Origin: an uncultured Ardenticatenia bacterium
Lineage (GTDB): Bacteria; Chloroflexota; Anaerolineae; 4572-78; NAK82
Direction: 5' to 3'
NCBI GenBank assembly: GCA_937127125.1
Contig: CAKZLO010000008.1
Location: 1-64,000, forward strand
DNA length: 64,000 nucleotides
A model generated the notes under the pieces. It was not told where the DNA came from and ran no database searches. It saw nothing but the letters and a program-made list of their open reading frames with translations. Position 1 is the first letter of the stretch. Each line of letters begins with the position of its first letter. Shown piece after piece: positions 1 to 64,000 of this stretch. A program made the position numbers and the translations under genes.

Positions 1-239
1 TGTGTAAACTGTGTCAAGTATGTAAGTGTGTAAAGTGTGTAATGTGTGTAACTGTGTAATGTGTGTAAAGTGTGTAAAGTGTGTAATGTGTGTAACTGTG
101 TAATGTGTGTAACTGTGTAATGTGTGTAAAGTGTGTAATGTGTGTAACTGTGTAATGTGTGTAACTGTGTAAAGTGTGTAAAGTGTGTAATGTGTGTAAT
201 GTGTGTAAAGTGTGTAAAAAGTGTCATTGGTGTAATCAG
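1..239. repeat. Tandem array of 8-9 bp TGTGTAA-type repeats
   Basis: The left edge consists of head-to-tail copies of TGTGTAATG, TGTGTAAAG (9 bp) and TGTGTAAC (8 bp). About 25 recognisable units fill positions 1-221 and degenerate copies continue to about 239. A 17-bp higher-order unit (TGTGTAATG followed by TGTGTAAC) begins at 36, 80, 97, 132 and 149. There are no spacers, so it is not a CRISPR. The mix of 8- and 9-bp units shifts the reading frame and most units carry TAA on the plus strand, so it is not a coding repeat there. It ends about 50 bp before a primase gene, which makes an iteron-like replication origin one reading. A simple expanded repeat at a contig end is the other. The array may extend beyond the window. 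Confidence 0.9.
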
Positions 240-286
240 TGCCATTTGTGTCTCAACCCCACCACCTCTTGGGAGTGCTGCCGGCG

Positions 287-1243
287 ATGCCTGAGCTGCG
301 TTCTCTGAAAGAGCAAGTCAACCTGGTCGCTCTGGTGGGCCAGTACACGCGTCTGCGTCGTGAGAGTGCCCATGAGTACAGTGGGCCGTGTCCTTGCTGT
401 GGTGGCCACGACCGCCTGCATGTGCACGACTCGGGCTGGTTCTTCTGTCGCCAGTGTCATCCGCGGCGTGGCGATGTGATCGAATTTCTGCGTTGGGTGC
501 AGGGGCTCACCTTCCTGGAGGCGGTGCAACGCCTGACTGCCATAGTAGGGTCGGCTGAGGCGTCCGTGCCGGCGCCGCGTGCTCCGCGGGGCTATCCTGA
601 GAGCGACTGGCAACGTCGGGCGTGGCGGCTGGTGGAGACGTGTGAGCGTGTGCTGTGGAGCGAGGCGGGCAGGCGTGCGCGTGACTACTTGGCGCGGCGC
701 GGGTTGGGTGAGGCGACTCTGCTGGCATTTCGCATTGGCTTTCACCCGGGCGGCACCGTCCCCGTCCATGGGATGCATCTGGTGCGCGGCATTGTCATCC
801 CTTGGTGGCGGGACGAGGTCATCTGGAAGGTAAACGTGCGCACTGCCAGCGGCTACCCGAAATATCGTGCCGTGGCGGGCAGCGTTGAAGGGGGGCTGTT
901 TGGAACGCACTATCTGGGCCGTCAGGAGGTGTTGCTGCTCACCGAGGGCGAGTTTGATGCCATGTTGGTGTGGCAGGAAGCGGGCGAGTGGGTGGATGTG
1001 AGCACGGCGGGAAGTGCGGCGGCGCGGGTGCGTGCCGAGTGGCTGGTGCTGCTGAGGGGCTATCGGCGCATTCTGGTGTGCACCGACAACGACGCGGCGG
1101 GTCACGAGGCGGCGCAGCAGTGGTTGGCCTTGCTGGGTCGTCGCGCGGTGCGACTTTTGCCGCCGGGTGGCAGCAAGGACATCACCGCGGGCCATCTGGC
1201 TGGCCACGACGTGCGTGCTTGGTTGGCAGGGGTGTGTGGCTGA
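287..1243 (+). CDS. Small DnaG-like primase: zinc finger plus Toprim domain
   Basis: This is a 318-residue primase-like protein that would make RNA or DNA primers for replication. The N-terminal zinc-binding module has CPCC at residues 35-38 and CRQC at 54-57, followed by the typical GDVIEFLRWVQG helix of CHC2-type fingers. The C-terminal Toprim domain shows the acidic TEGEFDAM motif and the metal-binding CTDNDAAG motif. At just over half the length of chromosomal DnaG, and with no DnaB-binding domain, it resembles primases of plasmids, phages and integrative elements. I chose ATG 287 because GGGAG lies 11 bp upstream; a GTG at 239 would add 16 residues. It sits between an iterated-repeat array and the 3' end of tRNA-Cys. 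The family is clear; the mobile-element origin is inferred from context. Confidence 0.82.
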   Translation: MPELRSLKEQVNLVALVGQYTRLRRESAHEYSGPCPCCGGHDRLHVHDSGWFFCRQCHPRRGDVIEFLRWVQGLTFLEAVQRLTAIVGSAEASVPAPRAPRGYPESDWQRRAWRLVETCERVLWSEAGRRARDYLARRGLGEATLLAFRIGFHPGGTVPVHGMHLVRGIVIPWWRDEVIWKVNVRTASGYPKYRAVAGSVEGGLFGTHYLGRQEVLLLTEGEFDAMLVWQEAGEWVDVSTAGSAAARVRAEWLVLLRGYRRILVCTDNDAAGHEAAQQWLALLGRRAVRLLPPGGSKDITAGHLAGHDVRAWLAGVCG

Positions 1244-1277
1244 CGCGCCGATGGGGGTATACCACTAGAGAGGCGAG

Positions 1278-1348
1278 AGGCGACGGCGGGATTCGAACCC
1301 GCGGTCGGGGTTTTGCAGACCCCTGCCTTGCCACTTGGCTACGTCGCC
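1278..1348 (-). tRNA. tRNA-Cys (GCA anticodon)
   Basis: Read on the minus strand the sequence folds as a cloverleaf: a 7-bp acceptor stem GGCGACG/CGTCGCC, an anticodon stem GGGGT/ACCCC around loop CTGCAAA (anticodon GCA), and a T-arm containing GGTTCGAATCC. The unpaired base after the acceptor stem is U, the identity base of tRNA-Cys. CCA is not encoded. The 3' end faces the primase gene 34 bp away, the orientation in which tRNA genes usually serve as integration sites. Confidence 0.96.
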
Positions 1349-1358
1349 TTCATCACTC

Positions 1359-1387
1359 ATTATATACACATGTCCCATGCGTGTCAA
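1359..1387 (-). promoter_or_regulatory. Consensus promoter of tRNA-Cys
   Basis: On the minus strand TTGACA and TATAAT are separated by exactly 17 bp and end about 10 bp before the tRNA 5' end. Both hexamers match the vegetative sigma-factor consensus perfectly. The -35 box overlaps the stop codon of the upstream GT117-type gene. Confidence 0.8.
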
Positions 1388-3432
1388 ATACCCTCGGCCT
1401 CCAGCGGCACTACCACCTCGCCCAACACTTCAAAACCCACTGCATCCCGCTCACCCGTGACCGCCCGATAGATCACCAAGTGCACGCCGTCGGGCAGCAC
1501 CCCCGTGGACAGGGTGAAGACGTAGTCGTCGCGCACCACCTCGCCGGGCAGCCAGCGGCGGGTGGGAAAGCTGTTCCACACCGGTTGGTGATCCTGGATG
1601 AGCGGCGCACCATCCACACCACGCAGGCGCTCACCTCCCCGCAGAGGACGCACCGAGATGGTGTAATCATCTGCCAACGGCGTTTCCGTCTGCCAGTAGA
1701 GCGACAGACGCCAGCGTGGCGCATCCGCGATGGCCTGTCCCGTGTGGCCGGTGAGGGGCTGGGGCAGCCAAGCCGTCGCATAGCCGATCACCCGCATGGG
1801 CAGGCCCAACTGCCACGTCACCGCGCGGGCCACTGGTGGCAGGGCGTACTCCGGAGCCACTTGTGCCCGAATCAACTCCGCCCCGGCCGCATAGCGACGC
1901 CGCTCCACCAGGCAGTCGGGCTGGGCCTCGAGCGCTCGTCGGGTGAGGTAGATCGCTTCCCCAAGGGACACCTCGGATGCAGCAGGCAACTGACAGACCG
2001 GCAGCGGGCGCCACCGCGGCGCCGCACCCCAGATGTGCACCAAGTAACTCAGCGCCAGCCATTCATCGTGTTGCGCCAGGATGATGGCATCCGGCGGTGG
2101 CGCATCCGCCAGCACCGCCCAACCCGGGTTCAGGCCAGTGTCTTCGGGACGCCAGCTTTGATCCGCGCGCGGCCACGAGAGCGCCAGGCGCCAGGCGACC
2201 AGTCCCACCAGCACCAGCACCCCCACTGCGCGCACCACGGCCAGCCCGGGGGCACGCTGCGTCAGCGCCGACCGGCGGTCGATCAGGGCGCTCAATCCTG
2301 CAGCAAAACCGACCACGACCAGCGGATAGGCAGGCATGATCACCTGATACCAGTTGCCGAAGCGATCTACCCAGCAGAAGAGGACATAGAGCGCCAGCGT
2401 GCCACCGAGGAACAACGCACGGCGCCGTCCCAGCCAGCGCAGGCCGATCAACCCGCCGACCAGCACGATCAGGCTTAGCTCACCCCAGATCAGCGCGGGG
2501 AACTCGTCGGTGAACAGGGGGCTCAGCGTCAGGCCAGGCGCCAGCTCGTCGCGCCCTTGATGGGTGGTCAGGAAGTCGAGGAACCACGCCGTCGCATCCG
2601 GCCAGTTGCCTTGACCGCGCCATTCGGGATGCGTCGCGCCACGCCAGTACACATAGGCATACGATAGCAGCGGCAAAAGCGCCAGCCCGATGAGGCGCCC
2701 CAACAGACGCGGCCGCCGCAGCACATCGGGTTGCCGTGTCAGGACGAAGCCAACCAGCGGCGGCAGGATGAGCAACACAGTCACCAGATTGGCCAGACAT
2801 GTGCCACACACCAGCGCCAGCCAAAGCAACCAGCGTTCCGCGCGCGACGGATCGGTGGTGCGTGCCTCTTCCCAGCGCCACGCCAACCAGACGATCAGCA
2901 TGCTCTGGAACACCGCCGAGGTGTACTGTTCCGTGGTGACGCTGTAGTACCAAAAGAAGTAGGTGACGGCGTAGAAGAGCGTTGCCAGTGCCGCGATCGG
3001 CCAGGCATGGTGCGTCGCGCGCAGACACACAGCGTAGAGCACCACCAGCGCCAGGAGTGCCCACAGCGTCGAGTAACTCGAAAGCAACTGCACCGGGTTG
3101 AGCGCCCAGCCCAGCAGCAGGCCGCTCAGACGAAACCACAGCCAGCCACCCATCGTGTAGAGCGGGTAGCCGGGGGCATTGCTGGGACGCGCCTGAACCT
3201 GAGCGTACTGGTGGGTGATCAGATCGCCGCCGCGCAGTTCGTCCGGGCGCAGGCCGGTGTCCAGCGTGAGCAGATAGAGCACCCCGGCCAGCAGCACCAC
3301 CCCCCAACCAGCCCAGCGCGCCAGCCGCGGCGAGCGCCACACATCTACCGTTGTGATGTCGACTCCATGCATCTTCCCAGCCACAGGGTACACCCGCCGA
3401 TGTGCCGCGAGGGGCAGCGCGGCCTGTTTCAC
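1384..3432 (-). CDS. GT117/DUF2723 multi-spanning membrane protein
   Basis: A 682-residue integral membrane protein of the DUF2723 family, now grouped as glycosyltransferase family GT117 and likened to protein O-mannosyltransferases. Visible features are a first membrane helix at about residues 41-58, the hallmark GGDLITHQYAQV...PSNAPGYPLYT segment at about 68-95, then some ten more hydrophobic helices to about residue 400 and a C-terminal soluble part. The expected role is transfer of a sugar from a lipid carrier to an extracytoplasmic acceptor; the substrate is unknown. Its GTG start overlaps the TGA of the preceding SBBP gene (GTGA), so the two are probably translationally coupled. That exported neighbour is the obvious candidate acceptor, but this is inference. 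Confidence 0.78.
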   Translation of the reverse strand: MKQAALPLAAHRRVYPVAGKMHGVDITTVDVWRSPRLARWAGWGVVLLAGVLYLLTLDTGLRPDELRGGDLITHQYAQVQARPSNAPGYPLYTMGGWLWFRLSGLLLGWALNPVQLLSSYSTLWALLALVVLYAVCLRATHHAWPIAALATLFYAVTYFFWYYSVTTEQYTSAVFQSMLIVWLAWRWEEARTTDPSRAERWLLWLALVCGTCLANLVTVLLILPPLVGFVLTRQPDVLRRPRLLGRLIGLALLPLLSYAYVYWRGATHPEWRGQGNWPDATAWFLDFLTTHQGRDELAPGLTLSPLFTDEFPALIWGELSLIVLVGGLIGLRWLGRRRALFLGGTLALYVLFCWVDRFGNWYQVIMPAYPLVVVGFAAGLSALIDRRSALTQRAPGLAVVRAVGVLVLVGLVAWRLALSWPRADQSWRPEDTGLNPGWAVLADAPPPDAIILAQHDEWLALSYLVHIWGAAPRWRPLPVCQLPAASEVSLGEAIYLTRRALEAQPDCLVERRRYAAGAELIRAQVAPEYALPPVARAVTWQLGLPMRVIGYATAWLPQPLTGHTGQAIADAPRWRLSLYWQTETPLADDYTISVRPLRGGERLRGVDGAPLIQDHQPVWNSFPTRRWLPGEVVRDDYVFTLSTGVLPDGVHLVIYRAVTGERDAVGFEVLGEVVVPLEAEGI

Positions 3433-6191
3433 GTCGCTGGCTCTTCCCTGCTGATCACCGGCAGGTAGACCGGGAAGCCCTGCCCCACCGTGATGACCAC
3501 CGTCGCCGTGAGGTAGGTGGTGTTGGGATATGCCCCGTCACCGGTGATGGTCGCCGTGTTGGTGATGAGCGTGCCGAATGGCAGCGTATTGCTCAGCACG
3601 GCCAACACCTCGATCGTCCCGCCAGCGCCCGGTGCCAGGTCGTCCACCTGCCATGTGTAGCTGAAGCTTCCCGTCGGCGTCACCGTGGCACCGTGGCTGA
3701 CATAGCTGGCCTGGGTGAAAGTGATCGGGATGGGCAGGTAATCGCTGATGACCACGTTCTGTGCCAGCGTGGGGCTGTCGTTGGTATAGGCCAGCGTGAA
3801 CGAGACCAGGCCTCCCGGCGCCACCACCGTGGGCGTGGCACTCTTGCTGATCATCAGGCCGCCCCAGCCGAGGCGTGCCACAAAGGCATCCGTCGCTCCT
3901 GAGCGGCTGGCATCCAGGGCGTTCAGTGTCGGGAAATCGTTCGACAGCGTCCGACCGGTCACATAGATGTTCCCCGTGGTGTCCACGTCCACCGCGTAGG
4001 CCACGTCAGTGCTGCTGCCGCCTAGATAGGTGGAAAAACCGAAGGTGTACGCGCCGGTGGTGCTGATCAGCCGGGTCACAAAGGCGTCAGATGCGCCACG
4101 CCGATCGCTTTGCAGCGGAGAGTGAGTGGGGAAGTTGTTGGAGAGGGTATGGCCCGCCACAATCGGATTGTCATTGCTGGCCAACACCAGGCCGTGCCCG
4201 ACCTCGTCGCTGCGCCCCCCTACGAAGGTGGAGTAGCCGAAGGTGTACACCCCGCCCGCGTCCACAATGTGGGTCAGGAAGGCGTCACCCCCCTCACCGA
4301 TCGGAGTGCCGCCGCCATAGGTCGGTTGGACGGCGTCGGGCGTACGCGGGAAGTCCATCGAACCGGTGTGGCCGGTCACCCAGGCATTGCCGCTGCTGTC
4401 CACGGCAATGGCGCGCCCGCCGTCGGCAAAAGCACCCCCCAGATAGGTGGAATAGGCATACGTATAGCTGCCGCTGGTGGTGATCTGGCAGACGAATCCA
4501 TCAGGATAGGTGACGGCTGCCGTGGCCTCCAATTCGGCAGTGGGCAGGTGCAGTGCAGCCACGCCCCAAACCGGCTGTGGCGCGTTGAAGATGGGGAAAT
4601 CCGGCGAGCCGGTCTGCCCGGTCACGAACATGCTGTCGCTCGTCGGGTCCACAGCCACTGCCCGGGCGCGATCTCCTCCCTTGCCGCCCAGGTAACTGGC
4701 GTAGGAGAAGGTGTAGCCGCCGCTGTTGGTGATGCGGGCGACAAATCCGTCGAAATAGCACAGCCCGGACGACTTGCCACAGGCCGGTTGGATCGCGGTC
4801 GTAGTGGTGTACAGGTTGTTGGACATGGTCTCGCCGACGACAACCGCCTCGCCGGCGCTGTCCAATGCCACGCCATAAGCCCGATCGACGCTACTACCGC
4901 CCAGGTAGGTCGAATAGGCGAAGGTGATGACGCCGCTCTGGCTGATGAGGCGCGTCACAAAGGCATCGGGGCTCGTCCCTATGGTCGCCTGCGGTGCGTT
5001 AAAAATGGGGAAGTTGCTCGAGAAAGTCTCACCCACGACGGTCACCGCGTCGCCGCTGCCGTTCACCGCAATGTTGTGGGCGGTGTCGCTGCCGCTGCCG
5101 CCCAGGTAGGTGGAGAAGCCATACGTGTAGACATCGTCGACGCGCACCAGCTGGGTCACAAAGACATCCGATCCGCCGCGACGCTGCGGCTGGAGGGCCA
5201 GGTTGGTCGGGAAGTCATCCGAAGTGGTGTATCCCGCCACGTACACATTGCCCGCGTCGTCCACCGCGATGCCGTTGCCCGACTCGTCCTGGTTGCCGCC
5301 CAGGAAACTGGCGTATTGCAACGTCGGGTCGATCACCAGGGGCCAGCGGGGGTCGTAGCCGCTCACCTCGAATTGCACCAGCACGGGCAGGCACAAGGCC
5401 GGGAGCGGTGTGCACGGCGCGTAGCGTAGCACATAACGTGCCGCCACGATCTGACGTTTGCCGTCGATCTCTTGGTAGGCCAGCGGGGGCGCTTCCACCA
5501 GCTCGCCGTGGGCCGTGCGCAGGCGGAGCGCGCCATCCGGCAGCACCTGGGCGCTAGCGACACCCGCGTAGGCCAGCGCGATCACGCGTGGATGGACGCC
5601 TGGCGCCAGGCGAAACTCGCTCTTGAGCCGACCGTGCACACCGCTGTAGACCAGGTCAACGCCTGGGTAGAGCTGGCGGTAGGTGATGGCGGCATAGGCG
5701 GGGACGTTCACCCGCCACTGTTGCGGGTCGTTGCCGATGAAGAAGTTGACGCTGCCAGGCAGCGGCGACACTCCTTCAACGCGTGGCTGCCGCTGGGCAC
5801 CCGGGAAGGTCAGACGAACCTGTGCCACGTCGCCAGCGTGCCCTGCGTTCACGCGAAAGATGACCTGCTGCGGCGTGAAATAGAGCGCGTGGTTGTCACC
5901 GCGCACGGCAAATTGCACCACCTCGTCCCACTGACCGCGGTTGGCGATGAAGCGCAACGGCAGGTGTGCCAGCGAGGCAGACTGCGGCACATCCCCCAAT
6001 GGCACCGACGCAGCCGCGGAGGGTGAACGAAGCGCATCAGATGGTGGCGTGGCGATCGCACCGGCAAGCACGGGTACGCTCGCCACCAGGCTCAACAGTG
6101 CGAGCCATGCGGCCACGGCAAGCAGACGGCTCATGCGGGGGGCAACACATGGAGGTTGCATCGTCCTTTGGGGATCCAGCACTGCGTTCAT
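3429..6191 (-). CDS. Exported SBBP beta-propeller protein with DUF11 domain
   Basis: A 920-residue secreted protein. A hydrophobic signal segment lies at about residues 16-38. A beta-rich region follows, then seven SBBP repeats (about 290-765), each with a YSTYLGG core, an aVDssGnaYVtGxT core and a DaFVtrl core. A DUF11 Ig-like domain (about 775-895) starts at SKSATPTVVAPGG, and the last residues include the hydrophobic motif VYLPVISR. SBBP proteins form beta-propellers and act outside the cell; no enzymatic residues are recognisable. Start ATG 6191 is chosen over one 24 bp upstream because AGGAGG lies 9 bp before it. It is the first gene of a two-gene unit with the GT117 protein and has a leader of about 175 nt. 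Confidence 0.85.
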   Translation of the reverse strand: MNAVLDPQRTMQPPCVAPRMSRLLAVAAWLALLSLVASVPVLAGAIATPPSDALRSPSAAASVPLGDVPQSASLAHLPLRFIANRGQWDEVVQFAVRGDNHALYFTPQQVIFRVNAGHAGDVAQVRLTFPGAQRQPRVEGVSPLPGSVNFFIGNDPQQWRVNVPAYAAITYRQLYPGVDLVYSGVHGRLKSEFRLAPGVHPRVIALAYAGVASAQVLPDGALRLRTAHGELVEAPPLAYQEIDGKRQIVAARYVLRYAPCTPLPALCLPVLVQFEVSGYDPRWPLVIDPTLQYASFLGGNQDESGNGIAVDDAGNVYVAGYTTSDDFPTNLALQPQRRGGSDVFVTQLVRVDDVYTYGFSTYLGGSGSDTAHNIAVNGSGDAVTVVGETFSSNFPIFNAPQATIGTSPDAFVTRLISQSGVITFAYSTYLGGSSVDRAYGVALDSAGEAVVVGETMSNNLYTTTTAIQPACGKSSGLCYFDGFVARITNSGGYTFSYASYLGGKGGDRARAVAVDPTSDSMFVTGQTGSPDFPIFNAPQPVWGVAALHLPTAELEATAAVTYPDGFVCQITTSGSYTYAYSTYLGGAFADGGRAIAVDSSGNAWVTGHTGSMDFPRTPDAVQPTYGGGTPIGEGGDAFLTHIVDAGGVYTFGYSTFVGGRSDEVGHGLVLASNDNPIVAGHTLSNNFPTHSPLQSDRRGASDAFVTRLISTTGAYTFGFSTYLGGSSTDVAYAVDVDTTGNIYVTGRTLSNDFPTLNALDASRSGATDAFVARLGWGGLMISKSATPTVVAPGGLVSFTLAYTNDSPTLAQNVVISDYLPIPITFTQASYVSHGATVTPTGSFSYTWQVDDLAPGAGGTIEVLAVLSNTLPFGTLITNTATITGDGAYPNTTYLTATVVITVGQGFPVYLPVISREEPAT

Positions 6192-6375
6192 AACATCGTT
6201 CCTCCTGTGGTCCACTGGCCTGGCAGGTGGTAGCCTCTCACGAGCGGAGGCCCAATATTGGGCTGCGTCAGTTCCGGTCGGTGAGCAGGCGGGGAAGAAA
6301 TTGCCCTGGCCATCTAGTGATCAACAGCGTGGCTGTTCATGGAGTCAGCTGCCGACTCAAGCTCGCCTATTTTCC

Positions 6376-6403
6376 AGTATACACAATTGCAGTATTATAT
6401 CAA
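6376..6403 (-). promoter_or_regulatory. Promoter of the SBBP/GT117 operon
   Basis: Minus-strand TTGATA, 16 bp, then TATACT. It lies in the gap between the URO-D-family gene and the SBBP start and implies an untranslated leader of about 175 nt, in which I see no known riboswitch. Confidence 0.5.
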
Positions 6404-6407
6404 GCCC

Positions 6408-7487
6408 TTACGCGTGCACCATCTCGGCCAGGGCGAGCAGGCGCCCCGGGTCGGCCTGCACCGGCACCCGATCCGCCACTCCCACGATCACACGAGCGTC
6501 CGTGTGTGCCAGTTGCACTGTCTCTTCAACCGCCTGGCGGAAGTTCTCCTCGGGTTGCGTCGCCAGCAGGTAATCCTGGGGAATGCCCCCCCACAACACG
6601 ACCGATGGGCTGGTTTTCTCGCGTGCCAGCGGCAGCGGCGTGTCGCTCTGCGGTGGCCCAGCCACCCCCTCGATACCATCCACTCCGGCATCTGCTAGCC
6701 CGGCCAGCAGGTGTCGTCCCATACCACCCAGGTGCACCACCAGACGTTTGCCCTGCGCGTGGAGCGTCTCGGCCGTGAAACAGTAGCTGTCCGCCATATG
6801 CTGCCGGAAGGCTCTCGGGGTGATGAACTGCCCGTCCAGATTATCCGGTGCCAGCACCAACGTGCCCGGCAGGCGTGCCAATACTGCCACCAGTTCGCGA
6901 TACTGCGCCTCCATCATCTCCAGCAGCTCGAGCACCTGGTCGCGCTCGTTGCCGAGGAGCAGCAGAAGCCCTTCGTCCCAGCCAAGCCAGGTGTGCAAGA
7001 GCTCTGAATAAGGGGTCTTGGGCAGCTCGATCACCGGGATGACGTCCTGCGCCGTCTCCTCTTGCCACGGCTGCCAGGCTGCCACATCCGGGACATAGCG
7101 GCGTGCCGCGATCGCCAGGCCGGCTGCGGGCAGATCAGCCGCCGTCTTGATCGGATACTCGTTTTGCCACCAGTCGCCGTCCGGCCCCAGCGACCAGCGT
7201 GCGCGCAACTCGCCCCCGGCGGTGCGATAGCGCAGGATGCGTTCGCCCTCACGTTCCTCGCGGATTACCTCTACATCGGGCATCTCCGCACGCCATGGAC
7301 GAACAACCTGCCACAACGGCGTCCCCAGCGCGCGGGCGATCTCGCGCGGCGAACGCCCCTGCCACTCCGCAGGCAGTGTGCCACGGGTGGAATGCCATTC
7401 CAACCACAGCGTCAGGTCCGCCACATAGGGGACGGTGCCCTTTGCATCTCCTGCGAAGCAAGCGAGCACATCCGCTCGGGTCGTCAT
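6408..7487 (-). CDS. Uroporphyrinogen decarboxylase (URO-D) family protein
   Basis: About 359 residues with the layout of the URO-D superfamily, which contains HemE and many corrinoid/methyl-transfer enzymes. Visible features are the N-terminal TTRADVLACFAGD helix, a central KTPYSELLHTWLG region, LAPDNLDGQFITP, and the C-terminal barrel strands RLVVHLGGMGRHLL, GVDGIEGVAGPP and VVLWGGIPQDYLL. It lacks the arginine-rich FRQAGR start of HemE, and no haem genes are nearby, so a methyltransferase-like or other catabolic role is more likely than haem synthesis. The start is uncertain: ATG 7487 has no clear ribosome site, while a GTG three codons upstream (7496) has GGAG 10 bp before it. Confidence 0.65.
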   Translation of the reverse strand: MTTRADVLACFAGDAKGTVPYVADLTLWLEWHSTRGTLPAEWQGRSPREIARALGTPLWQVVRPWRAEMPDVEVIREEREGERILRYRTAGGELRARWSLGPDGDWWQNEYPIKTAADLPAAGLAIAARRYVPDVAAWQPWQEETAQDVIPVIELPKTPYSELLHTWLGWDEGLLLLLGNERDQVLELLEMMEAQYRELVAVLARLPGTLVLAPDNLDGQFITPRAFRQHMADSYCFTAETLHAQGKRLVVHLGGMGRHLLAGLADAGVDGIEGVAGPPQSDTPLPLAREKTSPSVVLWGGIPQDYLLATQPEENFRQAVEETVQLAHTDARVIVGVADRVPVQADPGRLLALAEMVHA

Positions 7488-7547
7488 ACGCGCCACGGGT
7501 GCCGCTCTCCTCTTCCTCCTTGGGTGCGCATCCGCTTGCACTATGCC

Positions 7548-7576
7548 AGGATACCATGGATTTCGGCGCATTACAA
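7548..7576 (-). promoter_or_regulatory. Promoter of the URO-D-family gene
   Basis: Minus-strand TTGTAA, 17 bp, TATCCT, about 60 bp upstream of the start codon. It diverges from the serS promoter. Confidence 0.4.
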
Positions 7577-7632
7577 GCAAGTTTTCCGCAGCCTTCGTGT
7601 CCCTTCCCACAGAAATCTGAGGAGAGATGGAT

Positions 7633-7662
7633 TTGTGAACCCTCGCTAACCGTTGTTATACT
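7633..7662 (+). promoter_or_regulatory. Promoter of serS
   Basis: TTGTGA, 18 bp, TATACT, giving a leader of about 40 nt. The leader is too short for a T-box, and no GGGTGG-type T-box sequence is present. Confidence 0.45.
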
Positions 7663-7708
7663 TATCCTGGCTCTCAGATGGTCAATCCAATTAAGAGGGG
7701 AAAATCGC

Positions 7709-8995
7709 GTGCTGGACATCGCCTTCATTCGTACCCATCCCGAAGAGGTCAAAGAGGCACTCAAGAAGCTCAACACCGATGCACCGATCGACGAGATTCT
7801 GGCGCTCGATCAGCAGCGGCGCGCCTTGTTGCAAGAGACGGAAGCGCTGCGCGCGGAGCGCAATGCGGGTTCGCGGCAAATTGCTGTGCTGATGCGCGAG
7901 GGACGTCAGGCCGAGGCAGAGGCGCTCAAGGCTCACATGAGCGAAATCGGCGACCGAATCGCCCAGCTGGAGGAGATGCTGCGCCAGGTGGAGGCAGCGA
8001 GCTACGAGAAGCAGCTCTGGGTGCCCAATCTGCCCCATCCCAGCGTGCCCGTCGGCCCCGACGAATCGCACAACGTGGTGGTGCGCCAGTGGGGTACGCC
8101 GCGCACGTTCGACTTTGAGCCGCTGCCGCACTGGGATCTGGGCGAGACGCTGGGCATCATCGACTTTGAGCGTGGGGTGAAAATGAGCGGCACACGCTTC
8201 TTCGTGCTACGTGGAGAGGGCGCCAGCCTGCATCGGGCGCTGATCAACTTCTTCCTCGATGTGGGCATCCGCGAACATGGCTACACCGAGGTATATCCAC
8301 CCTTTATGGTGCATGAGGATGCCATGGTGTGCGCTGCGCACCTGCCCAAATTCCGCGACAACATGTACCACGACGCCGAGGAGGACTTCTGGTTTATTGG
8401 CACGGCCGAGGTGCCGTTGACCAATCTCTACCGCGATGAGATTCTCAGCCTGGAGCAGCTGCCCATCAAGCTGCTGGCGCACACACCCTGCTTTCGGCGC
8501 GAGAAGATGAGCGCGGGACGCGACGTGCGCGGCATCAAACGCGTCCACCAGTTTGAGAAGGTGGAGATGTACTGGATCACCACGCCTGAAACCAGCTACG
8601 ACGTGCTGGAACAGCTGGTCGCCGACGCCGAGGATCTCGTGCGACGGCTGGATCTCCCCTACCGCGTGGTGGAGATGTGCACCGGCGACTTGGGCTTTGC
8701 CGCCGCCAAGAAGTATGACGTAGAGGTCTGGTGTCCGGGCAGTCAGGAATGGCTGGAGATCAGCTCGTGCAGCAATGTGACCGATTTTCAATCGCGACGC
8801 GCCAACATCCGCTTCCGCCGTCAGCCCAAGGGTCGTCCCGAGTATGTGCATACGCTGAACGGATCGGGTCTCCCACCTGGGCGCGTGATGATCGCCATCA
8901 TGGAAAACTATCAGCAGCGTGACGGCAGCATCGTGGTGCCCGAGGTGCTGCGTCCGTACATGTATGGCCGAGAACGCATCATAGGACAGCCCTGA
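7709..8995 (+). CDS. serS: Serine-tRNA ligase
   Basis: Class II seryl-tRNA synthetase of 428 residues, normal for the family; it charges tRNA-Ser in the cytoplasm. The N-terminal half of about 105 residues is the charged, coiled-coil tRNA-binding arm. The catalytic part shows class II motif 1 (HRALINFFLDVGIREHGYTEV), the TxE serine-binding region (FWFIGTAEVPLTNLY), motif 2 (CFRREKMSAGRDVRGIKRVHQF) and motif 3 near the C-terminus (NGSGLPPGRVMIAIMENYQ). The GTG start at 7709 gives the expected VLDIAFIRTHPEEVK N-terminus and has GAGGGG 8 bp upstream. It appears to be monocistronic, with the ferritin promoter beginning right after its stop codon. Confidence 0.97.
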   Translation: MLDIAFIRTHPEEVKEALKKLNTDAPIDEILALDQQRRALLQETEALRAERNAGSRQIAVLMREGRQAEAEALKAHMSEIGDRIAQLEEMLRQVEAASYEKQLWVPNLPHPSVPVGPDESHNVVVRQWGTPRTFDFEPLPHWDLGETLGIIDFERGVKMSGTRFFVLRGEGASLHRALINFFLDVGIREHGYTEVYPPFMVHEDAMVCAAHLPKFRDNMYHDAEEDFWFIGTAEVPLTNLYRDEILSLEQLPIKLLAHTPCFRREKMSAGRDVRGIKRVHQFEKVEMYWITTPETSYDVLEQLVADAEDLVRRLDLPYRVVEMCTGDLGFAAAKKYDVEVWCPGSQEWLEISSCSNVTDFQSRRANIRFRRQPKGRPEYVHTLNGSGLPPGRVMIAIMENYQQRDGSIVVPEVLRPYMYGRERIIGQP

Positions 8996-8998
8996 CGT

Positions 8999-9036
8999 TT
9001 GCCTTTGTAACCCCAATTGGATATAGTATGTCCAAT
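8999..9036 (+). promoter_or_regulatory. Ferritin promoter with a palindromic operator over the -10 box
   Basis: TTGCCT (8999-9004), 17 bp, TATAGT (9022-9027). A 21-bp palindrome at 9016-9036 has arms ATTGGATAT and ATGTCCAAT around AGT (one mismatch in nine pairs) and covers the -10 box and the predicted start site. Such placement is typical of repressor operators. The sequence does not match the Fur, PerR or IdeR boxes I know, so the regulator is unknown. Confidence 0.5.
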
Positions 9037-9138
9037 GAGGACAGGCGAACGGTCTAGCAAGCGTTGCGCGCGTGAGCGTGTTCTCAGACTGTAGCAAGTT
9101 GCCTAGCGAATCGTCTATTAGGTGAAAGGAGACCGACA

Positions 9139-9645
9139 ATGTTAGCTAAATCCGTCCAGGACAAGATGAATGACCAGATCAAGCACGAGCTCTACTCGGC
9201 TTACTTTTATCTTTCTATGGCGGCCTACCTGGAGTCCAGCAGCTTACCCGGCGCGGCACACTGGATGCGGCTGCAGGCCCAGGAGGAAGTGGGGCACGCA
9301 ATGAAATTCTTCAACCACATTCACGACCGGGGTGGCCGTGTGACACTGCAAGCAATCGACCAACCGCCCACTGAGTTCAAAGGTTTGCTCGACGTCTTCG
9401 AGAAGACACTGGAACACGAGAAGAAGGTCACCGGTTTGATCAACGACCTCTATGCGCTGGCAGTTCAGGAAAAGGACTACGCCAGCCAGACCTTCTTGCA
9501 GTGGTTTGTGGATGAGCAGGTGGAGGAGGAGAAGAACGCTGAGCTGATTGTGCAGCAGGTCAAGATGATCGGCGATCAGCGGGGTGCCCTCTTTATGCTA
9601 GATAGACACCTGGGTGAGCGCGAGGCGGAGGAGGAAGAGGAGTAA
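9139..9645 (+). CDS. ftnA: Ferritin (bacterial non-haem type)
   Basis: A 168-residue ferritin-like four-helix bundle that would oxidise ferrous iron and store it in a 24-subunit shell. Ferroxidase ligands are visible in helix A (QIKHELYSAYFYLS, the Glu), helix B (QAQEEVGHAMKFF, Glu and His), helix C (EKTLEHEKKV) and helix D (FLQWFVDEQVEEE). The GHAMKFFNHI pattern is that of FtnA, not bacterioferritin. The C-terminal run EREAEEEEE is unusually acidic. Start ATG has GAAAGGAG 10 bp upstream. It follows serS but has its own promoter with a palindromic operator candidate, consistent with metal- or stress-dependent control. The leader is about 105 nt. Confidence 0.94.
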   Translation: MLAKSVQDKMNDQIKHELYSAYFYLSMAAYLESSSLPGAAHWMRLQAQEEVGHAMKFFNHIHDRGGRVTLQAIDQPPTEFKGLLDVFEKTLEHEKKVTGLINDLYALAVQEKDYASQTFLQWFVDEQVEEEKNAELIVQQVKMIGDQRGALFMLDRHLGEREAEEEEE

Positions 9646-9675
9646 GTGCCGTCCATAACCCGAGTCGCGCGTGTC

Positions 9676-9705
9676 CGTAGGGGCGCATTGAATTGCGCCC
9701 CTACG
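9676..9705. repeat. Perfect palindromic GTAGGGGCG-type repeat
   Basis: Two perfect 12-bp arms (CGTAGGGGCGCA / TGCGCCCCTACG) flank a 6-nt loop. There is no T-run after it on either strand, so it is not a standard terminator. Palindromes built on GTAGGGGCG...CGCCCCTAC are common dispersed repeats in some bacterial genomes. Only one clear copy is in this window, so repetitive status is an inference. Confidence 0.6.
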
Positions 9706-9822
9706 CGCGCGTCAGCCAGCGACCGGATCGGCAAGCGGTACACACTGCTCCCCTACGGTTGCGGCTCGGATGGATTTACCCGATCGCGCGTGTCAGAATA
9801 GGAGTGACGCGCCGCGTCATCT

Positions 9823-9873
9823 CCACTGCTGCTCCCTGCGCATAAGGCGATGCCGGGGAGCAGTGGCGTTTTT
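9823..9873 (+). terminator. Possible terminator between ferritin and the next gene
   Basis: An imperfect stem (CCACTGCT...AGCAGTGG with further internal pairing of CTCCC with GGGGAG) is followed by CGTTTTTA. It lies about 180 bp downstream of ferritin and 45 bp before the next promoter. The rest of the 360-bp gap (9646-10005) holds the palindromic repeat and no convincing gene. Confidence 0.4.
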
Positions 9874-9919
9874 ATGGCGCTCTGACGGGCCACGGGTGGC
9901 ACATCCACGGGTTGTGCGG

Positions 9920-9948
9920 TTGACAAAGTGCGCTTCCTGGGCTAGGAT
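9920..9948 (+). promoter_or_regulatory. Promoter of the 100-residue unknown protein
   Basis: TTGACA, 17 bp, TAGGAT, with the start codon about 57 bp downstream of the -10 box. Confidence 0.6.
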
Positions 9949-10005
9949 ATAGGCCAAAAGACGTAGTGCCTTGGCAGGAAATCTGCATGATCGGGGAAAC
10001 GACCT

Positions 10006-10308
10006 ATGGTAAAGCTGCTGATGAGCTGGGATATTCGACCGGGACGCGAGAGCGAATATTTCGAGTTTGTGGTGCGCGAGTATGCGCCCACGCTGACCCG
10101 CCTGGGCATTCAGCCCACTGAAGCCTGGTACACCATCTATGGGGATGGGCCCCAGATCCTCACGGGTGCCGTTACGGAGGACTTGCAGTCGATGCGCGCC
10201 GTGCTGGAAAGCGAAGAGTGGCTGGCCCTGCGCGAGAAACTCATGAAATATGTGACCAACTATCGTCAGAAAGTGGTGCAAGCAAGCGGGCGTTTCCAAC
10301 TGATGTAA
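10006..10308 (+). CDS. Small conserved-looking protein, possibly dimeric alpha/beta-barrel
   Basis: A 100-residue soluble protein I do not recognise by name. It begins MVKLLMSWDIRPGRESEYFEFVVREYAP. Together with the strand-helix-strand pattern, a middle strand around ILTGAVTEDL and a C-terminal EEWLALREKLMKYVTNYRQKV helix, this resembles small ferredoxin-like (ABM/NIPSNAP-type) domains. No cofactor or catalytic motif is evident. It has its own strong promoter and is convergent with the FmdB-type gene downstream. A strong hairpin separates the two. Reality as a gene is supported by composition, promoter and terminator; function is unknown. Confidence 0.7.
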   Translation: MVKLLMSWDIRPGRESEYFEFVVREYAPTLTRLGIQPTEAWYTIYGDGPQILTGAVTEDLQSMRAVLESEEWLALREKLMKYVTNYRQKVVQASGRFQLM

Positions 10309-10368
10309 TCGCCAGGGCATACGGAAGCTAGCGCAAGAGTGCATCCCTGTTGCCAGAATGATAGAAAA

Positions 10369-10406
10369 CAAGAGCGGGTTTCGCACCTGGCTGAAACCCG
10401 CTCTTG
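10369..10406 (-). terminator. Strong terminator between convergent genes
   Basis: A perfect 14-bp stem (CAAGAGCGGGTTTC / GAAACCCGCTCTTG) with a 10-nt loop. On the minus strand it is followed by TTTTCTAT, so it terminates the FmdB-type gene. On the plus strand there is no T-run, but the stem may still help end the gene upstream. Confidence 0.8.
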
Positions 10407-10426
10407 CTACATAAAAGGGGCCATCC

Positions 10427-10726
10427 TCATTTTTCCGTCTGGGTGGAAGCAGCTTTTTCTGTGGTTGCCTTGGCACCGTCAGTGTGTTCGCTCTTGTCCT
10501 TGCCGTTGGTGTCTTTAGAGTTGGAACCAGCGACGCCGAGCGAGGAGGTCTTGCGGTTGTCAGTTGAATAGAAGCCGGAGCCCTTAAAGACAATCCCCAC
10601 GGGCTGCAGGACACGCCGCACCGGCCCGTTGCACTCGGGGCATACCTGTAATGGGGCGTCCGAGAAATGCTGGAACCGCTCAAAGTGAAGGCCACACTGC
10701 TTGCATTTATACTCGTAGACTGGCAT
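10427..10726 (-). CDS. FmdB-family zinc-ribbon protein
   Basis: A 99-residue protein whose first 45 residues are the FmdB/CxxC-CxxC zinc ribbon: MPVYEYKCKQCG (Cys 8 and 11), CPEC (Cys 29 and 32), then the conserved RRVLQPVGIVFKGSGFYSTD. The tail is low-complexity and rich in Lys, Thr, Glu and Ser, as usual for the family. Members are called putative regulators, after a gene near formamidase; the molecular role is not established. Start ATG has GGGAGG 11 bp upstream. It has a good promoter and its own terminator, so it is a single-gene unit. Confidence 0.88.
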   Translation of the reverse strand: MPVYEYKCKQCGLHFERFQHFSDAPLQVCPECNGPVRRVLQPVGIVFKGSGFYSTDNRKTSSLGVAGSNSKDTNGKDKSEHTDGAKATTEKAASTQTEK

Positions 10727-10773
10727 AAGACGATCACCCTCCCTTTGTTCGACTTCCAGACATACAAACCCAT

Positions 10774-10802
10774 ATTATATTACCAAGGAGCTATTTTGGC
10801 AA
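10774..10802 (-). promoter_or_regulatory. Promoter of the FmdB-type gene
   Basis: Minus-strand TTGCCA, 17 bp, TATAAT; the start codon is about 48 bp downstream of the -10 box. Confidence 0.65.
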
Positions 10803-10903
10803 TTCTCGGGCAGGGCTCAGTTAAACATAGAATTGACAACAGGCGCAAGATGTGGTACATGATGTTTTATCATAACCCGAAGCGGAAAAAGGAAAGCTAC
10901 TCG

Positions 10904-10933
10904 TTGTTTTTTGTTTTATCGTTCTGGTATCCT
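10904..10933 (+). promoter_or_regulatory. Candidate promoter of the DksA/TraR-type gene
   Basis: TTGTTT, 18 bp, TATCCT in an AT-rich stretch 75-100 bp before the start codon. It diverges from the FmdB promoter. Confidence 0.3.
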
Positions 10934-11006
10934 TACATAGCATCAGCGTCGATGCCTGGCGATCTTCATAGTGCGTCGCAGGCTTCGAGGAAGAAGGGCT
11001 AGACGT

Positions 11007-11405
11007 ATGGTTGCAATGAAAAAGTTGCACAATATCGAAAAATTTCAACAGAACATCGAAAAGCTTCAGCAGGAGAAGGAACACCTTCTAAGCGAGATCG
11101 AGCGGCTGCGGGCTACTCTCAAGACGGAAGTGGATCCCGATGCCGACGAAGGTGACCCCGATCTGGTGGAGCGCGAGAAGGTCATCGCACTTATCAGCAC
11201 AATGGAGCATCGGCTAGAAGCTATTCAATATGCCCTCCGCCATGCGGAGGAGGGCAACTATGGCATCTGTGAGCGTTGCGGAGAGCCGATCGATCCGGCA
11301 CGCTTGGAGGCGATACCGGAGGCGACTCTGTGCATCCGATGCAAGACCATACTCGAGCGTCAGCCTCGCCCCGCACCTGCCACAGAAGAGACTCATTTCT
11401 TCTGA
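11007..11405 (+). CDS. DksA/TraR-family zinc-finger protein
   Basis: A 132-residue protein with a long charged coiled coil (about residues 5-80, rich in Glu, Gln and Lys) and a C-terminal four-cysteine finger, CERCGEPIDPARLEAI...LCIRC, followed by a Pro-rich tail. In this family the coiled coil enters the RNA polymerase secondary channel and modulates initiation, with ppGpp in the case of DksA. The DPDADEGDPDLVERE acidic patch is typical of the short TraR/YteA-like forms in Gram-positive-type bacteria. ATG 11007 is the first good start; an ATG three codons later is also possible. A shared terminator-like stem lies downstream. Confidence 0.85.
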   Translation: MVAMKKLHNIEKFQQNIEKLQQEKEHLLSEIERLRATLKTEVDPDADEGDPDLVEREKVIALISTMEHRLEAIQYALRHAEEGNYGICERCGEPIDPARLEAIPEATLCIRCKTILERQPRPAPATEETHFF

Positions 11406-11445
11406 CCCAACCGTCTTCGCCTTGTGCAATGGGATGAAGAAAAGA

Positions 11446-11476
11446 GTCCGCCCAGAGGAGAATTCCCTGGGCGGAC
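11446..11476. terminator. Bidirectional terminator between the dksA-like gene and tRNA-Pro
   Basis: Perfect 9-bp arms GTCCGCCCA / TGGGCGGAC. On the minus strand it is followed by TCTTTTCTTC (ending the tRNA transcript) and on the plus strand by CCTTTT (ending the DksA-like gene). Confidence 0.75.
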
Positions 11477-11484
11477 CCTTTTGG

Positions 11485-11558
11485 TCGGGGCGCGCGGATT
11501 TGAACCGCGGACCTCTTGAACCCCATTCAAGCACGCTACCAAACTGCGCTACGCCCCG
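11485..11558 (-). tRNA. tRNA-Pro (GGG anticodon)
   Basis: On the minus strand: acceptor stem CGGGGCG/CGCCCCG, D-arm GCGCAGTTTGGTAGCGTGC, anticodon stem CTTGA/TCAAG around ATGGGGT (anticodon GGG), T-arm with GGTTCAAATCC, discriminator A. CCA is not encoded. It is separated by 6 bp from a second tRNA-Pro and shares its promoter and terminator. Confidence 0.96.
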
Positions 11559-11564
11559 TCCCTG

Positions 11565-11639
11565 TCGGGAAGGCCAGATTTGAACTGGCGACCTCACGGT
11601 CCCGAACCGTGCGCGCTGACCGAGCTGCGCCACTTCCCG
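11565..11639 (-). tRNA. tRNA-Pro (CGG anticodon)
   Basis: On the minus strand: acceptor stem CGGGAAG/CTTCCCG, anticodon stem CACGG/CCGTG around TTCGGGA (anticodon CGG), T-arm with AGTTCAAATCT, discriminator A. It is first in a two-tRNA proline operon reading CCG and CCC codons. Confidence 0.96.
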
Positions 11640-11666
11640 CTGTGTGATAATTCTGCGAGCAATTCT

Positions 11667-11695
11667 ATTTTAATACAGCGCCATCTACCTGTCAA
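11667..11695 (-). promoter_or_regulatory. Promoter of the tRNA-Pro pair
   Basis: Minus-strand TTGACA, 17 bp, TAAAAT, about 28 bp before the first tRNA. It lies just after the hemerythrin-like gene's stop codon. Confidence 0.75.
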
Positions 11696-11701
11696 GCGCT
11701 A

Positions 11702-12379
11702 TTATTCCAGCAAGAATGGTCTCATCACTTGCCATTTTTCTTGCCACTCACCAGGCAGCTGCTCCTCCCTCGGCAGCGAGAGCATCGCGGCCAAAGAGGC
11801 TCGCTCAGCAGGGGGCAGATTGAAGAGCGCGAAGGGAATCACCAGATAGGGTGGCTGGAGATGGTGTCGCGTGTACTCAGCCAGCTGGCGGCAAAGATGG
11901 TTGTGTTCTTCCGGAGACAGGTGTTGTGCCAACCGCTCGGCTGTGAAATGCTGTTCCTCCGCTTTGAAGTGGGGAGACCAACCCTCAGCGAGGCGTTCGG
12001 CACAGTGGTGCAGCCCGCCCAGCTGCCCTGCTTCTAACGTGCCAGACACCAGCCCATTGGCTACGGTTGCGACATGGTTGACCAATGGCACCATGGCCTT
12101 GTGCTGACGTATCAGCATCGCATATGGCGCTTCCGGAAGGCGTGTCTGCAGGAATGGAAACATAAGCTCCTCCTCAGCGCTATGATGCGCATGCAAGAAG
12201 GAGGCAAAGCTTTGCACATAGCAAGCGAAGCCTTCACGTGTGGCGGCATCGGGGAAACCCTCTGCACCAAACTTTGGGCAACTCTGCCCGATAACCTGGA
12301 GCGCCCGCGTGATGATCCGGTGGGACAGGGTCAAATGGAGTGCTAGGTTCGCTGTGCCTTTCTCTGTCGTCTCTGTCAT
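11702..12379 (-). CDS. Hemerythrin-like (HHE) domain protein
   Basis: A 225-residue helical protein with hemerythrin-type iron ligands spread over four helices: an N-terminal LTLSHRIITR, then FLHAHHSAEEELMFP (the HHxxEE signature), LIRQHKAM and HFKAEEQHF. Such domains bind a di-iron centre and sense or carry O2 or NO, or help in iron handling. No extra signalling domain is fused. AGGAG lies 8 bp upstream of the ATG. It follows the 445-residue exported protein by 34 bp on the same strand, so the two are probably cotranscribed. Ferritin is 2.6 kb away on the other strand, a loose iron theme at most. Confidence 0.82.
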   Translation of the reverse strand: MTETTEKGTANLALHLTLSHRIITRALQVIGQSCPKFGAEGFPDAATREGFACYVQSFASFLHAHHSAEEELMFPFLQTRLPEAPYAMLIRQHKAMVPLVNHVATVANGLVSGTLEAGQLGGLHHCAERLAEGWSPHFKAEEQHFTAERLAQHLSPEEHNHLCRQLAEYTRHHLQPPYLVIPFALFNLPPAERASLAAMLSLPREEQLPGEWQEKWQVMRPFLLE

Positions 12380-12413
12380 TCACTGCTCCTGTTCCTCATT
12401 TGTGCATCTCTAT

Positions 12414-13751
12414 TCATTCCATCTTAGTGAGTGCTGTGCGAGTGGCATAGATCTCCACACGTGCCGGCGCCGCAGAGACCACTATGGGCACCTCCGCTGT
12501 CACCTCACCCTGGGCCGGCACTGCTTCCAGCGCAGTGTGACCACCTCCGATGATGTTGCCCACCGCGTCGTATGCCACTGCAGAAAGATGCAACTGCATC
12601 ACACGTTGCGGATAGGGATTGATCAAGCGGCCGGTCGCTCGTGGCTGTGCCTCATCATCCTGGTAGACTGCGTCCACGACTCGGAAGGGTGGAACGCTGG
12701 CCGAAAGCTGATACTTGCGCGGCAGCACCAACGCCTCCACGCGCGCAATGCGTTCTTCCCCCTCAAGTGGCAGGCTGCCCCCAATCCCCAGCTTTTCACC
12801 CGGCAGCACTATCTCCAACCGACCAGCATCGGTGGCCAGCACCTCTCCTGCAGCGCTGTACGCCGTCACGTGGTAGTAAATCTCACGCACCACCAATGTA
12901 TCGTTGGGGTTTTCCAGCAGGAAGGCATAGCCGAGCTGGTCATCGCGCTGTCCGAAGCCCTGCTGGCCGAGCACCAGTGCACGACCACCCGGAGGCAGGC
13001 CTTCGTTGGGCCACGTCACGCTGGATTGGTCGGAGAAGTCGGGATACAGCTCCACGCGTGCCACGTTGGATGCACGGTTCAGCGACGTGATCACCCCCAA
13101 CGAGCGATTAGCTGGAATGAACGCCAAAAGGGCAAAACCACCACCGACGATTCTGTCATCAGCGTCATAGGCGACGGCAGACACGCGCAAATCGGTGATG
13201 TCGCGCTCGAAGGGATTGTTGATCACCCCAGAGACGGTCGCGTCGGGCGCAGCATCATAGCGCACATGCTCGACAGAGAGGAACGGACTTGACCGCACGG
13301 CTGCCAATTCACCCGCTCGCAGCTGTACCGAGAGGTTCGCCACCCGCGCCGACTCTGTCACAAACAATGTACCGCCAATTCCCAACGTTTGTCCGGGCAT
13401 CACGAGCACAATCGAGCCACCATCAGAGGCAAGCACATTGTTCTCGGCGTCGCGTGCGACGACCCGATAGGCTGAGCTCTGCAAGGCACGCTTTGCATCG
13501 CTGTTGCGCACCAAAAAGGCATAGCCCACCCGCACACTGGAGGTAGTTCCCGGCGTCTCTTCCTGGCCGAACCCCTGATCAACCAGCTGGAGTGCGCCAT
13601 CCGCCTGGCCAGGAGTGAGCTCCGTGAGCGGGAGATCTTTGCGTTCCGCAGTGGATTGAAACATGGGGGTCACCACGTTCGCTACGGTTATGACCAGCAC
13701 GAAGGCCACTAATAACCAAAAGTATTCCTTACTCACCAGCGATTTTTTCAT
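12414..13751 (-). CDS. Membrane-anchored protein with an internal duplication
   Basis: A 445-residue protein I cannot name. An N-terminal hydrophobic segment (about residues 12-30) anchors or exports it. The rest is a tandem duplication of a unit of about 180 residues. The first copy has QGFGQEE, VGYAFLVRN, ENNVLASDGG and LVMPGQTLGIGGTLFV; the second has QGFGQRD, LGYAFLLENP, AGEVLATDAG and IVLPGEKLGIGGSLPL. Each copy is followed by a beta-sandwich-like VSAVAYDAD / LSAVAYDAV module with IVGGG or IIGGG. The pattern recalls FxLYD-type extracytoplasmic domains. No catalytic residues stand out. It is the first gene of a unit with the hemerythrin-like gene. Confidence 0.72.
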   Translation of the reverse strand: MKKSLVSKEYFWLLVAFVLVITVANVVTPMFQSTAERKDLPLTELTPGQADGALQLVDQGFGQEETPGTTSSVRVGYAFLVRNSDAKRALQSSAYRVVARDAENNVLASDGGSIVLVMPGQTLGIGGTLFVTESARVANLSVQLRAGELAAVRSSPFLSVEHVRYDAAPDATVSGVINNPFERDITDLRVSAVAYDADDRIVGGGFALLAFIPANRSLGVITSLNRASNVARVELYPDFSDQSSVTWPNEGLPPGGRALVLGQQGFGQRDDQLGYAFLLENPNDTLVVREIYYHVTAYSAAGEVLATDAGRLEIVLPGEKLGIGGSLPLEGEERIARVEALVLPRKYQLSASVPPFRVVDAVYQDDEAQPRATGRLINPYPQRVMQLHLSAVAYDAVGNIIGGGHTALEAVPAQGEVTAEVPIVVSAAPARVEIYATRTALTKME

Positions 13752-13807
13752 CGCGCTCTCCAGCCGTATCGCGCTTCCTGGTGGGGCAACGCGTTCATCC
13801 TCCTATC

Positions 13808-13836
13808 ATATTATCCCATCGGTGTGCAATGCACAA
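13808..13836 (-). promoter_or_regulatory. Candidate promoter of the duplicated-domain protein
   Basis: Minus-strand TTGTGC, 17 bp, TAATAT, about 57 bp upstream of the start codon. The opposite side of this 306-bp gap carries the ABC importer promoter. Confidence 0.45.
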
Positions 13837-13845
13837 GCGTCAGAC

Positions 13846-13973
13846 GTTGCCCGAGGATACATCGTAGTTGCCCGAAAACAGGCTCGATTGCATCGTGCTC
13901 TTCAGAGCCCGGCCACTTTGTCCAGAGGGATTGCGACTTTGTCCTTGACATTTCGCTTTTGTCGCGATATGAT
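13846..13973 (+). promoter_or_regulatory. ABC importer promoter with helically phased upstream repeats
   Basis: TTGACA (13945-13950), 17 bp, TATGAT (13968-13973), a near-perfect promoter about 85 bp before the binding-protein gene. Upstream, GTTGCCCGA occurs at 13846 and 13867 (21 bp apart), and ACTTTGTCC occurs at 13915 and 13936 (21 bp apart). A diverged CTTTTGTC follows one turn-pair later, inside the spacer. Repeats every two helical turns suggest a cooperatively bound regulator. No cobalamin riboswitch is present in the leader. Confidence 0.6.
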
Positions 13974-14057
13974 TATTCAATGTTTGACTAATGGACTGTC
14001 GTGACTCTCGGGCACGGCATAGTGACTAATCCGTTCACGCTTAGGAGGTAGACTACC

Positions 14058-15401
14058 ATGCGACTTCGTTCTATCCTGTGCATCCTGTTGCTCAGCAGCC
14101 TGCTGGGGACGTTACTCCCTTCTCTCGGTTTAGCCGCCCCACCCAAACAGGAACAAGAAGTGAGCTGTGCAGTGGAATATGTCGTGCAGTCGGGTGACCA
14201 GCTCGGTGCCATTGCGCAGCAGTACCTGGAGGACAGGCAGGCGTATCCTGCCATTGTCGTCGCCACCAATCGCCAGCATGCCCGTGATGCCTCTTTTGCC
14301 CAGATCGCTGATCCTGGCCGGCTGGCCGCCGGCGACAAACTCTGCATCCCTGACCTTGCGGATGTTCCGTCGCTCCTGTCGGCTGCTGAACGTCCCAGCG
14401 GCGTAGAGGTTGTGGACGCCTTGGGGCGCATCGTCCGCTTCGCCGAGCCGCCTCAGCGCATCGTGGCGGCGGGCAAGGCGGTGCGCTTCACGGTGGATGT
14501 GCTCTACCTGTTCCCTGAGGGCAGGGAACGCGTGGTGGCCATAGAAGGACGTACGCCCGAAATGGTGGAGTTCCTCTCGCTGGTCAACCCTGAGCTGATG
14601 CAGGTGCAGTTCTTGGAACGCAATGCCGGGCCGGAGCAGATTGCTGCGACCAATCCTGATGCCGTCGTGCTGAAGAGCTACCTGGCAGCCAGTCTGGGTG
14701 AGCCACTGGTGGCGCTTGGCCTCCCCGTGATCTATGTCGATCTAGAGACACCGCAGCAGTTCTACCAGGACCTGGTCACGCTGGGCCAGCTGTTCGGCAA
14801 TTCCCAACGTGCCGCCGAGGTGATCGACTTCCTGCGCCAGCGCGTTACCAAAGTGACCCAGGTTGTGCAGGACCTCCCAGAAGAGCAGAAGTTGGATGTC
14901 CTCGTTCTTCAGCATAGCACACAAGGAGAACAGGTGGCATTCAGCATTCCACCGGCAACCTGGATTCAGACCACCATGGTGGAGATGGCAGGCGGTCGAC
15001 CAGTCTGGCGCGAGGCGGCGCAGGGCGGTGGCTGGCAGGTTGTCAGTCTGGAACAGATTGCCGCGTGGAATCCAGATATCATCTGCATCGTCTCGTATTT
15101 TCAGGATCCTGAGGCGGTCGTCGCCGCCTTGCGCAGCGACCCACGCTGGCAGGCACTCGGCGCGGTGCAAGCCGGCAAGTTGTTCGCCTTCCCGGCCGAC
15201 TTCCTCACGTACAACTGGGATCAACCTGATACGCGCTGGGTTCTGGGACTGATGTGGCTGGCTAAGACTCTGCATCCCGATCGCTTCACCACTTTGGACA
15301 TCCGGGAGGAAATGTATCTCTTCTTTGAGGAGCTGTATGGGCTCGACCGAGCCACCATCGAGGCGAAAATCATGCCAGTCTTGCGAGGCGATATTCCTTG
15401 A
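14058..15401 (+). CDS. LysM-containing binding protein of a metal-chelate/cobalamin ABC importer
   Basis: A 447-residue exported solute-binding protein of the FecB/BtuF/TroA type (class III fold). A signal peptide (about residues 1-26, ending LGLAAPP) without a lipobox is followed by a LysM-like module (about 38-98: YVVQSGDQLGAIAQQYL ... GDKLCIP). The binding domain starts at VVDALGRIVRFAEPPQRIVAAG, the classic start of siderophore/B12 binding proteins. The LysM module could hold the protein to the cell wall in place of a lipid anchor. It is followed directly by the permease and ATPase genes (4-bp overlap, then 6 bp). The ligand, an iron chelate or a corrinoid, cannot be told from sequence. 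Confidence 0.85.
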   Translation: MRLRSILCILLLSSLLGTLLPSLGLAAPPKQEQEVSCAVEYVVQSGDQLGAIAQQYLEDRQAYPAIVVATNRQHARDASFAQIADPGRLAAGDKLCIPDLADVPSLLSAAERPSGVEVVDALGRIVRFAEPPQRIVAAGKAVRFTVDVLYLFPEGRERVVAIEGRTPEMVEFLSLVNPELMQVQFLERNAGPEQIAATNPDAVVLKSYLAASLGEPLVALGLPVIYVDLETPQQFYQDLVTLGQLFGNSQRAAEVIDFLRQRVTKVTQVVQDLPEEQKLDVLVLQHSTQGEQVAFSIPPATWIQTTMVEMAGGRPVWREAAQGGGWQVVSLEQIAAWNPDIICIVSYFQDPEAVVAALRSDPRWQALGAVQAGKLFAFPADFLTYNWDQPDTRWVLGLMWLAKTLHPDRFTTLDIREEMYLFFEELYGLDRATIEAKIMPVLRGDIP

Positions 15402-16417
15402 GCGCTTCCTACAACGATTATAATCATCGCATAGCCAGACAGCTGCGCTATCTGGTTATTGCGCTCATATGTGTGCTGGTCATCTCGACGTTGTGGGGAC
15501 GTTATCCAGTGCCCTCACTTGCGTTGCCTGACGCGTTGTGGCATGACCCGCTGGCGCAGCGCCTCATTGTCACGCTGCGCCTGCCGCGCGTGCTGATGGC
15601 CTGTCTCCTGGGCATGGGACTGGCCGCCTCCGGCAGCACGCTGCAGATGATCTTCCGCAATCCGCTGGTCGAACCTGGCTTCTTGGGCGTCTCGCAGGGG
15701 GCTGCTTTTGGGGCGGCGTGTGCCATCATGGTATTGGGCGCGGTGCCGTTTGCCGTACAGGGTCTGGCGCTCTTTTTCGCCGGCCTGGGGGTGGTGCTCT
15801 CGTATCTGCTGGCGCGGCACATTCGCTTTGGGGGATGGGTGTTGCGGCTGGTGTTGAGCGGCATTGCCATCTCGGCGCTGTTTGCGTCCGGGGTGGGGGT
15901 GCTCAAGTACATGGCCGACCCGTTGACCCAGCTGCCCGAGATCGTCTTCTGGATGCTTGGCGGCCTGTACGCCACGACCTGGTCGAAGTTGTTGACCGTT
16001 TTGCCCGTCGCAGTGCCCAGCCTGGTGGTGATCTTGCTGATGCGTTGGCGGCTCAACCTGCTCTCAATGGGTGAACAGACCGCTTTCTCGCTGGGCGCAG
16101 CCACCACGCGTGAGCGCGCGTTTGTCCTGGCAGCAGCGGTGGGTGCTACCGCAGCCGTCGTGTCGGTCTCTGGTGTGGTGGGCTGGGTCGGCCTGATCGT
16201 CCCACATCTGGCGCGGCGCCTTGCCGGCAGCGATGCTCAAAGGTCGTTGCCAGCAGCACTGCTGATGGGGGGCATCTTCGCTCTCGTCTGTGATAATCTC
16301 GCGCGTACACTATTGGCCGGAGAGATTCCCTTGGGTACGTTGACCTCGCTGTTCGGCGCCGGTCTCTTCATTGTCTTGATGACCACCGCCAATCCGTGGT
16401 TGCGCGGAGCGCATTGA
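15398..16417 (+). CDS. FecCD-type ABC permease
   Basis: A 339-residue permease of the FecCD/BtuC family with about ten membrane helices. Family marks include LPRVLMACLLGMGLAASGSTLQ (N-terminal), NPLVEPGFLGVSQGAAFGA, and near the C-terminus GVVGWVGLIVPHLARRLAG, the ATPase-contact loop. It forms a homodimeric channel. The TTG start overlaps the preceding stop codon (TTGA), implying coupled translation. The first 25 residues are polar and unusual for the family, but I see no better start. Confidence 0.93.
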   Translation: MSASYNDYNHRIARQLRYLVIALICVLVISTLWGRYPVPSLALPDALWHDPLAQRLIVTLRLPRVLMACLLGMGLAASGSTLQMIFRNPLVEPGFLGVSQGAAFGAACAIMVLGAVPFAVQGLALFFAGLGVVLSYLLARHIRFGGWVLRLVLSGIAISALFASGVGVLKYMADPLTQLPEIVFWMLGGLYATTWSKLLTVLPVAVPSLVVILLMRWRLNLLSMGEQTAFSLGAATTRERAFVLAAAVGATAAVVSVSGVVGWVGLIVPHLARRLAGSDAQRSLPAALLMGGIFALVCDNLARTLLAGEIPLGTLTSLFGAGLFIVLMTTANPWLRGAH

Positions 16418-16423
16418 ACCGTC

Positions 16424-17203
16424 GTGGACGCAATTGTCTTACTCGATCACGTGCATTTCGCCTATCGCGGCAACGCCCAGCCTGTGTTCAGCGACCTTGA
16501 TCTGGCGATCCCGAATGGCGCATTTGCGGCCGTGTTGGGCCCCAATGGCACGGGCAAGACCACCTTGCTGCATCTCATTTTGGGGTATCGGCGCCCGCAA
16601 CGCGGCCGCGTTCAGCTGGCCGGCAGGCCGCAGGAAACGTACACACGGCGTGAGATGAGCCGCCTGGTAGGATTGGTGCCGCAGGACGAAGCCATCACCT
16701 TCGAGTTCAGCGTCCTCGAGTATGTCCTTCTGGGGCGTGCTCCCTACGTCGGTCCGCTCGACATGCCCACGGATCGGGATGTTCAGATTGCCGTGGAAGC
16801 ACTTGAGACGGTCGGCGTTGCCCATCTGGGTAGCCGCTCGATCATGGCGCTGAGCGGTGGAGAGCGCCAGCTGGTGCTCATCGCGCGCGCACTAGCCCAG
16901 CAACCTCGCATCCTGTTGCTGGATGAGCCCACCGCCCACCTGGACCTGAGCAACCGCAATCGCGTTCTGCGCGTGCTGCGCATCTTGAACCGGCGAGGCA
17001 CCACCATCGTGATGACCACCCACGATCCAGTTGCGGCTGCGGCGGTGGCCGACTTTGTCGTCCTGATGCGCGATGGCAGAGCCGTCGCCGCGGGACGGCC
17101 CGAGGATGTTTTTACCGCGGAAACGTTGAGCGCCACATATGGCGTGCCAGTGCAGGTGCTGCGTCTGGATGAACAGCTGATCGCGTACCATCCGCTGGAC
17201 TAG
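16424..17203 (+). CDS. ABC transporter ATPase of the chelate importer
   Basis: A 259-residue ATPase. Walker A is GPNGTGKTTLL (about residues 38-48), the Q-loop is in GLVPQDEAITFEFSV, the signature is LSGGERQL, Walker B is RILLLDEPTAHLD, and the switch His is in TTHDP. The EYVLLGRAPYVG segment after the Q-loop is typical of FecE/BtuD/FhuC proteins. The GTG start lies 6 bp after the permease stop. It powers import of the same ligand as the binding protein and permease just upstream. Confidence 0.95.
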   Translation: MDAIVLLDHVHFAYRGNAQPVFSDLDLAIPNGAFAAVLGPNGTGKTTLLHLILGYRRPQRGRVQLAGRPQETYTRREMSRLVGLVPQDEAITFEFSVLEYVLLGRAPYVGPLDMPTDRDVQIAVEALETVGVAHLGSRSIMALSGGERQLVLIARALAQQPRILLLDEPTAHLDLSNRNRVLRVLRILNRRGTTIVMTTHDPVAAAAVADFVVLMRDGRAVAAGRPEDVFTAETLSATYGVPVQVLRLDEQLIAYHPLD

Positions 17204-17399
17204 TTTGTCTTCCCCACACGTGCGTGCCGGCTGGACCCTCGAGATGGTTTTGACATAAAATGGAAGTTGTCATTGGCGCACCGGCGATCCCGGCATGGCC
17301 GTCAGATAGTTGCACTGGCGCAATTGACGCATTAGTGTTATAGTTAAGCAGAGTGTGGCAACGACAATCAGGTTGTTCCGGAGGGAACGGGAGGACAGC

Positions 17400-19091
17400 A
17401 TGCCTGCCCCACGTGACCCTACGCCCGAAGAGCATGTCGAAGTCGTGCGCGCCCTGGAGGCGATGAGGCCGCCGCTGCCACTGAGCCCCAGCGAGATGAT
17501 CCGCTGGGCCAGGCGTGCCAAAATGCTGGAAGTGCCGCAAGGCCAGACGCTCATGACCCAGGGGAGCGCACCCGATTACCTCTACCTGCTGATTTCCGGA
17601 CAGCTGCGCGCGCTGGACACTTCCGGTGACCAGCCGAGGCTGCTCAACTATGTCGGAGCACCCGCGTTTGTCGGCGAGTGGGGCGTATTGCATCACACCG
17701 AGCGCACGGCGACGGTGGATGTCATTTCTGATGCCAGGCTGGCGTGCTGGTCTGAGGAGGAAGCTAATCGCCTCTTGCGGGGTAACGGGGCGATGCGCGC
17801 CTATCTGACAGGGCTCTACGCGCGCTACACCGAGCGGGCAGGCCAGCAATTTCCGGGCAAACATTGGGACGAGACTGTGGTGTTTCGCGGTCGGAGGCAT
17901 GTGGCGCGGCTCGTGGGCGCGCTGATATTTCCGTTCTTCCTGTTCATGGGCGGGCTCGCATTGTGGCTGGTTTCTGGTGTGATGTGGGCGCCGTCTTTCT
18001 CGGTCGATCTGGTGAGCATGGGGCTTATCCTGGCAGGGTTGGCCTGGGGTGCATTCAGTTTCTTCGAATGGGCGAACGATGAGTATATTGTCACCAGCCA
18101 GCGGGTGATTCACATTGAACAGTGGCTGCTCTACGGCGAGCAAATGGACGCGGCACCTCTGGAACGCGTCCAGGACGTCACGGTGACGACCACCAGCCTG
18201 TTTCAGCGCCTGCTCGACTACAGCGACATGTACATCAAGACGGCCGGCGCCGGGGTGATCGAGTTCTCAGGCATACGCCATGCCGAACAGGTTAAGGAAC
18301 TCATTTTCCAGGAACAGGCCAGAGAGCGCGAACGTCGTTTTGCTGAGGACAGGGCCATGGTTCGGGCTGCGCTGAAGCAAAGTATGTACCCGGCAGGGTT
18401 GAACGGTCAACCCGGGCGTGCAGCGAATGCGTCGTCTTTGTCGGTTGGGACGTCGGGTTATGCCTCAGACGTGGTGCACATCCGTCGCCTGCCCCCGGTG
18501 ATCGGATACCTCTACCCGCGCCTGAAGATTATGGAGAATAACTCGATTACCTGGCGCAAGCACTGGTTCATCCTGATGCGTAAGGTGTTCCCCCCTGTGC
18601 TCGCGCTGAACGGGACGCTGGCCACGCTTATCGTGTTCCTCGTGCTTCGAGCGCCCATCCATTATCTGGCTATGTCGGCTGCAGGTGCTGCGGTGGCGTT
18701 TGTCTGGTATCTTTGGCGGTATGACGACTGGTATCGAGATGTTTACATCATCAGGGGCGATCGCATCATCGATGTTAAGAGCAGCGGCTTCAGACTGCGT
18801 GGAGAGGAACGTCGGGAAACAACGTTTGACAAGATCCAGAATGTGAACTATGCCATTCCTACCTTCTGGCATCGCCTGATCAACATGGGCAATGTGGTTA
18901 TCGAGACGGCGGGCACGGAGAGAACGCTCAACTTCAACTCTGTGTTTGACCCCAGCGGTGTGCAACAGGAAGTGTTCGATCGCTGGCACGCCTATCACGA
19001 AGAACGACGACGCCGTGAGCAGGAACTACAAAGGCAGCAGCTGGCAGGGTGGTTTGGCGAGTATCATCTGCTCCAATCGCAGCTGGACTAG
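17400..19091 (+). CDS. Cyclic-nucleotide-binding domain protein with two bPH2 domains
   Basis: A 563-residue membrane protein with a rare layout. Residues about 30-140 form a CRP-like cyclic-nucleotide-binding fold ([25 protein letters not shown] ... [19 protein letters not shown]). Then come two repeats of a pair of membrane helices plus a bacterial PH domain (bPH2/DUF304). The first has [15 protein letters not shown]...ERVQDVTV...AGVIEFSGI; the second has [15 protein letters not shown]...DKIQNVNY...LNFNSVFDP. The C-terminus is a short charged coil. The CNB part retains a nucleotide-pocket-like FVGEWG...RTATV stretch. It may couple nucleotide or lipid sensing to the membrane; the function is unknown. 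ATG 17400 has GGGAGG 5 bp upstream. purA follows 49 bp downstream. Confidence 0.82.
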
Positions 19092-19140
19092 CTGTGCTGG
19101 TGTGAGCAAGTCTGTTTCGGGGGTAAGAAAGGGGGATTTG

Positions 19141-20442
19141 ATGCCGGTCATTGCGATTGTGGGATCTCAATGGGGAGATGAAGGCAAAGGACGGGTGGTA
19201 GACTACCTGGCGGCTACAGGTGGACGCAACGGTGGGCCAGCGGATATGGTGATTCGCTACCAAGGGGGAGACAACGCCGGGCACACTGTGGTCAACGCGC
19301 TGGGCGAATTCAGATTGCATCTGGTGCCTTCGGGCATCTTCACTCCGCGGACGCGCTGTCTAATCGGCACGGGTTGCGTGGTCAATCCCGAAACCCTGAT
19401 CGAGGAGATGGACAGCCTGATCGCGGTGGGGCTTTCCCTGGATAATTTGTATATTTCCAGCCGTGCCCACCTGACACTGCCCTACCATCGTCAGCTTGAC
19501 ACCCTCGAGGAACGCGCCCGAGGAGGCAAGGCGCTGGGCACCACCCAAAGGGGCATCGGTCCGACCTATAGCGATAAGGCAGCGCGTTGGGGACTGCGCG
19601 TAGGGGAGCTCTTGCGACCGGATCGCCTGCGCGATCGTCTGGCTGTCTGTCTGGAGCGTAAGAATCCGCTGATTCGTTCGTTGGGGGGAGAGCCCGTTAA
19701 CCTCGAAGCCATGATGGAGCGGTGTCTTGCCTGGCGCGATCGCCTGGCACCGTACATTGTGGACACCGTGCCGCTCACCCGCGCCGCGCTGGAGACGGAT
19801 CAGACTATCCTGCTGGAGGGCCAGCTGGGTGTGATGCGTGATCTCGATTGGGGTGCCTATCCCTATGTGACCTCGTCCAATCCTCTTGCTTCCTATGGAC
19901 CTGTGGGTGCTGGCTTGCCGGCGCGCGCAATCGATCGGGTGATTGGGGTGGTGAAAGCATACGTGACGGCAGTTGGTGCGGGCCCGCTGCCCACAGAGCT
20001 GCACGGCGAAGTGGGCGAGACGTTGCGCCGGATTGGCAATGAGTATGGCGCAACCACCGGGCGCCCACGTCGCTGCGGTTGGTTAGATGCCGTGGCCCTC
20101 AAATATGCCCACTGGCTCAATGGGTTCACCGATCTGGTGATCACCAAACTGGATGTGCTCGACGGCTTCCCGGAGATAAAAATCTGTGTGGCATATCGCC
20201 TGCCCTCGGGAGAGGAGACCGACCATATGCCAGACCCGTCTACCCTGGACGAAGTTGAGCCCATCTATGAGACGTGGCCGGGCTGGCAGTGCGAGACAGG
20301 CAGCGTGCGCAGCTGGGAGGATTTGCCTCTGGCGGCACGCCGCTACGTGCAGCGTGTCGAAGAGCTAGTTGGTGTGCCTGTCCGATGGATTTCGGTGGGT
20401 AAAGAGCGTGAAGCCATCATCGCGGTGAACCCAGGCCTGTGA
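19141..20442 (+). CDS. purA: Adenylosuccinate synthetase
   Basis: 433 residues; joins IMP and aspartate using GTP in AMP synthesis. Visible are the P-loop [16 protein letters not shown], the catalytic-His segment [54 protein letters not shown] and TKLDVLDGF. One region differs from the usual FEGAQGTLLDxDxGTYP: here it reads [18 protein letters not shown], and TxxGxGLGP is replaced by [10 protein letters not shown]. This suggests a divergent subfamily. ATG 19141 gives the canonical N-terminus with GGGGG 5 bp upstream. The stop overlaps the deoB start (GTGA), so the two purine/nucleoside genes are coupled. Confidence 0.94.
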
Positions 20443-21626
20443 AAGAAAGGCCCCCTTACCAGCGCGTCATCCTCATTGTGCTCGATAGTGTGGGATGTGG
20501 CGATGCACCGGATGCCGCTGCCTATGGCGACACAGGATCGAACACCCTAGCCAACACGGCCCGCGCCGTCGGGGGGTTGCACCTGCCCCATCTGGAGCGT
20601 CTTGGGTTGGGCCATCTCACAGCGATCGAGGGCGTGCCGCCCCATCCTGCGCCTGAGGGATGCTTCGGTCGTCTGACCGAGATCTCAGCCGGCAAGGACA
20701 CCACCACTGGTCACTGGGAGCTGGCCGGGTTACCCCTGCTCAAACCCTTCCCCACCTATCCCGAGGGATTTCCGGCAGACCTGATCGCCGACTTTGAGCG
20801 ACGCATTGGCCGCTGTGTATTGGGCAATTATCCGGCTTCCGGCACGGCCATCATCGAGCAGCTCGGGGCCCAGCATATGCGCACTGGCTGCCCGATTGTG
20901 TACACCAGCGCGGACAGCGTTTTCCAGATTGCTGCGCACGAGGAGATCATCCCGGTTGAGGAGCTCTACCATATGTGTCAGATCGCGCGCGAACTGCTCA
21001 CTGGCGATCACGCGGTGGCGCGTGTGATTGCACGGCCGTTTCTCGGGCAGCCCGGCAACTTCCAGCGGACGGAGCGTCGCAAAGATTTCTCGCTGCCTCC
21101 ACCGGGGGATACAATCTTGGATGTGCTCAAGGCAGCTGGCAAATCCGTCATCGGGATAGGCAAAATCGAGGATATCTTCGCCTACCGCGGCCTCACTCAC
21201 AGTCTGCATACTACCAACAATGTGGATGGGGTGGATGCTATCCTGCGCCTGATGGCTCAGCCAGACGCTGGACTCATTTTCGCTAATCTGGTGGACTTCG
21301 ATATGCTCTACGGCCATCGTAACGATCCCCATGGCTACGCGCAGGCGCTGGAACAGTTTGACGCACGCCTGCCCGCGCTCGAGGCAGGATTGCGCGACGG
21401 GGACATCTTGATGCTCACAGCCGACCACGGCAACGACCCCACCACGCCCAGCACGGATCACTCGCGTGAGCGGGTACCCATCTTAGTAACGGGGCCACGC
21501 GTGCGCCGTGGGGTATTCTTGGGCACGCGGGACAGCTTTGCGGACGTGGCTGCTACTGTGGCCGAGCTGCTGAACGTGGAGTGGAATAGCGCTGGGGAGA
21601 GCTTTGCCTCACTGATCGCGCTTTGA
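20439..21626 (+). CDS. deoB: Phosphopentomutase
   Basis: 395 residues, close to the usual length of about 400. It interconverts (deoxy)ribose 1- and 5-phosphate, linking nucleoside breakdown to the pentose pathway. Alkaline-phosphatase-superfamily metal sites are visible: [20 protein letters not shown] at the N-terminus with the SNTLANTAR nucleophile Thr region, and [26 protein letters not shown] near the C-terminus. The [12 protein letters not shown] and [15 protein letters not shown] motifs are diagnostic of DeoB. The GTG start overlaps the purA stop. Its 3' end overlaps the convergent hisI gene by 18 bp. Confidence 0.96.
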
Positions 21627-21944
21627 GGCGAGAGAACGGAAGAAACAGCTACGCTGTCCGGTGTGGCACGCCGGCCCGGCAGGCACCACGCGCACCAGGA
21701 GTGCGTCTCCGTCGCAATCGTAACACACTTCTACCACACGCTGTGTATTGCCACTGGTGGCACCTTTGTGCCAGAGCTGACGTCGGCTGCGGCTCCAAAA
21801 CCATGTTTCTCCCGTCTCTATGGTCCGCTGGAGCGCTTCGCGGTTCATATAGGCGAGCATCAGCACTTCGCCTGTTTGGGCATCCTGGACGATCGCCGGG
21901 ATCAACCCATTTTGGTCAAACGTGAGCTCGTCGAGAGGGGTCAT
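21609..21944 (-). CDS. hisI: Phosphoribosyl-AMP cyclohydrolase
   Basis: A monofunctional HisI of about 111 residues (step 3 of histidine synthesis), without a fused HisE domain. Marks are [46 protein letters not shown], the zinc-binding [11 protein letters not shown] and [18 protein letters not shown] 21944 overlaps the hisF stop (ATGA); a GTG 12 bp upstream (21956) is the alternative. It is the last gene of the his operon and converges on deoB with overlapping ends and no room for a terminator. Confidence 0.95.
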
Positions 21945-22708
21945 CGTCTCACCCACACCCCGCGCTCTGCCAGAAAGTCCTTCACCTGCGCGATGGACAG
22001 CGTGCGGAAGTGGAACAGGCTTGCCACCAGAGCGGCATCGGCGCCGCCTTCGGTCAGTACGTCGTAAAAGTGTTGCAGGGTGCCAGCGCCCCCGCTGGCG
22101 ATCACGGGAATGCTGACCGCATCGGCCACAGCGCGTGTGAGCTCGATGTCGTAGCCGGCCTGTGTCCCATCGCGATCCATGCTAGTCAACAAGATTTCCC
22201 CGGCACCGCGCCGCTCACATTCGATCGCCCATTCGATGGCGTCCAGGCCGGTGCGCCTGCGTCCACCGTGGGTGGTGGTTTCCCACTCTACGTAGGGCGT
22301 GTCCAGTCGGCGGCGCGCATCGATGGCGACCACGATGGCGTTGCTGCCGAATGCGCGTGCGCCGCGGGTGATCAGGTCGGGATCACGCACGGCGGCTGTG
22401 TTGATGCTCACCTTGTCGGCGCCCGTGGATATGATGGCACGCATATCATCCACGCTGGCGATCCCACCACCAACGGTGAAGGGTATGAAGATTCTCTCGG
22501 CCACGCGACGGGCCATTTCGAGCGTCAGCCCGCGCTGCTCGTGGCTGGCGGTGATGTCCAGGAAGACCAGCTCGTCGGCGCCCTCTTCGCCGTAGACCTG
22601 CGCCTGCTCGACCGGATCGCCCGCGTCGCGCAGTCGCACAAACTGCACCCCTTTGACCACGCGGCCATCTTTGACATCCAAACATGGGATAATTCGCTTT
22701 GCCAGCAT
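21941..22708 (-). CDS. hisF: Imidazole glycerol phosphate synthase, cyclase subunit
   Basis: A 255-residue (beta/alpha)8 barrel that uses ammonia from HisH to form imidazole glycerol phosphate and AICAR. Catalytic Asp residues are in [15 protein letters not shown] (residue 11) and VVAIDARR (about 130). Phosphate-binding GGGIAS and [11 protein letters not shown] are present. It lies 4 bp after hisA and overlaps hisI. Confidence 0.97.
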
Positions 22709-22712
22709 TGCA

Positions 22713-23459
22713 CTACTCTCCGGATGAACGCGCTACGGCGAGCGCTTCCCGCAAGGTAATCTGACCCGTGTAAAGCGCTCGGCCAATGATGACGCCCTCC
22801 ACGCCTGCCCACTCCACCTGCCTGACACGTCGCACATCCTCCAGCGAGGCCACGCCGCCCGAGGCGATGACTTTCAGGCCTGTCGCCTGAGCCAGCTCCA
22901 CACACGCCATCACGTTCATGCCGCTCAGCATGCCATCGCGTCCTATGTCAGTATACACCAGGCGCAAGATCCCTGCTTCCTGTAGGCGCCGGGCCAGTTC
23001 CAGTGGGGTCAGGTGGCTGGTCACCCGCCAGCCGTGTGTGGCAACCTGTCCCTCGCGCACATCGAGGGCGACGGCGATGCGTTCGGCACCGAACTGACGG
23101 ACAGCTTGATCCATCACCTCGGGTGTCGCAATCGCGGCTGTGCCCAACACCACACGTTGAATTCCTAACTCGAGAGCTCTCTCAATGTCGTCCAGCGAGC
23201 GCAATCCGCCTCCCAGCTGCACCGGTATCGTGATGGTGCTGAGAATACCACGCAGCGCCGTCAGATTGGCACCTGCCGCCTCGGTGTCGCCGAATGCGCC
23301 ATCCAGATTCACAATGTGCAACCATTCTGCACCCTCCTCTTGCCACCGCAGAGCAGTAACGATGGGATCTTCGCTGAAGACGGTTTCCGCCTGCGGGTCA
23401 CCCTGTATCAGGCGTACACACCGACCGCGGCGCAGGTCAATCGCGGGATAGATGATCAC
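22713..23459 (-). CDS. hisA: ProFAR isomerase
   Basis: A 248-residue barrel that isomerises ProFAR to PRFAR. Catalytic Asp in [17 protein letters not shown] (residue 8) and the second acid/Thr pair in [15 protein letters not shown] and [13 protein letters not shown]. Phosphate loops are LGGGLRS and ASGGVAS. The start overlaps the hisH gene by 23 bp. Confidence 0.97.
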
Positions 23460-24075
23460 CGAGGTACTCCAGGAAATTGCGCAGAATGGTCAGCCCCACG
23501 CGATGGCTCTTTTCGGGGTGAAACTGCACAGCCCACACATTGTCCTTTGCCACAACGGAAGGGAAGTCTTCTCCATAATCTGTGGTTGCGATCACGATAG
23601 TTTCGTCATTGGTGACGGCGTGATAGGAGTGGGCAAAATACACAAACGCGCCGTCCGGCACATCTGCCAGTAATGGGTGAGCGCGACGCTGATGCAGCTG
23701 GTTCCACCCCATGTGTGGCACGGTGAGGGATCGGGGAAAACGGACAATCCGACCCGGGAAAATGCCCAGCCCGCGGTGCCATCCCATCTCTTCACTTTCT
23801 TCGAACAGGAGCTGCAATCCCACGCAGATGCCGAGAAACGGACGACCGTTCTGAATGGCCTGGCGGATCGCTTCGTCCATCCCGTGCTGCTGCAGACCTT
23901 GCATGCCATCGCCAAACGCACCCACACCGGGCAACACCACCGCGTCGGCGCGTAGGACAGCCTCGGGATCGTGGGTGATCTGAGGGGTGACACCCAGGAA
24001 CTCGAACGCCTTCTGCACGCTGCGCAGGTTGCCGATACCGGCATCAATGATTGCGATCGGAGCTCTTTCAGACAT
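23437..24075 (-). CDS. hisH: Imidazole glycerol phosphate synthase, glutaminase subunit
   Basis: A 212-residue class I glutamine amidotransferase that feeds ammonia to HisF. The nucleophile Cys is in LGICVGLQLL (usual form GICLGMQ), and the catalytic His-Glu pair is in VQFHPEKS. The oxyanion region LPGVGAFGDGM is intact. It lies 15 bp after hisB and overlaps hisA. Confidence 0.97.
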   Translation of the reverse strand: MSERAPIAIIDAGIGNLRSVQKAFEFLGVTPQITHDPEAVLRADAVVLPGVGAFGDGMQGLQQHGMDEAIRQAIQNGRPFLGICVGLQLLFEESEEMGWHRGLGIFPGRIVRFPRSLTVPHMGWNQLHQRRAHPLLADVPDGAFVYFAHSYHAVTNDETIVIATTDYGEDFPSVVAKDNVWAVQFHPEKSHRVGLTILRNFLEYLGDHLSRD

Positions 24076-24090
24076 AGTGTGTGGCAGCGC

Positions 24091-24687
24091 TCACGTTTCG
24101 ATGAGTCGTTTGGTGCTGGGTATCTCCCCAGCTAAAGTGCTATCCGGGCGCGTCGCCTGATGCAGAGCGCGCGCCAGTGCTTTGAAAAGTGCCTCTGCGC
24201 GATGATGGTCGTCCGCACCCGCGAGCAGCTGCGCGTGCAGGTTGATGCGACTCTCGGCCGCGAGGGACTGGAAGAAATGACCCACCAGACTGGTCGCCAT
24301 GGTGCCGACGCGGTCCGTGTTGAACGTTGCCTCGAAGGCGCAATAACCTCGTCCCCCGATGTCGACTGCCACCAATGCCAGCGCCTCGTCCATCGGCACG
24401 ATGGCATGCCCCATGCGTGCGATGCCGGAACGGTCACCCAGCGCGTTACTCAGCGCGCGTCCCAGTGTGATCGCTACATCTTCTACCGTATGGTGCTCGT
24501 CGACCTGCAAGTCGCCGGTGGCTTCCAGCTCCAGATCGAAGCGTGCGTGGCGCGCCAGGGCATTTAGCATATGGTCCAGGAAGCCTACCCCAGTACTGAC
24601 GTCCGCGTGTCCCCGCCCATCCAGGTTCAGCTGCACCTCAACACGTGTTTCGGCGGTCTCGCGGCAGACTTTCACCATACGGCTCAT
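24091..24687 (-). CDS. hisB: Imidazoleglycerol-phosphate dehydratase
   Basis: A 198-residue monofunctional dehydratase (no phosphatase domain). The paired metal motifs are DEHHTVEDVAI and DDHHRAEALFK, with GFLDHMLNALARHARFDL at the N-terminus. It lies 17 bp after hisC. Confidence 0.97.
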   Translation of the reverse strand: MSRMVKVCRETAETRVEVQLNLDGRGHADVSTGVGFLDHMLNALARHARFDLELEATGDLQVDEHHTVEDVAITLGRALSNALGDRSGIARMGHAIVPMDEALALVAVDIGGRGYCAFEATFNTDRVGTMATSLVGHFFQSLAAESRINLHAQLLAGADDHHRAEALFKALARALHQATRPDSTLAGEIPSTKRLIET

Positions 24688-24704
24688 ATAATTCTTCTCC
24701 TATA

Positions 24705-25802
24705 TCACAGTGCACGCAGCGCCTGGATCACACGATCGGTGTCCTCCGGACGTCCCACGGTAAAGCGGACGTGGTCGGTCAGGCCAGGCGTGTAGTAATA
24801 GCGTATCAGGATGCCACGTTCGGCCAGGCTGCGCTTGAGGTCGAATGCGTCGCGTCCAGTAACTTTACATAATATAAAGTTCGCGTGACTCGGATAAGGA
24901 TGGAGATAGGGGATGGTTTTCAGCAACGCAGCCATTCGCTCGCGCTCGGCGATCAGGCGGCGCACGTTGCCCAGCAGATACTCCCGATCCTCGAGCGAGG
25001 CGATCCCGGCCACCTGCGCGGCCACACTGACGTTGTAGGGCTGTTTGATCTTCCACAGGTGCTCGATGAGCGCGAGGGGGAAAGCGCCATATCCCAGGCG
25101 CAATCCGGCCAGGGCGGCCCACTTGCTGAATGAACGCAGCACGATCAGGTTGTCGTAGCGGGGCACCAGGTGGATGTGGCTGTGCTCCAGGCCGGCGAAT
25201 TCTACGTAGGCTTCATCCAGCACGATCACCACGGGCAGGGTCAGCAGCAGGTGCAGCTCGTCGTCTGAGATCAACCCACCATCCGGGTTGTTGGGCGAGG
25301 TGACAAAGACAAGTTTGCAGCGAGGCTCTGCATTGACCGCCTGGGCGATTGCCTCCACATCGAGGGCGAAATCCTGACGGCGTGGCACGTTACACACCCG
25401 GGCACCGTTGACTGCTGCATCGAACGGGTAGATGCCGAATGTCGGCGGGCAGTTGATGATGGCATCGCCTGGCTGCAGAAACAGGCGCATTACCAGGTCG
25501 ATCAGCTCGTCCGCTCCATGCCCCACCAGCAAATACTCCGCAGGCAGCTGTACGTAGTCGCTGAGTGCGGCACGCAGCAGTCGCGATTCAGGGTCAGGGT
25601 AGATGTGTGGGTAAGGCATTGTGGCCAGTGCTTGGCGCACCCGGGGCGAGGGCCCATAGGGATTCTCGTTGGCATCCAGCTTGATGATCTGGTCCGCCGG
25701 CCGACCGAGCTGGGCACTTAACACCTCGAACGGCAGAATGGGCACGTAGGGCTCCATACCTGCCACTTCGGATCGGATTAGGGATGTGACGTCGAAACTC
25801 AT
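24705..25802 (-). CDS. hisC: Histidinol-phosphate aminotransferase
   Basis: 365 residues, class I/II PLP aminotransferase. KLDANENPYGPSP at the N-terminus, VTSPNNPDG, DEAYVEF, and the PLP lysine in RSFSKWAALAGLRLGYG. It lies 6 bp after hisD. Confidence 0.96.
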   Translation of the reverse strand: MSFDVTSLIRSEVAGMEPYVPILPFEVLSAQLGRPADQIIKLDANENPYGPSPRVRQALATMPYPHIYPDPESRLLRAALSDYVQLPAEYLLVGHGADELIDLVMRLFLQPGDAIINCPPTFGIYPFDAAVNGARVCNVPRRQDFALDVEAIAQAVNAEPRCKLVFVTSPNNPDGGLISDDELHLLLTLPVVIVLDEAYVEFAGLEHSHIHLVPRYDNLIVLRSFSKWAALAGLRLGYGAFPLALIEHLWKIKQPYNVSVAAQVAGIASLEDREYLLGNVRRLIAERERMAALLKTIPYLHPYPSHANFILCKVTGRDAFDLKRSLAERGILIRYYYTPGLTDHVRFTVGRPEDTDRVIQALRAL

Positions 25803-25808
25803 AGCAGC

Positions 25809-27161
25809 TCAGTCACCATAGGTGTGCCATCTTTTTGCCACGGCGGCGGCGTGGGCGGTCAGTCCTTCCGCCTGGGCCAGGGTATAAGCGGCTTCTCCGA
25901 TGCGGCGCGCCTCCTCCTCGCTCAGGCCGAAGACGCTGATAATCTTGGTGAAATCGCGCACCGTCAGCGGCGAGGCGAACCGCGCCGTGCCGAGTGTGGG
26001 CATGACATGGCTGGGACCCACCACATAGTCTCCCAGCGCCTCGTATGAGTGTTCGCCCAGGAACACGCCACCAGCATGGCGCACTCTGCCGAGCCAGGCC
26101 CAAGGCTGCGCCACGTGCAGGCACAGGTGTTCCGGAGCGTACAGGTTGGCCAGATCAATTGCCTCTTCCAAGCTGGCGCACACCACGATACCCCCTTGAG
26201 CGCGCAGGCTCTCCACGATGACATCCTTGCGACTCAAGTTCTCCAGCTGAGCAGCCACCTCTACCTGCACTGCCTGGGCCAATTGGTGACTGGCAGTGAT
26301 TAAGATGGCACTTGCCAACGGGTCGTGCTCAGCCTGGGCCAGCAGATCGGCAGCCACCAAGGTGGGATTTGCCTCCTCATTGGCTACGATCAGCGTCTCG
26401 GTGGGGCCTGCCAGCCCGTCAATGTCCACCAATCCATACACCTGGCGCTTGGCCAATGCCACGAAGATGTTGCCCGGTCCCACAATCTTGTCCACACGGG
26501 GGATGCTGTGCGTGCCGTATGCGAACGCGGCAATGGCTTGGGCTCCTCCCACACGGTAGACACCTTGTACGCCACAAGCAAAAGCGGCTGCGAGAATAAC
26601 CGCAGCCGGCCAACCATCCTTTCCGGCCGGGCTGGCGACGTAGACTTCTTCTACGCCGGCAACCTGAGCTGGCACTGCACTCATGATAACTGTGCTGGGA
26701 TAAGGCGCGGTGCCTCCGGGCGTATAGATCATGACACGTTCCAGCGGCCGCACAATTTGCCCCAGTGCGCTGCCATCATCTGACCACTCGATCCAGCTGT
26801 GCGATGGCTGTTTCTGATGGAACATGCGCACTCGGTCAATGGCGGTGTGCAGGGCGGTGCGCAATCCCGATGGCAGCGTCTCATATGCTTGGTGTAGCTG
26901 TTCTCTTGGGACGGCGAAGCTTTCCAAATCGACGCCTTCGATGCGGTGTGTCCACTCTCGCACGGCGTCATCACCTCGTTGGCGGACATCCTCCAAGATG
27001 TGTGCCACCACCTGTTCTGCGCTCAGAGCGCGTCCAAACAGGCGCTCAATGCTGGCGGCAAGATGTGGGGTGAGATGCACTTCGCCGGGCAGGCGGCGCG
27101 ACAGGATAGTACGTCGTGCTTCTTCCGGTTCATAAAGCCGAATGGGAATTGCTTCTTGCAT
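25809..27161 (-). CDS. hisD: Histidinol dehydrogenase
   Basis: 450 residues; carries out the last two oxidations to histidine with zinc and NAD. Diagnostic segments are [86 protein letters not shown] and [11 protein letters not shown] 27161 is preferred (AGG 7 bp upstream); a GTG one codon earlier is in frame. It is the first gene of hisDCBHAFI. hisG and hisE are not in the window. I see no his leader peptide in the 80 bp upstream. Confidence 0.96.
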
Positions 27162-27212
27162 CACAATACCTGCTATGACAAGGCTACAACTTTGGGTCTC
27201 TACAGGCCGCGC

Positions 27213-27232
27213 AAAAAGAGGCAGCGAGCCTC
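27213..27232 (-). terminator. Terminator between the peptidase-MA-like gene and hisD
   Basis: Minus strand GAGGC-TCGCT-GCCTC followed by TTTTT; a second short stem (GAAGC/GCTTC) precedes it. The stem is only 5 bp, so read-through into the his operon is possible. Confidence 0.55.
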
Positions 27233-27247
27233 AGAAGCATCTGCGCT

Positions 27248-28570
27248 TCAGGAGTTCAAAGGGCTATGCACTAGCATGACAAACAGAGCTGTCACGATCA
27301 CGCCAACCAAACCGATGCTCAGGCAGGGGATGTTTGTCTTGCCGGCGGTCTCGGATGGTGGTGGGGTGCCGCCGGAAGGCATTGCCTCCTCCGTCAGTGG
27401 AGGGGTCAGGGACAAGGTTGGTGCTGTAATTATTGCCTGCTCAGTCTCTGGTGCCTGTTCGCCAGCTCCAGGCCTCTTGAGGGGGGGTGCCCCTATGCTT
27501 TCCCGCCACGCGTTGTCCAGTTCCCACATATCCACACCGAGCGCTTCGCGCAAGGCATCGTCATAGAGGGAACCCTGCGAGAAAATGTTCAACAACTTGG
27601 CCATTGTCTCTTTGCCATAATGTTGGATGATGAACTCGACCACCAGCCCACTCTGAGCATAGGCCTGGTTCGCTTGTTCTGGATCGGCAGGAAAGCTGCT
27701 GGATAGCGTCTGCAGCGTCATTAGGCGATTTTGCCTGGCATACAGCCTCACCAGCTCACGGTAGCCACGGAAAGGGCTATCTAACTCGCCCGACATATAT
27801 ACTGACAGACCCTCATCCAGCCAACGCGGGATGTCGCTGTATGGATTGTCGGTGGCTCGGTGGATAACTATGTGGGTCAGCTCGTGAGGAACAGCGATCA
27901 GACCAAAATCCAAATCATTTGGCGACACATTGATGACCACCACGCCGTGTTCCGTGAATGCCTGGCCGCCTGTCCATTCGTGAGCGCCAACTTCGACTGC
28001 ATCCATCAGATCGCGATGGCTGCCATAGATGAAAATTTTCACCGGTTTCTCGACGCGCACGCCGGCTTCGTCCTCAATTTGATCCAGCGTCCTGTTCGCC
28101 TGCTGGAAGAGTGCCTGCCCGAAATCCTGGTCGCCCCTGTACCAGTACAGCGCTAACCGTTCGTTACTTAGCATTTGCCATTCGTGGCGATCATCCATGT
28201 AAAGGTAGGTCTGTGGCTCGGTTTTCAGTGTGTCACCGGCCTCAGTGGTCACACGCCACCAATAGCTGATCTCACTGCCCGGGGGGAGGTAATCACGCCG
28301 CTGATCAATGGTGAAGGTGGCCTCGACTGTCTTGCCGGGTTCGAATTGGGCATCTCCGCGCGACGTGGCGGGCAAGCCGGTCACTCGATAGAGCAGACGG
28401 ACTTCCTTGATGACACTGTCGCTCTCCAGTTTGATGCGAAACGTGACATGGTCACGGAAGACCGACTCCACGGACTGATCAAGCACGCGAACGGCTTCCT
28501 GGGCTTCCGCCGAGGGAATCCAGACCACACTTGCCAATACTAGAACAACGAGAAATATTAAACGTTTCAT
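27248..28570 (-). CDS. Peptidase-MA-like exported metalloprotease
   Basis: A 440-residue protein with a signal peptide (about residues 1-23, ending AEAQ), an N-terminal Ig-like beta domain (about 30-125), and a gluzincin domain with the zinc motif PHELTH at about 228-233. The third ligand is in RWLDEGLSVYM (Glu 253). A Pro/Thr-rich linker leads to a C-terminal membrane helix (about 415-435), so it is probably anchored outside the cell. This is the layout of Chloroflexota proteins in the 'peptidase MA' family. The ATG overlaps the stop of the Trm112-like gene (ATGA) and replaces a longer but signal-less reading from 28630. The substrate is unknown. Confidence 0.8.
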   Translation of the reverse strand: MKRLIFLVVLVLASVVWIPSAEAQEAVRVLDQSVESVFRDHVTFRIKLESDSVIKEVRLLYRVTGLPATSRGDAQFEPGKTVEATFTIDQRRDYLPPGSEISYWWRVTTEAGDTLKTEPQTYLYMDDRHEWQMLSNERLALYWYRGDQDFGQALFQQANRTLDQIEDEAGVRVEKPVKIFIYGSHRDLMDAVEVGAHEWTGGQAFTEHGVVVINVSPNDLDFGLIAVPHELTHIVIHRATDNPYSDIPRWLDEGLSVYMSGELDSPFRGYRELVRLYARQNRLMTLQTLSSSFPADPEQANQAYAQSGLVVEFIIQHYGKETMAKLLNIFSQGSLYDDALREALGVDMWELDNAWRESIGAPPLKRPGAGEQAPETEQAIITAPTLSLTPPLTEEAMPSGGTPPPSETAGKTNIPCLSIGLVGVIVTALFVMLVHSPLNS

Positions 28571-28830
28571 TTTTCTACCTGTACAAGAGGGCCTGGCTCG
28601 GGGAGCTGATCGATAGGAGTCTGGATCCACTTATCACCTTCTTCAATCAACATCACCGGGATCCCCTCTCGGATGGGGTATTTGCGCTGACAGTCTGGCT
28701 CGGTACACACCAGCCACTTTCCCTCGCGCACCAATTCCAGGCGACCCGGGTCGGGGCCCGGTTTGCGCGTTTCGCCACTGACGCAATAAGGACACCGCAG
28801 AATCTCTAACAGATCCGAACTGATGGTCAT
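28567..28830 (-). CDS. Trm112-family zinc-ribbon protein
   Basis: An 87-residue protein with LLEILRCPYC (two Cys), a KPGPDPGRLELVREGKWLVC...C centre, and the family ending YPIREGIPVMLIEEG. Trm112/UPF0434 proteins are small partners that stabilise methyltransferases; in bacteria the partner is mostly unknown. ATG 28830 has GGAGG 7 bp upstream. It is coupled to the peptidase-MA-like gene. Confidence 0.85.
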   Translation of the reverse strand: MTISSDLLEILRCPYCVSGETRKPGPDPGRLELVREGKWLVCTEPDCQRKYPIREGIPVMLIEEGDKWIQTPIDQLPEPGPLVQVEK

Positions 28831-28861
28831 GCATCGCCTCCACCAATCGGTATTAGATGCA

Positions 28862-28891
28862 AGTATACCACAGCTGACTTGTGATAAACAA
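28862..28891 (-). promoter_or_regulatory. Promoter of the Trm112/peptidase unit
   Basis: Minus-strand TTGTTT, 18 bp, TATACT, about 31 bp upstream of the start codon. The remainder of the 297-bp divergent gap (28831-29127) contains only the transketolase promoter. Confidence 0.5.
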
Positions 28892-29042
28892 CTGCTTTGG
28901 CGTTGTGTTTCTCCAGAAAGAGAGCTCATTTGACTCAGGCATTGATCGCGTTTCGAGCACGCCGCCTCGCTATAGGCCTGGGCGAAGTGGGAGGTAGCAA
29001 GCTGTGCAGGTCACCCTTCCGCTTCCGAAGGATCCCCAGAAG

Positions 29043-29071
29043 TTGGCATCCCTTTGGGCCTTCGGTATAAT
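29043..29071 (+). promoter_or_regulatory. Promoter of the split transketolase
   Basis: TTGGCA, 17 bp, TATAAT, with the start codon about 57 bp downstream of the -10 box. Confidence 0.65.
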
Positions 29072-29127
29072 AGCTGGTGCGTCTGCTTGCTCACCTTATA
29101 AGCCTGGAGTTAAAGGATTACCTCTCG

Positions 29128-29985
29128 ATGAACCATCATATTCAGCAGCTAGAGACCATTGCCAATGAACTGCGTTGTTTAGCTCTGCGTGCTATCTATC
29201 TGGCTGGATCGGGTCATCCTGGAGGGTCACTTTCCGCAGCAGAAATCGTTACCGCGTTGTATTTCTCGGTATTGAATGTTGATCCGAGCCGCCCCGATTG
29301 GCCCGAACGTGATCGCGTGGTGCTGTCCAAGGGGCATGGCTGTCCCATCCTTTACGCCGCCCTGGCCAAACGGGGCTACTTCCCGATTGAGGAACTGTGG
29401 ACGTTGCGCAAGTTGGGCAGCCGGCTGCAGGGGCATCCCGACATGCGCAAGACGCCTGGCATAGATGCCACGACGGGATCATTGGGGCAGGGAATTTCGG
29501 TGGCAGTGGGAATGGCCTTAGGTGGCAAGTTTCAAAGTAAATCCTATCGCGTATACGCGATCATGGGCTGTGGCGAACAACAGGAAGGGCAGGTGTGGGA
29601 GGCCGCGATGTCGGCCGCGCACTACTGTCTGGACAATCTGGTCGGCATCGTGGACTATAACACGTTGCAGATCGACGGTTGCAACGCTGAAATCATGGAA
29701 ATCGCCCCTCTGACTGACAAGTGGCGCGCTTTCGGCTGGCACGTCATCCAGGTGGATGGGCACGACATCGCGGCCTTGCTGGATGCCTTTGCCGGGGCAA
29801 AGAACACCCACGGCAAGCCGACCGCCATCATCGCGCGTACGATCAAGGGCAAAGGTGTCTCCTTTATGGAAGATCAAGTGAAATGGCATTCTTCGGTGGT
29901 GACAAAGGAGCATTTCGAGCAGGCCATGGCAGAACTGGGTTGCGATCGCATCTTTGACACCGAGTTGGAGGCCACGCATGGCTGA
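29128..29985 (+). CDS. Transketolase, N-terminal subunit, with altered TPP motif
   Basis: A 285-residue thiamine-diphosphate-binding half of a two-gene transketolase. Family marks are GSGHPGGSLS (residues 28-36), VVLSKGHGCPILYAAL, LQGHPD and SLGQGISVAVGMA. The metal/TPP motif, normally GDGE...N, reads GCGEQQEGQVWEA (147-159), so Cys 148 replaces the Mg-binding Asp; the later Asn (YNTLQIDG, residue 178) is kept. The codon is TGT, so it is not a marginal reading. ATG 29128 has AAAGGA about 11 bp upstream. The end overlaps the C-subunit gene by 8 bp. Transketolase chemistry is likely but cofactor binding may be altered. Confidence 0.85.
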   Translation: MNHHIQQLETIANELRCLALRAIYLAGSGHPGGSLSAAEIVTALYFSVLNVDPSRPDWPERDRVVLSKGHGCPILYAALAKRGYFPIEELWTLRKLGSRLQGHPDMRKTPGIDATTGSLGQGISVAVGMALGGKFQSKSYRVYAIMGCGEQQEGQVWEAAMSAAHYCLDNLVGIVDYNTLQIDGCNAEIMEIAPLTDKWRAFGWHVIQVDGHDIAALLDAFAGAKNTHGKPTAIIARTIKGKGVSFMEDQVKWHSSVVTKEHFEQAMAELGCDRIFDTELEATHG

Positions 29986-30943
29986 GAGAATTCCTAATAA
30001 TCGTGTCGCTTATGGCAAGGCGCTGGTGACTGTCGGGGAGACCCGTCCGAACGTGGTCGTGCTCGAGGCAGATCTGGGCAAGGGCACCCAAACTGTGCTC
30101 TTTCGGGAACGGTTCCCAGAGCGTTACTTCCCGGTGGGGATCGCAGAGGCCAACATGATGGGAGTGGCAGCTGGTCTGGCCACTACAGGCCTGGTACCTT
30201 TTGCCAGCACGTTCTGTGTGTTTGCCAGTATGCGCGCCGTGGAACAGTTTCGCAACAGCATTGCTTATCCCAGGCTGAATGTCAAGGTGGTAGCCACCAA
30301 TGCTGGGATTGAAATCGGCCCAGACGGCGCGACGCATCAAGCGATTGAAGACATCGCAATCATGCGGGCAATCCCCAACGTCACTGTGTTGGTGCCGTCT
30401 GATCCTGTGATGACTATGAAGCTGATCCCTATGGTGGCTGATTCGGTCGGACCGGTGTATGTGCGCATCGGCCGCCAGGACACACCCTACATTTACGATG
30501 AAGACAGGTTGCACTTAGAGTTTGGGAAGGCTGTGCTGGCACGTGAAGGTCATGATGTGACCATCATCGCCATCGGCAATATGGTGTGTCGTTCGCTGGC
30601 TGCAGCCGAGCTGCTAGAGCGTGAAGGCATCTCGGCACGGGTGCTGGATATGTTTTCCATCAAGCCACTCGACACGGCTGCCATTGTGCAAGCAGCGCGT
30701 GAGACGGGGTGCATTGTCACCGCAGAGGATCACAATGTCCTGGGTGGACTGGGTGGGGCGGTGGCTGAGGTGCTGAGCGCCGAGATGCCGGTGCCGCTCG
30801 TCAGAGTGGGCGTCCAGGACACCTTCGCCGAGTCGGGTGACGGAGAAGAAGTGTTGCGCGCGTATGGCCTCACCGCTGAACGGATCGCCGCGGCAGCGCG
30901 CACAGCAATGGCACGACGCAATGAGCTCAAACGAATACTCTGA
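29978..30943 (+). CDS. Transketolase, C-terminal subunit
   Basis: A 321-residue pyrimidine-binding plus C-terminal domain partner of the preceding gene. VVLEADLGKGTQT, the catalytic Glu region YFPVGIAEANMMGVAAGLA, PFASTFCVFASMRAVEQ, GPDGATHQAIEDIAIMR, and the C-terminal TAEDHNVLGGLGGAVAEVL. It overlaps the N-subunit gene by 8 bp (the start lies inside the previous coding end) and the following glycosyltransferase gene by 23 bp. The two subunits would form an alpha2-beta2 enzyme in the pentose pathway or a related ketose pathway. Confidence 0.92.
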   Translation: MAERIPNNRVAYGKALVTVGETRPNVVVLEADLGKGTQTVLFRERFPERYFPVGIAEANMMGVAAGLATTGLVPFASTFCVFASMRAVEQFRNSIAYPRLNVKVVATNAGIEIGPDGATHQAIEDIAIMRAIPNVTVLVPSDPVMTMKLIPMVADSVGPVYVRIGRQDTPYIYDEDRLHLEFGKAVLAREGHDVTIIAIGNMVCRSLAAAELLEREGISARVLDMFSIKPLDTAAIVQAARETGCIVTAEDHNVLGGLGGAVAEVLSAEMPVPLVRVGVQDTFAESGDGEEVLRAYGLTAERIAAAARTAMARRNELKRIL

Positions 30944-32294
30944 TCCAGAGGCTCACCAGACCGACCAGGGTCCATACCCTGGATTGAGTGTGACACCGCT
31001 GCGCATCCTGATGCTGGCACCCACGATGTTTTTTGCGGATTATGGGTGCCATGTGCGCATTCTCGAAGAAGCCACCGTCCTGCAGCGCATGGGGCATCAG
31101 GTGACCATTCTGGCGTATCCGAACGGGCGCGACATTGCCGGATTGCGGGTGGAACGCTGTTGGGGCGTGCCATTCAATTATCGCGTCATTGTGGGATCGT
31201 CGCGGCACAAGATTTACCTAGATGTGATGCTTGGCATCAAGTCGCTCGGGTACGTGTTGCGCCAGAGACCACATATCATCCATGCGCACTTGCACGAAGG
31301 GGCACTCTTAGGGTGGTTCCTCAGTCGCTTGACAGGAGCTCCTCTGGTTTTTGACTTTCAAGGCAGCATGACGGGCGAAATGATCGACCACCACTTCTTG
31401 CGCGGCACAGATAGCCCATTCTATCGCCCGCTATGTTGGTTAGAAGGACGCATTGACCGAGCTGCCTCTGTGGTGCTGACCAGCTCGTTTCACGCCGCAA
31501 AGCTGCTTAACGAAGAGTTCCATGTGTCCGCAGAGCGCATTGTCCCTCTGCCGGATTGTGTCAACGCCGAAATCTTCTCGCCAACGATTATCACCCGCGA
31601 GGAAAAAGAGCATCTAAAACGTGCGCTACACCTGCCATTTGATCGTAAGATCATCGTCTATTTGGGCCTGTTGACTGAATATCAGGGCATTGGACTCCTA
31701 TTGAAAGCTGTGCAAGATTTGGCCAGCCAGCGCGACGATTTCCATGTCTTATTGATGGGCTTTCCGCACGCCTTCTACCAGGCGCGTGCCGCCGAGATGG
31801 GTATTGCCGATCGTTTCACCTTTACCGGCAAACTGGCTTACGAGGAGGCACCGCGCTACCTGGCGCTGGGTGACATTGCCGTGGCACCGAAGATCTCTGC
31901 AACGGAGGGCAGCGGCAAGCTATTGAACTACATGAGCATGGCATTGCCCACGGTAGCGTTTCCAGTGCCGGTCAGTCGAGAATTCCTGGGAGAAATGGGG
32001 CTGTACGCAACGGAGTGTTCGGCGTCTGCCTTGGCTGCCGTCCTGGCCAAAGCGTTGGACATGGGGGATGTTGAGCGGGCAAGACTGGGCGCTCAGCTGA
32101 GGGAACGCGTGTGTAGCTGCTATTCCTGGCAACAGGCTGGGAAGCAGCTGGTAGAAATCTATCACCGGCTGCTGGAGAAGCGTGCGAAGCGCGTCCGCAG
32201 TCAGACTGCGATTGTCCACAGCTGCTCACAGGCATCGGCCTCGTCCAGAGTGGCGACGGAAGCCAGCCGTGAGCAGAGTAGATCTAAGATCTAG
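30921..32294 (+). CDS. GT4-family glycosyltransferase
   Basis: A 457-residue GT-B-fold glycosyltransferase. The N-terminal domain is RILMLAPTMFFADYGCHVRILEEATVLQRMGHQVTILAY with IIHAHLHEGALLG. The C-terminal donor domain has IIVYLGLLTEYQGIGLLLKAV, FTFTGKLAYEEAPRYLALGDIAVAPK and the ATEGSGKLLNYMSMALPTVAF acidic region. The sugar and acceptor are unknown. The first 25 residues are poorly conserved-looking; a GTG at 30990 would start just before the first beta strand and is a serious alternative. It precedes a GT2 gene, so a surface polysaccharide or glycolipid role is plausible. Confidence 0.85.
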   Translation: MSSNEYSDPEAHQTDQGPYPGLSVTPLRILMLAPTMFFADYGCHVRILEEATVLQRMGHQVTILAYPNGRDIAGLRVERCWGVPFNYRVIVGSSRHKIYLDVMLGIKSLGYVLRQRPHIIHAHLHEGALLGWFLSRLTGAPLVFDFQGSMTGEMIDHHFLRGTDSPFYRPLCWLEGRIDRAASVVLTSSFHAAKLLNEEFHVSAERIVPLPDCVNAEIFSPTIITREEKEHLKRALHLPFDRKIIVYLGLLTEYQGIGLLLKAVQDLASQRDDFHVLLMGFPHAFYQARAAEMGIADRFTFTGKLAYEEAPRYLALGDIAVAPKISATEGSGKLLNYMSMALPTVAFPVPVSREFLGEMGLYATECSASALAAVLAKALDMGDVERARLGAQLRERVCSCYSWQQAGKQLVEIYHRLLEKRAKRVRSQTAIVHSCSQASASSRVATEASREQSRSKI

Positions 32295-32311
32295 AAGGGA
32301 GATGGTATGAG

Positions 32312-33334
32312 GTGCTCTCTTGCCCTGTCCCTTCTGGTGCCTCCGTGAGCATACCTGTTGTGTCCATTGTGATTATTAATTGGAATGGCCGAGAGCACCT
32401 CGCCCGTTGTCTCGCTTCCCTGGAGGCGCAAACCTATCGCGATTTCGAGATCATCGTCGTGGATAACAGATCAACCGATGGATCGGTCTCGTTCGTCCGC
32501 GAGCACTTTCCAACCGTCCGTTTGATTTGCAATGATCGCAATCTCGGGTTCGCGCGTGCCAACAACCAGGGCATTGCGATAGCGCGGGGGCGTTATATTG
32601 TCATCCTCAACAACGACACGCAGGTGGTACCGCAATGGCTGGAAGCGTTAGTCTGTGCTGCCGAGACCCATCCTGAGATGGGCGCGTTCGCGTGTCTGGT
32701 TTTGTTCAATGACAGGCGCGACATAGTCGACTCGGCGGGTCTGACAGTCTCGGTGCTGGGACATGGCATCCAGAGACATCTAGGAGAGAGCATTGACAGG
32801 ATCGGCGACGCGCACGAGGTTTTTGGGGTGAGCGCAACGGCAGCGTTATTTCGTAGGGAGCTGCTCCAGGATGTGGGGCTGTTCGACGAGGATTACTTTA
32901 TCTATTACGAGGATGTGGACCTGGCCTGGCGTGCACGCCTGCGCGGCTGGCGTTCGCTTCTCGTGCCTCAAGCGATAGTGTATCACGCTCATTCGGCCAC
33001 CGTCGGTCGCGGCTCACCCTTCAAGAAGCGCCTGCTGACACGGAACCGCTTGTGGACGATTGCAAAGGACTATCACTTCCCAACGCTGTTGCTTTTTCTT
33101 CCGCTTATCGCAGCCTTCGAATGGGGGTTTGCCATTTTGTCTTTAGCGCAAGGCGAAGTGGCGCCGATGACAGGTCTCTGGCAAGGATTAGTGGGACTCC
33201 CCGGCGCGCTGCGCAAGCGCGTTCGCATCCAGTCTACGCGTACAGCATCTTTCAGAGACCTGGCGCCTTTGATGCATTGGTGTAGCTCCCCGTTTTCGGC
33301 TTGGCGTGTCCGTCGACAGATCGGCCGCCTTTAG
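32312..33334 (+). CDS. GT2-family glycosyltransferase
   Basis: A 340-residue GT-A glycosyltransferase. VSIVIINWNGREHLARCLASLEAQTY, IIVVDNRSTDGS, NDRNLGFARANNQGIAIARGRYIVILNNDTQV (acidic metal site) and FDEDYFIYYEDVDLAWRARLRGWRSLLVPQAIVYHAHSAT are the marks of rhamnosyltransferase-like GT2 enzymes. The C-terminus has one hydrophobic stretch (FPTLLLFLPLIAAFEWGFAILSLA) that may touch the membrane. Start is GTG 32312 with GGGAG about 13 bp upstream; a second GTG at 32345 is possible. It lies 17 bp after the GT4 gene. Confidence 0.9.
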   Translation: MLSCPVPSGASVSIPVVSIVIINWNGREHLARCLASLEAQTYRDFEIIVVDNRSTDGSVSFVREHFPTVRLICNDRNLGFARANNQGIAIARGRYIVILNNDTQVVPQWLEALVCAAETHPEMGAFACLVLFNDRRDIVDSAGLTVSVLGHGIQRHLGESIDRIGDAHEVFGVSATAALFRRELLQDVGLFDEDYFIYYEDVDLAWRARLRGWRSLLVPQAIVYHAHSATVGRGSPFKKRLLTRNRLWTIAKDYHFPTLLLFLPLIAAFEWGFAILSLAQGEVAPMTGLWQGLVGLPGALRKRVRIQSTRTASFRDLAPLMHWCSSPFSAWRVRRQIGRL

Positions 33335-33465
33335 GGCAATCCGCCTGTGATCCTCTGGGGTTTGGCGTCTGGCCGAGAATGGTACCCTCAACCTATTCTC
33401 CCCACACAAAATCCCCTTTAGAATACAAGACGAGACTAGATAGGCATATACACTGAGAGGCGATT

Positions 33466-34731
33466 ATGAATGGCCAATTGAGGTTAGGAATATGGATATT
33501 GTGCATTGTAGCGGGCATTTTGACCGCACTACCGGGTACAACCGGTCGTATGGCTGAAATCACGACGCAGGTGCCTGAGACGGGAATCCTCGTCAATCAT
33601 CACCCTTTGAGTAGGGGAGAGGCCAACAGCCATGCTCAGGCACTGCAGTTACAGCCTCCTAGCGTAACCATTGTAGCCCCTTCGGCTGCCATCGGTGATT
33701 TTGCTGCCAACCGCGGGAATGTCTGGGACATGGCTGATTCACGTGACATCGTGATGGTGCATAATGCGGAGAGTAGGGACCTGATGATCGCCGACGGGAA
33801 TACCATCTTGAGGGGCAACATGCGAGACGGCCCACCCCATGTTGGCGGAATCGCTTTTTGGGGGTCCTCAAGTGAACTCTTTCCCGCCCGAGAGTACCAT
33901 CATATGGTCTTTCGGATGAAAATTCGGGCACAGAAAGACTGCTGGACCAACGGCCGGGTGGGCTATGCAAAGAATTGGTCAGGTCGGGAAGATGTGGTCA
34001 TCCGATCGCTGGTGACCACTTTCCCCTATGTGCCCCACATTTACCCGATGAACTGTCCATATGGCACCTTCTGCATCTACTACATTGACCTGGCGCGCAA
34101 CAACAATTGGCCCAGTTGGCCTACATGGCACACGGCCCGATCACCCAATGACCCATCGACTTGGCTAAGTGACCCCGTCAGGGGAGTTGTTCTGGTGCCC
34201 CACGAATGGTGCGTCACGACCGGCGGCGTGCCGATTGGCAACCCGGATTATTTTGATTTGGACTTCGTCTATCTCACCGGCGACATCGTAGCGCGTGCCG
34301 AGGACGGCTACCGGTATCTGCTTCGCTATGATCTCAGTGCGCCGGGTGCGCAGCAGGTAACCATCACGATCCGTTACTACGAGGTACACGAACTGCGTCC
34401 CCCCGGACAGGAACCAGCCTGTGATGCCAATCAGTTCTACAGCCTCTGGAGAGATTTCAATCCCCCTGCACGCACGGTCATCTCGCTGGTGCCATCGCAG
34501 CCGCCTCAGCCAGCGGGTGACAACCGCGTTTTCCTGCCAATTATTGCTCGGGCGCCAGCAGGGGGAGGAAGCTTGAGCTACGAGCTGAGTTTTTCTGATG
34601 GCACCCGCTTCAAGGATGGCAAGAGCTATTACCTGTGTGTTGAGGCAGACAACGGAGTGCAGCGGACATATCGCGTGAGTAACGCACCGGTCATCCGTGT
34701 GCCGCGCAGTCCCTGGTTTGGCCCGGACTGA
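33466..34731 (+). CDS. Exported protein of unknown function
   Basis: A 421-residue protein with a signal peptide (about residues 1-22) and no recognised domain. A region rich in Trp, Tyr and Cys (about 140-230, including WTNGRVGYAKNWSGRED and PHIYPMNCPYGTFCIYY) suggests a compact beta-sandwich, perhaps carbohydrate-binding. The hydrophobic motif NRVFLPIIARAP at about residue 352 resembles the VYLPVISR end of the SBBP protein. A last Ig-like stretch (YELSFSDGTRFKDGKSYYLCVEADNG) follows. It stands alone between the GT2 gene (131 bp) and a binding lipoprotein (115 bp). Confidence 0.7.
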   Translation: MNGQLRLGIWILCIVAGILTALPGTTGRMAEITTQVPETGILVNHHPLSRGEANSHAQALQLQPPSVTIVAPSAAIGDFAANRGNVWDMADSRDIVMVHNAESRDLMIADGNTILRGNMRDGPPHVGGIAFWGSSSELFPAREYHHMVFRMKIRAQKDCWTNGRVGYAKNWSGREDVVIRSLVTTFPYVPHIYPMNCPYGTFCIYYIDLARNNNWPSWPTWHTARSPNDPSTWLSDPVRGVVLVPHEWCVTTGGVPIGNPDYFDLDFVYLTGDIVARAEDGYRYLLRYDLSAPGAQQVTITIRYYEVHELRPPGQEPACDANQFYSLWRDFNPPARTVISLVPSQPPQPAGDNRVFLPIIARAPAGGGSLSYELSFSDGTRFKDGKSYYLCVEADNGVQRTYRVSNAPVIRVPRSPWFGPD

Positions 34732-34846
34732 GCCGCAGGCCGGTAACGGGGACACCTCGGATCACACGAGAACGATGGCTCAGGGTGGACAGGGATGCAA
34801 TAAGCAGGTAGAATCAAGCCCATTCTGACAGCTTGCGGGCCATAAC

Positions 34847-36055
34847 GTGCGGAAGATCTCTGCTTTCATCGGACGAGGGTCCTCGTCACTCCTTCTACGT
34901 CAATCCCTGGAGGTAGTTTTGTGGGGAACCGTGTGCCTGCTGATCGCCAGCTGCAGTTCTCCGATGCCACCTCTGCCTACTACCCCACCCGCCGACCGAC
35001 CTCGGTTGCGTGTAGCGCTGACAGTGCCGCTGAGCGGTGAGCTGGCCACCTACGGCGAGGTCGTGCGCAACGCTGCTGAGCTGGCTTTCGACGAGTGGAA
35101 TAAGCGCCAGAGTGATAGCGGGGTATTCATTCAAGTTGTTCCGCAAGATACTCCGTGTGATGCCGCCGGCGCACAACAGGTGGCCGAACGCATTGTGGCC
35201 AGTGGGATACTGTTCATCGTGGGGGGAATCTGCTCCGAGGCAGCAATTCCTGTTGCCCGTGTGGCGAATGACAGCGGTGCACTGTTCATTGCCACGAGCG
35301 CAACGCATCCGCTGGTCACCGTGGACGCGCAGGGTAATACGCGCCGGCTGGTGTTTCGCACTGCTTTCGCCTATCCCCAGCAAGGGCACGCTGTGAGCCG
35401 ATTCCTCCTACAGACACTGCGCCTGGATCACGTCCTGGTAGTGAACAACAAGTTGAGTCCATTTTCACGTGACGTGACCACTGCTTTTTATAAGAGTTTC
35501 GCTACATTGGGAGGCGATGCTCTGATTGTGACTGGTGATCCGATGCAACAGTCTTTCAGCGATTACCTGAAGTCGGCGATGAAACCTGAGATTCAGGCGG
35601 TATATGTGCCGGATCGTCAGTCGGCTGTGGCGCAGGTGCAAGATGTGTTGCGTGCACAAGGAATCGAGAAAACTATAGTGGGGAGTGATTGGTGGAACGT
35701 TCAGGAGTTGGATCTGAAGGCACTGGAAGGGGTCTATCTGTTGGCCCACTACAGCGGTGATGTCGTCAATCCGATTGTGCGAGAGTGGGCAGCGCGGTAT
35801 CGTGCCGCCTTCGCTGTGGAGCCAGATGCGCTGGCTGCGTTGGCGTATGACGCCGCCACACTGCTCATACAGGGGATCGAGCAGTCGGGAAGCACGTCGC
35901 CAGAGGTGGTAGCAGGGGCACTCAGCTCACTAGACTATAAAGGAGTCACCGGCCACTGGCGATTCAATGCGCAGCACAATCCGACGAAGCAAGCGTTTTT
36001 TCTCCGCGTTCAGGCGGGTGCTCTGCAATTTGCGGGCAGCGCGAGCGTGGAATAG
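34847..36055 (+). CDS. Branched-chain-amino-acid-type ABC binding lipoprotein
   Basis: A 402-residue periplasmic-binding-protein (type 1, LivJ/Peripla_BP_6) lipoprotein. A lipobox is in CLLIASCSS (about residue 36), followed by a Pro/Thr linker, and then LRVALTVPLSGELATYGEVVRNAAELAFDEWN. Further marks are FIVGGICSEAAIPVARVAND and YDAATLLIQGIEQSG. No permease or ATPase genes are adjacent, so it is an orphan binding protein for import or for sensing an amino acid or amide. The start is GTG; the N-terminal extension before the hydrophobic region is long, so the true start could be later. Confidence 0.85.
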   Translation: MRKISAFIGRGSSSLLLRQSLEVVLWGTVCLLIASCSSPMPPLPTTPPADRPRLRVALTVPLSGELATYGEVVRNAAELAFDEWNKRQSDSGVFIQVVPQDTPCDAAGAQQVAERIVASGILFIVGGICSEAAIPVARVANDSGALFIATSATHPLVTVDAQGNTRRLVFRTAFAYPQQGHAVSRFLLQTLRLDHVLVVNNKLSPFSRDVTTAFYKSFATLGGDALIVTGDPMQQSFSDYLKSAMKPEIQAVYVPDRQSAVAQVQDVLRAQGIEKTIVGSDWWNVQELDLKALEGVYLLAHYSGDVVNPIVREWAARYRAAFAVEPDALAALAYDAATLLIQGIEQSGSTSPEVVAGALSSLDYKGVTGHWRFNAQHNPTKQAFFLRVQAGALQFAGSASVE

Positions 36056-36099
36056 AGTCTCTGTGTACGAGAGTTTCATGAAATCAGGGAGGCACCACC

Positions 36100-37680
36100 G
36101 TGAGCGCACGCATCAAAGTTACCTACGCGACAATGTCTGCTGACAATGAAGAACTTCAATCCGCCTTTGACAGGGCAATCGATCGCGTGACCTCTGAATG
36201 GTTCGAGGTCGATCTGCCCATGTTCATTGATGGGAAGCGCGTGACGGGTGCACGCAAGGCGGAGAAAGTCAGCCCGGCAGACACCTCGCTGCGCCTGTGC
36301 AGCTTTGCCCAAGGAACAGCAGCAGATGCCAAGGCGGCGATTGCTGCGGCCAAGAGAGCGTTCCCAGAATGGCGCAAGGTGCCGTGGCAGGAGCGTGTTG
36401 CACTTATACGCCAGCTGGCCGAGCGCATCAGTGACAACAGCTTGGAGCTGGCCGCGCTTATGATCCTCGAGGTGGGCAAAAGTCGTCTGGAGGCCTTGGG
36501 TGAAGTCGAAGAGACAGCCGACCTGTTCCGTTACTATGCCAACTCTATGGAGAAAAACCATGGCTTCATCAACGAGCTTGGTAAGCTTAATCCAGATGAT
36601 CCCCACGAACGCAACTTCAGTGTGCTGCGGCCGTACGGCGTGTGGGCGGTGATATCTCCTTTCAACTTCCCGATGGCTTTGTCCGCGGCGCCCATTGCTG
36701 CTGCGCTGCTCACCGGCAACACTGTGGTGTTTAAGGGTTCATCGGAGACACCCTACACAAATTGGAAGGTAGCCGAGCTGTTTGCAGAGGCGGACTTGCC
36801 ACCAGGCGTGTTCAACGCCCTAAGTGGCCCAGGCAGCACTGTGGGCCAGGAGCTGCTGGATAATCCGGACATTTGCGGATGGACTTTCACCGGGTCGTAC
36901 GAGACTGGCATGCAGCTATACAGAAAAGCGGCGAGCGGCGTCTATCCGCGCTTCGCAATTATCGAAATGGGGGGCAGGAACCCGGTCATCGTTTCTAATA
37001 CGGCAGATATAACCAAGGCAGTAACTGGGGTGGTGCGCGCCGCGTTCGGCCTCAGCGGACAGAAGTGTTCCGCCTGTTCGCGCGTCTACGTCCAAGAGGG
37101 TGTCTACGACGCCTTCAAAGCAAAGCTGATCGAGATGACCTGTGGGCTGAAGGTTGGCCTGCCGACTCGTCGCGATGTGTTTATGGGAAGCGTCATCAAC
37201 CGCGCTGCCTACGAGAATTACCAGCGATATATCGCGCTTGCACAGCGTGATGGCACTGTGCTGGTGGGTGGGCGTGTTCTGACAGAGGGGCCCTTGGCAC
37301 GAGGCTATTACGTTGAGCCAGCTGTTGTAGAAGGCTTGGCGGAAGATCACGAGCTAGTCAAGACAGAACTCTTCCTGCCCATTCTGCACCTGGCGCGGGT
37401 CAAGACGTTGCAGGAGGCGATGGACAAGGCAAATAACACCATTTATGGTCTCACCGCTGGTTTCTTCAGTGAGGATCCAGCGGAGATCGAATGGTTCTTT
37501 GAGAACATCGAAGCCGGTACCACCTATGTTAACCGCGCTGCCGGCGCCACGACAGGTGCTTGGCCGGGTGTCCAGGCTTTTGGAGGTTGGAAGGGGAGCG
37601 GTTCAAGTGGGAAGGGCATCGGTGGGCTGTACACTCTGGCGCTGTACATGCATGAACAGAGCCGCACGATTATGGGATAA
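36100..37680 (+). CDS. Aldehyde dehydrogenase, P5C-dehydrogenase-like
   Basis: A 526-residue NAD(P)-dependent aldehyde dehydrogenase. The cofactor region is VWAVISPFNFPMALSAAPIAAALLTGNTVVFKGS, the general-base Glu is in IIEMGGRNPVIV, and the nucleophile Cys is in FGLSGQKCSACSRVYV. The SGQKCSACSRVYV and YVNRAAGATTGAWPGVQAFGGWKGSG motifs are those of 1-pyrroline-5-carboxylate dehydrogenases (RocA/PruA type), which turn P5C into glutamate in proline/arginine breakdown. No proline dehydrogenase gene is nearby, so the substrate is not fixed. GTG start with GGGAGG 8 bp upstream. Confidence 0.88.
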   Translation: MSARIKVTYATMSADNEELQSAFDRAIDRVTSEWFEVDLPMFIDGKRVTGARKAEKVSPADTSLRLCSFAQGTAADAKAAIAAAKRAFPEWRKVPWQERVALIRQLAERISDNSLELAALMILEVGKSRLEALGEVEETADLFRYYANSMEKNHGFINELGKLNPDDPHERNFSVLRPYGVWAVISPFNFPMALSAAPIAAALLTGNTVVFKGSSETPYTNWKVAELFAEADLPPGVFNALSGPGSTVGQELLDNPDICGWTFTGSYETGMQLYRKAASGVYPRFAIIEMGGRNPVIVSNTADITKAVTGVVRAAFGLSGQKCSACSRVYVQEGVYDAFKAKLIEMTCGLKVGLPTRRDVFMGSVINRAAYENYQRYIALAQRDGTVLVGGRVLTEGPLARGYYVEPAVVEGLAEDHELVKTELFLPILHLARVKTLQEAMDKANNTIYGLTAGFFSEDPAEIEWFFENIEAGTTYVNRAAGATTGAWPGVQAFGGWKGSGSSGKGIGGLYTLALYMHEQSRTIMG

Positions 37681-37778
37681 CGGTTCTCAGGCATTTGCCT
37701 GAAGGGTCTATCTCATCTGACGTTGGAATTGTGAAGAGGATCGTCTCTAATAGTGGGTAAGCCCACCTGATCAGGTTC

Positions 37779-39251
37779 CTAGGACGGACTGCAGGTGGCT
37801 TCTAACTCGAGCTCCAGGCCTAGGATGCGAGCCAGATAGCTCAGGATAAACTTGTGACGCACTGTGAGCTTAATCTCGCGCTGCCATGCAGCCCAGATTC
37901 CCCCGCGCGTATACCCGCGTGAGTCGTGTGCCAAGACACCGGTTGCCATAATCAAAGGCGTTCCCTCTTCTCCAAGCAAATCTAAGAGCATGGTCACTGC
38001 GAAAGTCTGCGACATAAGATTGGGTGTCTGGGTGAGAGAGGTCCACTGCAGACGGCGCAGGAGCTCAGGGACAGATTCAACAGATATCCCCAGCCATCCT
38101 CTTGGCTTGGGTGTGCCCTCTTCCTGCCACTGTACCCAGCCAACGGCACTCGCACCAAGCACGATGCGCACTTGTTTGAGTGTGCTTGGGTCCCGAAACG
38201 AGACCGCTGGTCCCAGACGGCCAACTGCTTCATACAGGCGGCTCACTTCGAGCTCGCGCGTGACGAATACGTTGTCATCTGACCTCTGTTCTGGCTCATA
38301 TTCGTCCAGCAGAGCTGACTGATAGACACGGACTCGGTTGCGCCCTGCTTGCTTAGCCTCGTAGGCCGCTGCGTCAGCTGCGCGCAACAAAGCTTGGGCT
38401 GTCTTTTCGCTGAGCTGATCGAGAGAAGCTACTCCCAGACTGGCTGTCAGCTCGCCAGATTCTTCCAAGGATGGGGCGAGGGGTGTATCCGCCAGAGAAC
38501 GCACAACCGACGGCCACAGGCTCGCAGCGATCACCTGGCGCAATCGTCTGGCGACACTCCACGCAGCGTTGAGGTCCACGCCCGGCAAAACGATGACAAA
38601 CTCTTCACCACCGTAACGCGCCGGGATATCTGTCGCTCGCACTTGGGCACGTATGATATCCGCCAGTTCTTGCAGCGCCCGATCCCCTACTGCGTGACCA
38701 AATGTATCGTTGATCTTCTTGAAATGGTCAAGGTCGAGCCAGATAACGCTGAGAGGCTCTTCAGCCCTTACAGCTACTGCCACTTCCCGTGCGAGCACTT
38801 CATCAAGCATGTACCGATTAGGAAGCAATGTCAGGCTATCGCTGGTGGCAATACGCTGCAGCTGTACCTGAGACCTGACCCAACGCAATCCCGCTTCGAT
38901 ACGGGCACGCAATTCCTGCAATGTCGCTGGCTTGACGATGTAGTCATCTGCGCCTAACTCCAGGTTGGCGATGTAGCTGTCCCGTTCGTCCTTGGCGGTC
39001 AAAATAATGACATAAATGGGGTGCAAGTCGGGGTTGCTCTTCAGCTCGCGGCACAGCGCTGTGCCATCCATTCCGGGCATCATAAGGTCTGTAATAACTA
39101 CCTGGGGGTGCAGCTCCAACGCCTGGCGAAGAGCCTCCTGGCCGCTGAGTGCGACTGCAACGTGGTAGCCATCCTTGCATAGTGTGTACTTCAGCAGCCG
39201 CACCATGTCGGGATCGTCGTCTACTACTAGTACGCACAGCTTTTCAGCCAT
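37779..39251 (-). CDS. Response regulator with GGDEF diguanylate cyclase domain
   Basis: 490 residues. The receiver domain (about 1-120) has VLVVDDDPDMVRLL, the phospho-Asp in VVITDLMMPGMDG and Lys in DDYIVKPAT. The GGDEF domain (about 135-310) carries the active motif RYGGEEF preceded, five residues before it, by RATD, the canonical RxxD product-inhibition site. A c-di-GMP synthase is therefore expected, switched by a partner kinase not in the window. The last 170 residues are an extra domain I do not recognise, with WVQWQEEGTPKPRGWLGIS and a C-terminal helical region. Start ATG 39251 gives the exact receiver start; the promoter places the mRNA start at the ATG itself. Confidence 0.9.
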   Translation of the reverse strand: MAEKLCVLVVDDDPDMVRLLKYTLCKDGYHVAVALSGQEALRQALELHPQVVITDLMMPGMDGTALCRELKSNPDLHPIYVIILTAKDERDSYIANLELGADDYIVKPATLQELRARIEAGLRWVRSQVQLQRIATSDSLTLLPNRYMLDEVLAREVAVAVRAEEPLSVIWLDLDHFKKINDTFGHAVGDRALQELADIIRAQVRATDIPARYGGEEFVIVLPGVDLNAAWSVARRLRQVIAASLWPSVVRSLADTPLAPSLEESGELTASLGVASLDQLSEKTAQALLRAADAAAYEAKQAGRNRVRVYQSALLDEYEPEQRSDDNVFVTRELEVSRLYEAVGRLGPAVSFRDPSTLKQVRIVLGASAVGWVQWQEEGTPKPRGWLGISVESVPELLRRLQWTSLTQTPNLMSQTFAVTMLLDLLGEEGTPLIMATGVLAHDSRGYTRGGIWAAWQREIKLTVRHKFILSYLARILGLELELEATCSPS

Positions 39252-39257
39252 GAGAAT

Positions 39258-39286
39258 ACTATGCCATATCGTGTCTGGCTCGTCAA
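39258..39286 (-). promoter_or_regulatory. Promoter of the GGDEF gene, predicting a leaderless mRNA
   Basis: Minus-strand TTGACG, 17 bp, CATAGT, then six bases to the ATG. Transcription should begin at or within a base or two of the start codon, and no ribosome-binding site is present. Confidence 0.55.
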
Positions 39287-39335
39287 GCAGGGGAAATTCT
39301 GGCGGCAAGCTGCTTCACCAGATGATCCTGCTCCA

Positions 39336-40121
39336 TTAGTCTTCAGGGGGATAGTACCATGTCTCGCCTGGCTCCAATACCACTGGTTTCACCACCGGTC
39401 CGGTGTCAGAGTGCAAGTTGTTGATGAGAGTGAGGAATTTCTCTACATCCGGATTGCCCTTCGCTCGAGAGTAGTGGTTGGTGAGAGCATATTCCACGCC
39501 CAGCCACAGGCATGCCAGTGCTGCTTCGTGGGGGCTCATCTCTCCACAGAAAGGCACGGGAATACCATGTTTCTGCAACTGACCGCTCTCTGGCATCGAC
39601 ACACATATCAGTGCAATGTTAGGCTGATACAACTGACCGAACAATTTCAGGTCGCTGAAAATTGCGGTGTCGCCAGAGTGATACACGCGCACCCCTTCAT
39701 CCGGGTAGAAGATGAAACCCATAGGCGGCCCAGAAATGAACGTTCCGTCTGGGTATTCGATAAAGGACCAGTGCATCGAGGCCACTGAGCGCACACGAAT
39801 GCCAGCTTCGACCACCTGCAGCCCCCAGCACATGCCGCGAACTTTGTTCGGGTCCACGCCGTGGCGCACCAGGTGGTGGCGCACTTCGCCACCGCATATC
39901 ACGGGGCAGTTGAATTTGAGCGCGATTTCCAAGGTATCTCCCATGTGATCCCATGCGGCATGGGTCACCAGGACGAGATCTACCCGCTCCAAATCTTTCA
40001 CCTTGATAGGTGAGCAGTCGCTCTCGTTCAGAAAGGGGTCAATCAGCACGACTGTCCCCTGGCTGTTGGTGATGCGATAGGCAGCATTGCCTAAGAATTC
40101 AAACTTCGTCCGAGGCTTCAT
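39336..40121 (-). CDS. Metallo-beta-lactamase-fold hydrolase (UPF0173/UlaG-like)
   Basis: A 261-residue soluble hydrolase. Metal ligands are in LVTHAAWDHMGD (HxxxDH), ASMHWSF, and the late YHSGDTAIFSDL and LTNHYSRAKGNPD. The overall form resembles the UPF0173/UlaG group, which includes lactonases and phosphodiesterases acting on sugar derivatives. It is the last gene of the minus-strand catabolic run, 64 bp after the epimerase-like gene. A perfect TATAAT at 40165-40170 (minus) without a good -35 might give it some separate expression. A lactone- or phospho-sugar substrate is a guess from context. Confidence 0.75.
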   Translation of the reverse strand: MKPRTKFEFLGNAAYRITNSQGTVVLIDPFLNESDCSPIKVKDLERVDLVLVTHAAWDHMGDTLEIALKFNCPVICGGEVRHHLVRHGVDPNKVRGMCWGLQVVEAGIRVRSVASMHWSFIEYPDGTFISGPPMGFIFYPDEGVRVYHSGDTAIFSDLKLFGQLYQPNIALICVSMPESGQLQKHGIPVPFCGEMSPHEAALACLWLGVEYALTNHYSRAKGNPDVEKFLTLINNLHSDTGPVVKPVVLEPGETWYYPPED

Positions 40122-40185
40122 TTCTTGCTATGATCCTTTCTCAAGTGAAAGTTTTTGACATAACATTATACTGCCAGACTGTGTT

Positions 40186-41181
40186 TCATTGGCCTGTTTC
40201 AGCCAGGTAACGACGGTATGTTTCAATGTAATGGGCAACGCCTTGCTCGATGTCGCCAAACTGTGGTTCGTAGCCGAGCTGTTGCCGTGCGTTCTCAATG
40301 CTGAGAACGCCGCGATAACGAATCTCAATCAAGTCGTTCTCGGATAATCCGGAGCCAATCTCAATATCTGCGCCAGGTATGAGCTTCTTCACTACCTCTG
40401 CGACCTGACCCGCCGTGACCAATGGACGCCCTGTGGCAGCATAGAAGACACGATCCTGTATTTTCTCAGCGGGGATGTCTATCGCTTTTAATACCATCTG
40501 TGTGACATCGAGGACGTGGGTGTAGTCGCGTGGGAACTCGCGGCCTTGTGCAAAACGTGTCGGCAGGCCACGTACCGAGTTTTCCACCATTGGTTTTATG
40601 TAGATCGGATACCGCATTCCAAAGCCATAAACAGCCGAAGGACGCAAGATGATATGGTCCAATCCAAAGGACTGATGATAGGCCCAACAGAAGGCCTCAC
40701 CCGCTACTTTGGCAGCAGCATAGAAGCTGCCTCCTGGTCCTTCATTCGCCAGGAAGATAGGGTGTTTGGCGTCAACCGGCTGGTACTGAATGCTCGGTAA
40801 CAAGGCGATGCTCGAGACGTAGATGACGCGAGAAACACCAAACACGCGTGCTGCTTCCAATATGTTAAATGTACCGCCAAAATTGATACTGGCTGCCAGC
40901 CCGGGACGTTTGTTGAGCAGGGGCAGGTCGACGATGGCGGCGGTGTGCACGATGACGTCCGGGGCAAATTCCCGGACCACACTGGCCACATCGCCCCACG
41001 TATCCACACCGCCTGCTACGAAGTGAATGCGATCGGCTACCGGTTTGAGCCACCAAGCCAGTTCGCCTGCGGGTTCGCGCGCGTCAAAGTTGATCACCCG
41101 ATCTCCACGTTCCGCCAGCTGGCGCACGACGTAGCTGCCCAGAAGGCCAGAACCTCCAGTCACCAGAATGGTACGTCTCAT
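40186..41181 (-). CDS. NAD-dependent epimerase/dehydratase (extended SDR)
   Basis: A 331-residue extended short-chain dehydrogenase. The cofactor loop is ILVTGGSGLLGSYVV with acid NFDARE. Catalytic Ser/Tyr/Lys are in VIYVSSIALLPS and GGSFYAAAKVAGEAF (YxxxK). The substrate part has RPSAVYGFGMRYPIYIKP and RDYTHVLDVTQMVL. It could oxidise a sugar or epimerise a nucleotide sugar. Because it follows the apionate-lactonase-like gene by 32 bp, a sugar-to-lactone dehydrogenase role is attractive. Characterised D-apiose dehydrogenases as I recall them belong to the Gfo/Idh/MocA family, so this would be a replacement. AAAGGA precedes the ATG. Confidence 0.8.
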   Translation of the reverse strand: MRRTILVTGGSGLLGSYVVRQLAERGDRVINFDAREPAGELAWWLKPVADRIHFVAGGVDTWGDVASVVREFAPDVIVHTAAIVDLPLLNKRPGLAASINFGGTFNILEAARVFGVSRVIYVSSIALLPSIQYQPVDAKHPIFLANEGPGGSFYAAAKVAGEAFCWAYHQSFGLDHIILRPSAVYGFGMRYPIYIKPMVENSVRGLPTRFAQGREFPRDYTHVLDVTQMVLKAIDIPAEKIQDRVFYAATGRPLVTAGQVAEVVKKLIPGADIEIGSGLSENDLIEIRYRGVLSIENARQQLGYEPQFGDIEQGVAHYIETYRRYLAETGQ

Positions 41182-41213
41182 CAGCGTTCCTTTCTAGGGT
41201 CTATCGAGAGTGT

Positions 41214-43163
41214 TTAGAGCCAGTCGGCAGTGACGATGGCATATGGCAACAGCGTCAGCATGATCGTCTCCCCTTGGGCCGTGATGATCTCACCAGGTCG
41301 ACCCCGAAACTCTTCAGGTGACGTGATCGCCTGCCTGGCATTGGTCTCGTCGAGATGTCGCACGCACACCGTGGTGCCGGGGCCTGCTATGCGCACGATT
41401 TGCTGCTGGTTGGTCATGTTGGCCAGCAACGTGCGCGTCTTCCCATCCCTGCAGACGGTCAGACCGTCCACACGAAGGGTGTCGCTGGAAACAGATGGGA
41501 TGACCTGAGCGCCATTGAACTCACCAATGTCAGCAAAGACGTGGTACATAGGGAAGACCGTGCCGGGCAGTGAACGAAAGACTTCAGGTAGCGGACAGCC
41601 TTCTTCACGCTCCATGACCCCCAGCCAGCCACTTGTCTCATAGTAGGTGGCGCTGTGTACGCCGCTCTCGGCTAGGTACTTCAGGCTGCCGACAGTCCAG
41701 CCGGCACCGAACAACGACATCTGGCGAACGTCCACACGAGAGGGAAGCTGGCCCGGAGCGGGTTCTGGTTCCGGGGCGGTAGCGTTAGGGTTGAGTCGCA
41801 TGCGCAGTGTCACCGGACTGACAATGATGGGCAAGCCACCGCTGAACTGACGGGCGCTCTCAACGGTTGAAGCCTGAGCCTCTAGATTCTCTACCAAGGA
41901 AGCGTTGTCAAAGGCGTGCACCTGGGGATTGATGGAATAGGTTACCCCGTCCAGCAATTCGATTGGCGGGCGACCACGGTTCAGCTCGGCGAAAAAGTGA
42001 TTGGTGCCAGAGACGAACTGTGCTGAGGGGGCGCAGTCGGTCAAATACTGGCGAGCCAAAGCGATCCAGCGCGCAGTGGTGGACTTTTCTCGCTCGTGGA
42101 AGATCAGCCAGCGGTCGATCCGTGGTCGGCTACTACGCGCTGCAGCTCCGAGCGCACCCACTAGTGCCTTAAGCTCCTCTTCGGCTGCGTCTGAGAGAAT
42201 CAGCGCCATCTCCAGTCCGAGGCCTAACGCATTAGCTTCATCGATGGCGCGTGCCAGCTCAACTGCCCAGTTGCCCTGCGAGAACCACAGATCAGCGCGC
42301 AGGTGGGACAGATTCAACATTCCGAGACGTTGCAGCTCGCGCGCTGTGAGACGTCCTCCGTGGCTTGCCATCCCGAGTCCGATGGCGGGCAGGTTGGCTG
42401 TCGGATGACTCCCCACCTGGAATACGATCTCGTCTGTCTGCGCTCGACTGGCTGCCCCAATGGCTGTCCCCTCAATTTTCAACGTCACTGACTGAACGAT
42501 GCGCGTTCCTTGCTCAACCTTCACTGGGAAGGGTAGGGCAAGAGGGGTACAGTACGTCTTGTAGGAGGCGTCTGTCCAGTTGCGCTGGTCCTCCATCTCA
42601 AAGACGTCCCCCGCAAAGCGTACCTCAGCCCACAGGTTGGGCACCACCTGATGTTTAATAGCTTGCATATCCAAGAATGGCTGGTGCGGCGAGACGTAGA
42701 GCGGGAATGAACCTTGCTCTTGCGAGCCGTCCACCTTTTCGACAATGCAAGGCTTTCCAGCACATTCCTTGATGGGATGTAAAACACAGAAGCCGATGCG
42801 ATTACGCAAAAAGGTGGAGCGTGCTACCCCATCCATGGAAAATATGATCGTGCCGTGAGCGTCACCCTCGATGCTACCTCTCCAGAAGAAGTCGATATCG
42901 CCCTCCTTGTTCTCCACGTCGTAGCGGATCCGGAACGAGGATGAATCGGCTTCGATCTGGAGGTTGCTCAGTCGTGGCAACACAGTGCCCCAGTTGCGAT
43001 CACGCACGGCGACGTAGACACGCCGCAGTATTTCCTGATCCTCATAACGTACATAACGCAGGTCGCCTTCCTCATAGACGACTGTCAACGGCCCGGCCCG
43101 GAGCAGGTGTTGCTCGGGCAGGTCCTCGTCCTTTCCGTAGTACAGCACGTTCTTCGGGATCAT
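41214..43163 (-). CDS. D-apionate lactonase-like protein
   Basis: A 649-residue protein resembling the ApnL family, which opens D-apionolactone to D-apionate in oxidative apiose catabolism. The match rests on my memory of the family's N-terminal layout: LLRAGPLTVVYEEGDLRYVRYEDQEILRRVYVAVRDRNWG (two overlapping blocks), FFWRGSIEGDAHGTIIFSMDG, and FLRNRIGFCVLHPIKECAGKPC. No signal peptide is seen, so it acts in the cytoplasm. ATG 43163 has GGAGG 7 bp upstream, better than an ATG eight codons earlier. It lies 52 bp after the OiaC-like gene and two genes after an apionate-oxidoisomerase-like gene, which supports the call. An unrelated glycoside-processing role cannot be excluded. Confidence 0.6.
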   Translation of the reverse strand: MIPKNVLYYGKDEDLPEQHLLRAGPLTVVYEEGDLRYVRYEDQEILRRVYVAVRDRNWGTVLPRLSNLQIEADSSSFRIRYDVENKEGDIDFFWRGSIEGDAHGTIIFSMDGVARSTFLRNRIGFCVLHPIKECAGKPCIVEKVDGSQEQGSFPLYVSPHQPFLDMQAIKHQVVPNLWAEVRFAGDVFEMEDQRNWTDASYKTYCTPLALPFPVKVEQGTRIVQSVTLKIEGTAIGAASRAQTDEIVFQVGSHPTANLPAIGLGMASHGGRLTARELQRLGMLNLSHLRADLWFSQGNWAVELARAIDEANALGLGLEMALILSDAAEEELKALVGALGAAARSSRPRIDRWLIFHEREKSTTARWIALARQYLTDCAPSAQFVSGTNHFFAELNRGRPPIELLDGVTYSINPQVHAFDNASLVENLEAQASTVESARQFSGGLPIIVSPVTLRMRLNPNATAPEPEPAPGQLPSRVDVRQMSLFGAGWTVGSLKYLAESGVHSATYYETSGWLGVMEREEGCPLPEVFRSLPGTVFPMYHVFADIGEFNGAQVIPSVSSDTLRVDGLTVCRDGKTRTLLANMTNQQQIVRIAGPGTTVCVRHLDETNARQAITSPEEFRGRPGEIITAQGETIMLTLLPYAIVTADWL

Positions 43164-43215
43164 TCCTGCACCTCCAGCAATGGTCATAGCGAAAACGAGC
43201 GCGGTAATCAGCCGG

Positions 43216-44028
43216 TTAATCGGCTATGAACGCGCGCAGGTAGGCAATGCTGGATCTGGCCCATGCATCCTCAAGCGCGATGGTGTCCTCCAAGGTGGCC
43301 TGAGGAGGTGTCCACAGCTCCAAGATGGCGTTAACGTCGCGCCCCATGTGGCTTAACTTTTGCAACAGCCATGGGATGTCGAGTTGCCCCTGACCGGCAG
43401 GACGACCCTCAACCGTGAAGCCCATGTTGTGCGCGGCGCGAACGACTGCGAAATCCTTGATGTGCAGGTTCACGGTGAGGGGACCGAGCACCCTGACGAC
43501 AGCCTCTGGTCCCTCCTGAGCGCCAAACGAATTCACTGTGTCCAGACAAATGCCCACGTAGTGGCTGCCTGTGCGGTGGATGATGTCCGCCAGCGTCGCT
43601 GCTCGGAAGCGATCGTGATTCTCAATGGCCAGGCAGACGCCGGCCCGTTCGAACTCGGGGATCACTATCCGCAGCAGGCTGACCACCTCGTCAGGCTCTG
43701 GATGATGGTCAGCGGTATCGATGACCACGCGCAGGATCGGAGAGCCAAAACGTTGCGCGAGCTCTAGATAACGCAACAAATGATCGGGTGCAATGCCACG
43801 CGTACCCACCTCGATGCAGACATTCTGTTCCCTGGCACGCGTCTGGAAGGTGGTCAGCTCCTCTGGCGACAGCCGATGCAGCGGCAGATTGTCGGCTACC
43901 TGAATCAGGTGCACGCCCAGCTCGGCCGCTTTGTTCAGCAGCCCCATCATTCCCAAGGGATGTTTGGGGGGGTGGCCTGGCGCGCCAACAGCCCAGCCGT
44001 AAGTAAAGGAGCTGATGCCTAAGCGCAT
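43216..44028 (-). CDS. TIM-barrel protein like 3-oxo-isoapionate decarboxylase
   Basis: A 270-residue xylose-isomerase-like TIM barrel. MRLGISSFTYGWAVGAPGHPP, LIQVADNLPLH, IEVGTRGI and the metal-ligand strands LAIENHDRFRA (Glu), VGICLDTVNSFG (Asp), NLHIKDFAV (His) and NAILELWTPP (Glu) are visible. The order and wording match what I recall of OiaC, which decarboxylates 3-oxo-isoapionate to L-erythrulose; public annotation usually says 'sugar phosphate isomerase/epimerase'. It sits 43 bp after an ApnO-like gene and before an ApnL-like gene, the expected pathway partners. Start ATG 44028 (GGGG just upstream); an ATG two codons earlier is equally possible. Confidence 0.62.
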   Translation of the reverse strand: MRLGISSFTYGWAVGAPGHPPKHPLGMMGLLNKAAELGVHLIQVADNLPLHRLSPEELTTFQTRAREQNVCIEVGTRGIAPDHLLRYLELAQRFGSPILRVVIDTADHHPEPDEVVSLLRIVIPEFERAGVCLAIENHDRFRAATLADIIHRTGSHYVGICLDTVNSFGAQEGPEAVVRVLGPLTVNLHIKDFAVVRAAHNMGFTVEGRPAGQGQLDIPWLLQKLSHMGRDVNAILELWTPPQATLEDTIALEDAWARSSIAYLRAFIAD

Positions 44029-44071
44029 AGGCATCCCCGACAGAGAATACCGCGCACACGGGATGTCCCGC

Positions 44072-44917
44072 TCACTTTGCTGCTGCCCTTCCTTGCGTGA
44101 TGGCTTTGACCTCGGCCAGGACATTCTCGGGCTCAAAAACCTTCTTCCAGTCGGGCTGAAAGATGGTTTGTTTGGCGCGCGCGACGGCCAGCTTGGCGCC
44201 GTCCGAAAGCTGGGCATCAATGTAGCCGAACAGGATGCCGACGTTGACTTTCATATGGCCTAGCACGAAGTCGCGAGCAACCTGATAGGGTACCCCTCGC
44301 CGCACGGCCTCTTCAATGGCCTCGCTGATGACCACCTGGCACGTCAGCACCACGGTCTCTGCTAGTGCTGGTTCTAGGATGGCCATCTGTTCCACCGTGA
44401 CTCTGTAGGCGTTCATCACCGGTGCAAATGCTTTGCGCGCGATGCGTTCGCCTCTCAGGTAATCGCTTTCAGTACCTTGCATCAGGGCGCACACGATGTT
44501 CTGTTTTGCCTTACCGCCCCAGAAATCGAGACGTGCTTCCGGGTCATCCTCATCGCATACGATGGGTGGATGGCATGGATGCACAACGAAATAACTGATG
44601 TCCTTGCGCTCAGGCAGCTCGCCGCCGTACGGGGCAGCCGGGTCAAGCAGGATCACCAGAGTACCACTTTGCAGCATTGGCACCAGCTCACTGGCTACTT
44701 TTCCAATCAGAACATCGGGGATCGCCAGTATGATCACCCCTGCTTCGCGAACGGCTTCCTCCGGAGTAGAGGGTGTCAGACCGCGCTCGCGCAATCGCGC
44801 GATCCCTGCCTCTCCCGCTTCGACATACAACATGCGAAACTCTGGTGCGTCCCTAAGCGCGGTAGCGATCCGCGTGCCGATCTTCCCGGCGGCTCCAAAC
44901 AGTGCAATTGTTTCCAT
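44072..44917 (-). CDS. D-apionate oxidoisomerase-like protein, copy 1
   Basis: A 281-residue NAD-binding protein of the 6-phosphogluconate-dehydrogenase/KARI-like fold. The Rossmann loop is IALFGAAGKIGTR, followed by VIILAIPDVLIGKVA, DPAAPYGGELPERKDISYFVVHPCHPP, KQNIVCALMQGTE and the C-terminal PDWKKVFEPENVLAEVKAI. This resembles ApnO, which oxidises and isomerises D-apionate to 3-oxo-isoapionate. ATG 44917 gives the clean Rossmann start. It lies 41 bp after the GntR regulator gene. A second copy 3.3 kb upstream shares all these motifs. Family assignment is fairly firm, exact substrate less so. Confidence 0.65.
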   Translation of the reverse strand: METIALFGAAGKIGTRIATALRDAPEFRMLYVEAGEAGIARLRERGLTPSTPEEAVREAGVIILAIPDVLIGKVASELVPMLQSGTLVILLDPAAPYGGELPERKDISYFVVHPCHPPIVCDEDDPEARLDFWGGKAKQNIVCALMQGTESDYLRGERIARKAFAPVMNAYRVTVEQMAILEPALAETVVLTCQVVISEAIEEAVRRGVPYQVARDFVLGHMKVNVGILFGYIDAQLSDGAKLAVARAKQTIFQPDWKKVFEPENVLAEVKAITQGRAAAK

Positions 44918-44958
44918 AGGATGTTTGGCATTGCCCCTTTCTGTGTGATCAATCTTGA

Positions 44959-45804
44959 TCAATCTGCTGACGCTACGCCCTCCCCGGCAGCTGGCTTCCC
45001 ATTTTCCCCTGTCCCATCGCCCGGGGAGGGAGGCTTGCAACCCCCTGCTTGCTGGCCGTGCTCGCTGTGCAACGCAATGGCCTTGCGCATAGTGTCCTCG
45101 GACTCGACCAAGTGCTCGCTCATGGCCCGGCGAGCGCCTTCCACATCCCCGCGCTTGATTTGCTCATAGATGGCGCGATGATACATTACTGCACGTTCTG
45201 GCGTACCCGGGACGTCAAAAGTGAACTGTCGCCACGTCAGCAAGATGTCTGCCACCGAGTCCAGCAGCAGGGAGAACAGCTCATTTTGGGTCGCGCGTGC
45301 TACAGCTGCGTGAAATGCGACATCGAACTCGGCGAAGCGATAGCGGTCGACGGAGAAAGTGCTCGCGTCGCGCAGAATCTGCTCCATCTCTTCCAAATCC
45401 TTGGGGGTGCGTCTTTGTGCCGCAAAACCGGCGTTGGCTACTTCGAGCACGCGACGAATCTCCATCACCTTTTCGCAATCAAACTCGGGATGCCCAGCAC
45501 GTAAGAACATCATCAGCGACTGTGCGACTGCGTCTGCGCTCGGGCTGCGCACCGAGGTACCACTGCCTGGTCGCACTTCTAACAGACCTTTGGCGACGAG
45601 GGAGCGCACCGCTTCGCGCACCACAGTTCGACTCACACCAAACTGGCGTGCCAGCTCACGTTCAGGCGGCAGGCGATCGCCTGGTCGCAGTTCACCTTTG
45701 ACGATCAGCTGTTCAATCTGTCCGGTCACACGGTGAACCAGCGTGGTCGAGCGCTGGATTGTTTTGAACAATTGAATCGTATCGGATACACTCTGTTCCA
45801 CCAT
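44959..45804 (-). CDS. FadR/FCD-type GntR transcription regulator
   Basis: 281 residues. The N-terminal winged helix (about 20-88) has VTGQIEQLIVKGELRPGDRLPPERELARQFGVSRTVVREAVRSL and VRPGSGTSV. The FCD effector domain (about 105-240) has metal-site residues in RFAEFDVAFHAAVARAT (Asp/His), MYHRAIYEQIKRGD and MSEHLVES. FCD regulators bind sugar acids or other carboxylates and usually repress catabolic operons. It lies within the sugar-acid island and its promoter contains half-sites related to a palindrome at two other promoters of the island, so autoregulation and local control are likely. The last 30 residues are a Gly/Pro/Ala-rich tail. Confidence 0.9.
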   Translation of the reverse strand: MVEQSVSDTIQLFKTIQRSTTLVHRVTGQIEQLIVKGELRPGDRLPPERELARQFGVSRTVVREAVRSLVAKGLLEVRPGSGTSVRSPSADAVAQSLMMFLRAGHPEFDCEKVMEIRRVLEVANAGFAAQRRTPKDLEEMEQILRDASTFSVDRYRFAEFDVAFHAAVARATQNELFSLLLDSVADILLTWRQFTFDVPGTPERAVMYHRAIYEQIKRGDVEGARRAMSEHLVESEDTMRKAIALHSEHGQQAGGCKPPSPGDGTGENGKPAAGEGVASAD

Positions 45805-45836
45805 AATCCATCCCCTTTAGCGCGCATTGTTACCTG

Positions 45837-45890
45837 GGTAAGCCATTATGGTAAGACTGAAATCATAGTCCTTCTCGATCATCGCGTCAA
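45837..45890 (-). promoter_or_regulatory. Promoter of the GntR operon with half-sites downstream
   Basis: Minus-strand TTGACG (45885-45890), 17 bp, TATGAT (45862-45867). Just downstream of the predicted start site, GGTAAGC (45837-45843) and GGTAAGA (45850-45856), written as on the plus strand, resemble the half-site GGTATGC found at two other promoters of this island. They sit at the same distance from the -10 box. Autoregulation is inferred. Confidence 0.55.
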
Positions 45891-45949
45891 TCAAACCTAT
45901 CAGCCTGGGAGTCGGGCGCTTCGGGCGCGATGGTTTCTATGACATGACC

Positions 45950-47386
45950 CTACCTGCTCTGCTCTTCAGCCTTTACTTGTTCTCCGGAACGGACGCTAAG
46001 AATTTGAACCACTTTGAGCAATGATTCAGCATCACCCACATTGCCGGGGAAGACCACATATGTCAGACCTGGGAAACGGCTCTCAGATCCTAAACGCCAT
46101 ACAGGCACGCCAGGCAATATTTGTCCTATGACCATTGCACGCCTGACACCCAAACCATACGCGGCCACATCGCTCGACGTGATACCCCCTTTCGCTACCA
46201 GGAAGCGCGGCCGGGTCGCAATGGCGCGTACGATGGAGACCAGACCTTCTGATATACGTCTGCCGATATCGAGACTGCGCTCGGCGGTTTCGCCAGTGAC
46301 CAGTGTGCGGCTCGTGTACAGCAGGACGTTGCAATCGGCCTGCAACCGTTGATCCGTCTGTTGCGCCAAGCGTTTTACCTCCTGCTGCAACTGGCCGTCA
46401 TCGAGTAACGCCTGAACGGGGACCTCGAGGCTGCAAACATCGGACCCGGCGAGGAGAGCGTTAACCTGAGCTGTGGTGCGTGGTACATGGGAACCGACCA
46501 CAATCAGGCCGCCGTTCCCAGCGGTCAAGTCAAACTCGGTATGCTGGAGCAATGGGCGCGGCGCCAGCCCGGCGCGCACCTGTACGAAGGAGGCAGCGGT
46601 GCGATACAGAAAACGCTTTCCTTGTGCTTCGGCATGCAACAGGCCCAGAACGAACACTTGGAGGTCGCGCATGCTAGCAGCATTGACCACGCACATGCTT
46701 CCACGTCGCAGGCTGGACAGCTTCTCAAAGACCCGATTGGGGCCGCCGAGCCGCAGGTCGTCTATGCTGATGGAAGCCACATCGTCGGCACGGACGGCAC
46801 CCTTTGTTTTTTCTTCCACCCAGTGCCGCAGGTTGGAGGAACGGTAGCCGAAGACGACGTCTTGGGCAAACTCGGTTTCACCTGCTGGCACTAGTCGCTC
46901 TCCATCGGCGACATAGTGGATATCGTGGATGGTGTAGCGTCCACCTTCAAGGAAGAACGGGATAATCAGCCAGGCATCGAACTCGTGTTGCAATGCCTGT
47001 GCTAGCGCCTCCACCTCGCCAGGGAAGTGCCCGCGCAGAGTGGAATCGCTCCGGCTCACCACGACAAACTCGCGCCCTGAGCGGCGCCTCGCTTCTAGCA
47101 GGTTGTGTCCAATTGTCGCGTTGAGTGTTGCTGCCTCGGCACAGGACAGGCTGCGCGAATTGGTGAGCACATAGAAGGCGGGCAGCTCGCTCTCGAGCTC
47201 AGCGCATAGTGTCTCCACTGACCATTCTGTGAGCACAGGGATGTCGTACACCGTCTGAGTGCCGGTGGGATCGTCGTCTAGCACGACGACCTTGCGTCGA
47301 CTGGTGCGAATTTGTTTGCGAATCTCTGGCAGTAGGTCAGTTGCCCACTCTGGAGGCAACCTGTCAAGCATTTCCTGGCGATTCAT
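45950..47386 (-). CDS. DUF1537 four-carbon acid-sugar kinase, OiaK-like
   Basis: A 478-residue kinase of the DUF1537 family, whose characterised members phosphorylate D-threonate, D-erythronate, 3-oxo-tetronate or 3-oxo-isoapionate. Substrate-domain marks are VVLDDDPTGTQTV (about 34-46), LTNSRSLS and VSRSDSTLRGHFP. Nucleotide-domain marks are IVVGSHVP, FLVAKGGITSSDVAAYGL and VVFPGNVGDAESL. The ApnO-like and OiaC-like neighbours make a 3-oxo-isoapionate (or similar) kinase most plausible. The class II aldolase of the tetronate pathways and PdxA2 are absent. The start overlaps the HpaI-type aldolase gene by 23 bp. Confidence 0.85.
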   Translation of the reverse strand: MNRQEMLDRLPPEWATDLLPEIRKQIRTSRRKVVVLDDDPTGTQTVYDIPVLTEWSVETLCAELESELPAFYVLTNSRSLSCAEAATLNATIGHNLLEARRRSGREFVVVSRSDSTLRGHFPGEVEALAQALQHEFDAWLIIPFFLEGGRYTIHDIHYVADGERLVPAGETEFAQDVVFGYRSSNLRHWVEEKTKGAVRADDVASISIDDLRLGGPNRVFEKLSSLRRGSMCVVNAASMRDLQVFVLGLLHAEAQGKRFLYRTAASFVQVRAGLAPRPLLQHTEFDLTAGNGGLIVVGSHVPRTTAQVNALLAGSDVCSLEVPVQALLDDGQLQQEVKRLAQQTDQRLQADCNVLLYTSRTLVTGETAERSLDIGRRISEGLVSIVRAIATRPRFLVAKGGITSSDVAAYGLGVRRAMVIGQILPGVPVWRLGSESRFPGLTYVVFPGNVGDAESLLKVVQILSVRSGEQVKAEEQSR

Positions 47387-48191
47387 AGAGGTTCCCTTCG
47401 TAGCTCAATCTTCCTGTGCGTGCAAGTTCACGCACGAGAGCAACTCCTTCGGTCAAAGCGTCAAGGTAGATAGCAAAATCAGCCCCGAACGAGATCACGT
47501 TGAAGCCTATCTTTAACCATTCCTGCGCCTGGGCTAGGGTGCGCGGTTGAATGGCAGCAGCAAGCTTATGTCGCCTTGCCACCTCTACTACCTGTTGGAG
47601 TGCTTGAAACAGACGCGGGTGATTCAGCTGTCCAACAATACCCAAAGAGTGGCTGAGGTCAAAATGACCCACCCACAATACATCCACCCCGGGGGTGGCT
47701 GCAATTTCTTCCAGATGGTCAAGGCCTTCTTGACTCTCAATCTGGCAGATAATGGTCGTGTTTCGGTTAGCCTCTGCGAGGAACTCGGTGGCGTTGACGG
47801 GCCGGAAGTCTGTGTTGGCTGTGCCAAGTGCCACGCCACGTTCACCCAAAGGAGCATACTTGGCTGCACGGATGATGGCGCGTGCTTCGGCGCCATTTCT
47901 GACGTTGGGTGCCATAATGCCTTGTGCTCCGGCGTCCAGGCAGCGTGCAATGAAGTGATATTCGATCTGGGGAACACGCACGAAGGTGGCAATCGGAGTA
48001 CCCTTGAACAATGCCAACAGGGTAGCGACCTCCCGGAAGCCGAATCCTGAGTGTTCCATATCCACGACCACGAAGTCGACCCCGGCGCATTCGAGTATGC
48101 GCGCAATGCCGGGGGATGTAAACTCGATCAACATATGCCCCACGGGCACTTTGCCCTGCGCTAGAATTTGTCTGAAACGATTGGGTTTCAC
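47364..48191 (-). CDS. HpcH/HpaI-family aldolase
   Basis: A 275-residue (beta/alpha)8 class II aldolase of the HpaI/GarL type, which cleaves 2-keto-4-hydroxy acids to pyruvate (or a related keto acid) and an aldehyde. VGHMLIEFTSPGIARILECAGVDFVVVDMEHSGFG (start region with the acidic residue), IMAPNVRNGAEARAII, the metal-binding Glu in IICQIESQEGL and Asp in LWVGHFDLSHSLG are seen. The usual catalytic-His segment D(x)EH is present as VDMEHSG. The GTG start overlaps the ApnO-like stop (GTGA), and its 3' end overlaps the kinase gene, so oxidoisomerase, aldolase and kinase are tightly coupled. Confidence 0.9.
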   Translation of the reverse strand: MKPNRFRQILAQGKVPVGHMLIEFTSPGIARILECAGVDFVVVDMEHSGFGFREVATLLALFKGTPIATFVRVPQIEYHFIARCLDAGAQGIMAPNVRNGAEARAIIRAAKYAPLGERGVALGTANTDFRPVNATEFLAEANRNTTIICQIESQEGLDHLEEIAATPGVDVLWVGHFDLSHSLGIVGQLNHPRLFQALQQVVEVARRHKLAAAIQPRTLAQAQEWLKIGFNVISFGADFAIYLDALTEGVALVRELARTGRLSYEGNLYESPGNA

Positions 48192-49042
48192 GCGTTCGTC
48201 CCTTGTTGTCCTTGTGTAATAGCTTTGATCTCGCGCATCACATTTTCTGGCTCAAAGATCTTCTTCCAATCGGGTTGCAAGATCATTTTTCTGGCGCGCT
48301 CGGCAGCTTTTCTGGCGCCGTCAGACACCTGTGCGTCGTAGAACCCGAAGAGGATGCCTGTGAAAATACCCATGTGGCCGAGCAAGAAATCGCGCGCTGC
48401 CTCCTCTGGCACGCCGCGACGGATGACTTCGTCAAGACCCTCTCGCAGTGCCAGCATCAAGGTGAGCGCCATGGTCTCCGCCATGGCAGGTTCCAGCAGC
48501 ACCATCTGCTCGACCGTGATGCGATGGGCGCGCACCACTGGAGCAAACATTGCCCGTGCCAATGCCTCGCCACGCGCGTAGTCGGCCTCCGATCCCTGCA
48601 TCAACGCACAGACGATTGCTTGCTTGGCCGCAACCCCACCGAAAAAGTCCTGACGCGCCGCTGGGTCAGTCTCCTCTTTTATGATGGAAGGATGACACGG
48701 GTGGGTAACAAAATAGGCGATGTCGTCACGCAAAAGGAGCTCACCACCGTGAGGCGCAGCAGGGTCGAGGCAACACAGCATCGCACCGCTTTTCATCTGG
48801 GGGACGACCGTTCGGCTCACTTTGCCAATCAGAACATCCGGTATTGCCATCACAACGATGTCAGCCCGTAGTATGGCGTCCTCGAGTGGGGTAGGGATGA
48901 GACCCCGTGTACGCAGTCGTTCCTCACCTGCTCCAGAGGCTTCGACATACAACACCTCATACGCCGTCGTCCTAGCAAGATTGTTGCTGATGCGGGTGCC
49001 CATCTTTCCGGCGGCACCCAGCAAAGCCACCGTCTCGCTCAT
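48188..49042 (-). CDS. D-apionate oxidoisomerase-like protein, copy 2
   Basis: A 284-residue paralogue of the ApnO-like protein 3.3 kb away. Same blocks: VALLGAAGKMGTR, VVMAIPDVLIGKVS, DPAAPHGGELLLRDDIAYFVTHPCHPS, KQAIVCALMQGSE, HRITVEQMVLLEPAMAET and PDWKKIFEPENVMREIKAI. By eye the two share well over half of their residues, so duplication was probably not very recent. This copy is coupled to the aldolase gene. ATG 49042 has AGAGGTG 5 bp upstream. The two copies may act on different acids or stereoisomers. Confidence 0.65.
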   Translation of the reverse strand: MSETVALLGAAGKMGTRISNNLARTTAYEVLYVEASGAGEERLRTRGLIPTPLEDAILRADIVVMAIPDVLIGKVSRTVVPQMKSGAMLCCLDPAAPHGGELLLRDDIAYFVTHPCHPSIIKEETDPAARQDFFGGVAAKQAIVCALMQGSEADYARGEALARAMFAPVVRAHRITVEQMVLLEPAMAETMALTLMLALREGLDEVIRRGVPEEAARDFLLGHMGIFTGILFGFYDAQVSDGARKAAERARKMILQPDWKKIFEPENVMREIKAITQGQQGTNA

Positions 49043-49061
49043 AGTCACCTCTCATCATGTC

Positions 49062-50132
49062 TCACACAGGTTCTTCTCCGGTGGCAGCTGCCCAACGCTG
49101 TGCCAGCGATCGCAGCTTGGTCTGAAAGCCGGGCTGATGGATGACTTCGCGATTAACTGTATGCTCAGGCACTCCACCCTGCAGGACTGTCAAGACGTTG
49201 TGACAGGCGCCCAACCCATTTCCGCGGTAGAGCGCATCCGACCATGCGATGCGGTGCGGTGTCAGAATGACATTGGGCAGAGCAGCTAGCGGATGATCGG
49301 GGGGCAAAGGTTCCTGTTCAAAAACGTCCAGCCCAGCTCCCGCGATGCGACGTTCCTGTAGAATGGCCACCAGGTCTGCCTCCTTGACGATCCCACCGCG
49401 CGCCACGTTGACAAAGAACGCGGTTGGCTTCATCAGAGAGAGCAGCCTACGGTCGATCATGCCCCTTGTTTCATCATTAAGAAGGCAGGCGACCGCCAGG
49501 AAATCAGACTCACGAAACAGGGTCTCGAGATCAACCAGCTCTACACCCAGCCGCTGCGCTTTGGTAGGGCTCGCGTAAGGATCGCAGGCAAGCATACGCG
49601 CTGGACCGAAGGCGTGAATTAGCCGAAACATCTGGGAAGCGATGTTGCCCAACCCTACTGAGCCGAACACTTTCCCGGACAGGCTGACACCGCTGTTTTC
49701 GATTGTAAGATCGCGTCCTCCGCTGCGCGTGAGCCGGTCCCTAGCTGGCAAATTCTTAGCCAACGCTAAGAAAAAAGCCAGAATGCCCTCCGCAACTGGC
49801 TGGCGCACCGCTTCAGGGGTGATGGCAAGCAAGATGTCTGCAGCAGTACACGCTGGCACGTCAACCATATCATAGCCAGCTCCCCAGCGCGCGATGATCG
49901 TCAGGCGCTCATTCCCGATCAGCGATGCCGTGGTATATCGTGGTTTCAGGGTGATCACCGCGTCGTAACCTCTGATATCGTCTGATACCACCACATGGCC
50001 TTTCACCGGGAAGAAGCAACACTGTACGAAGGGGAGCGGACCGAACACTTGGTCCAGAAAAGGCTCTAGCAATCCAGGAGCATCACTTTTGAAATCATCA
50101 GAAACGCCAACACGGAAAGAGATCTCTTTCAT
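49062..50132 (-). CDS. D-2-hydroxyacid dehydrogenase
   Basis: A 356-residue NAD-dependent dehydrogenase of the phosphoglycerate/glyoxylate-reductase family. The Rossmann loop is VFGSVGLGNIASQMFRL with acid CDPYAS; catalytic Arg is in FVNVARGGIV, Glu in LDVFEQEPLPPDHP, and His in VILTPHRIAW. The N-terminal half carries RYTTASLIGNERLTIIARWGAGYDMVDV. It reduces a 2-keto acid or oxidises a 2-hydroxy acid. It is the first gene of the unit dehydrogenase - ApnO copy 2 - aldolase - kinase, driven by a promoter with a palindromic operator. ATG 50132 was preferred over a start 18 codons upstream because it lies downstream of that operator. Confidence 0.9.
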   Translation of the reverse strand: MKEISFRVGVSDDFKSDAPGLLEPFLDQVFGPLPFVQCCFFPVKGHVVVSDDIRGYDAVITLKPRYTTASLIGNERLTIIARWGAGYDMVDVPACTAADILLAITPEAVRQPVAEGILAFFLALAKNLPARDRLTRSGGRDLTIENSGVSLSGKVFGSVGLGNIASQMFRLIHAFGPARMLACDPYASPTKAQRLGVELVDLETLFRESDFLAVACLLNDETRGMIDRRLLSLMKPTAFFVNVARGGIVKEADLVAILQERRIAGAGLDVFEQEPLPPDHPLAALPNVILTPHRIAWSDALYRGNGLGACHNVLTVLQGGVPEHTVNREVIHQPGFQTKLRSLAQRWAAATGEEPV

Positions 50133-50172
50133 CAGTTTCTCTCGACTATGATCGGGTCCTGTCTCCAGCTTT

Positions 50173-50232
50173 TGGTATGCTGGCATACCATACGATGAAA
50201 CAAACTATAAATTTTCCCTGGGACTATGTCAA
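50173..50232 (-). promoter_or_regulatory. Operator-controlled promoter of the dehydrogenase-kinase operon
   Basis: Minus-strand TTGACA (50227-50232), 17 bp, TATAGT (50204-50209). Starting about 7 bp after the predicted transcription start is the perfect palindrome TGGTATGC-TG-GCATACCA (50173-50190). A near-identical element sits at the same position downstream of the 59.3-kb promoter. The form suits a FadR/FCD-type GntR repressor. Confidence 0.78.
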
Positions 50233-50343
50233 TTCTTGAACCGGGGTGAGCTTCAAGGAGGGCACATCCCTGCAAGCAATGACACGGTCTATGAGCACTT
50301 TTCTTAACCTCTCATTTGCCCTGACCTGCTGCCATGCCCCAAT

Positions 50344-51501
50344 TCACAGCTCAGGAGCGACCTGATGCAATGGGATGGCGCCATCTGATTCAACCAGGAC
50401 TGTGCCGCCCACAAAAACTCCCCCGACACCCGGTTTGTGCAGCCCGGGGTGGATGCACAGCACCATCCCGGGCTCAACTGGCACCTCCGATTCAGGCGTA
50501 ACGGCCGGCAGCTCGGGATGGTCCAATCCGTCGCCATGTCCCAGGTCGTAGGCATGCCACCTGAGCCAGCCGGCGTCTTCCAGGACAGTCAGCTCCGCTC
50601 TGGCGACGTCACCGATCGTGTTGCCAGGGCGGGCAGCGCGCACTCCGGCCAAATAGCCGGCATAAGCCACTGAGTACATCTCTCGCTGTTCTGCGCTGGG
50701 TGTGCCGGTATGAAAAACACTAGGCACTTGGGTGAAGTACCCATTTACCTGGACGGCAAATTCCGCAACAAGTATTTCTCCTTCGCCCAACCGGCGTTCT
50801 TCCGGAGGTCTGATCAGTTCCTGCGCGGCTGGTGCAATCACTGAGAGCATCTCCTCTGCTCCCATAGCCCGCGCGGTTGCCTCGGCTGCGGCGATAACCT
50901 CGTACTCGGAATGGCCTGCCTGTGCTGCACTACGAGCTGCCGCCAGCGCGGCATCGGCGACCCGTGCCGATTCGCGCATCAGGGTTGCTTCGGCAGCACT
51001 CTTACGCAGCCTAAGTTGCTCCAAGATATGAGGCACTGGCACCAGTTTGCGCCCGCCCAGTGCCTGGCTGAGCATCTCGTGCAAGCTGTGCGGCAGCTCG
51101 TCCACTACGGAGTCTCCACCAATCAGCCCGACGCTAGCATTAGACGGGCTACCCCTGTCGAGGATGGCGCAGCAGTCGCGCACTAAGCCCTCCAAATTGC
51201 CACTGGCCCGGACGTCCTGCAGCCAGGACATCTTGCGCGCTCGCTCCAGATCGAAAGGAAAACGCACCAGCAGGCTGGGCTCGCCTTCGGGCAGGATGAC
51301 TAGCATGGCGACGTTAGCCACGTAATCTGGCTTATAGCCTGATAAATAACGCACCTGACCACGCTTCCAAGAATAGATCACCAATGCGCCCAGTTCCATA
51401 CGCGCCATTACTTGGCGTGTCGCCTGAAGCCGCGTCTGATATTCCTGCTTGCTGATGCCCTCACACGTGCGGGCGCTGTCGTCCGGCATGCTCCGATTCA
51501 T
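50344..51501 (-). CDS. M24/creatinase-fold protein lacking most metal ligands
   Basis: A 385-residue protein with the creatinase N-domain (about 20-160) and pita-bread domain (about 170-385) of Xaa-Pro aminopeptidases. Of the five metal ligands of active M24 peptidases, aligned by eye to E. coli PepP, only the His in GHGDGLDH (residue 322) is kept. The others read Glu (AEFA, 247), Gln (YFTQVPS, 258), His (CIHPGLH, 351) and Gly (FVGG, 365). It is therefore unlikely to be a normal peptidase. Creatinase and the DMSP lyase DddP show that the fold can be reused for C-N or C-S chemistry on small molecules. The start is uncertain; it lies 7 bp after the amidohydrolase gene. Confidence 0.75.
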   Translation of the reverse strand: MNRSMPDDSARTCEGISKQEYQTRLQATRQVMARMELGALVIYSWKRGQVRYLSGYKPDYVANVAMLVILPEGEPSLLVRFPFDLERARKMSWLQDVRASGNLEGLVRDCCAILDRGSPSNASVGLIGGDSVVDELPHSLHEMLSQALGGRKLVPVPHILEQLRLRKSAAEATLMRESARVADAALAAARSAAQAGHSEYEVIAAAEATARAMGAEEMLSVIAPAAQELIRPPEERRLGEGEILVAEFAVQVNGYFTQVPSVFHTGTPSAEQREMYSVAYAGYLAGVRAARPGNTIGDVARAELTVLEDAGWLRWHAYDLGHGDGLDHPELPAVTPESEVPVEPGMVLCIHPGLHKPGVGGVFVGGTVLVESDGAIPLHQVAPEL

Positions 51502-51508
51502 CTGTTGT

Positions 51509-52864
51509 CTACGGTACAAACTCAGGAAGCCCCAACCGGTAGAAGCGGTTGGGATTATTGTAGAGCCATTCTGCTGCAAGCTGGACTGCTTCTTCCTCCT
51601 CCAGCCAACTGCTCTCTACGAGATCGGTCAGTGCGGCTGCAATGGTCTCACGCGCCAACGTCAGATGGGCCATAGAATGCGCAGGCGATAGGAAGTAATC
51701 GCCACCAAAGCCGAACACTTTCGTGTGTGGCACGGTGAGAACAGCGCGCTTGAGCAACTCCTGACTGTAGAGTGGATCTATCATGTGCACCCAGCACAAG
51801 TTCAGGTGCACATTAGGATAGTTCTTGGCCAAGAACAGAGCATCGCCTAAATAGGGCCAGTTGCCATGGAAGAGGTCGAAACGCACCCCTTTATGCAGTT
51901 CCAGCACAGGGGCCAGGTGGGCTGCGTTAGCTTTGTCCACTCGATTGCGTGCATTCGCTAGATGACCGGTATGGACCTGGACCGGGAGCTCTAGCTCGCG
52001 TGCCCAGCGCATCATTTGGTGAAACAGATAATCATCCAGCGGCTTCGAGTCCGGCCACGCGAGCTGTTGGCGCGGATCAATCAACAAACGATTGAACAGG
52101 CGCTCCGCATCGCTGCGGGATGGCAGCTCATAGGCGATGATACGCCGATAGGCAGATTGGTCTTTAAAGGCGACAACACCTTTTTCGACAGCACGCTCAA
52201 TAAGCGTGTATAGGGCTTCTTCATACTCTGCCAGCGATGTGATGCTTTGTTCGGCCAGGCTGCTGACAAAATCAATGAAGTCATACAGGCGGATCTCATG
52301 GTAGTAGGGCAGCGAGAACACTGGATGCCATATGATAGGCAGCTGAAAACGACCCTGAAGGAATTGCCGCAGCACTGGGCTGCCAAAATAGCGCACAGGG
52401 CGTTCCCACGGAGGCGGGAAGAGCACATCGGCGACCACGGCTTTGATGCCGGCCTCATCGAATAGGCGCAGATAGTCCGCTTCGTCTTGTCCGGCCAGGT
52501 GCTCTGCCACAAGTTCCAACGACTCTCGTGTTATCTCCTCAATATCATACTGTTGTTTCAACATCAGGCGCGTCACACGCGCGTAGGCTGTGTGCCGGCA
52601 GGCTTCCCAAAGGCGCTCGAACAGGGGCCATTTTTCGCCTGTGCTGACGTCGGGATCCTGTAGGAAACCGATTTCACGATCGGTAGCTCCAGCTGACCAT
52701 AGGTCACTGATCAGGTACATAGTCGTCAGAGCAGCGATCGGTTCACACGGCAAGTCTCTTAGGTCGCGCTCCGGGCCCCGCAGGTGCTCGTGGCAATCTA
52801 CAACGGGCATCTGCGCAATGCGATCGAGCAACCGGTTGAAGACAGGGCTAGGGGAACGTAGCAT
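51509..52864 (-). CDS. Amidohydrolase-superfamily protein
   Basis: A 451-residue metal-dependent TIM barrel. The first metal pair is in PVVDCHEHLRGP (HxH). Later ligands are likely in VQVHTGHLANARNRVD, FDLFHGNWPYLGDAL and VFGFGGDYFLSPAHS (the late Asp). The general shape, including the DYLRLFDEAGIKAVVADV and LNLCWVHMIDP segments, recalls uronate-isomerase-like and lactonase-like amidohydrolases of uncertain function. A role in sugar-acid or lactone turnover is inferred from context. ATG 52864 has GGAG 8 bp upstream. Confidence 0.8.
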   Translation of the reverse strand: MLRSPSPVFNRLLDRIAQMPVVDCHEHLRGPERDLRDLPCEPIAALTTMYLISDLWSAGATDREIGFLQDPDVSTGEKWPLFERLWEACRHTAYARVTRLMLKQQYDIEEITRESLELVAEHLAGQDEADYLRLFDEAGIKAVVADVLFPPPWERPVRYFGSPVLRQFLQGRFQLPIIWHPVFSLPYYHEIRLYDFIDFVSSLAEQSITSLAEYEEALYTLIERAVEKGVVAFKDQSAYRRIIAYELPSRSDAERLFNRLLIDPRQQLAWPDSKPLDDYLFHQMMRWARELELPVQVHTGHLANARNRVDKANAAHLAPVLELHKGVRFDLFHGNWPYLGDALFLAKNYPNVHLNLCWVHMIDPLYSQELLKRAVLTVPHTKVFGFGGDYFLSPAHSMAHLTLARETIAAALTDLVESSWLEEEEAVQLAAEWLYNNPNRFYRLGLPEFVP

Positions 52865-52954
52865 CAAAATTCTCCTCTGGTAATCTATCTGTGCCCCACA
52901 AGCAACAGCTTCTGAAATGCTGCCTTACCGCTGCGACACGCACAATGCACTTGT

Positions 52955-53830
52955 CTATGTGTAGAGTGGCAGCCCGTCTGTTCCGACGTCGAATACTTCG
53001 ATCGTACCGAATTCGTCCTCGGTGACGTAGAGCTTGTGGCTGCCCGGAGGACCAAACACACAATTGGTGGGCATTTTACCCTCTGTCTTGATACGCTCGA
53101 CCACCTGACCATCAGGTCCGAGCACTGTGACATCTCCTTGACCGAAGACGGTCACATATAGGCACCCATTCGCTCCAAACTTATGTCCGTCCGGGAATTT
53201 CATCTGAGCCGGGCTGTCTGGGTCAGCTACGTTGCCGAAGTATTGCCGGCCACTGACGATGTGACCATCTCGCCACTCGTAGCGCCAGACGATGGCCGGG
53301 ATCATCTCGTTCACATACAGGTTTTCATCCGGTCCAAAGGCAATGCCGTTCGGGAACTTCATTCCCGAGTCGATCTTGACCACCGCGCGAGTTTTGGGGT
53401 TGATCCGGTAGATGCGTCCATCCATTGGGCAAGTGGCCCAATCGGGTCGCACTTTCCCTCCCGGCGCGAAATCCTTAACCAGGATGCCCGAATCGGTCAT
53501 GTAGATTTCGCCGTCAGGCCCAATCGCTAAATCATTGGGGAAGAGAAATGGTTCGCCGTCGCACTCGGTTGCGAACACCTCAATCTGACCATCCATGGTG
53601 ACGCGCAGCAGTGCGGGCAAACTTCCCGACTCGGCCACCCAGATATAACCATGCCGATCTACTGCCAGTCCGTTGGGCCGACCAGTCCTGGCAATAATGC
53701 GCTTCTCCTTTCCATCGGGGCTGATATGGGTCACGCATCCGCGATCCGACCCCATCTCAACCACCAGGAAGCTGCCATCCGACAAGAGCACCGGTCCCTC
53801 GGGTACACTGAGTCCTGTACAGAAGATCAT
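52955..53830 (-). CDS. SMP-30/gluconolactonase-family protein
   Basis: A 291-residue six-bladed beta-propeller lactonase. Metal ligands are in LSVPEGPVLL (Glu), FLFPNDLAIGPDGEIYMTDSG (Asn), FPNGIAFGPDENLYV and KFPDGHKFGANGCLYV (Asp). These enzymes hydrolyse sugar lactones. It has no signal peptide. GGGAGG precedes the ATG. With the ApnL-like protein it gives the island two potential lactonases, suggesting more than one lactone substrate. Confidence 0.9.
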   Translation of the reverse strand: MIFCTGLSVPEGPVLLSDGSFLVVEMGSDRGCVTHISPDGKEKRIIARTGRPNGLAVDRHGYIWVAESGSLPALLRVTMDGQIEVFATECDGEPFLFPNDLAIGPDGEIYMTDSGILVKDFAPGGKVRPDWATCPMDGRIYRINPKTRAVVKIDSGMKFPNGIAFGPDENLYVNEMIPAIVWRYEWRDGHIVSGRQYFGNVADPDSPAQMKFPDGHKFGANGCLYVTVFGQGDVTVLGPDGQVVERIKTEGKMPTNCVFGPPGSHKLYVTEDEFGTIEVFDVGTDGLPLYT

Positions 53831-53915
53831 CGATCAAAACCTCCCTGAATAGTTTTATGGTCTTCGGTATGGGGAACGTGCGATGCGAAAATACATAGCC
53901 GCATCAAAGCGCCTT

Positions 53916-54566
53916 CTACCGTGATATGTTGCCTTCGATGGCGACAGCACGCACAGGAGATCCATCGCCGCCCTCGAGTTTCAGAGGAAGGGCAATGAAT
54001 GTCACCTGGTCTGTGGAAAGCGCAGTCAGGTTGGCAAGCCCTTCCACGATGACGATTTCAGCGTGCAGCAGCGCTTGATGGACCGAGATAAGCTCTTCGC
54101 GGTCGTCCATTGAGGCCACGGCAGGTGTCTCGACGCCGAGCAAGGAGATACCACGCTGGGCAAACCATTCTGCCAGTGGCAAGCTTACACGCGGGAAATG
54201 AGTGCGATAGTCTGGCAGGTCGGCATGAGCACTCCAGCCGGTTCGCAGCAGCAAGCGCGCGCCCTGAGTCACCTTGCTGGCGTGAGGGGCGAGATGTTCT
54301 ACTGTGATCAGCTCGCGTGGCCTAAGGAAGCTCAGGTCGATCACCCATGCGGGGCCAATGCATTTCTCCAGAGACAGATTCTCCAGTGTCAGGCTGCCCT
54401 CGAGAAAGTGTGCCGGCGCATCCAGATGGGTGCCGGCGTGGGAATGAAGGTGAAGCAGTCTTGTATGCCAACCTTTGGCAGCAAAGGTGGATTGGTCTTC
54501 GTACTCTACGCCTTGCATACCCGGGCGCAAAGTCAAACTCAAATCAACGATACGAGCCACAGTCAA
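53916..54566 (-). CDS. Cyclase-family (KynB-like) metal hydrolase
   Basis: A 216-residue protein with the signature metal-binding HSHAGTHLDAPAHF (about residues 41-54), IVDLSLTLRPGMQG at the start and LLGVETPAVAS later. The family includes kynurenine formamidase and various uncharacterised hydrolases acting on amides or lactones. It is placed between the SMP-30 gene and the ABC permease gene (13 bp from the latter), so it is probably part of the substrate-processing set. Confidence 0.88.
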   Translation of the reverse strand: MTVARIVDLSLTLRPGMQGVEYEDQSTFAAKGWHTRLLHLHSHAGTHLDAPAHFLEGSLTLENLSLEKCIGPAWVIDLSFLRPRELITVEHLAPHASKVTQGARLLLRTGWSAHADLPDYRTHFPRVSLPLAEWFAQRGISLLGVETPAVASMDDREELISVHQALLHAEIVIVEGLANLTALSTDQVTFIALPLKLEGGDGSPVRAVAIEGNISR

Positions 54567-54579
54567 CCACCTTACCCTT

Positions 54580-55407
54580 CTATTTCACCGCGCCTAGGGT
54601 TAGGCCACGGACCAGATAACGTTGCATTAAGAAGCTAATGATGAATAGAGGGAACATAGAGACAATCGAAGTAGCCCCAATTTCACCCCACTGCACCATC
54701 ATTTTGCCGAAGAAGTTCACGATGTAGACCGAGAGCGTTACGGCTTGCGACTTAGTTATCGCAACGGCGAAGAAGAACTCAGCCCAAGAGAAAATGAAAC
54801 AGAAGACCCCTGTGGCCACCAATCCGGGCGAGACTAGTGGAAGAGCGATGCGCCAAAATGCACCCAGTGGTGAACACCCATCCACCAGAGCCGATTCCTC
54901 GATTTCGCGAGGTATTTCCATAAAGAAACCTCGCATCATCCACACCGCATAAGGCAAGTTGAAAGTGAGGTAGATGAGGATGAGCGCTTGATGAGTGTCC
55001 ATCCATCTCAGCGCTTTGAAGAACAGCAGAAACGGAAAAATGACAGCGACAGGTGGCATAAAGCGCTGCGACAGGATGAAGAAGGGAAGATTGTCCCCAC
55101 CCACCCGGTAGCGTGCCAGTGCATAGGCAGCCAGTGAACCTATCAGAAGCGCCAGAAGCGTGGTCGAGGTAGAAATGATAAGGGTATTGCTCAACGCCTT
55201 CAGGCCGCCCGTCTTGATCACATGCTCGAAGTACACCAGGCTGGGCGTCTGAGGGATCCACACCGGGGGATTCCTCAAGAACTCATTGGGTGTCTTGAAG
55301 GCTGTCAAAACGATCCACACGATCGGAAACAGGAAGAACGCGAGAGCGATCAACGCGATGGGATAGCGAATAGCCTGCGACAACCACTTACGCGTGTGTA
55401 AACCCAT
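54580..55407 (-). CDS. ABC sugar permease, MalG type
   Basis: A 275-residue inner-membrane permease with six helices. The coupling (EAA) loop reads EIEESALVDGCSPLGAFWRIALPLVSPG, typical of CUT1 importers for oligosaccharides or sugar derivatives. The ATG at 55407 has AGGTGA 7 bp upstream. It follows the MalF-type gene by 148 bp. No dedicated ATPase gene is in the window; a shared MsmK/UgpC-like ATPase is common for such systems. Confidence 0.94.
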   Translation of the reverse strand: MGLHTRKWLSQAIRYPIALIALAFFLFPIVWIVLTAFKTPNEFLRNPPVWIPQTPSLVYFEHVIKTGGLKALSNTLIISTSTTLLALLIGSLAAYALARYRVGGDNLPFFILSQRFMPPVAVIFPFLLFFKALRWMDTHQALILIYLTFNLPYAVWMMRGFFMEIPREIEESALVDGCSPLGAFWRIALPLVSPGLVATGVFCFIFSWAEFFFAVAITKSQAVTLSVYIVNFFGKMMVQWGEIGATSIVSMFPLFIISFLMQRYLVRGLTLGAVK

Positions 55408-55555
55408 AGTCACTCACCTGTGCTTATGAACTACTATTGTCACTTACATTGCAGTGCTGGGCCCAAGACCCACAGCAGGAACACTTCATGTCGCACCCCA
55501 CGTCAGGTCAAACCTACGGAATGCACACTTGATTCGGTGACCTGCTCCATCTCCA

Positions 55556-56476
55556 TCAACCTTCCACCGTTGCTCTGAAGGCTTTGAGCAGATAGGTCAG
55601 AAACAGGGCTAAGAAGACAAGCAATACAAAAGAGGCCGCAGCGCCATAGCCGAGGCGGAAGAACTGATAGCCCGTCTGGTAGATGTAAAATGAGAGCGTC
55701 TCTGTAGAGTTGCCTGGCCCCCCGCCGGTCAGCGTGAAGATGATGTCAAAGAATTTCAGCGCATCAAGCCCCCGAATGAGAAGCGCCACAATAATGATGG
55801 GTCGCATCAAAGGCAACGTCATGTACCAGAGCTTGGCCCATCCAGAAGCGCCATCGATGTCCGCCGCCTCAAAGACTTCTGGATCCATCACAGCCAGACC
55901 AGATAGGAAAACGAGGAACATAAAAGGTGTCCACTGCCAGATCTCGGTCACCAGGATGGCGAAGAGTGCCGTTTCCGTTTTGGCCAGCCATGTATAGGTG
56001 AAGGGTTGCCCGATGATCCAGCCGATAATCTGATTGATGGGACCATATTGCGCGTCCCAAAGAAGCCGCCACGTGTAGCCCACCACTACTGGCATCACCA
56101 TCACTGGCAACAGCAGAGCTGCCACAATGACCCGCTTGCCTTTCATCTCGCCCGACAACAACTGAGCCAGGCTAAAGCCCAGACCAAATTCGACGCTTAC
56201 GCCCACTACCACGACGAGCAACGTGATCAGCAAAGAATGGAGGAAACGCGGTGTGCTGAACAGCTCAATATAATTGCCCAGTCCAATAAACGGTCGTTCC
56301 TGCAGGCCAATTTCCCATTTGGTCAGGCTCAGACCTAGAGAGTAGATGGTTGGGAATATTGTCACCAGCAGGATAACCAACATACACGGGGCGACGAACA
56401 TCCAGGGGATGAGATTGCGTTTTCTGCGCTGAGGCATCCCCGAGCTCATTGCTATGGCCTCGCTCGCAGCTGCCAT
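55556..56476 (-). CDS. ABC sugar permease, MalF type
   Basis: A 306-residue permease with six helices (PWMFVAPCMLVILLVTIFPTIYSLGLSLTKWE at the start). Its coupling loop is EVFEAADIDGASGWAKLWYMTLPLMRPI. TLTGGGPGNSTETLSFYIYQTGY is the usual MalF-family ending motif. ATG 56476 has GGAGG 9 bp upstream, better than a start 11 codons earlier. It partners the MalG-type permease and the binding protein. Confidence 0.94.
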   Translation of the reverse strand: MAAASEAIAMSSGMPQRRKRNLIPWMFVAPCMLVILLVTIFPTIYSLGLSLTKWEIGLQERPFIGLGNYIELFSTPRFLHSLLITLLVVVVGVSVEFGLGFSLAQLLSGEMKGKRVIVAALLLPVMVMPVVVGYTWRLLWDAQYGPINQIIGWIIGQPFTYTWLAKTETALFAILVTEIWQWTPFMFLVFLSGLAVMDPEVFEAADIDGASGWAKLWYMTLPLMRPIIIVALLIRGLDALKFFDIIFTLTGGGPGNSTETLSFYIYQTGYQFFRLGYGAAASFVLLVFLALFLTYLLKAFRATVEG

Positions 56477-56575
56477 TTGTGTCGTCCTCCAACCTCTCTT
56501 GAGAGTCACGTACAGCGTATCGTGAAGCCTATGTCAGTCGTCATCCAAGTAATCTAGATACCAGTTACATGTGAT

Positions 56576-56613
56576 CGGTGCCCCGCAGGCTGTCATGTGT
56601 CCACGGGGCACCG
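56576..56613 (-). other. Stem-loop between binding-protein and permease genes
   Basis: Perfect 10-bp arms (CGGTGCCCCG / CGGGGCACCG) and an 18-nt loop, without a T-run. In this position such stems often protect the upstream message or partly stop transcription, giving more binding protein than permease. Confidence 0.5.
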
Positions 56614-56631
56614 ACACGTGGGTGGTCTATC

Positions 56632-58116
56632 TTACTCCGTTGGCACCTCGACCGTGGGCCCAAGGCGGTTCCACGGGTTCTTCAGCCACTGCTCATACGC
56701 TTTCTTCTGATTCTCGACGCCGAGTCGCTCAGTGATGGCATCCCACTTGGCGGCTGCTTCATCCAGAGCAGCTTTGGGGTCTTTACCGGCGTATGCAGCT
56801 GTGAGGGCATTATCAATGGCCTCCATATATTCGCGCGCGCCCGGGATGCCCAGCTCATACTGGCCGGACATGCCTGCCTTCTTGAGGGTGTCAAGATACT
56901 CACCAGCCTCGGGCCAGGCGGAGCGGTACAGCGGCGAGCTGAAGTGGGACAGGCGATAGGGGTCGCGCAAAGCGAATGGGAGCATCACGCGCTGCAGACT
57001 GATATCCGGGCTGGTCATCCACTGGATGAACAGATAGGCCGCTTCCTTGTTGGCGCTGGTGGCGGTGACGCACATGTTGAAACCACCTGCCAGCGTGGGA
57101 CGCCCACCCGGCTGCGGCATATAGCCCACCTTGCCGACAACCTTGCTGGCCGGCACCCAGGCCAGCTGCTTGGCCGTGTCACCGTACCCGGCTGACCAAC
57201 GGCCAATGGGTGGCCACGTGACGATCATGGCCACTTTGCCGTCCATCCAGGCGCTCAAGACTTCCATAAAGCCCCACTTTTCGACGCCAGGCGGCATCAC
57301 CTTGTTCTGTTTCACCATATCGGTGAGCAACTGGACGCCGATGTCGCTGTTAATGGTGGCCTTCATATTCTCGTCGAAGAACTGGCCGCCGCGGCCGCTG
57401 AAGGGACCGACAAACCAGGAGTAGGCTTGACCCTCGATGCGCTGAATGGCCAGTCCGTAGAGCTCGGGCGCATATTTGTTGGTGAAGAATTCAGCGGCAT
57501 CGTACATCTGCTGCTCCGTCTCGGGAGGTACCAGCTCGTAGCCATACTTCGCCTTGAACTCAGCCTTGTTGGTCTCATCCTCAAATAGGTCCTTGCGGTA
57601 GTAGAGGATGAAGACGTCCCCATCGTCATACAGGCCGTAGGTAACGCCGTTGATCTTCATGACCCCTTCGGAGCGATAGACCGGCAGGAAGTCCTCCATG
57701 TCGGCCGGGTTCATGTACTTTTCGATGTAGGGATCCAGCGGCTCCAGAGCACCAGCGTTGACATAGTCCTGCATCCACATTGGGGACAGGTCGATGGCAT
57801 CGTAGGCGCCACCGCCGGTCAGATGGTCCTGCAGCGGTTTGGTGTACATGTCCAGATAGGCCAGCTCGATCACGTTGACCTTGATGCCGGTCAGCTCCTC
57901 CCAGATTGGGGCCATCGTCAGGGGATCTTGTGCTTGCAATCCAGCCTCACGCACATAGTTGATCGTAGTGCCCGCGAATTTCTTGGCCGCCTCGACGGCG
58001 CACTGTGATGAACTGCCCTGGCAAGGTTCCTGCGCGTACGCAATCGGAGCCGCCAGGCCCAGCAGCATGGTGACTGCCAGCAAGACACCTAGAACCTTGA
58101 ACATTTTGGTACTCAT
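56632..58116 (-). CDS. Extracellular sugar-binding protein of the ABC importer
   Basis: A 494-residue family-1 solute-binding protein. A signal peptide (about 1-28: MSTKMFKVLGVLLAVTMLLG ... IAYAQ) lacks a lipobox. Mature-domain marks include INYVREAGLQAQDPL, YDAIDLSPMWMQDYVNAG, FILYYRKDLF, GKVAMIVTWPPIGRWSA and LAGGFNMCVTATSANKEAAYLFIQWMTSPD. It delivers a sugar or sugar acid to the two permeases just downstream. ATG 58116 has GGAGGAGG 6 bp upstream. The ligand is not readable from sequence; context suggests apiose, apionate or a related plant-derived compound. Confidence 0.9.
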   Translation of the reverse strand: MSTKMFKVLGVLLAVTMLLGLAAPIAYAQEPCQGSSSQCAVEAAKKFAGTTINYVREAGLQAQDPLTMAPIWEELTGIKVNVIELAYLDMYTKPLQDHLTGGGAYDAIDLSPMWMQDYVNAGALEPLDPYIEKYMNPADMEDFLPVYRSEGVMKINGVTYGLYDDGDVFILYYRKDLFEDETNKAEFKAKYGYELVPPETEQQMYDAAEFFTNKYAPELYGLAIQRIEGQAYSWFVGPFSGRGGQFFDENMKATINSDIGVQLLTDMVKQNKVMPPGVEKWGFMEVLSAWMDGKVAMIVTWPPIGRWSAGYGDTAKQLAWVPASKVVGKVGYMPQPGGRPTLAGGFNMCVTATSANKEAAYLFIQWMTSPDISLQRVMLPFALRDPYRLSHFSSPLYRSAWPEAGEYLDTLKKAGMSGQYELGIPGAREYMEAIDNALTAAYAGKDPKAALDEAAAKWDAITERLGVENQKKAYEQWLKNPWNRLGPTVEVPTE

Positions 58117-58385
58117 CGGGTCCTCCTCCATTCATGGATCATAGAGTTTCAATGGTTGAGCAACTACACTGTTGTTCGTCATACCGCTCTCATTTCTGAC
58201 AGGCCATCTTTGCCTCCTGAGTAACCGTTTTTGCCCGATTTGCTTTTCCACTTGCGAACACGTCCGTCTCCGAGCAGGCCAAACTCGGGGACTACACTAA
58301 TCACGCGACTGCCACGTAGGAATAGCTTTGCCGATCGACCTCGAGCGATGTCTGTTAGGATGATCTTCTCGCGATAACGCGTGTC
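58117..58385 (-). other. Intergenic stretch with unused ribosome-binding sites
   Basis: This 269-bp gap holds no gene I can support. On the minus strand, a near-perfect Shine-Dalgarno AAAGGAGGTGA covers the end of the isomerase gene with no usable start codon after it. AGGAGGCAAAG precedes a five-codon ORF (ATG at 58207, M-A-C-Q-K). No clear promoter for the binding protein is seen, so its gene is probably transcribed from the 59.3-kb promoter. Decay of a small gene is one explanation. Confidence 0.4.
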
Positions 58386-59213
58386 TCACCTCCTTTCATC
58401 TGATTGGATGTAACGGCGCAGAAACTCGATCGTCCTTTGTGCGGCCGTGTCCGGGTCCGGCAGTGGCAACATTTCGGCCGAGACATATCCTTGGTAGTTC
58501 ATATCTCGTAGGGTGGCAAAGATGCTGTCATAGGGCATGTGTCCACTGCCCGGGTAACGTCGATTCGTGTCAGCAATGTGGACGTGCCAAAGCAGGTCGC
58601 CTGCCTGTCGCAATCCTTCTTCGATTGAGGCATCCTCGATGTTCATGTGAAACAGGTCGAGCATCAAGCCCACATTGTCGCAGCCCATCGCTTCAATGAA
58701 ACGGCGACCCTCAATGGCATTGGGGATGAAATCACTTTCATAGCGATTCAGGGGTTCCAGAGTTATCTTGACACCGCGCTCAGCCGCGTACAGGGCTACT
58801 TTGCGTAGACGTTCCACTGCGACGCTGTAGGGGTCAGCGACATCGCCCAGCAGGCGCAGCTGGCCACGCAACCGGCCAATATTGACCATTGCACCTAGGT
58901 AAGCGGCCAGATCGATCACCAAGCGCGTGCGCTCCTCCGCTCGGCGATACAGGTCATCGTCTGCCGTTACCAGGCAGAGGCCATCTGCGCCGAACAACTC
59001 GCCGGTTACCACCTGGGGAACCTCCAGCCCAGCGTTCTGGATGGTCGCCTTTACCCATGCCCAGTCCAACCCTGCAGGATCGCGCACCATGAATTCGATG
59101 CCGCGGTAGCCCATACGCGCTGCCTTGGCCACCTTTTCCTCAAATGTGCCACTGAGGAGAGCTAACGGCCCGTAAATCACGTCTGGTCCATTCACCACCA
59201 CGCCTGGCTTCAT
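58386..59213 (-). CDS. Xylose-isomerase-like TIM barrel (ketose epimerase/hydroxypyruvate isomerase type)
   Basis: A 275-residue sugar isomerase/epimerase. Metal ligands by pattern: ITLEPLNRYESDF (Glu), GLMLDLFHMNIED (Asp), WHVHIADTNRRYPGSGHMPY (His) and GYVSAEMLP (Glu). EPLNRYE and HVHIADTNR are characteristic of the D-tagatose/D-psicose 3-epimerase and hydroxypyruvate-isomerase group. It probably interconverts a ketose or tetrulose intermediate. It is the first gene behind the operator-bearing 59.3-kb promoter and likely leads the transporter operon. Confidence 0.88.
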   Translation of the reverse strand: MKPGVVVNGPDVIYGPLALLSGTFEEKVAKAARMGYRGIEFMVRDPAGLDWAWVKATIQNAGLEVPQVVTGELFGADGLCLVTADDDLYRRAEERTRLVIDLAAYLGAMVNIGRLRGQLRLLGDVADPYSVAVERLRKVALYAAERGVKITLEPLNRYESDFIPNAIEGRRFIEAMGCDNVGLMLDLFHMNIEDASIEEGLRQAGDLLWHVHIADTNRRYPGSGHMPYDSIFATLRDMNYQGYVSAEMLPLPDPDTAAQRTIEFLRRYIQSDERR

Positions 59214-59242
59214 CGCGAGCTCACCTGCATATCGGGGGCAGA

Positions 59243-59301
59243 GGTATGCTGGTATACCGTATGACCGATTCCATTATATGATCTCCATCCCTTCGTGTCA
59301 A
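59243..59301 (-). promoter_or_regulatory. Operator-controlled consensus promoter of the isomerase/transporter operon
   Basis: Minus-strand TTGACA (59296-59301), 17 bp, TATAAT (59273-59278): a perfect consensus promoter. About 8 bp beyond the predicted start lies the palindrome read on the plus strand as GGTATGC-TG-GTATACC (59243-59258), with one mismatch. It is the same element and has the same spacing as at 50.2 kb. Confidence 0.8.
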
Positions 59302-59342
59302 CTGGTAGAAGCTGCCGAATTGCCCACTGGAGAGACATTGTC

Positions 59343-60284
59343 TCATCTCTTTATTGCAACAGCTTCCCGAGCCGCTTTGACAATATTTGTAACAGCCATA
59401 CCGTATCGGTCCAGCAGGGCAGCGTAGGGGCCTGTTTCTGTAAAGCGGTCTGGGATGCCCACACGCTTTACCGGAACGGGGTATACATCGCTCACGACTT
59501 CGGCCACCGCGGCACCCAGCCCGCCTATGATGTTGTGTTCCTCTGCGGTGACCAGGGCACCTGTCTCGCGCGCGCAACGCGCTATGGTCTCCGCGTCCAG
59601 CGGCTTGATGGTGTGTATTTCCACAACTCTGGCATCGATTCCTTCGTTAGCGAGGAGTTCTGCGGCTTCCAGGCAGCGGCTGAGCATCAGACCGGTGCCC
59701 AGCAGGGTTACATCCCTGCCCGGTCGCACATCCACCGCTTTGCCGATGGTCGGTTCGTAGGTGTGGTCAAACAAGACCGGCACCTCATTGCGGTTCAGGC
59801 GGAAGTAGACCGCTCCCTGCCAAGCCGCGACCTGAGGCAATAGCTTGGCCACCGCCACGGTGTCGCTGGGCACCACCACGGTCATGTTGGGCAGGCTGCG
59901 CATAATGGCGATGTCGGTGATAGCATGGTGGGTGGGACCATCGAACGAGTCCGAGATGCCCCCATAGGCGGCCATCAGTTTGACATTTGCCTCCCCGTAG
60001 CAGCAATGGGTGCGGATCATCTCCAGCGCGCGCGTGGCGAGCAGGAACGCAAACGTATTGGCGAAGGGGATTTTACCGCTGTAAGCAAGACCGACGGCCA
60101 CATCCACTAGGCACTGCTCGGCGATTCCCACGTTGAAGAAGCGGTCTGGGAAGGCTTCCTGGAACATATAGCTGAAGTCCGAGTTGGAGACATCTGCGCT
60201 GAGCACAACCACATCCGGGTTGTCATGACCCAGCTGCACCAATGCCTCACCGTACGCTTTGCGCATCAAGACCAGCTCTGCCAT
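59343..60284 (-). CDS. Transketolase C-terminal subunit, AptB-like candidate
   Basis: A 313-residue pyrimidine/C-terminal half of a split transketolase. VVVLSADVSNSDFSYM, FFNVGIAEQCLVDVAVGLA (catalytic Glu), PFANTFAFLLATRALEMIR, SDSFDGPTHHAITDIAIMR, and TAEEHNIIGGLGAAVAEV. Split transketolases of this type act on apulose 4-phosphate in non-oxidative apiose catabolism (AptA/AptB), which suits the neighbourhood, but generic pentose transketolase activity is equally compatible. It overlaps the N-subunit gene by 19 bp. Confidence 0.88.
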   Translation of the reverse strand: MAELVLMRKAYGEALVQLGHDNPDVVVLSADVSNSDFSYMFQEAFPDRFFNVGIAEQCLVDVAVGLAYSGKIPFANTFAFLLATRALEMIRTHCCYGEANVKLMAAYGGISDSFDGPTHHAITDIAIMRSLPNMTVVVPSDTVAVAKLLPQVAAWQGAVYFRLNRNEVPVLFDHTYEPTIGKAVDVRPGRDVTLLGTGLMLSRCLEAAELLANEGIDARVVEIHTIKPLDAETIARCARETGALVTAEEHNIIGGLGAAVAEVVSDVYPVPVKRVGIPDRFTETGPYAALLDRYGMAVTNIVKAAREAVAIKR

Positions 60285-61162
60285 GCTCTTAGTCCCTCCT
60301 CCAGCTCGGCCATAGCCTGTTCATACTGCTCCTTGTTGGGGGGCATGCCGTGCCAGCGGTTGTCGTACTCCATAAAGCTGACACCCTTGCCCTTTGTCGT
60401 GTGGGCGATAATGATACTGGGCCGTGCGTGTACTTCGTCGGCACGGTCAAGCGCATTGAGAATCTCGCCCATGTTGTGGCCGTCGATTTCCTGAACGTGC
60501 CAACCGAATGATTCCCACTTCGCTGCAACAGGCTCCATGGGCATCACATCTGCCACTGCGCCGGTCTGCTGGACGCCGTTGTAGTCCAGGATGGCTTTCA
60601 GGTTGCCCAGACGATACTTGGCGGCTGTCATCGCGCCTTCCCACACGACACCGGCATTGATCTCACCGTCCCCCAACACCACGTACACGCGTGCGCGTGA
60701 AGCGCGGGCTGAGGGTGCTGTGGCGGCGGATGGCTTTGGCTGGCCCATTTTCAGCGCCAAGGCCATCCCGACTCCAATGGCGACCCCATGGCCCAGCGGT
60801 CCGGCACATATCTCCACGCCAGGCAATTTGACACGATCGGGATGTCCTTGCAGCCGGCTGTCCAGTTGACGGAAGGTCCTCAGCTCTTCCACCGGGAAGA
60901 AACCACGATGGGCCATCGCAGTATAGAGCATGGCACACGCGTGGCCCTTGGAGAAGAGCAGTCGGTCGCGCTCCGGCCAGTCGGGACGCGACGGATCAAG
61001 CCGCAGGTGGTGGAAAAGCAGCGCGGTTAGGATCTCGGCCACCGAAAAGGCACCGCCCAGGTGACCTGTTTGGGCGTTGTAGACCATCTGGAGCACCTGA
61101 ATGCGGAAAGATTGTGCCTTGGCAGAGAGCTCGCGGATCAATGTTTCCGAATGATAGTGCAT
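60266..61162 (-). CDS. Transketolase N-terminal subunit, AptA-like candidate
   Basis: A 298-residue thiamine-diphosphate half. TGHLGGAFSVAEILTALLFHH (Leu in place of the usual Pro of GHPGG), LLFSKGHACAMLYTAM, LQGHPD, and an intact metal motif VVLGDGEINAGVVWEGA (GDGE at 164-167) with the later Asn in DYNGVQQ. An Ala/Ser-rich insertion at about 140-155 is unusual. It lies 14 bp after the 789-residue transketolase-like gene and overlaps its partner subunit. Confidence 0.9.
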   Translation of the reverse strand: MHYHSETLIRELSAKAQSFRIQVLQMVYNAQTGHLGGAFSVAEILTALLFHHLRLDPSRPDWPERDRLLFSKGHACAMLYTAMAHRGFFPVEELRTFRQLDSRLQGHPDRVKLPGVEICAGPLGHGVAIGVGMALALKMGQPKPSAATAPSARASRARVYVVLGDGEINAGVVWEGAMTAAKYRLGNLKAILDYNGVQQTGAVADVMPMEPVAAKWESFGWHVQEIDGHNMGEILNALDRADEVHARPSIIIAHTTKGKGVSFMEYDNRWHGMPPNKEQYEQAMAELEEGLRAWQSWS

Positions 61163-61176
61163 ACCCCCAAACCTCC

Positions 61177-63546
61177 CTATGCGTGGCGAATTGCCTCGTC
61201 CAGCGATGCGCGCAGGCGCTGCAGGCGTGATGGGCGCTCGGATACGAAGCGTTCAATGCCGCTCAGGATCCATTCGGGTGTCAGATGGGCCTCGTCCAAC
61301 ACCTCTTCCACACTACCGCCAGTGCGCCAGCGATTGTCCCAGTCGCTAGACAGGGCGTATTCCTCGGCCAACTCATTGAACAGCCAATCGCTCATTAAGC
61401 GGCGTGCCTGGGTCGTGATTACCGTGGAGTCAATGCGGTCGGCGGGGGACAATACGCGGAGGCGATAGTCCTCGGATTGCAGCGCAAACAATTCTGGGCT
61501 CGTAGCGCACACGATTTTCACGTTCAGTCCTCGTCGATCGAGCTCAGGCAGCAACTTGATCGTATTCGCAACAGCACTAGTTCCTTGCACGATCAAGGTG
61601 CCACCTCGCGGCTGGTCTGCGCGATAACCGCGGAGCACGTAGGCACCGCGCGCCGCTTCAAAATGCGACGGGATGCCCAACTTCTCTCGATCCGACACCT
61701 CGATGGGCGGCCGCGTCAGGTGGAGCGCTACAATGGGAACGGGCTGTTGCAGCGCTGCACCCAACAAGACGGGCACCTCATTGTATTCCCACGGATGCAG
61801 GTTGATGATGGAGCCCTCTGGGAACAGCTGGGTCACGCCGGGGGCAAAGATGCCGAAATGGGTGCGGCTGTCTTCCGCCGTCTCAGGTCCGGAGTGGCCG
61901 GCGACCCATAATACCTTGCCAACCTTCCACTGGCAGTCCTGTGCCAGCTGGCTGAACAGGCGGAACATGCCATATTTAAGATAGGAAAAGGACCCATATG
62001 TGGAACACGCTCCCCAGAAGCCATCAAACTCCTCTTCCGGGTTGAGAGCGAAGTTCACAGTTGCTATACCGACCAAGATACCTGCGTTGGCAAATTCCGT
62101 GATCTCCTGAGGCAACAGGACACCCTCGGGGGAGCCGTAGCGCTCGTACCACCCGTAGCCAGGAAAGTCTCCGTAGGGCTCGGCGAAGCCAATGATGTTG
62201 GTTGACCCTGCTAGGTCGGCGGAACAGGCGATGAACAAGGGGCGACCATACTCCCGCGCTCCGAATGCGTTGACCCAAGCACCCCATTTTGCCAGCGCCA
62301 TGCGATTCGCGATTATCGTCCCGGGCCTGACATACAGGTCAGCCGGATAGTTGCGGTAATCATAGATGCGTTCGTCCTTGTAGGGATTGCCCCGCCGGCC
62401 CAAGCGGAATGCAGGTATCTCTTGAGGTACTGCTTCGCCCAGCTCCACCAGCCGGTCAGCCAGATAATCCACCAACGCCTGGTCACGGTGAAGCACGTTG
62501 ATGACGGCTTTGAGATTGGCCTCGAATTCCGCGCGTAACGCCATAGGGTCACTCGGAGCACAGCCACCGAAGTTGACAAACTCTACTCCGTATTTTTCAG
62601 CGAACGGGCGTTTGGTCTCCCAAAACAGCTCACAGTTGAGTTTGTGCGGCACACCGTGCACCAGATTGTCATACTTCAAGTAGCCGCGTCCTTTGCGCGT
62701 CTTGAACCAGGCCATGCTGGGTCTGCGTTCGGGGTTGTCCGTTAACACCATTGAGAGGATCGCCTGAGTCACCGCATTCCAATCTTCGCCGTTCTCAGTG
62801 CCGAATACGCGCCAACCGTGCGCTGCGTACCAGTCACCTGGGCGACCATACACAGCGCTGCTGATAGGATGGTCATCTATGCCAAAGTCATTCCAATCGA
62901 CCAGATGGTACAAGTTGTCCAGAGCCAGGCCCCAGGCAGAATTCATTGTTTCGTAATTGGCACCGGGGGTCAATCCACCTTCTCCCTCGATGACGAACAC
63001 TTTTACCCCCTCAGCGCCGGCACGTTTGAGCGCCAGTGCTTCGCCTGCTGAAGCAGGGCTACCGTGACCGGAAGGCCCCGTGTTGAACTTGAGGAAGAGC
63101 GTTTTTCCCTCCATCTCGGCATGTCCTGACAGTCCGCCACGATGGCGGAAATTGAGCAGATCTTCCCAGTACAACACATGTTTCCCCAGGTGGGACAGGT
63201 CGTAGCGAGCATCGCCGGTCTGCTGATACTTGATGCGTAGCGCCTCATTCAGAACCGCCAATGTACAATAGACCAGTGGTACCGTGTGACCGGCGCCTAA
63301 GATGAAGCGGTCGCCGAAACGTTTCTCCGGATGACGAATGTCCCAGCGCATGGCCCCACTCAGCAGCAGGCTGATCAGCATATACACTTTGGAGCGGGAA
63401 CCGCCAGGATGGCCGCTTTGGCGATAGTTGAGGATCAGATCAATCAGGTTATCCACCATGTCCTTGATCTTTTCCCAATGATGAAAATGGCGGAACAGTT
63501 CTTCGTGGCGTTGCGTAATCTGTTCTTCAGTGACAGTTGTGGACAC
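61177..63546 (-). CDS. Large transketolase-like thiamine-diphosphate enzyme
   Basis: A 789-residue single-chain protein with all three transketolase domains but an atypical sequence. N-terminal marks are GHPGGSRSKVYMLISLLLSG (residues 45-64), GDRFILGAGHTVPLVYCTLAVL and GHGSPASAGEALALK. The metal motif reads VIEGEGGLTPGANYE (188-190 GEG, Glu in place of Asp) with DWND after it. The middle domain has CSADLAGSTNIIGFAE and FGIFAPGVTQLFPEGSIINLHPWEYNEVPVLLGAALQ; the end has GTLIVQGTSAVANTIKLLPEL. It is longer than standard transketolase (about 660 residues) and not a phosphoketolase by motif. Its donor substrate is unknown. It lies 14 bp before the split pair. Confidence 0.82.
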   Translation of the reverse strand: MSTTVTEEQITQRHEELFRHFHHWEKIKDMVDNLIDLILNYRQSGHPGGSRSKVYMLISLLLSGAMRWDIRHPEKRFGDRFILGAGHTVPLVYCTLAVLNEALRIKYQQTGDARYDLSHLGKHVLYWEDLLNFRHRGGLSGHAEMEGKTLFLKFNTGPSGHGSPASAGEALALKRAGAEGVKVFVIEGEGGLTPGANYETMNSAWGLALDNLYHLVDWNDFGIDDHPISSAVYGRPGDWYAAHGWRVFGTENGEDWNAVTQAILSMVLTDNPERRPSMAWFKTRKGRGYLKYDNLVHGVPHKLNCELFWETKRPFAEKYGVEFVNFGGCAPSDPMALRAEFEANLKAVINVLHRDQALVDYLADRLVELGEAVPQEIPAFRLGRRGNPYKDERIYDYRNYPADLYVRPGTIIANRMALAKWGAWVNAFGAREYGRPLFIACSADLAGSTNIIGFAEPYGDFPGYGWYERYGSPEGVLLPQEITEFANAGILVGIATVNFALNPEEEFDGFWGACSTYGSFSYLKYGMFRLFSQLAQDCQWKVGKVLWVAGHSGPETAEDSRTHFGIFAPGVTQLFPEGSIINLHPWEYNEVPVLLGAALQQPVPIVALHLTRPPIEVSDREKLGIPSHFEAARGAYVLRGYRADQPRGGTLIVQGTSAVANTIKLLPELDRRGLNVKIVCATSPELFALQSEDYRLRVLSPADRIDSTVITTQARRLMSDWLFNELAEEYALSSDWDNRWRTGGSVEEVLDEAHLTPEWILSGIERFVSERPSRLQRLRASLDEAIRHA

Positions 63547-63579
63547 GAGCTCACTCCTCCATTTCGTGCTGAGATAACG

Positions 63580-64000
63580 TCACACATGTGACCAGGCTTC
63601 TTGCCAGACACGTTTAGTTCCAGCGATCACCAGTTCGGGGGTTTCGCCTGGCGCCTGCGGCTTGACCTCGAAGCCAACCCATGGGCGCTCGCTGCCCTCC
63701 CTCAGGTAACCGATGCGGAACAAAGCGCGCAGAAACTCCACCAGCTCCGGAACATCGTTGGATCCGCCAGGCCAGCCAAAACGGGGATGCAGGTCGCCGT
63801 AGCCGGGCGTGTTGGCATCCACCACAGCATTGCCGATGTGGATGTGGACGAGAAAGTCCTTGATAGCGGCCAGGGCTGTCTCCGCTTTTTCAAAGAGGAG
63901 CGGCAGGTGGCTCAGATCATACATCAGGCCGAAGTCTGGGTAGTCTTCCCGCACGATGCGGGCGTACTCAGCAGCATAGGAGCTTGGGCCGATCAAAGCT
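63580..64000 (-). CDS. Sugar phosphate isomerase/epimerase-like TIM barrel (partial)
   Basis: The C-terminal part, about 140 residues, of a xylose-isomerase-like barrel; the N-terminal part lies beyond the window. FGLMYDLSHLPLLFEK (Asp), FLVHIHIGNAVVD (His), GYGDLHPRFGWPGGSND and WVGFEVKP (Glu) give three of the metal ligands. It is 33 bp upstream of the transketolase-like gene on the same strand, so the operon enters the window from the right. It is the third enzyme of this fold in the island. Confidence 0.82.
   Translation of the reverse strand, partial: ALIGPSSYAAEYARIVREDYPDFGLMYDLSHLPLLFEKAETALAAIKDFLVHIHIGNAVVDANTPGYGDLHPRFGWPGGSNDVPELVEFLRALFRIGYLREGSERPWVGFEVKPQAPGETPELVIAGTKRVWQEAWSHV

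Follow-up and report, generated by a model that had tools for sequence, protein, structure and literature searches.

A candidate core of the oxidative D-apiose pathway in a Chloroflexota genome

Known routes of D-apiose degradation

D-Apiose is a branched sugar of plants, and the oxidative route for its degradation is best described in the Pseudomonadota and some gut bacteria. The decarboxylase branch of this route, reportedly described by Carter et al. in 2018, employs ApsD, ApnL, ApnO and OiaC, followed by LerK and LerI. A branch in which ApsD, ApnL and ApnO are accompanied by the kinase OiaK and the RuBisCO-like protein OiaX has been reported for strain LCG007 (PMC11747546), and a Shinella locus among those compared here (L014) is of this type. 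A non-oxidative pathway, with the kinase AplK and the transketolase AptA/AptB, is represented by a cluster of E. coli SE15 (PMC13001218).

The locus considered here lies within a stretch of 64,000 nucleotides, referred to in its entirety as the window. As in the decarboxylase branch, its operon unites a member of the ApnO family, an OiaC-type TIM barrel and a member of the ApnL family, with neither OiaX nor OiaK detected. Unlike that branch, the operon is without ApsD, LerK and LerI, and identity to the proteobacterial comparison proteins is 31-33% for ApnL and 33% for the OiaC-like protein. With the kinase and RuBisCO-like branch the window shares the ApnL and ApnO steps and a NanR-type GntR regulator beside ApnL, but no OiaX was found in the operon or the genome and the DUF1537 kinase of the window is not OiaK by model score. 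Split transketolase genes upstream are reminiscent of the non-oxidative pathway (36-39% identity to the SE15 halves named aptB/aptA), although no FGGY kinase was seen in the window cluster and transketolase similarity of this degree does not imply specificity for apulose. A role of these split enzymes as apulose-4-phosphate transketolase was also weighed, but identities of 36-45% for the two window pairs, and lower for the pair on contig C34, do not discriminate. Finally, Mesorhizobium pWSM1497 (L015) carries an ApnL relative beside a 2-hydroxyacid dehydrogenase and HpcH. The window has genes of both kinds nearby, at a distance of a few genes, and its D-2-hydroxyacid dehydrogenase is 45% identical to the Mesorhizobium counterpart, but L015 shows no ApnO or OiaC, whereas the window holds both.

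Organization of the locus

The three core frames are intact and are transcribed in the order apnO, oiaC-like, apnL, closely packed downstream of the GntR regulator gene with gaps of approximately 37 bases between the first pair and 28 bases between the second (Table 1). In-frame ATG codons of the oiaC-like gene are located at 44034 and 44028; the start given by a mechanical ORF call, a TTG at 44220, overlaps apnO and is unlikely. The same gene set is kept in two congeners and in one relative from the same family (L021), and the arrangement is therefore not a matter of chance. A preliminary description of this DNA had recognized three neighboring genes resembling ApnO, OiaC and ApnL, flanked by GntR and short-chain dehydrogenase (SDR) genes, and had suggested a Chloroflexota origin for the DNA. 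The family and neighborhood calls are borne out at the same coordinates, and the suggested origin was correct. The host genome is of hot-spring type.

Table 1. Features of the window in and around the proposed apiose locus
Feature	Coordinates	Strand	Family or model evidence
Metallo-beta-lactamase-fold hydrolase (UPF0173/UlaG-like)	39336..40121	-	NF001911 128/144 bits; PF12706
Extended SDR, predicted	40186..41181	-	PF01370, E 9e-38
apnL-like, proposed D-apionolactonase	41214..43187	-	NF049900 E 2e-106, under cut-off
oiaC-like, xylose-isomerase-like TIM barrel, proposed 3-oxo-isoapionate decarboxylase	43216..44034	-	PF01261
apnO1, D-apionate oxidoisomerase-like (Rossmann + PGDH_C)	44072..44917	-	PF16896, E 4e-54
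GntR/FCD regulator, NanR-like	44959..45804	-	PF00392 + PF07729; NanR model 138/260 bits
Four-carbon acid-sugar kinase, DUF1537 type, not OiaK	45950..47386	-	PF07005 + PF17042
HpcH/HpaI aldolase	47364..48191	-	PF03328
apnO2, second ApnO-family protein	48188..49048	-	PF16896, E 1e-59
D-2-hydroxyacid dehydrogenase family	49062..50186	-	PF02826
SMP-30/gluconolactonase-like	52955..53830	-	PF08450
Sugar ABC transporter: MalG-, MalF-type permeases + solute-binding protein	54580..58131	-	SBP PF01547
Second TIM barrel, IolO-like epimerase	58386..59213	-	NF041099 249/300 bits
Split transketolase (C and N halves)	59343..61162	-	NF004559 halves

Beyond the core, the GntR orthologue adjoins ApnO in the congeners and is one gene removed in L021. 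The metallo-beta-lactamase-fold hydrolase, 96% identical in the congener L017, is possibly a second lactonase. Relatives of the solute-binding protein, MalF and MalG come after ApnL in two further loci (L042 and L059).

The ApnO proteins

ApnO1 scores 183 bits on PF16896, for which the cut-off is 25, and has an N-terminal Rossmann domain with the nucleotide motif GAAGKIG. Its matches among PDB sequences include 5t57 (E 3e-79) and 3c24 (E 2e-67), and it is 94-95% identical to the orthologues of congeners. ApnO2 is 60% identical to it. In the tree, both proteins nest within a clade (93/86) that contains the ApnOs of the Shinella and Sinorhizobium apiose operons together with 5t57. Both belong, moreover, to a subclade of 10 rows (97/92), all from loci with OiaC and with no RLP seen. 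ApnO1 is thus supported as an ApnO-family oxidoisomerase, with predicted activity on D-apionate.

Proposed pathway

From these families, neighborhoods and co-occurrence patterns we infer substrates, individual reactions, regulation and transport as follows. ApnL would open the ring of D-apionolactone to give D-apionate. ApnO1 would then catalyze NAD-dependent oxidation at C2 together with migration of the carboxyl group, chemistry of the ketol-acid reductoisomerase type, yielding 3-oxo-isoapionate, which the metal-dependent OiaC-like TIM barrel would convert to L-erythrulose and CO2. A DAK-type kinase would then channel L-erythrulose into central metabolism; the genome has one DhaK/DhaL pair, on C34 and unlinked to the operon. 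The GntR regulator probably controls the pathway, and the upstream MalEFG-type ABC transporter probably feeds it.

The decarboxylase branch fits best because neither OiaX nor OiaK was found. The one RuBisCO-family protein found in the genome, on C35, was rejected as OiaX, both because the part that matches the model scores 95 bits against a cut-off of 700 and because of its context. The DUF1537 kinase, for which a PDB sequence search gave no match, scores 66 bits on the DtnK, 47 on the OtnK and 27 on the OiaK model (OiaK cut-off 700), all far under the cut-offs. Against the proposed pathway, neither a Gfo/Idh apiose dehydrogenase nor LerK or LerI was found in the cluster. On balance, we consider it probable, if some way from assured, that positions 41214-44917 constitute the core of the decarboxylase version of an oxidative D-apiose pathway.

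ApnL and the question of substrate

On NF049900, the model for D-apionate lactonase, the window ApnL scores 357 bits and does not reach the cut-off of 750. For comparison, the Shinella protein scores 813 bits, and the ApnLs of more complete apiose operons of Chloroflexota type and of related phyla score 334-350. The window protein shares with rhizobial and proteobacterial ApnL the invariant FEMEDQRNWxDxS motif and residues R130, H137, H424, D427, R464, D486 and R488; a PDB sequence search with it gave no match. Across 199 genomes of the class, ApnL is present in 11 of the 14 that have ApnO and in 8 of the other 185 (p 7e-11).

In the tree, the window ApnL does not group with that of the family relative L021. 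Its subclade instead comprises proteins from loci with 2-hydroxyacid dehydrogenase and HpcH (L034, L035 and L041) and from loci with GHMP, epimerase and ADH genes (L019 and L020), all without ApnO. Because these nearest relatives reside in clusters lacking ApnO, the substrate of ApnL is the least certain step of the predicted pathway. The same grouping favors a different interpretation, namely that the cluster degrades the lactone or acid of a different sugar, either branched or of four to five carbons, with ApnO and OiaC performing the same chemistry on a relative of apionate and ApnL being a lactonase recruited from another pathway. The presence in the window of HpcH, the 2-hydroxyacid dehydrogenase, the DUF1537 kinase, the SMP-30 protein and a second ApnO would also be in keeping with this. 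However, ApnO1 and OiaC go together in their distribution and are placed with proteins of apiose operons, and several of the extra genes, the HpcH/HpaI aldolase gene among them, are absent from the congener L016, in which ApnL, OiaC and ApnO1 are retained. We regard a different substrate as unlikely.

The OiaC-like TIM barrel

The OiaC-like protein matches PF01261 (E 2e-23, 84 bits) and none of the NCBIfam models, as is also true of its counterpart in an ApnO operon on an Erwinia plasmid, which includes ApnO, the OiaC-like gene, and TPI-like and DAK-like genes. The Erwinia TIM barrel, an operon-based proxy for the assayed OiaC, is 33% identical to the window protein and the branches in the tree are long; the link between the window OiaC clade and the Erwinia OiaC-type protein is weak. 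Residues E137, D164, H190 and E238 are invariant across the 11 rows of the clade and presumably correspond to the metal site of the AP_endonuc_2 TIM-barrel fold. The AlphaFold model is a TIM barrel (pLDDT 94), and a PDB sequence search returned a single chance match.

Association with ApnO is close. Among the same 199 genomes, an OiaC-like protein occurs in all 14 with ApnO, mostly as a direct neighbor of it, and in 7 of the 185 others (p 1e-16). A scan of a genome collection gave 79 ApnL loci, of which 19 had ApnO; OiaC was present in 9 of these and in none of the remaining 60 (p 4e-7). The 19 ApnO loci divide into nine with RLP only, five with OiaC only, four with both and one with neither.

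The OiaC-like protein also co-occurs with RLP and/or OiaK in five loci (L044, L051, L068, L103 and L165). Such loci would have no need of another decarboxylase, a point against the decarboxylase assignment. It could instead be an isomerase or epimerase of ApnO pathways, whichever decarboxylation branch follows, and the best matches in a fold search with the model are indeed isomerases and epimerases. Yet the fold does not resolve the reaction, its type not being predictable from fold matches in this superfamily, and ApnO loci without RLP usually carry OiaC whereas most RLP loci do not, as would be expected of alternatives. An isomerase or epimerase role seems rather doubtful.

The first oxidation

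The SDR adjoins ApnL in all five loci of family f1, and extended SDRs, such as uronate dehydrogenase, are able to oxidize sugars to lactones. A close characterized relative was not found, and the SDR was dismissed as a D-erythronate dehydrogenase orthologue, being only 29% identical over 204 residues to a protein so annotated. It is improbable, in our estimation, that the extended SDR and an ApnL-type lactonase form the front end of an undescribed lactone pathway, in which ApnO and OiaC would apply the same carboxyl-migration and decarboxylation chemistry to some branched sugar acid instead of D-apionate.

For the apiose route itself, the preliminary description envisaged the SDR as an apiose dehydrogenase non-homologous to ApsD. 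In favor of this, no Gfo/Idh/MocA gene is found among the annotated operon genes of the window or its genus. An unlinked Gfo/Idh protein (C76:8070-9059) is, however, 51% identical to that of the L061 operon and falls in a subclade of a wider operon-derived clade; it would be the better candidate for the first oxidation. With the orthologous SDR and a Gfo/Idh/MocA dehydrogenase of apiose-operon type together in one operon of L021, and a 46% identical SDR in the thermoleophilian locus L085 standing with an ApnL relative, a DUF1537 kinase and an aldolase but no detected ApnO or OiaC, the SDR proposal is unsupported and quite improbable.

Distribution and significance

In public genomes, ApnL relatives accompanied by ApnO and OiaC or by RLP/OiaK are found in the Chloroflexota, Acidobacteriota, Planctomycetota, Verrucomicrobiota, Bacteroidota and others. 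Operons with the full set of steps already exist in the Chloroflexota, arranged as Gfo-ApnO-OiaC-ApnL (L061), ApnO-OiaC-Gfo-ApnL (L105) and ApnL-Gfo-ApnO-OiaC (L092). The suggestion that this locus would widen the distribution of the pathway holds insofar as the Chloroflexota do have it, but the locus is not special, given the many phyla involved and the more complete Chloroflexota operons such as L061. The locus adds a genuine though unremarkable example of a pathway that was already known and that occurs across many bacterial phyla.

ApnL homologues alone are no marker of apiose use, since 60 of the 79 scanned ApnL loci had no ApnO detected within reach, some of the contigs being short; the tight pairing of ApnO with OiaC is a better one. 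Compact ApsD-ApnO-OiaC-ApnL operons occur in the Chloroflexota, and the oxidative apiose route as a whole reaches deep into phyla that are uncultivated.

Gene organization and host genome

The window holds a real, well-placed predicted core of an oxidative apiose pathway, as the preliminary description had proposed, and this core is best placed in the branch that runs through a decarboxylase. It lies within a long run of sugar-acid genes on the minus strand, between 39 and 64 kb. Neighbors among apnO2 and the aldolase and kinase genes overlap by a few bases, and the intergenic gaps from GntR through the SDR are ~28 to 41 bases.

Genes of the relevant part of the run, in reading direction from apnO2, with those upstream of it last
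Gene	Coordinates	Strand	Remark
apnO2	49048-48188	minus	
HpcH aldolase	48191-47364	minus	
DUF1537 kinase	47386-45950	minus	
GntR	45804-44959	minus	
apnO1	44917-44072	minus	PF16896 domain
oiaC-like	44034-43216	minus	AP_endonuc_2 TIM barrel
apnL	43187-41214	minus	NCBI D-apionate lactonase model
extended SDR	41181-40186	minus	
metallo-hydrolase	40121-39336	minus	
2-hydroxyacid dehydrogenase, M24-type protein, amidohydrolase, SMP-30 protein			upstream of apnO2
putative cyclase, ABC transporter, IolO-like TIM barrel, transketolase genes			also upstream of apnO2

As contig C8, the window belongs to a 3.7-Mb genome that is 95% complete. The public MAG Ardenticatenia bacterium Nak82 belongs to the same genus, and the Chloroflexota origin guessed from sequence is therefore correct. 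In the congener locus L016, the stretch separating the kinase gene from SMP-30 lacks the HpcH, apnO2, 2-hydroxyacid dehydrogenase, M24, and amidohydrolase genes (47364-52867 in the window), making this five-gene block strain-variable. At 29077-30943, 59343-61162, and 61177-63546 the window encodes two pairs of split transketolases and a transketolase-like protein of 789 residues; contig C34 has one more split pair.

ApnO and the probable decarboxylation step

ApnO1, the most conserved protein of the core (94-95% identity among congeners), matches PDB chain 5t57, a Cupriavidus protein whose structure came from apiose work. In a tree of 36 sequences, ApnO1 and ApnO2 fall inside the clade containing 5t57 and the ApnO of the Shinella and Sinorhizobium operons, and share a 10-row subclade; its remaining members stem from loci that have an OiaC-like gene and in which no RuBisCO-like protein (RLP) was seen.

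The OiaC-like protein is an AP_endonuc_2-family TIM barrel, with an AlphaFold model at pLDDT 94. An Erwinia plasmid operon encodes a 33%-identical protein together with ApnO, TPI-like, and DAK-like genes, a layout known from the L-erythrulose branch. Among 199 genomes sampled from the class, the OiaC-like gene occurs in all 14 with ApnO versus 7 of the 185 without; the p values assume independent genomes and are therefore too favorable, and the 14 genomes with ApnO represent seven families. The two genes are direct neighbors at most loci. Across 79 ApnL loci from a genome-collection scan, OiaC is confined to those bearing ApnO, and RLP and OiaC mostly alternate. Such coupling and alternation would be expected if RLP and OiaC served alternative decarboxylation steps; the main fact against this reading is that OiaC occurs with RLP and/or the kinase OiaK at five loci (L044, L051, L068, L103, and L165).

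Neither OiaX nor OiaK was found in the window genome. A DhaK/DhaL pair encoded elsewhere in it could phosphorylate L-erythrulose. Contig C35 (locus L024, 48000-67999) carries at 9607-10953 of that locus an RLP whose best model is mtnW-like (223/409 bits on the matched stretch). Its neighbors include a xylose-isomerase-like TIM barrel and a regulator of the GntR/UTRA type, and the E1a, E1b, and E2 genes of a TPP-dependent dehydrogenase follow just downstream, a context of neither methionine salvage nor apiose in any obvious way.

The first oxidation

The suggestion that the SDR is a new apiose dehydrogenase is not supported. A Gfo/Idh/MocA gene accompanies ApnO, OiaC, and ApnL at L061, L105, and L092, and is included in the Shinella and Sinorhizobium operons; none is present in the operon of the window genus. 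An unlinked Gfo/Idh gene on contig C76, 51% identical to that of L061 and with the same neighbors in a congener genome, lies within the broader clade derived from operons; the 9-row subclade to which it belongs comes mainly from other contexts. SDR-ApnL linkage holds throughout the family. The same-family locus L021 retains both SDR and Gfo/Idh, and at L085 an SDR relative is linked to ApnL, DUF1537 kinase, and aldolase, with no ApnO detected. For the SDR, a role in a neighboring acid-sugar route seems more likely than replacement of the Gfo/Idh/MocA enzyme ApsD.

ApnL and the distribution of the route

The substrate of ApnL is the least secure inference of the pathway assignment. The protein matches the NCBI D-apionate lactonase model along its length at 357 bits (cut-off 750; Shinella ApnL, 813). 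Because ApnL from the more complete operons of L050, L065, and L061 score 334, 338, and 350, the low value is explained by phylum-level distance and does not in itself point to another function. In all ApnL rows compared, the motif FEMEDQRNWxDxS is invariant, as are several charged residues. The AlphaFold model (pLDDT 92) resembles GH30-type glycosidases (clan-A-like barrel) with an extra N-terminal beta-sandwich; no conserved glutamate was seen after strand 4 at the positions checked. Despite this modeled barrel, ApnL-like proteins belong to no Pfam family, and no relative recognizable by sequence has a solved structure. In a FastTree phylogeny, with local support only, the window ApnL groups with relatives from clusters without ApnO and that of L021 is placed elsewhere; ApnL may therefore have been exchanged within the family.

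One unit recurs with no ApnO detected (L034, L035, L041, L058, and Mesorhizobium L015): it combines a gene of the 2-hydroxyacid dehydrogenase type with HpcH aldolase and an ApnL relative, and probably constitutes another lactone pathway. HpcH and this dehydrogenase co-occur at ApnL loci in 5/7 cases (p = 4e-4).

The scan confirmed at least 579 ApnL relatives. Among 80 of these, apiose-type neighborhoods occur in Chloroflexota, Thermomicrobiota, Acidobacteriota, Planctomycetota, Verrucomicrobiota, Bacteroidota, Gemmatimonadota, and Armatimonadota, the phylum of MAGs being as in public titles. No description of apiose use by Chloroflexota was found in the open literature searched, most subscription journals lying outside it. 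The oxidative apiose route is already known, and the window provides a further member.
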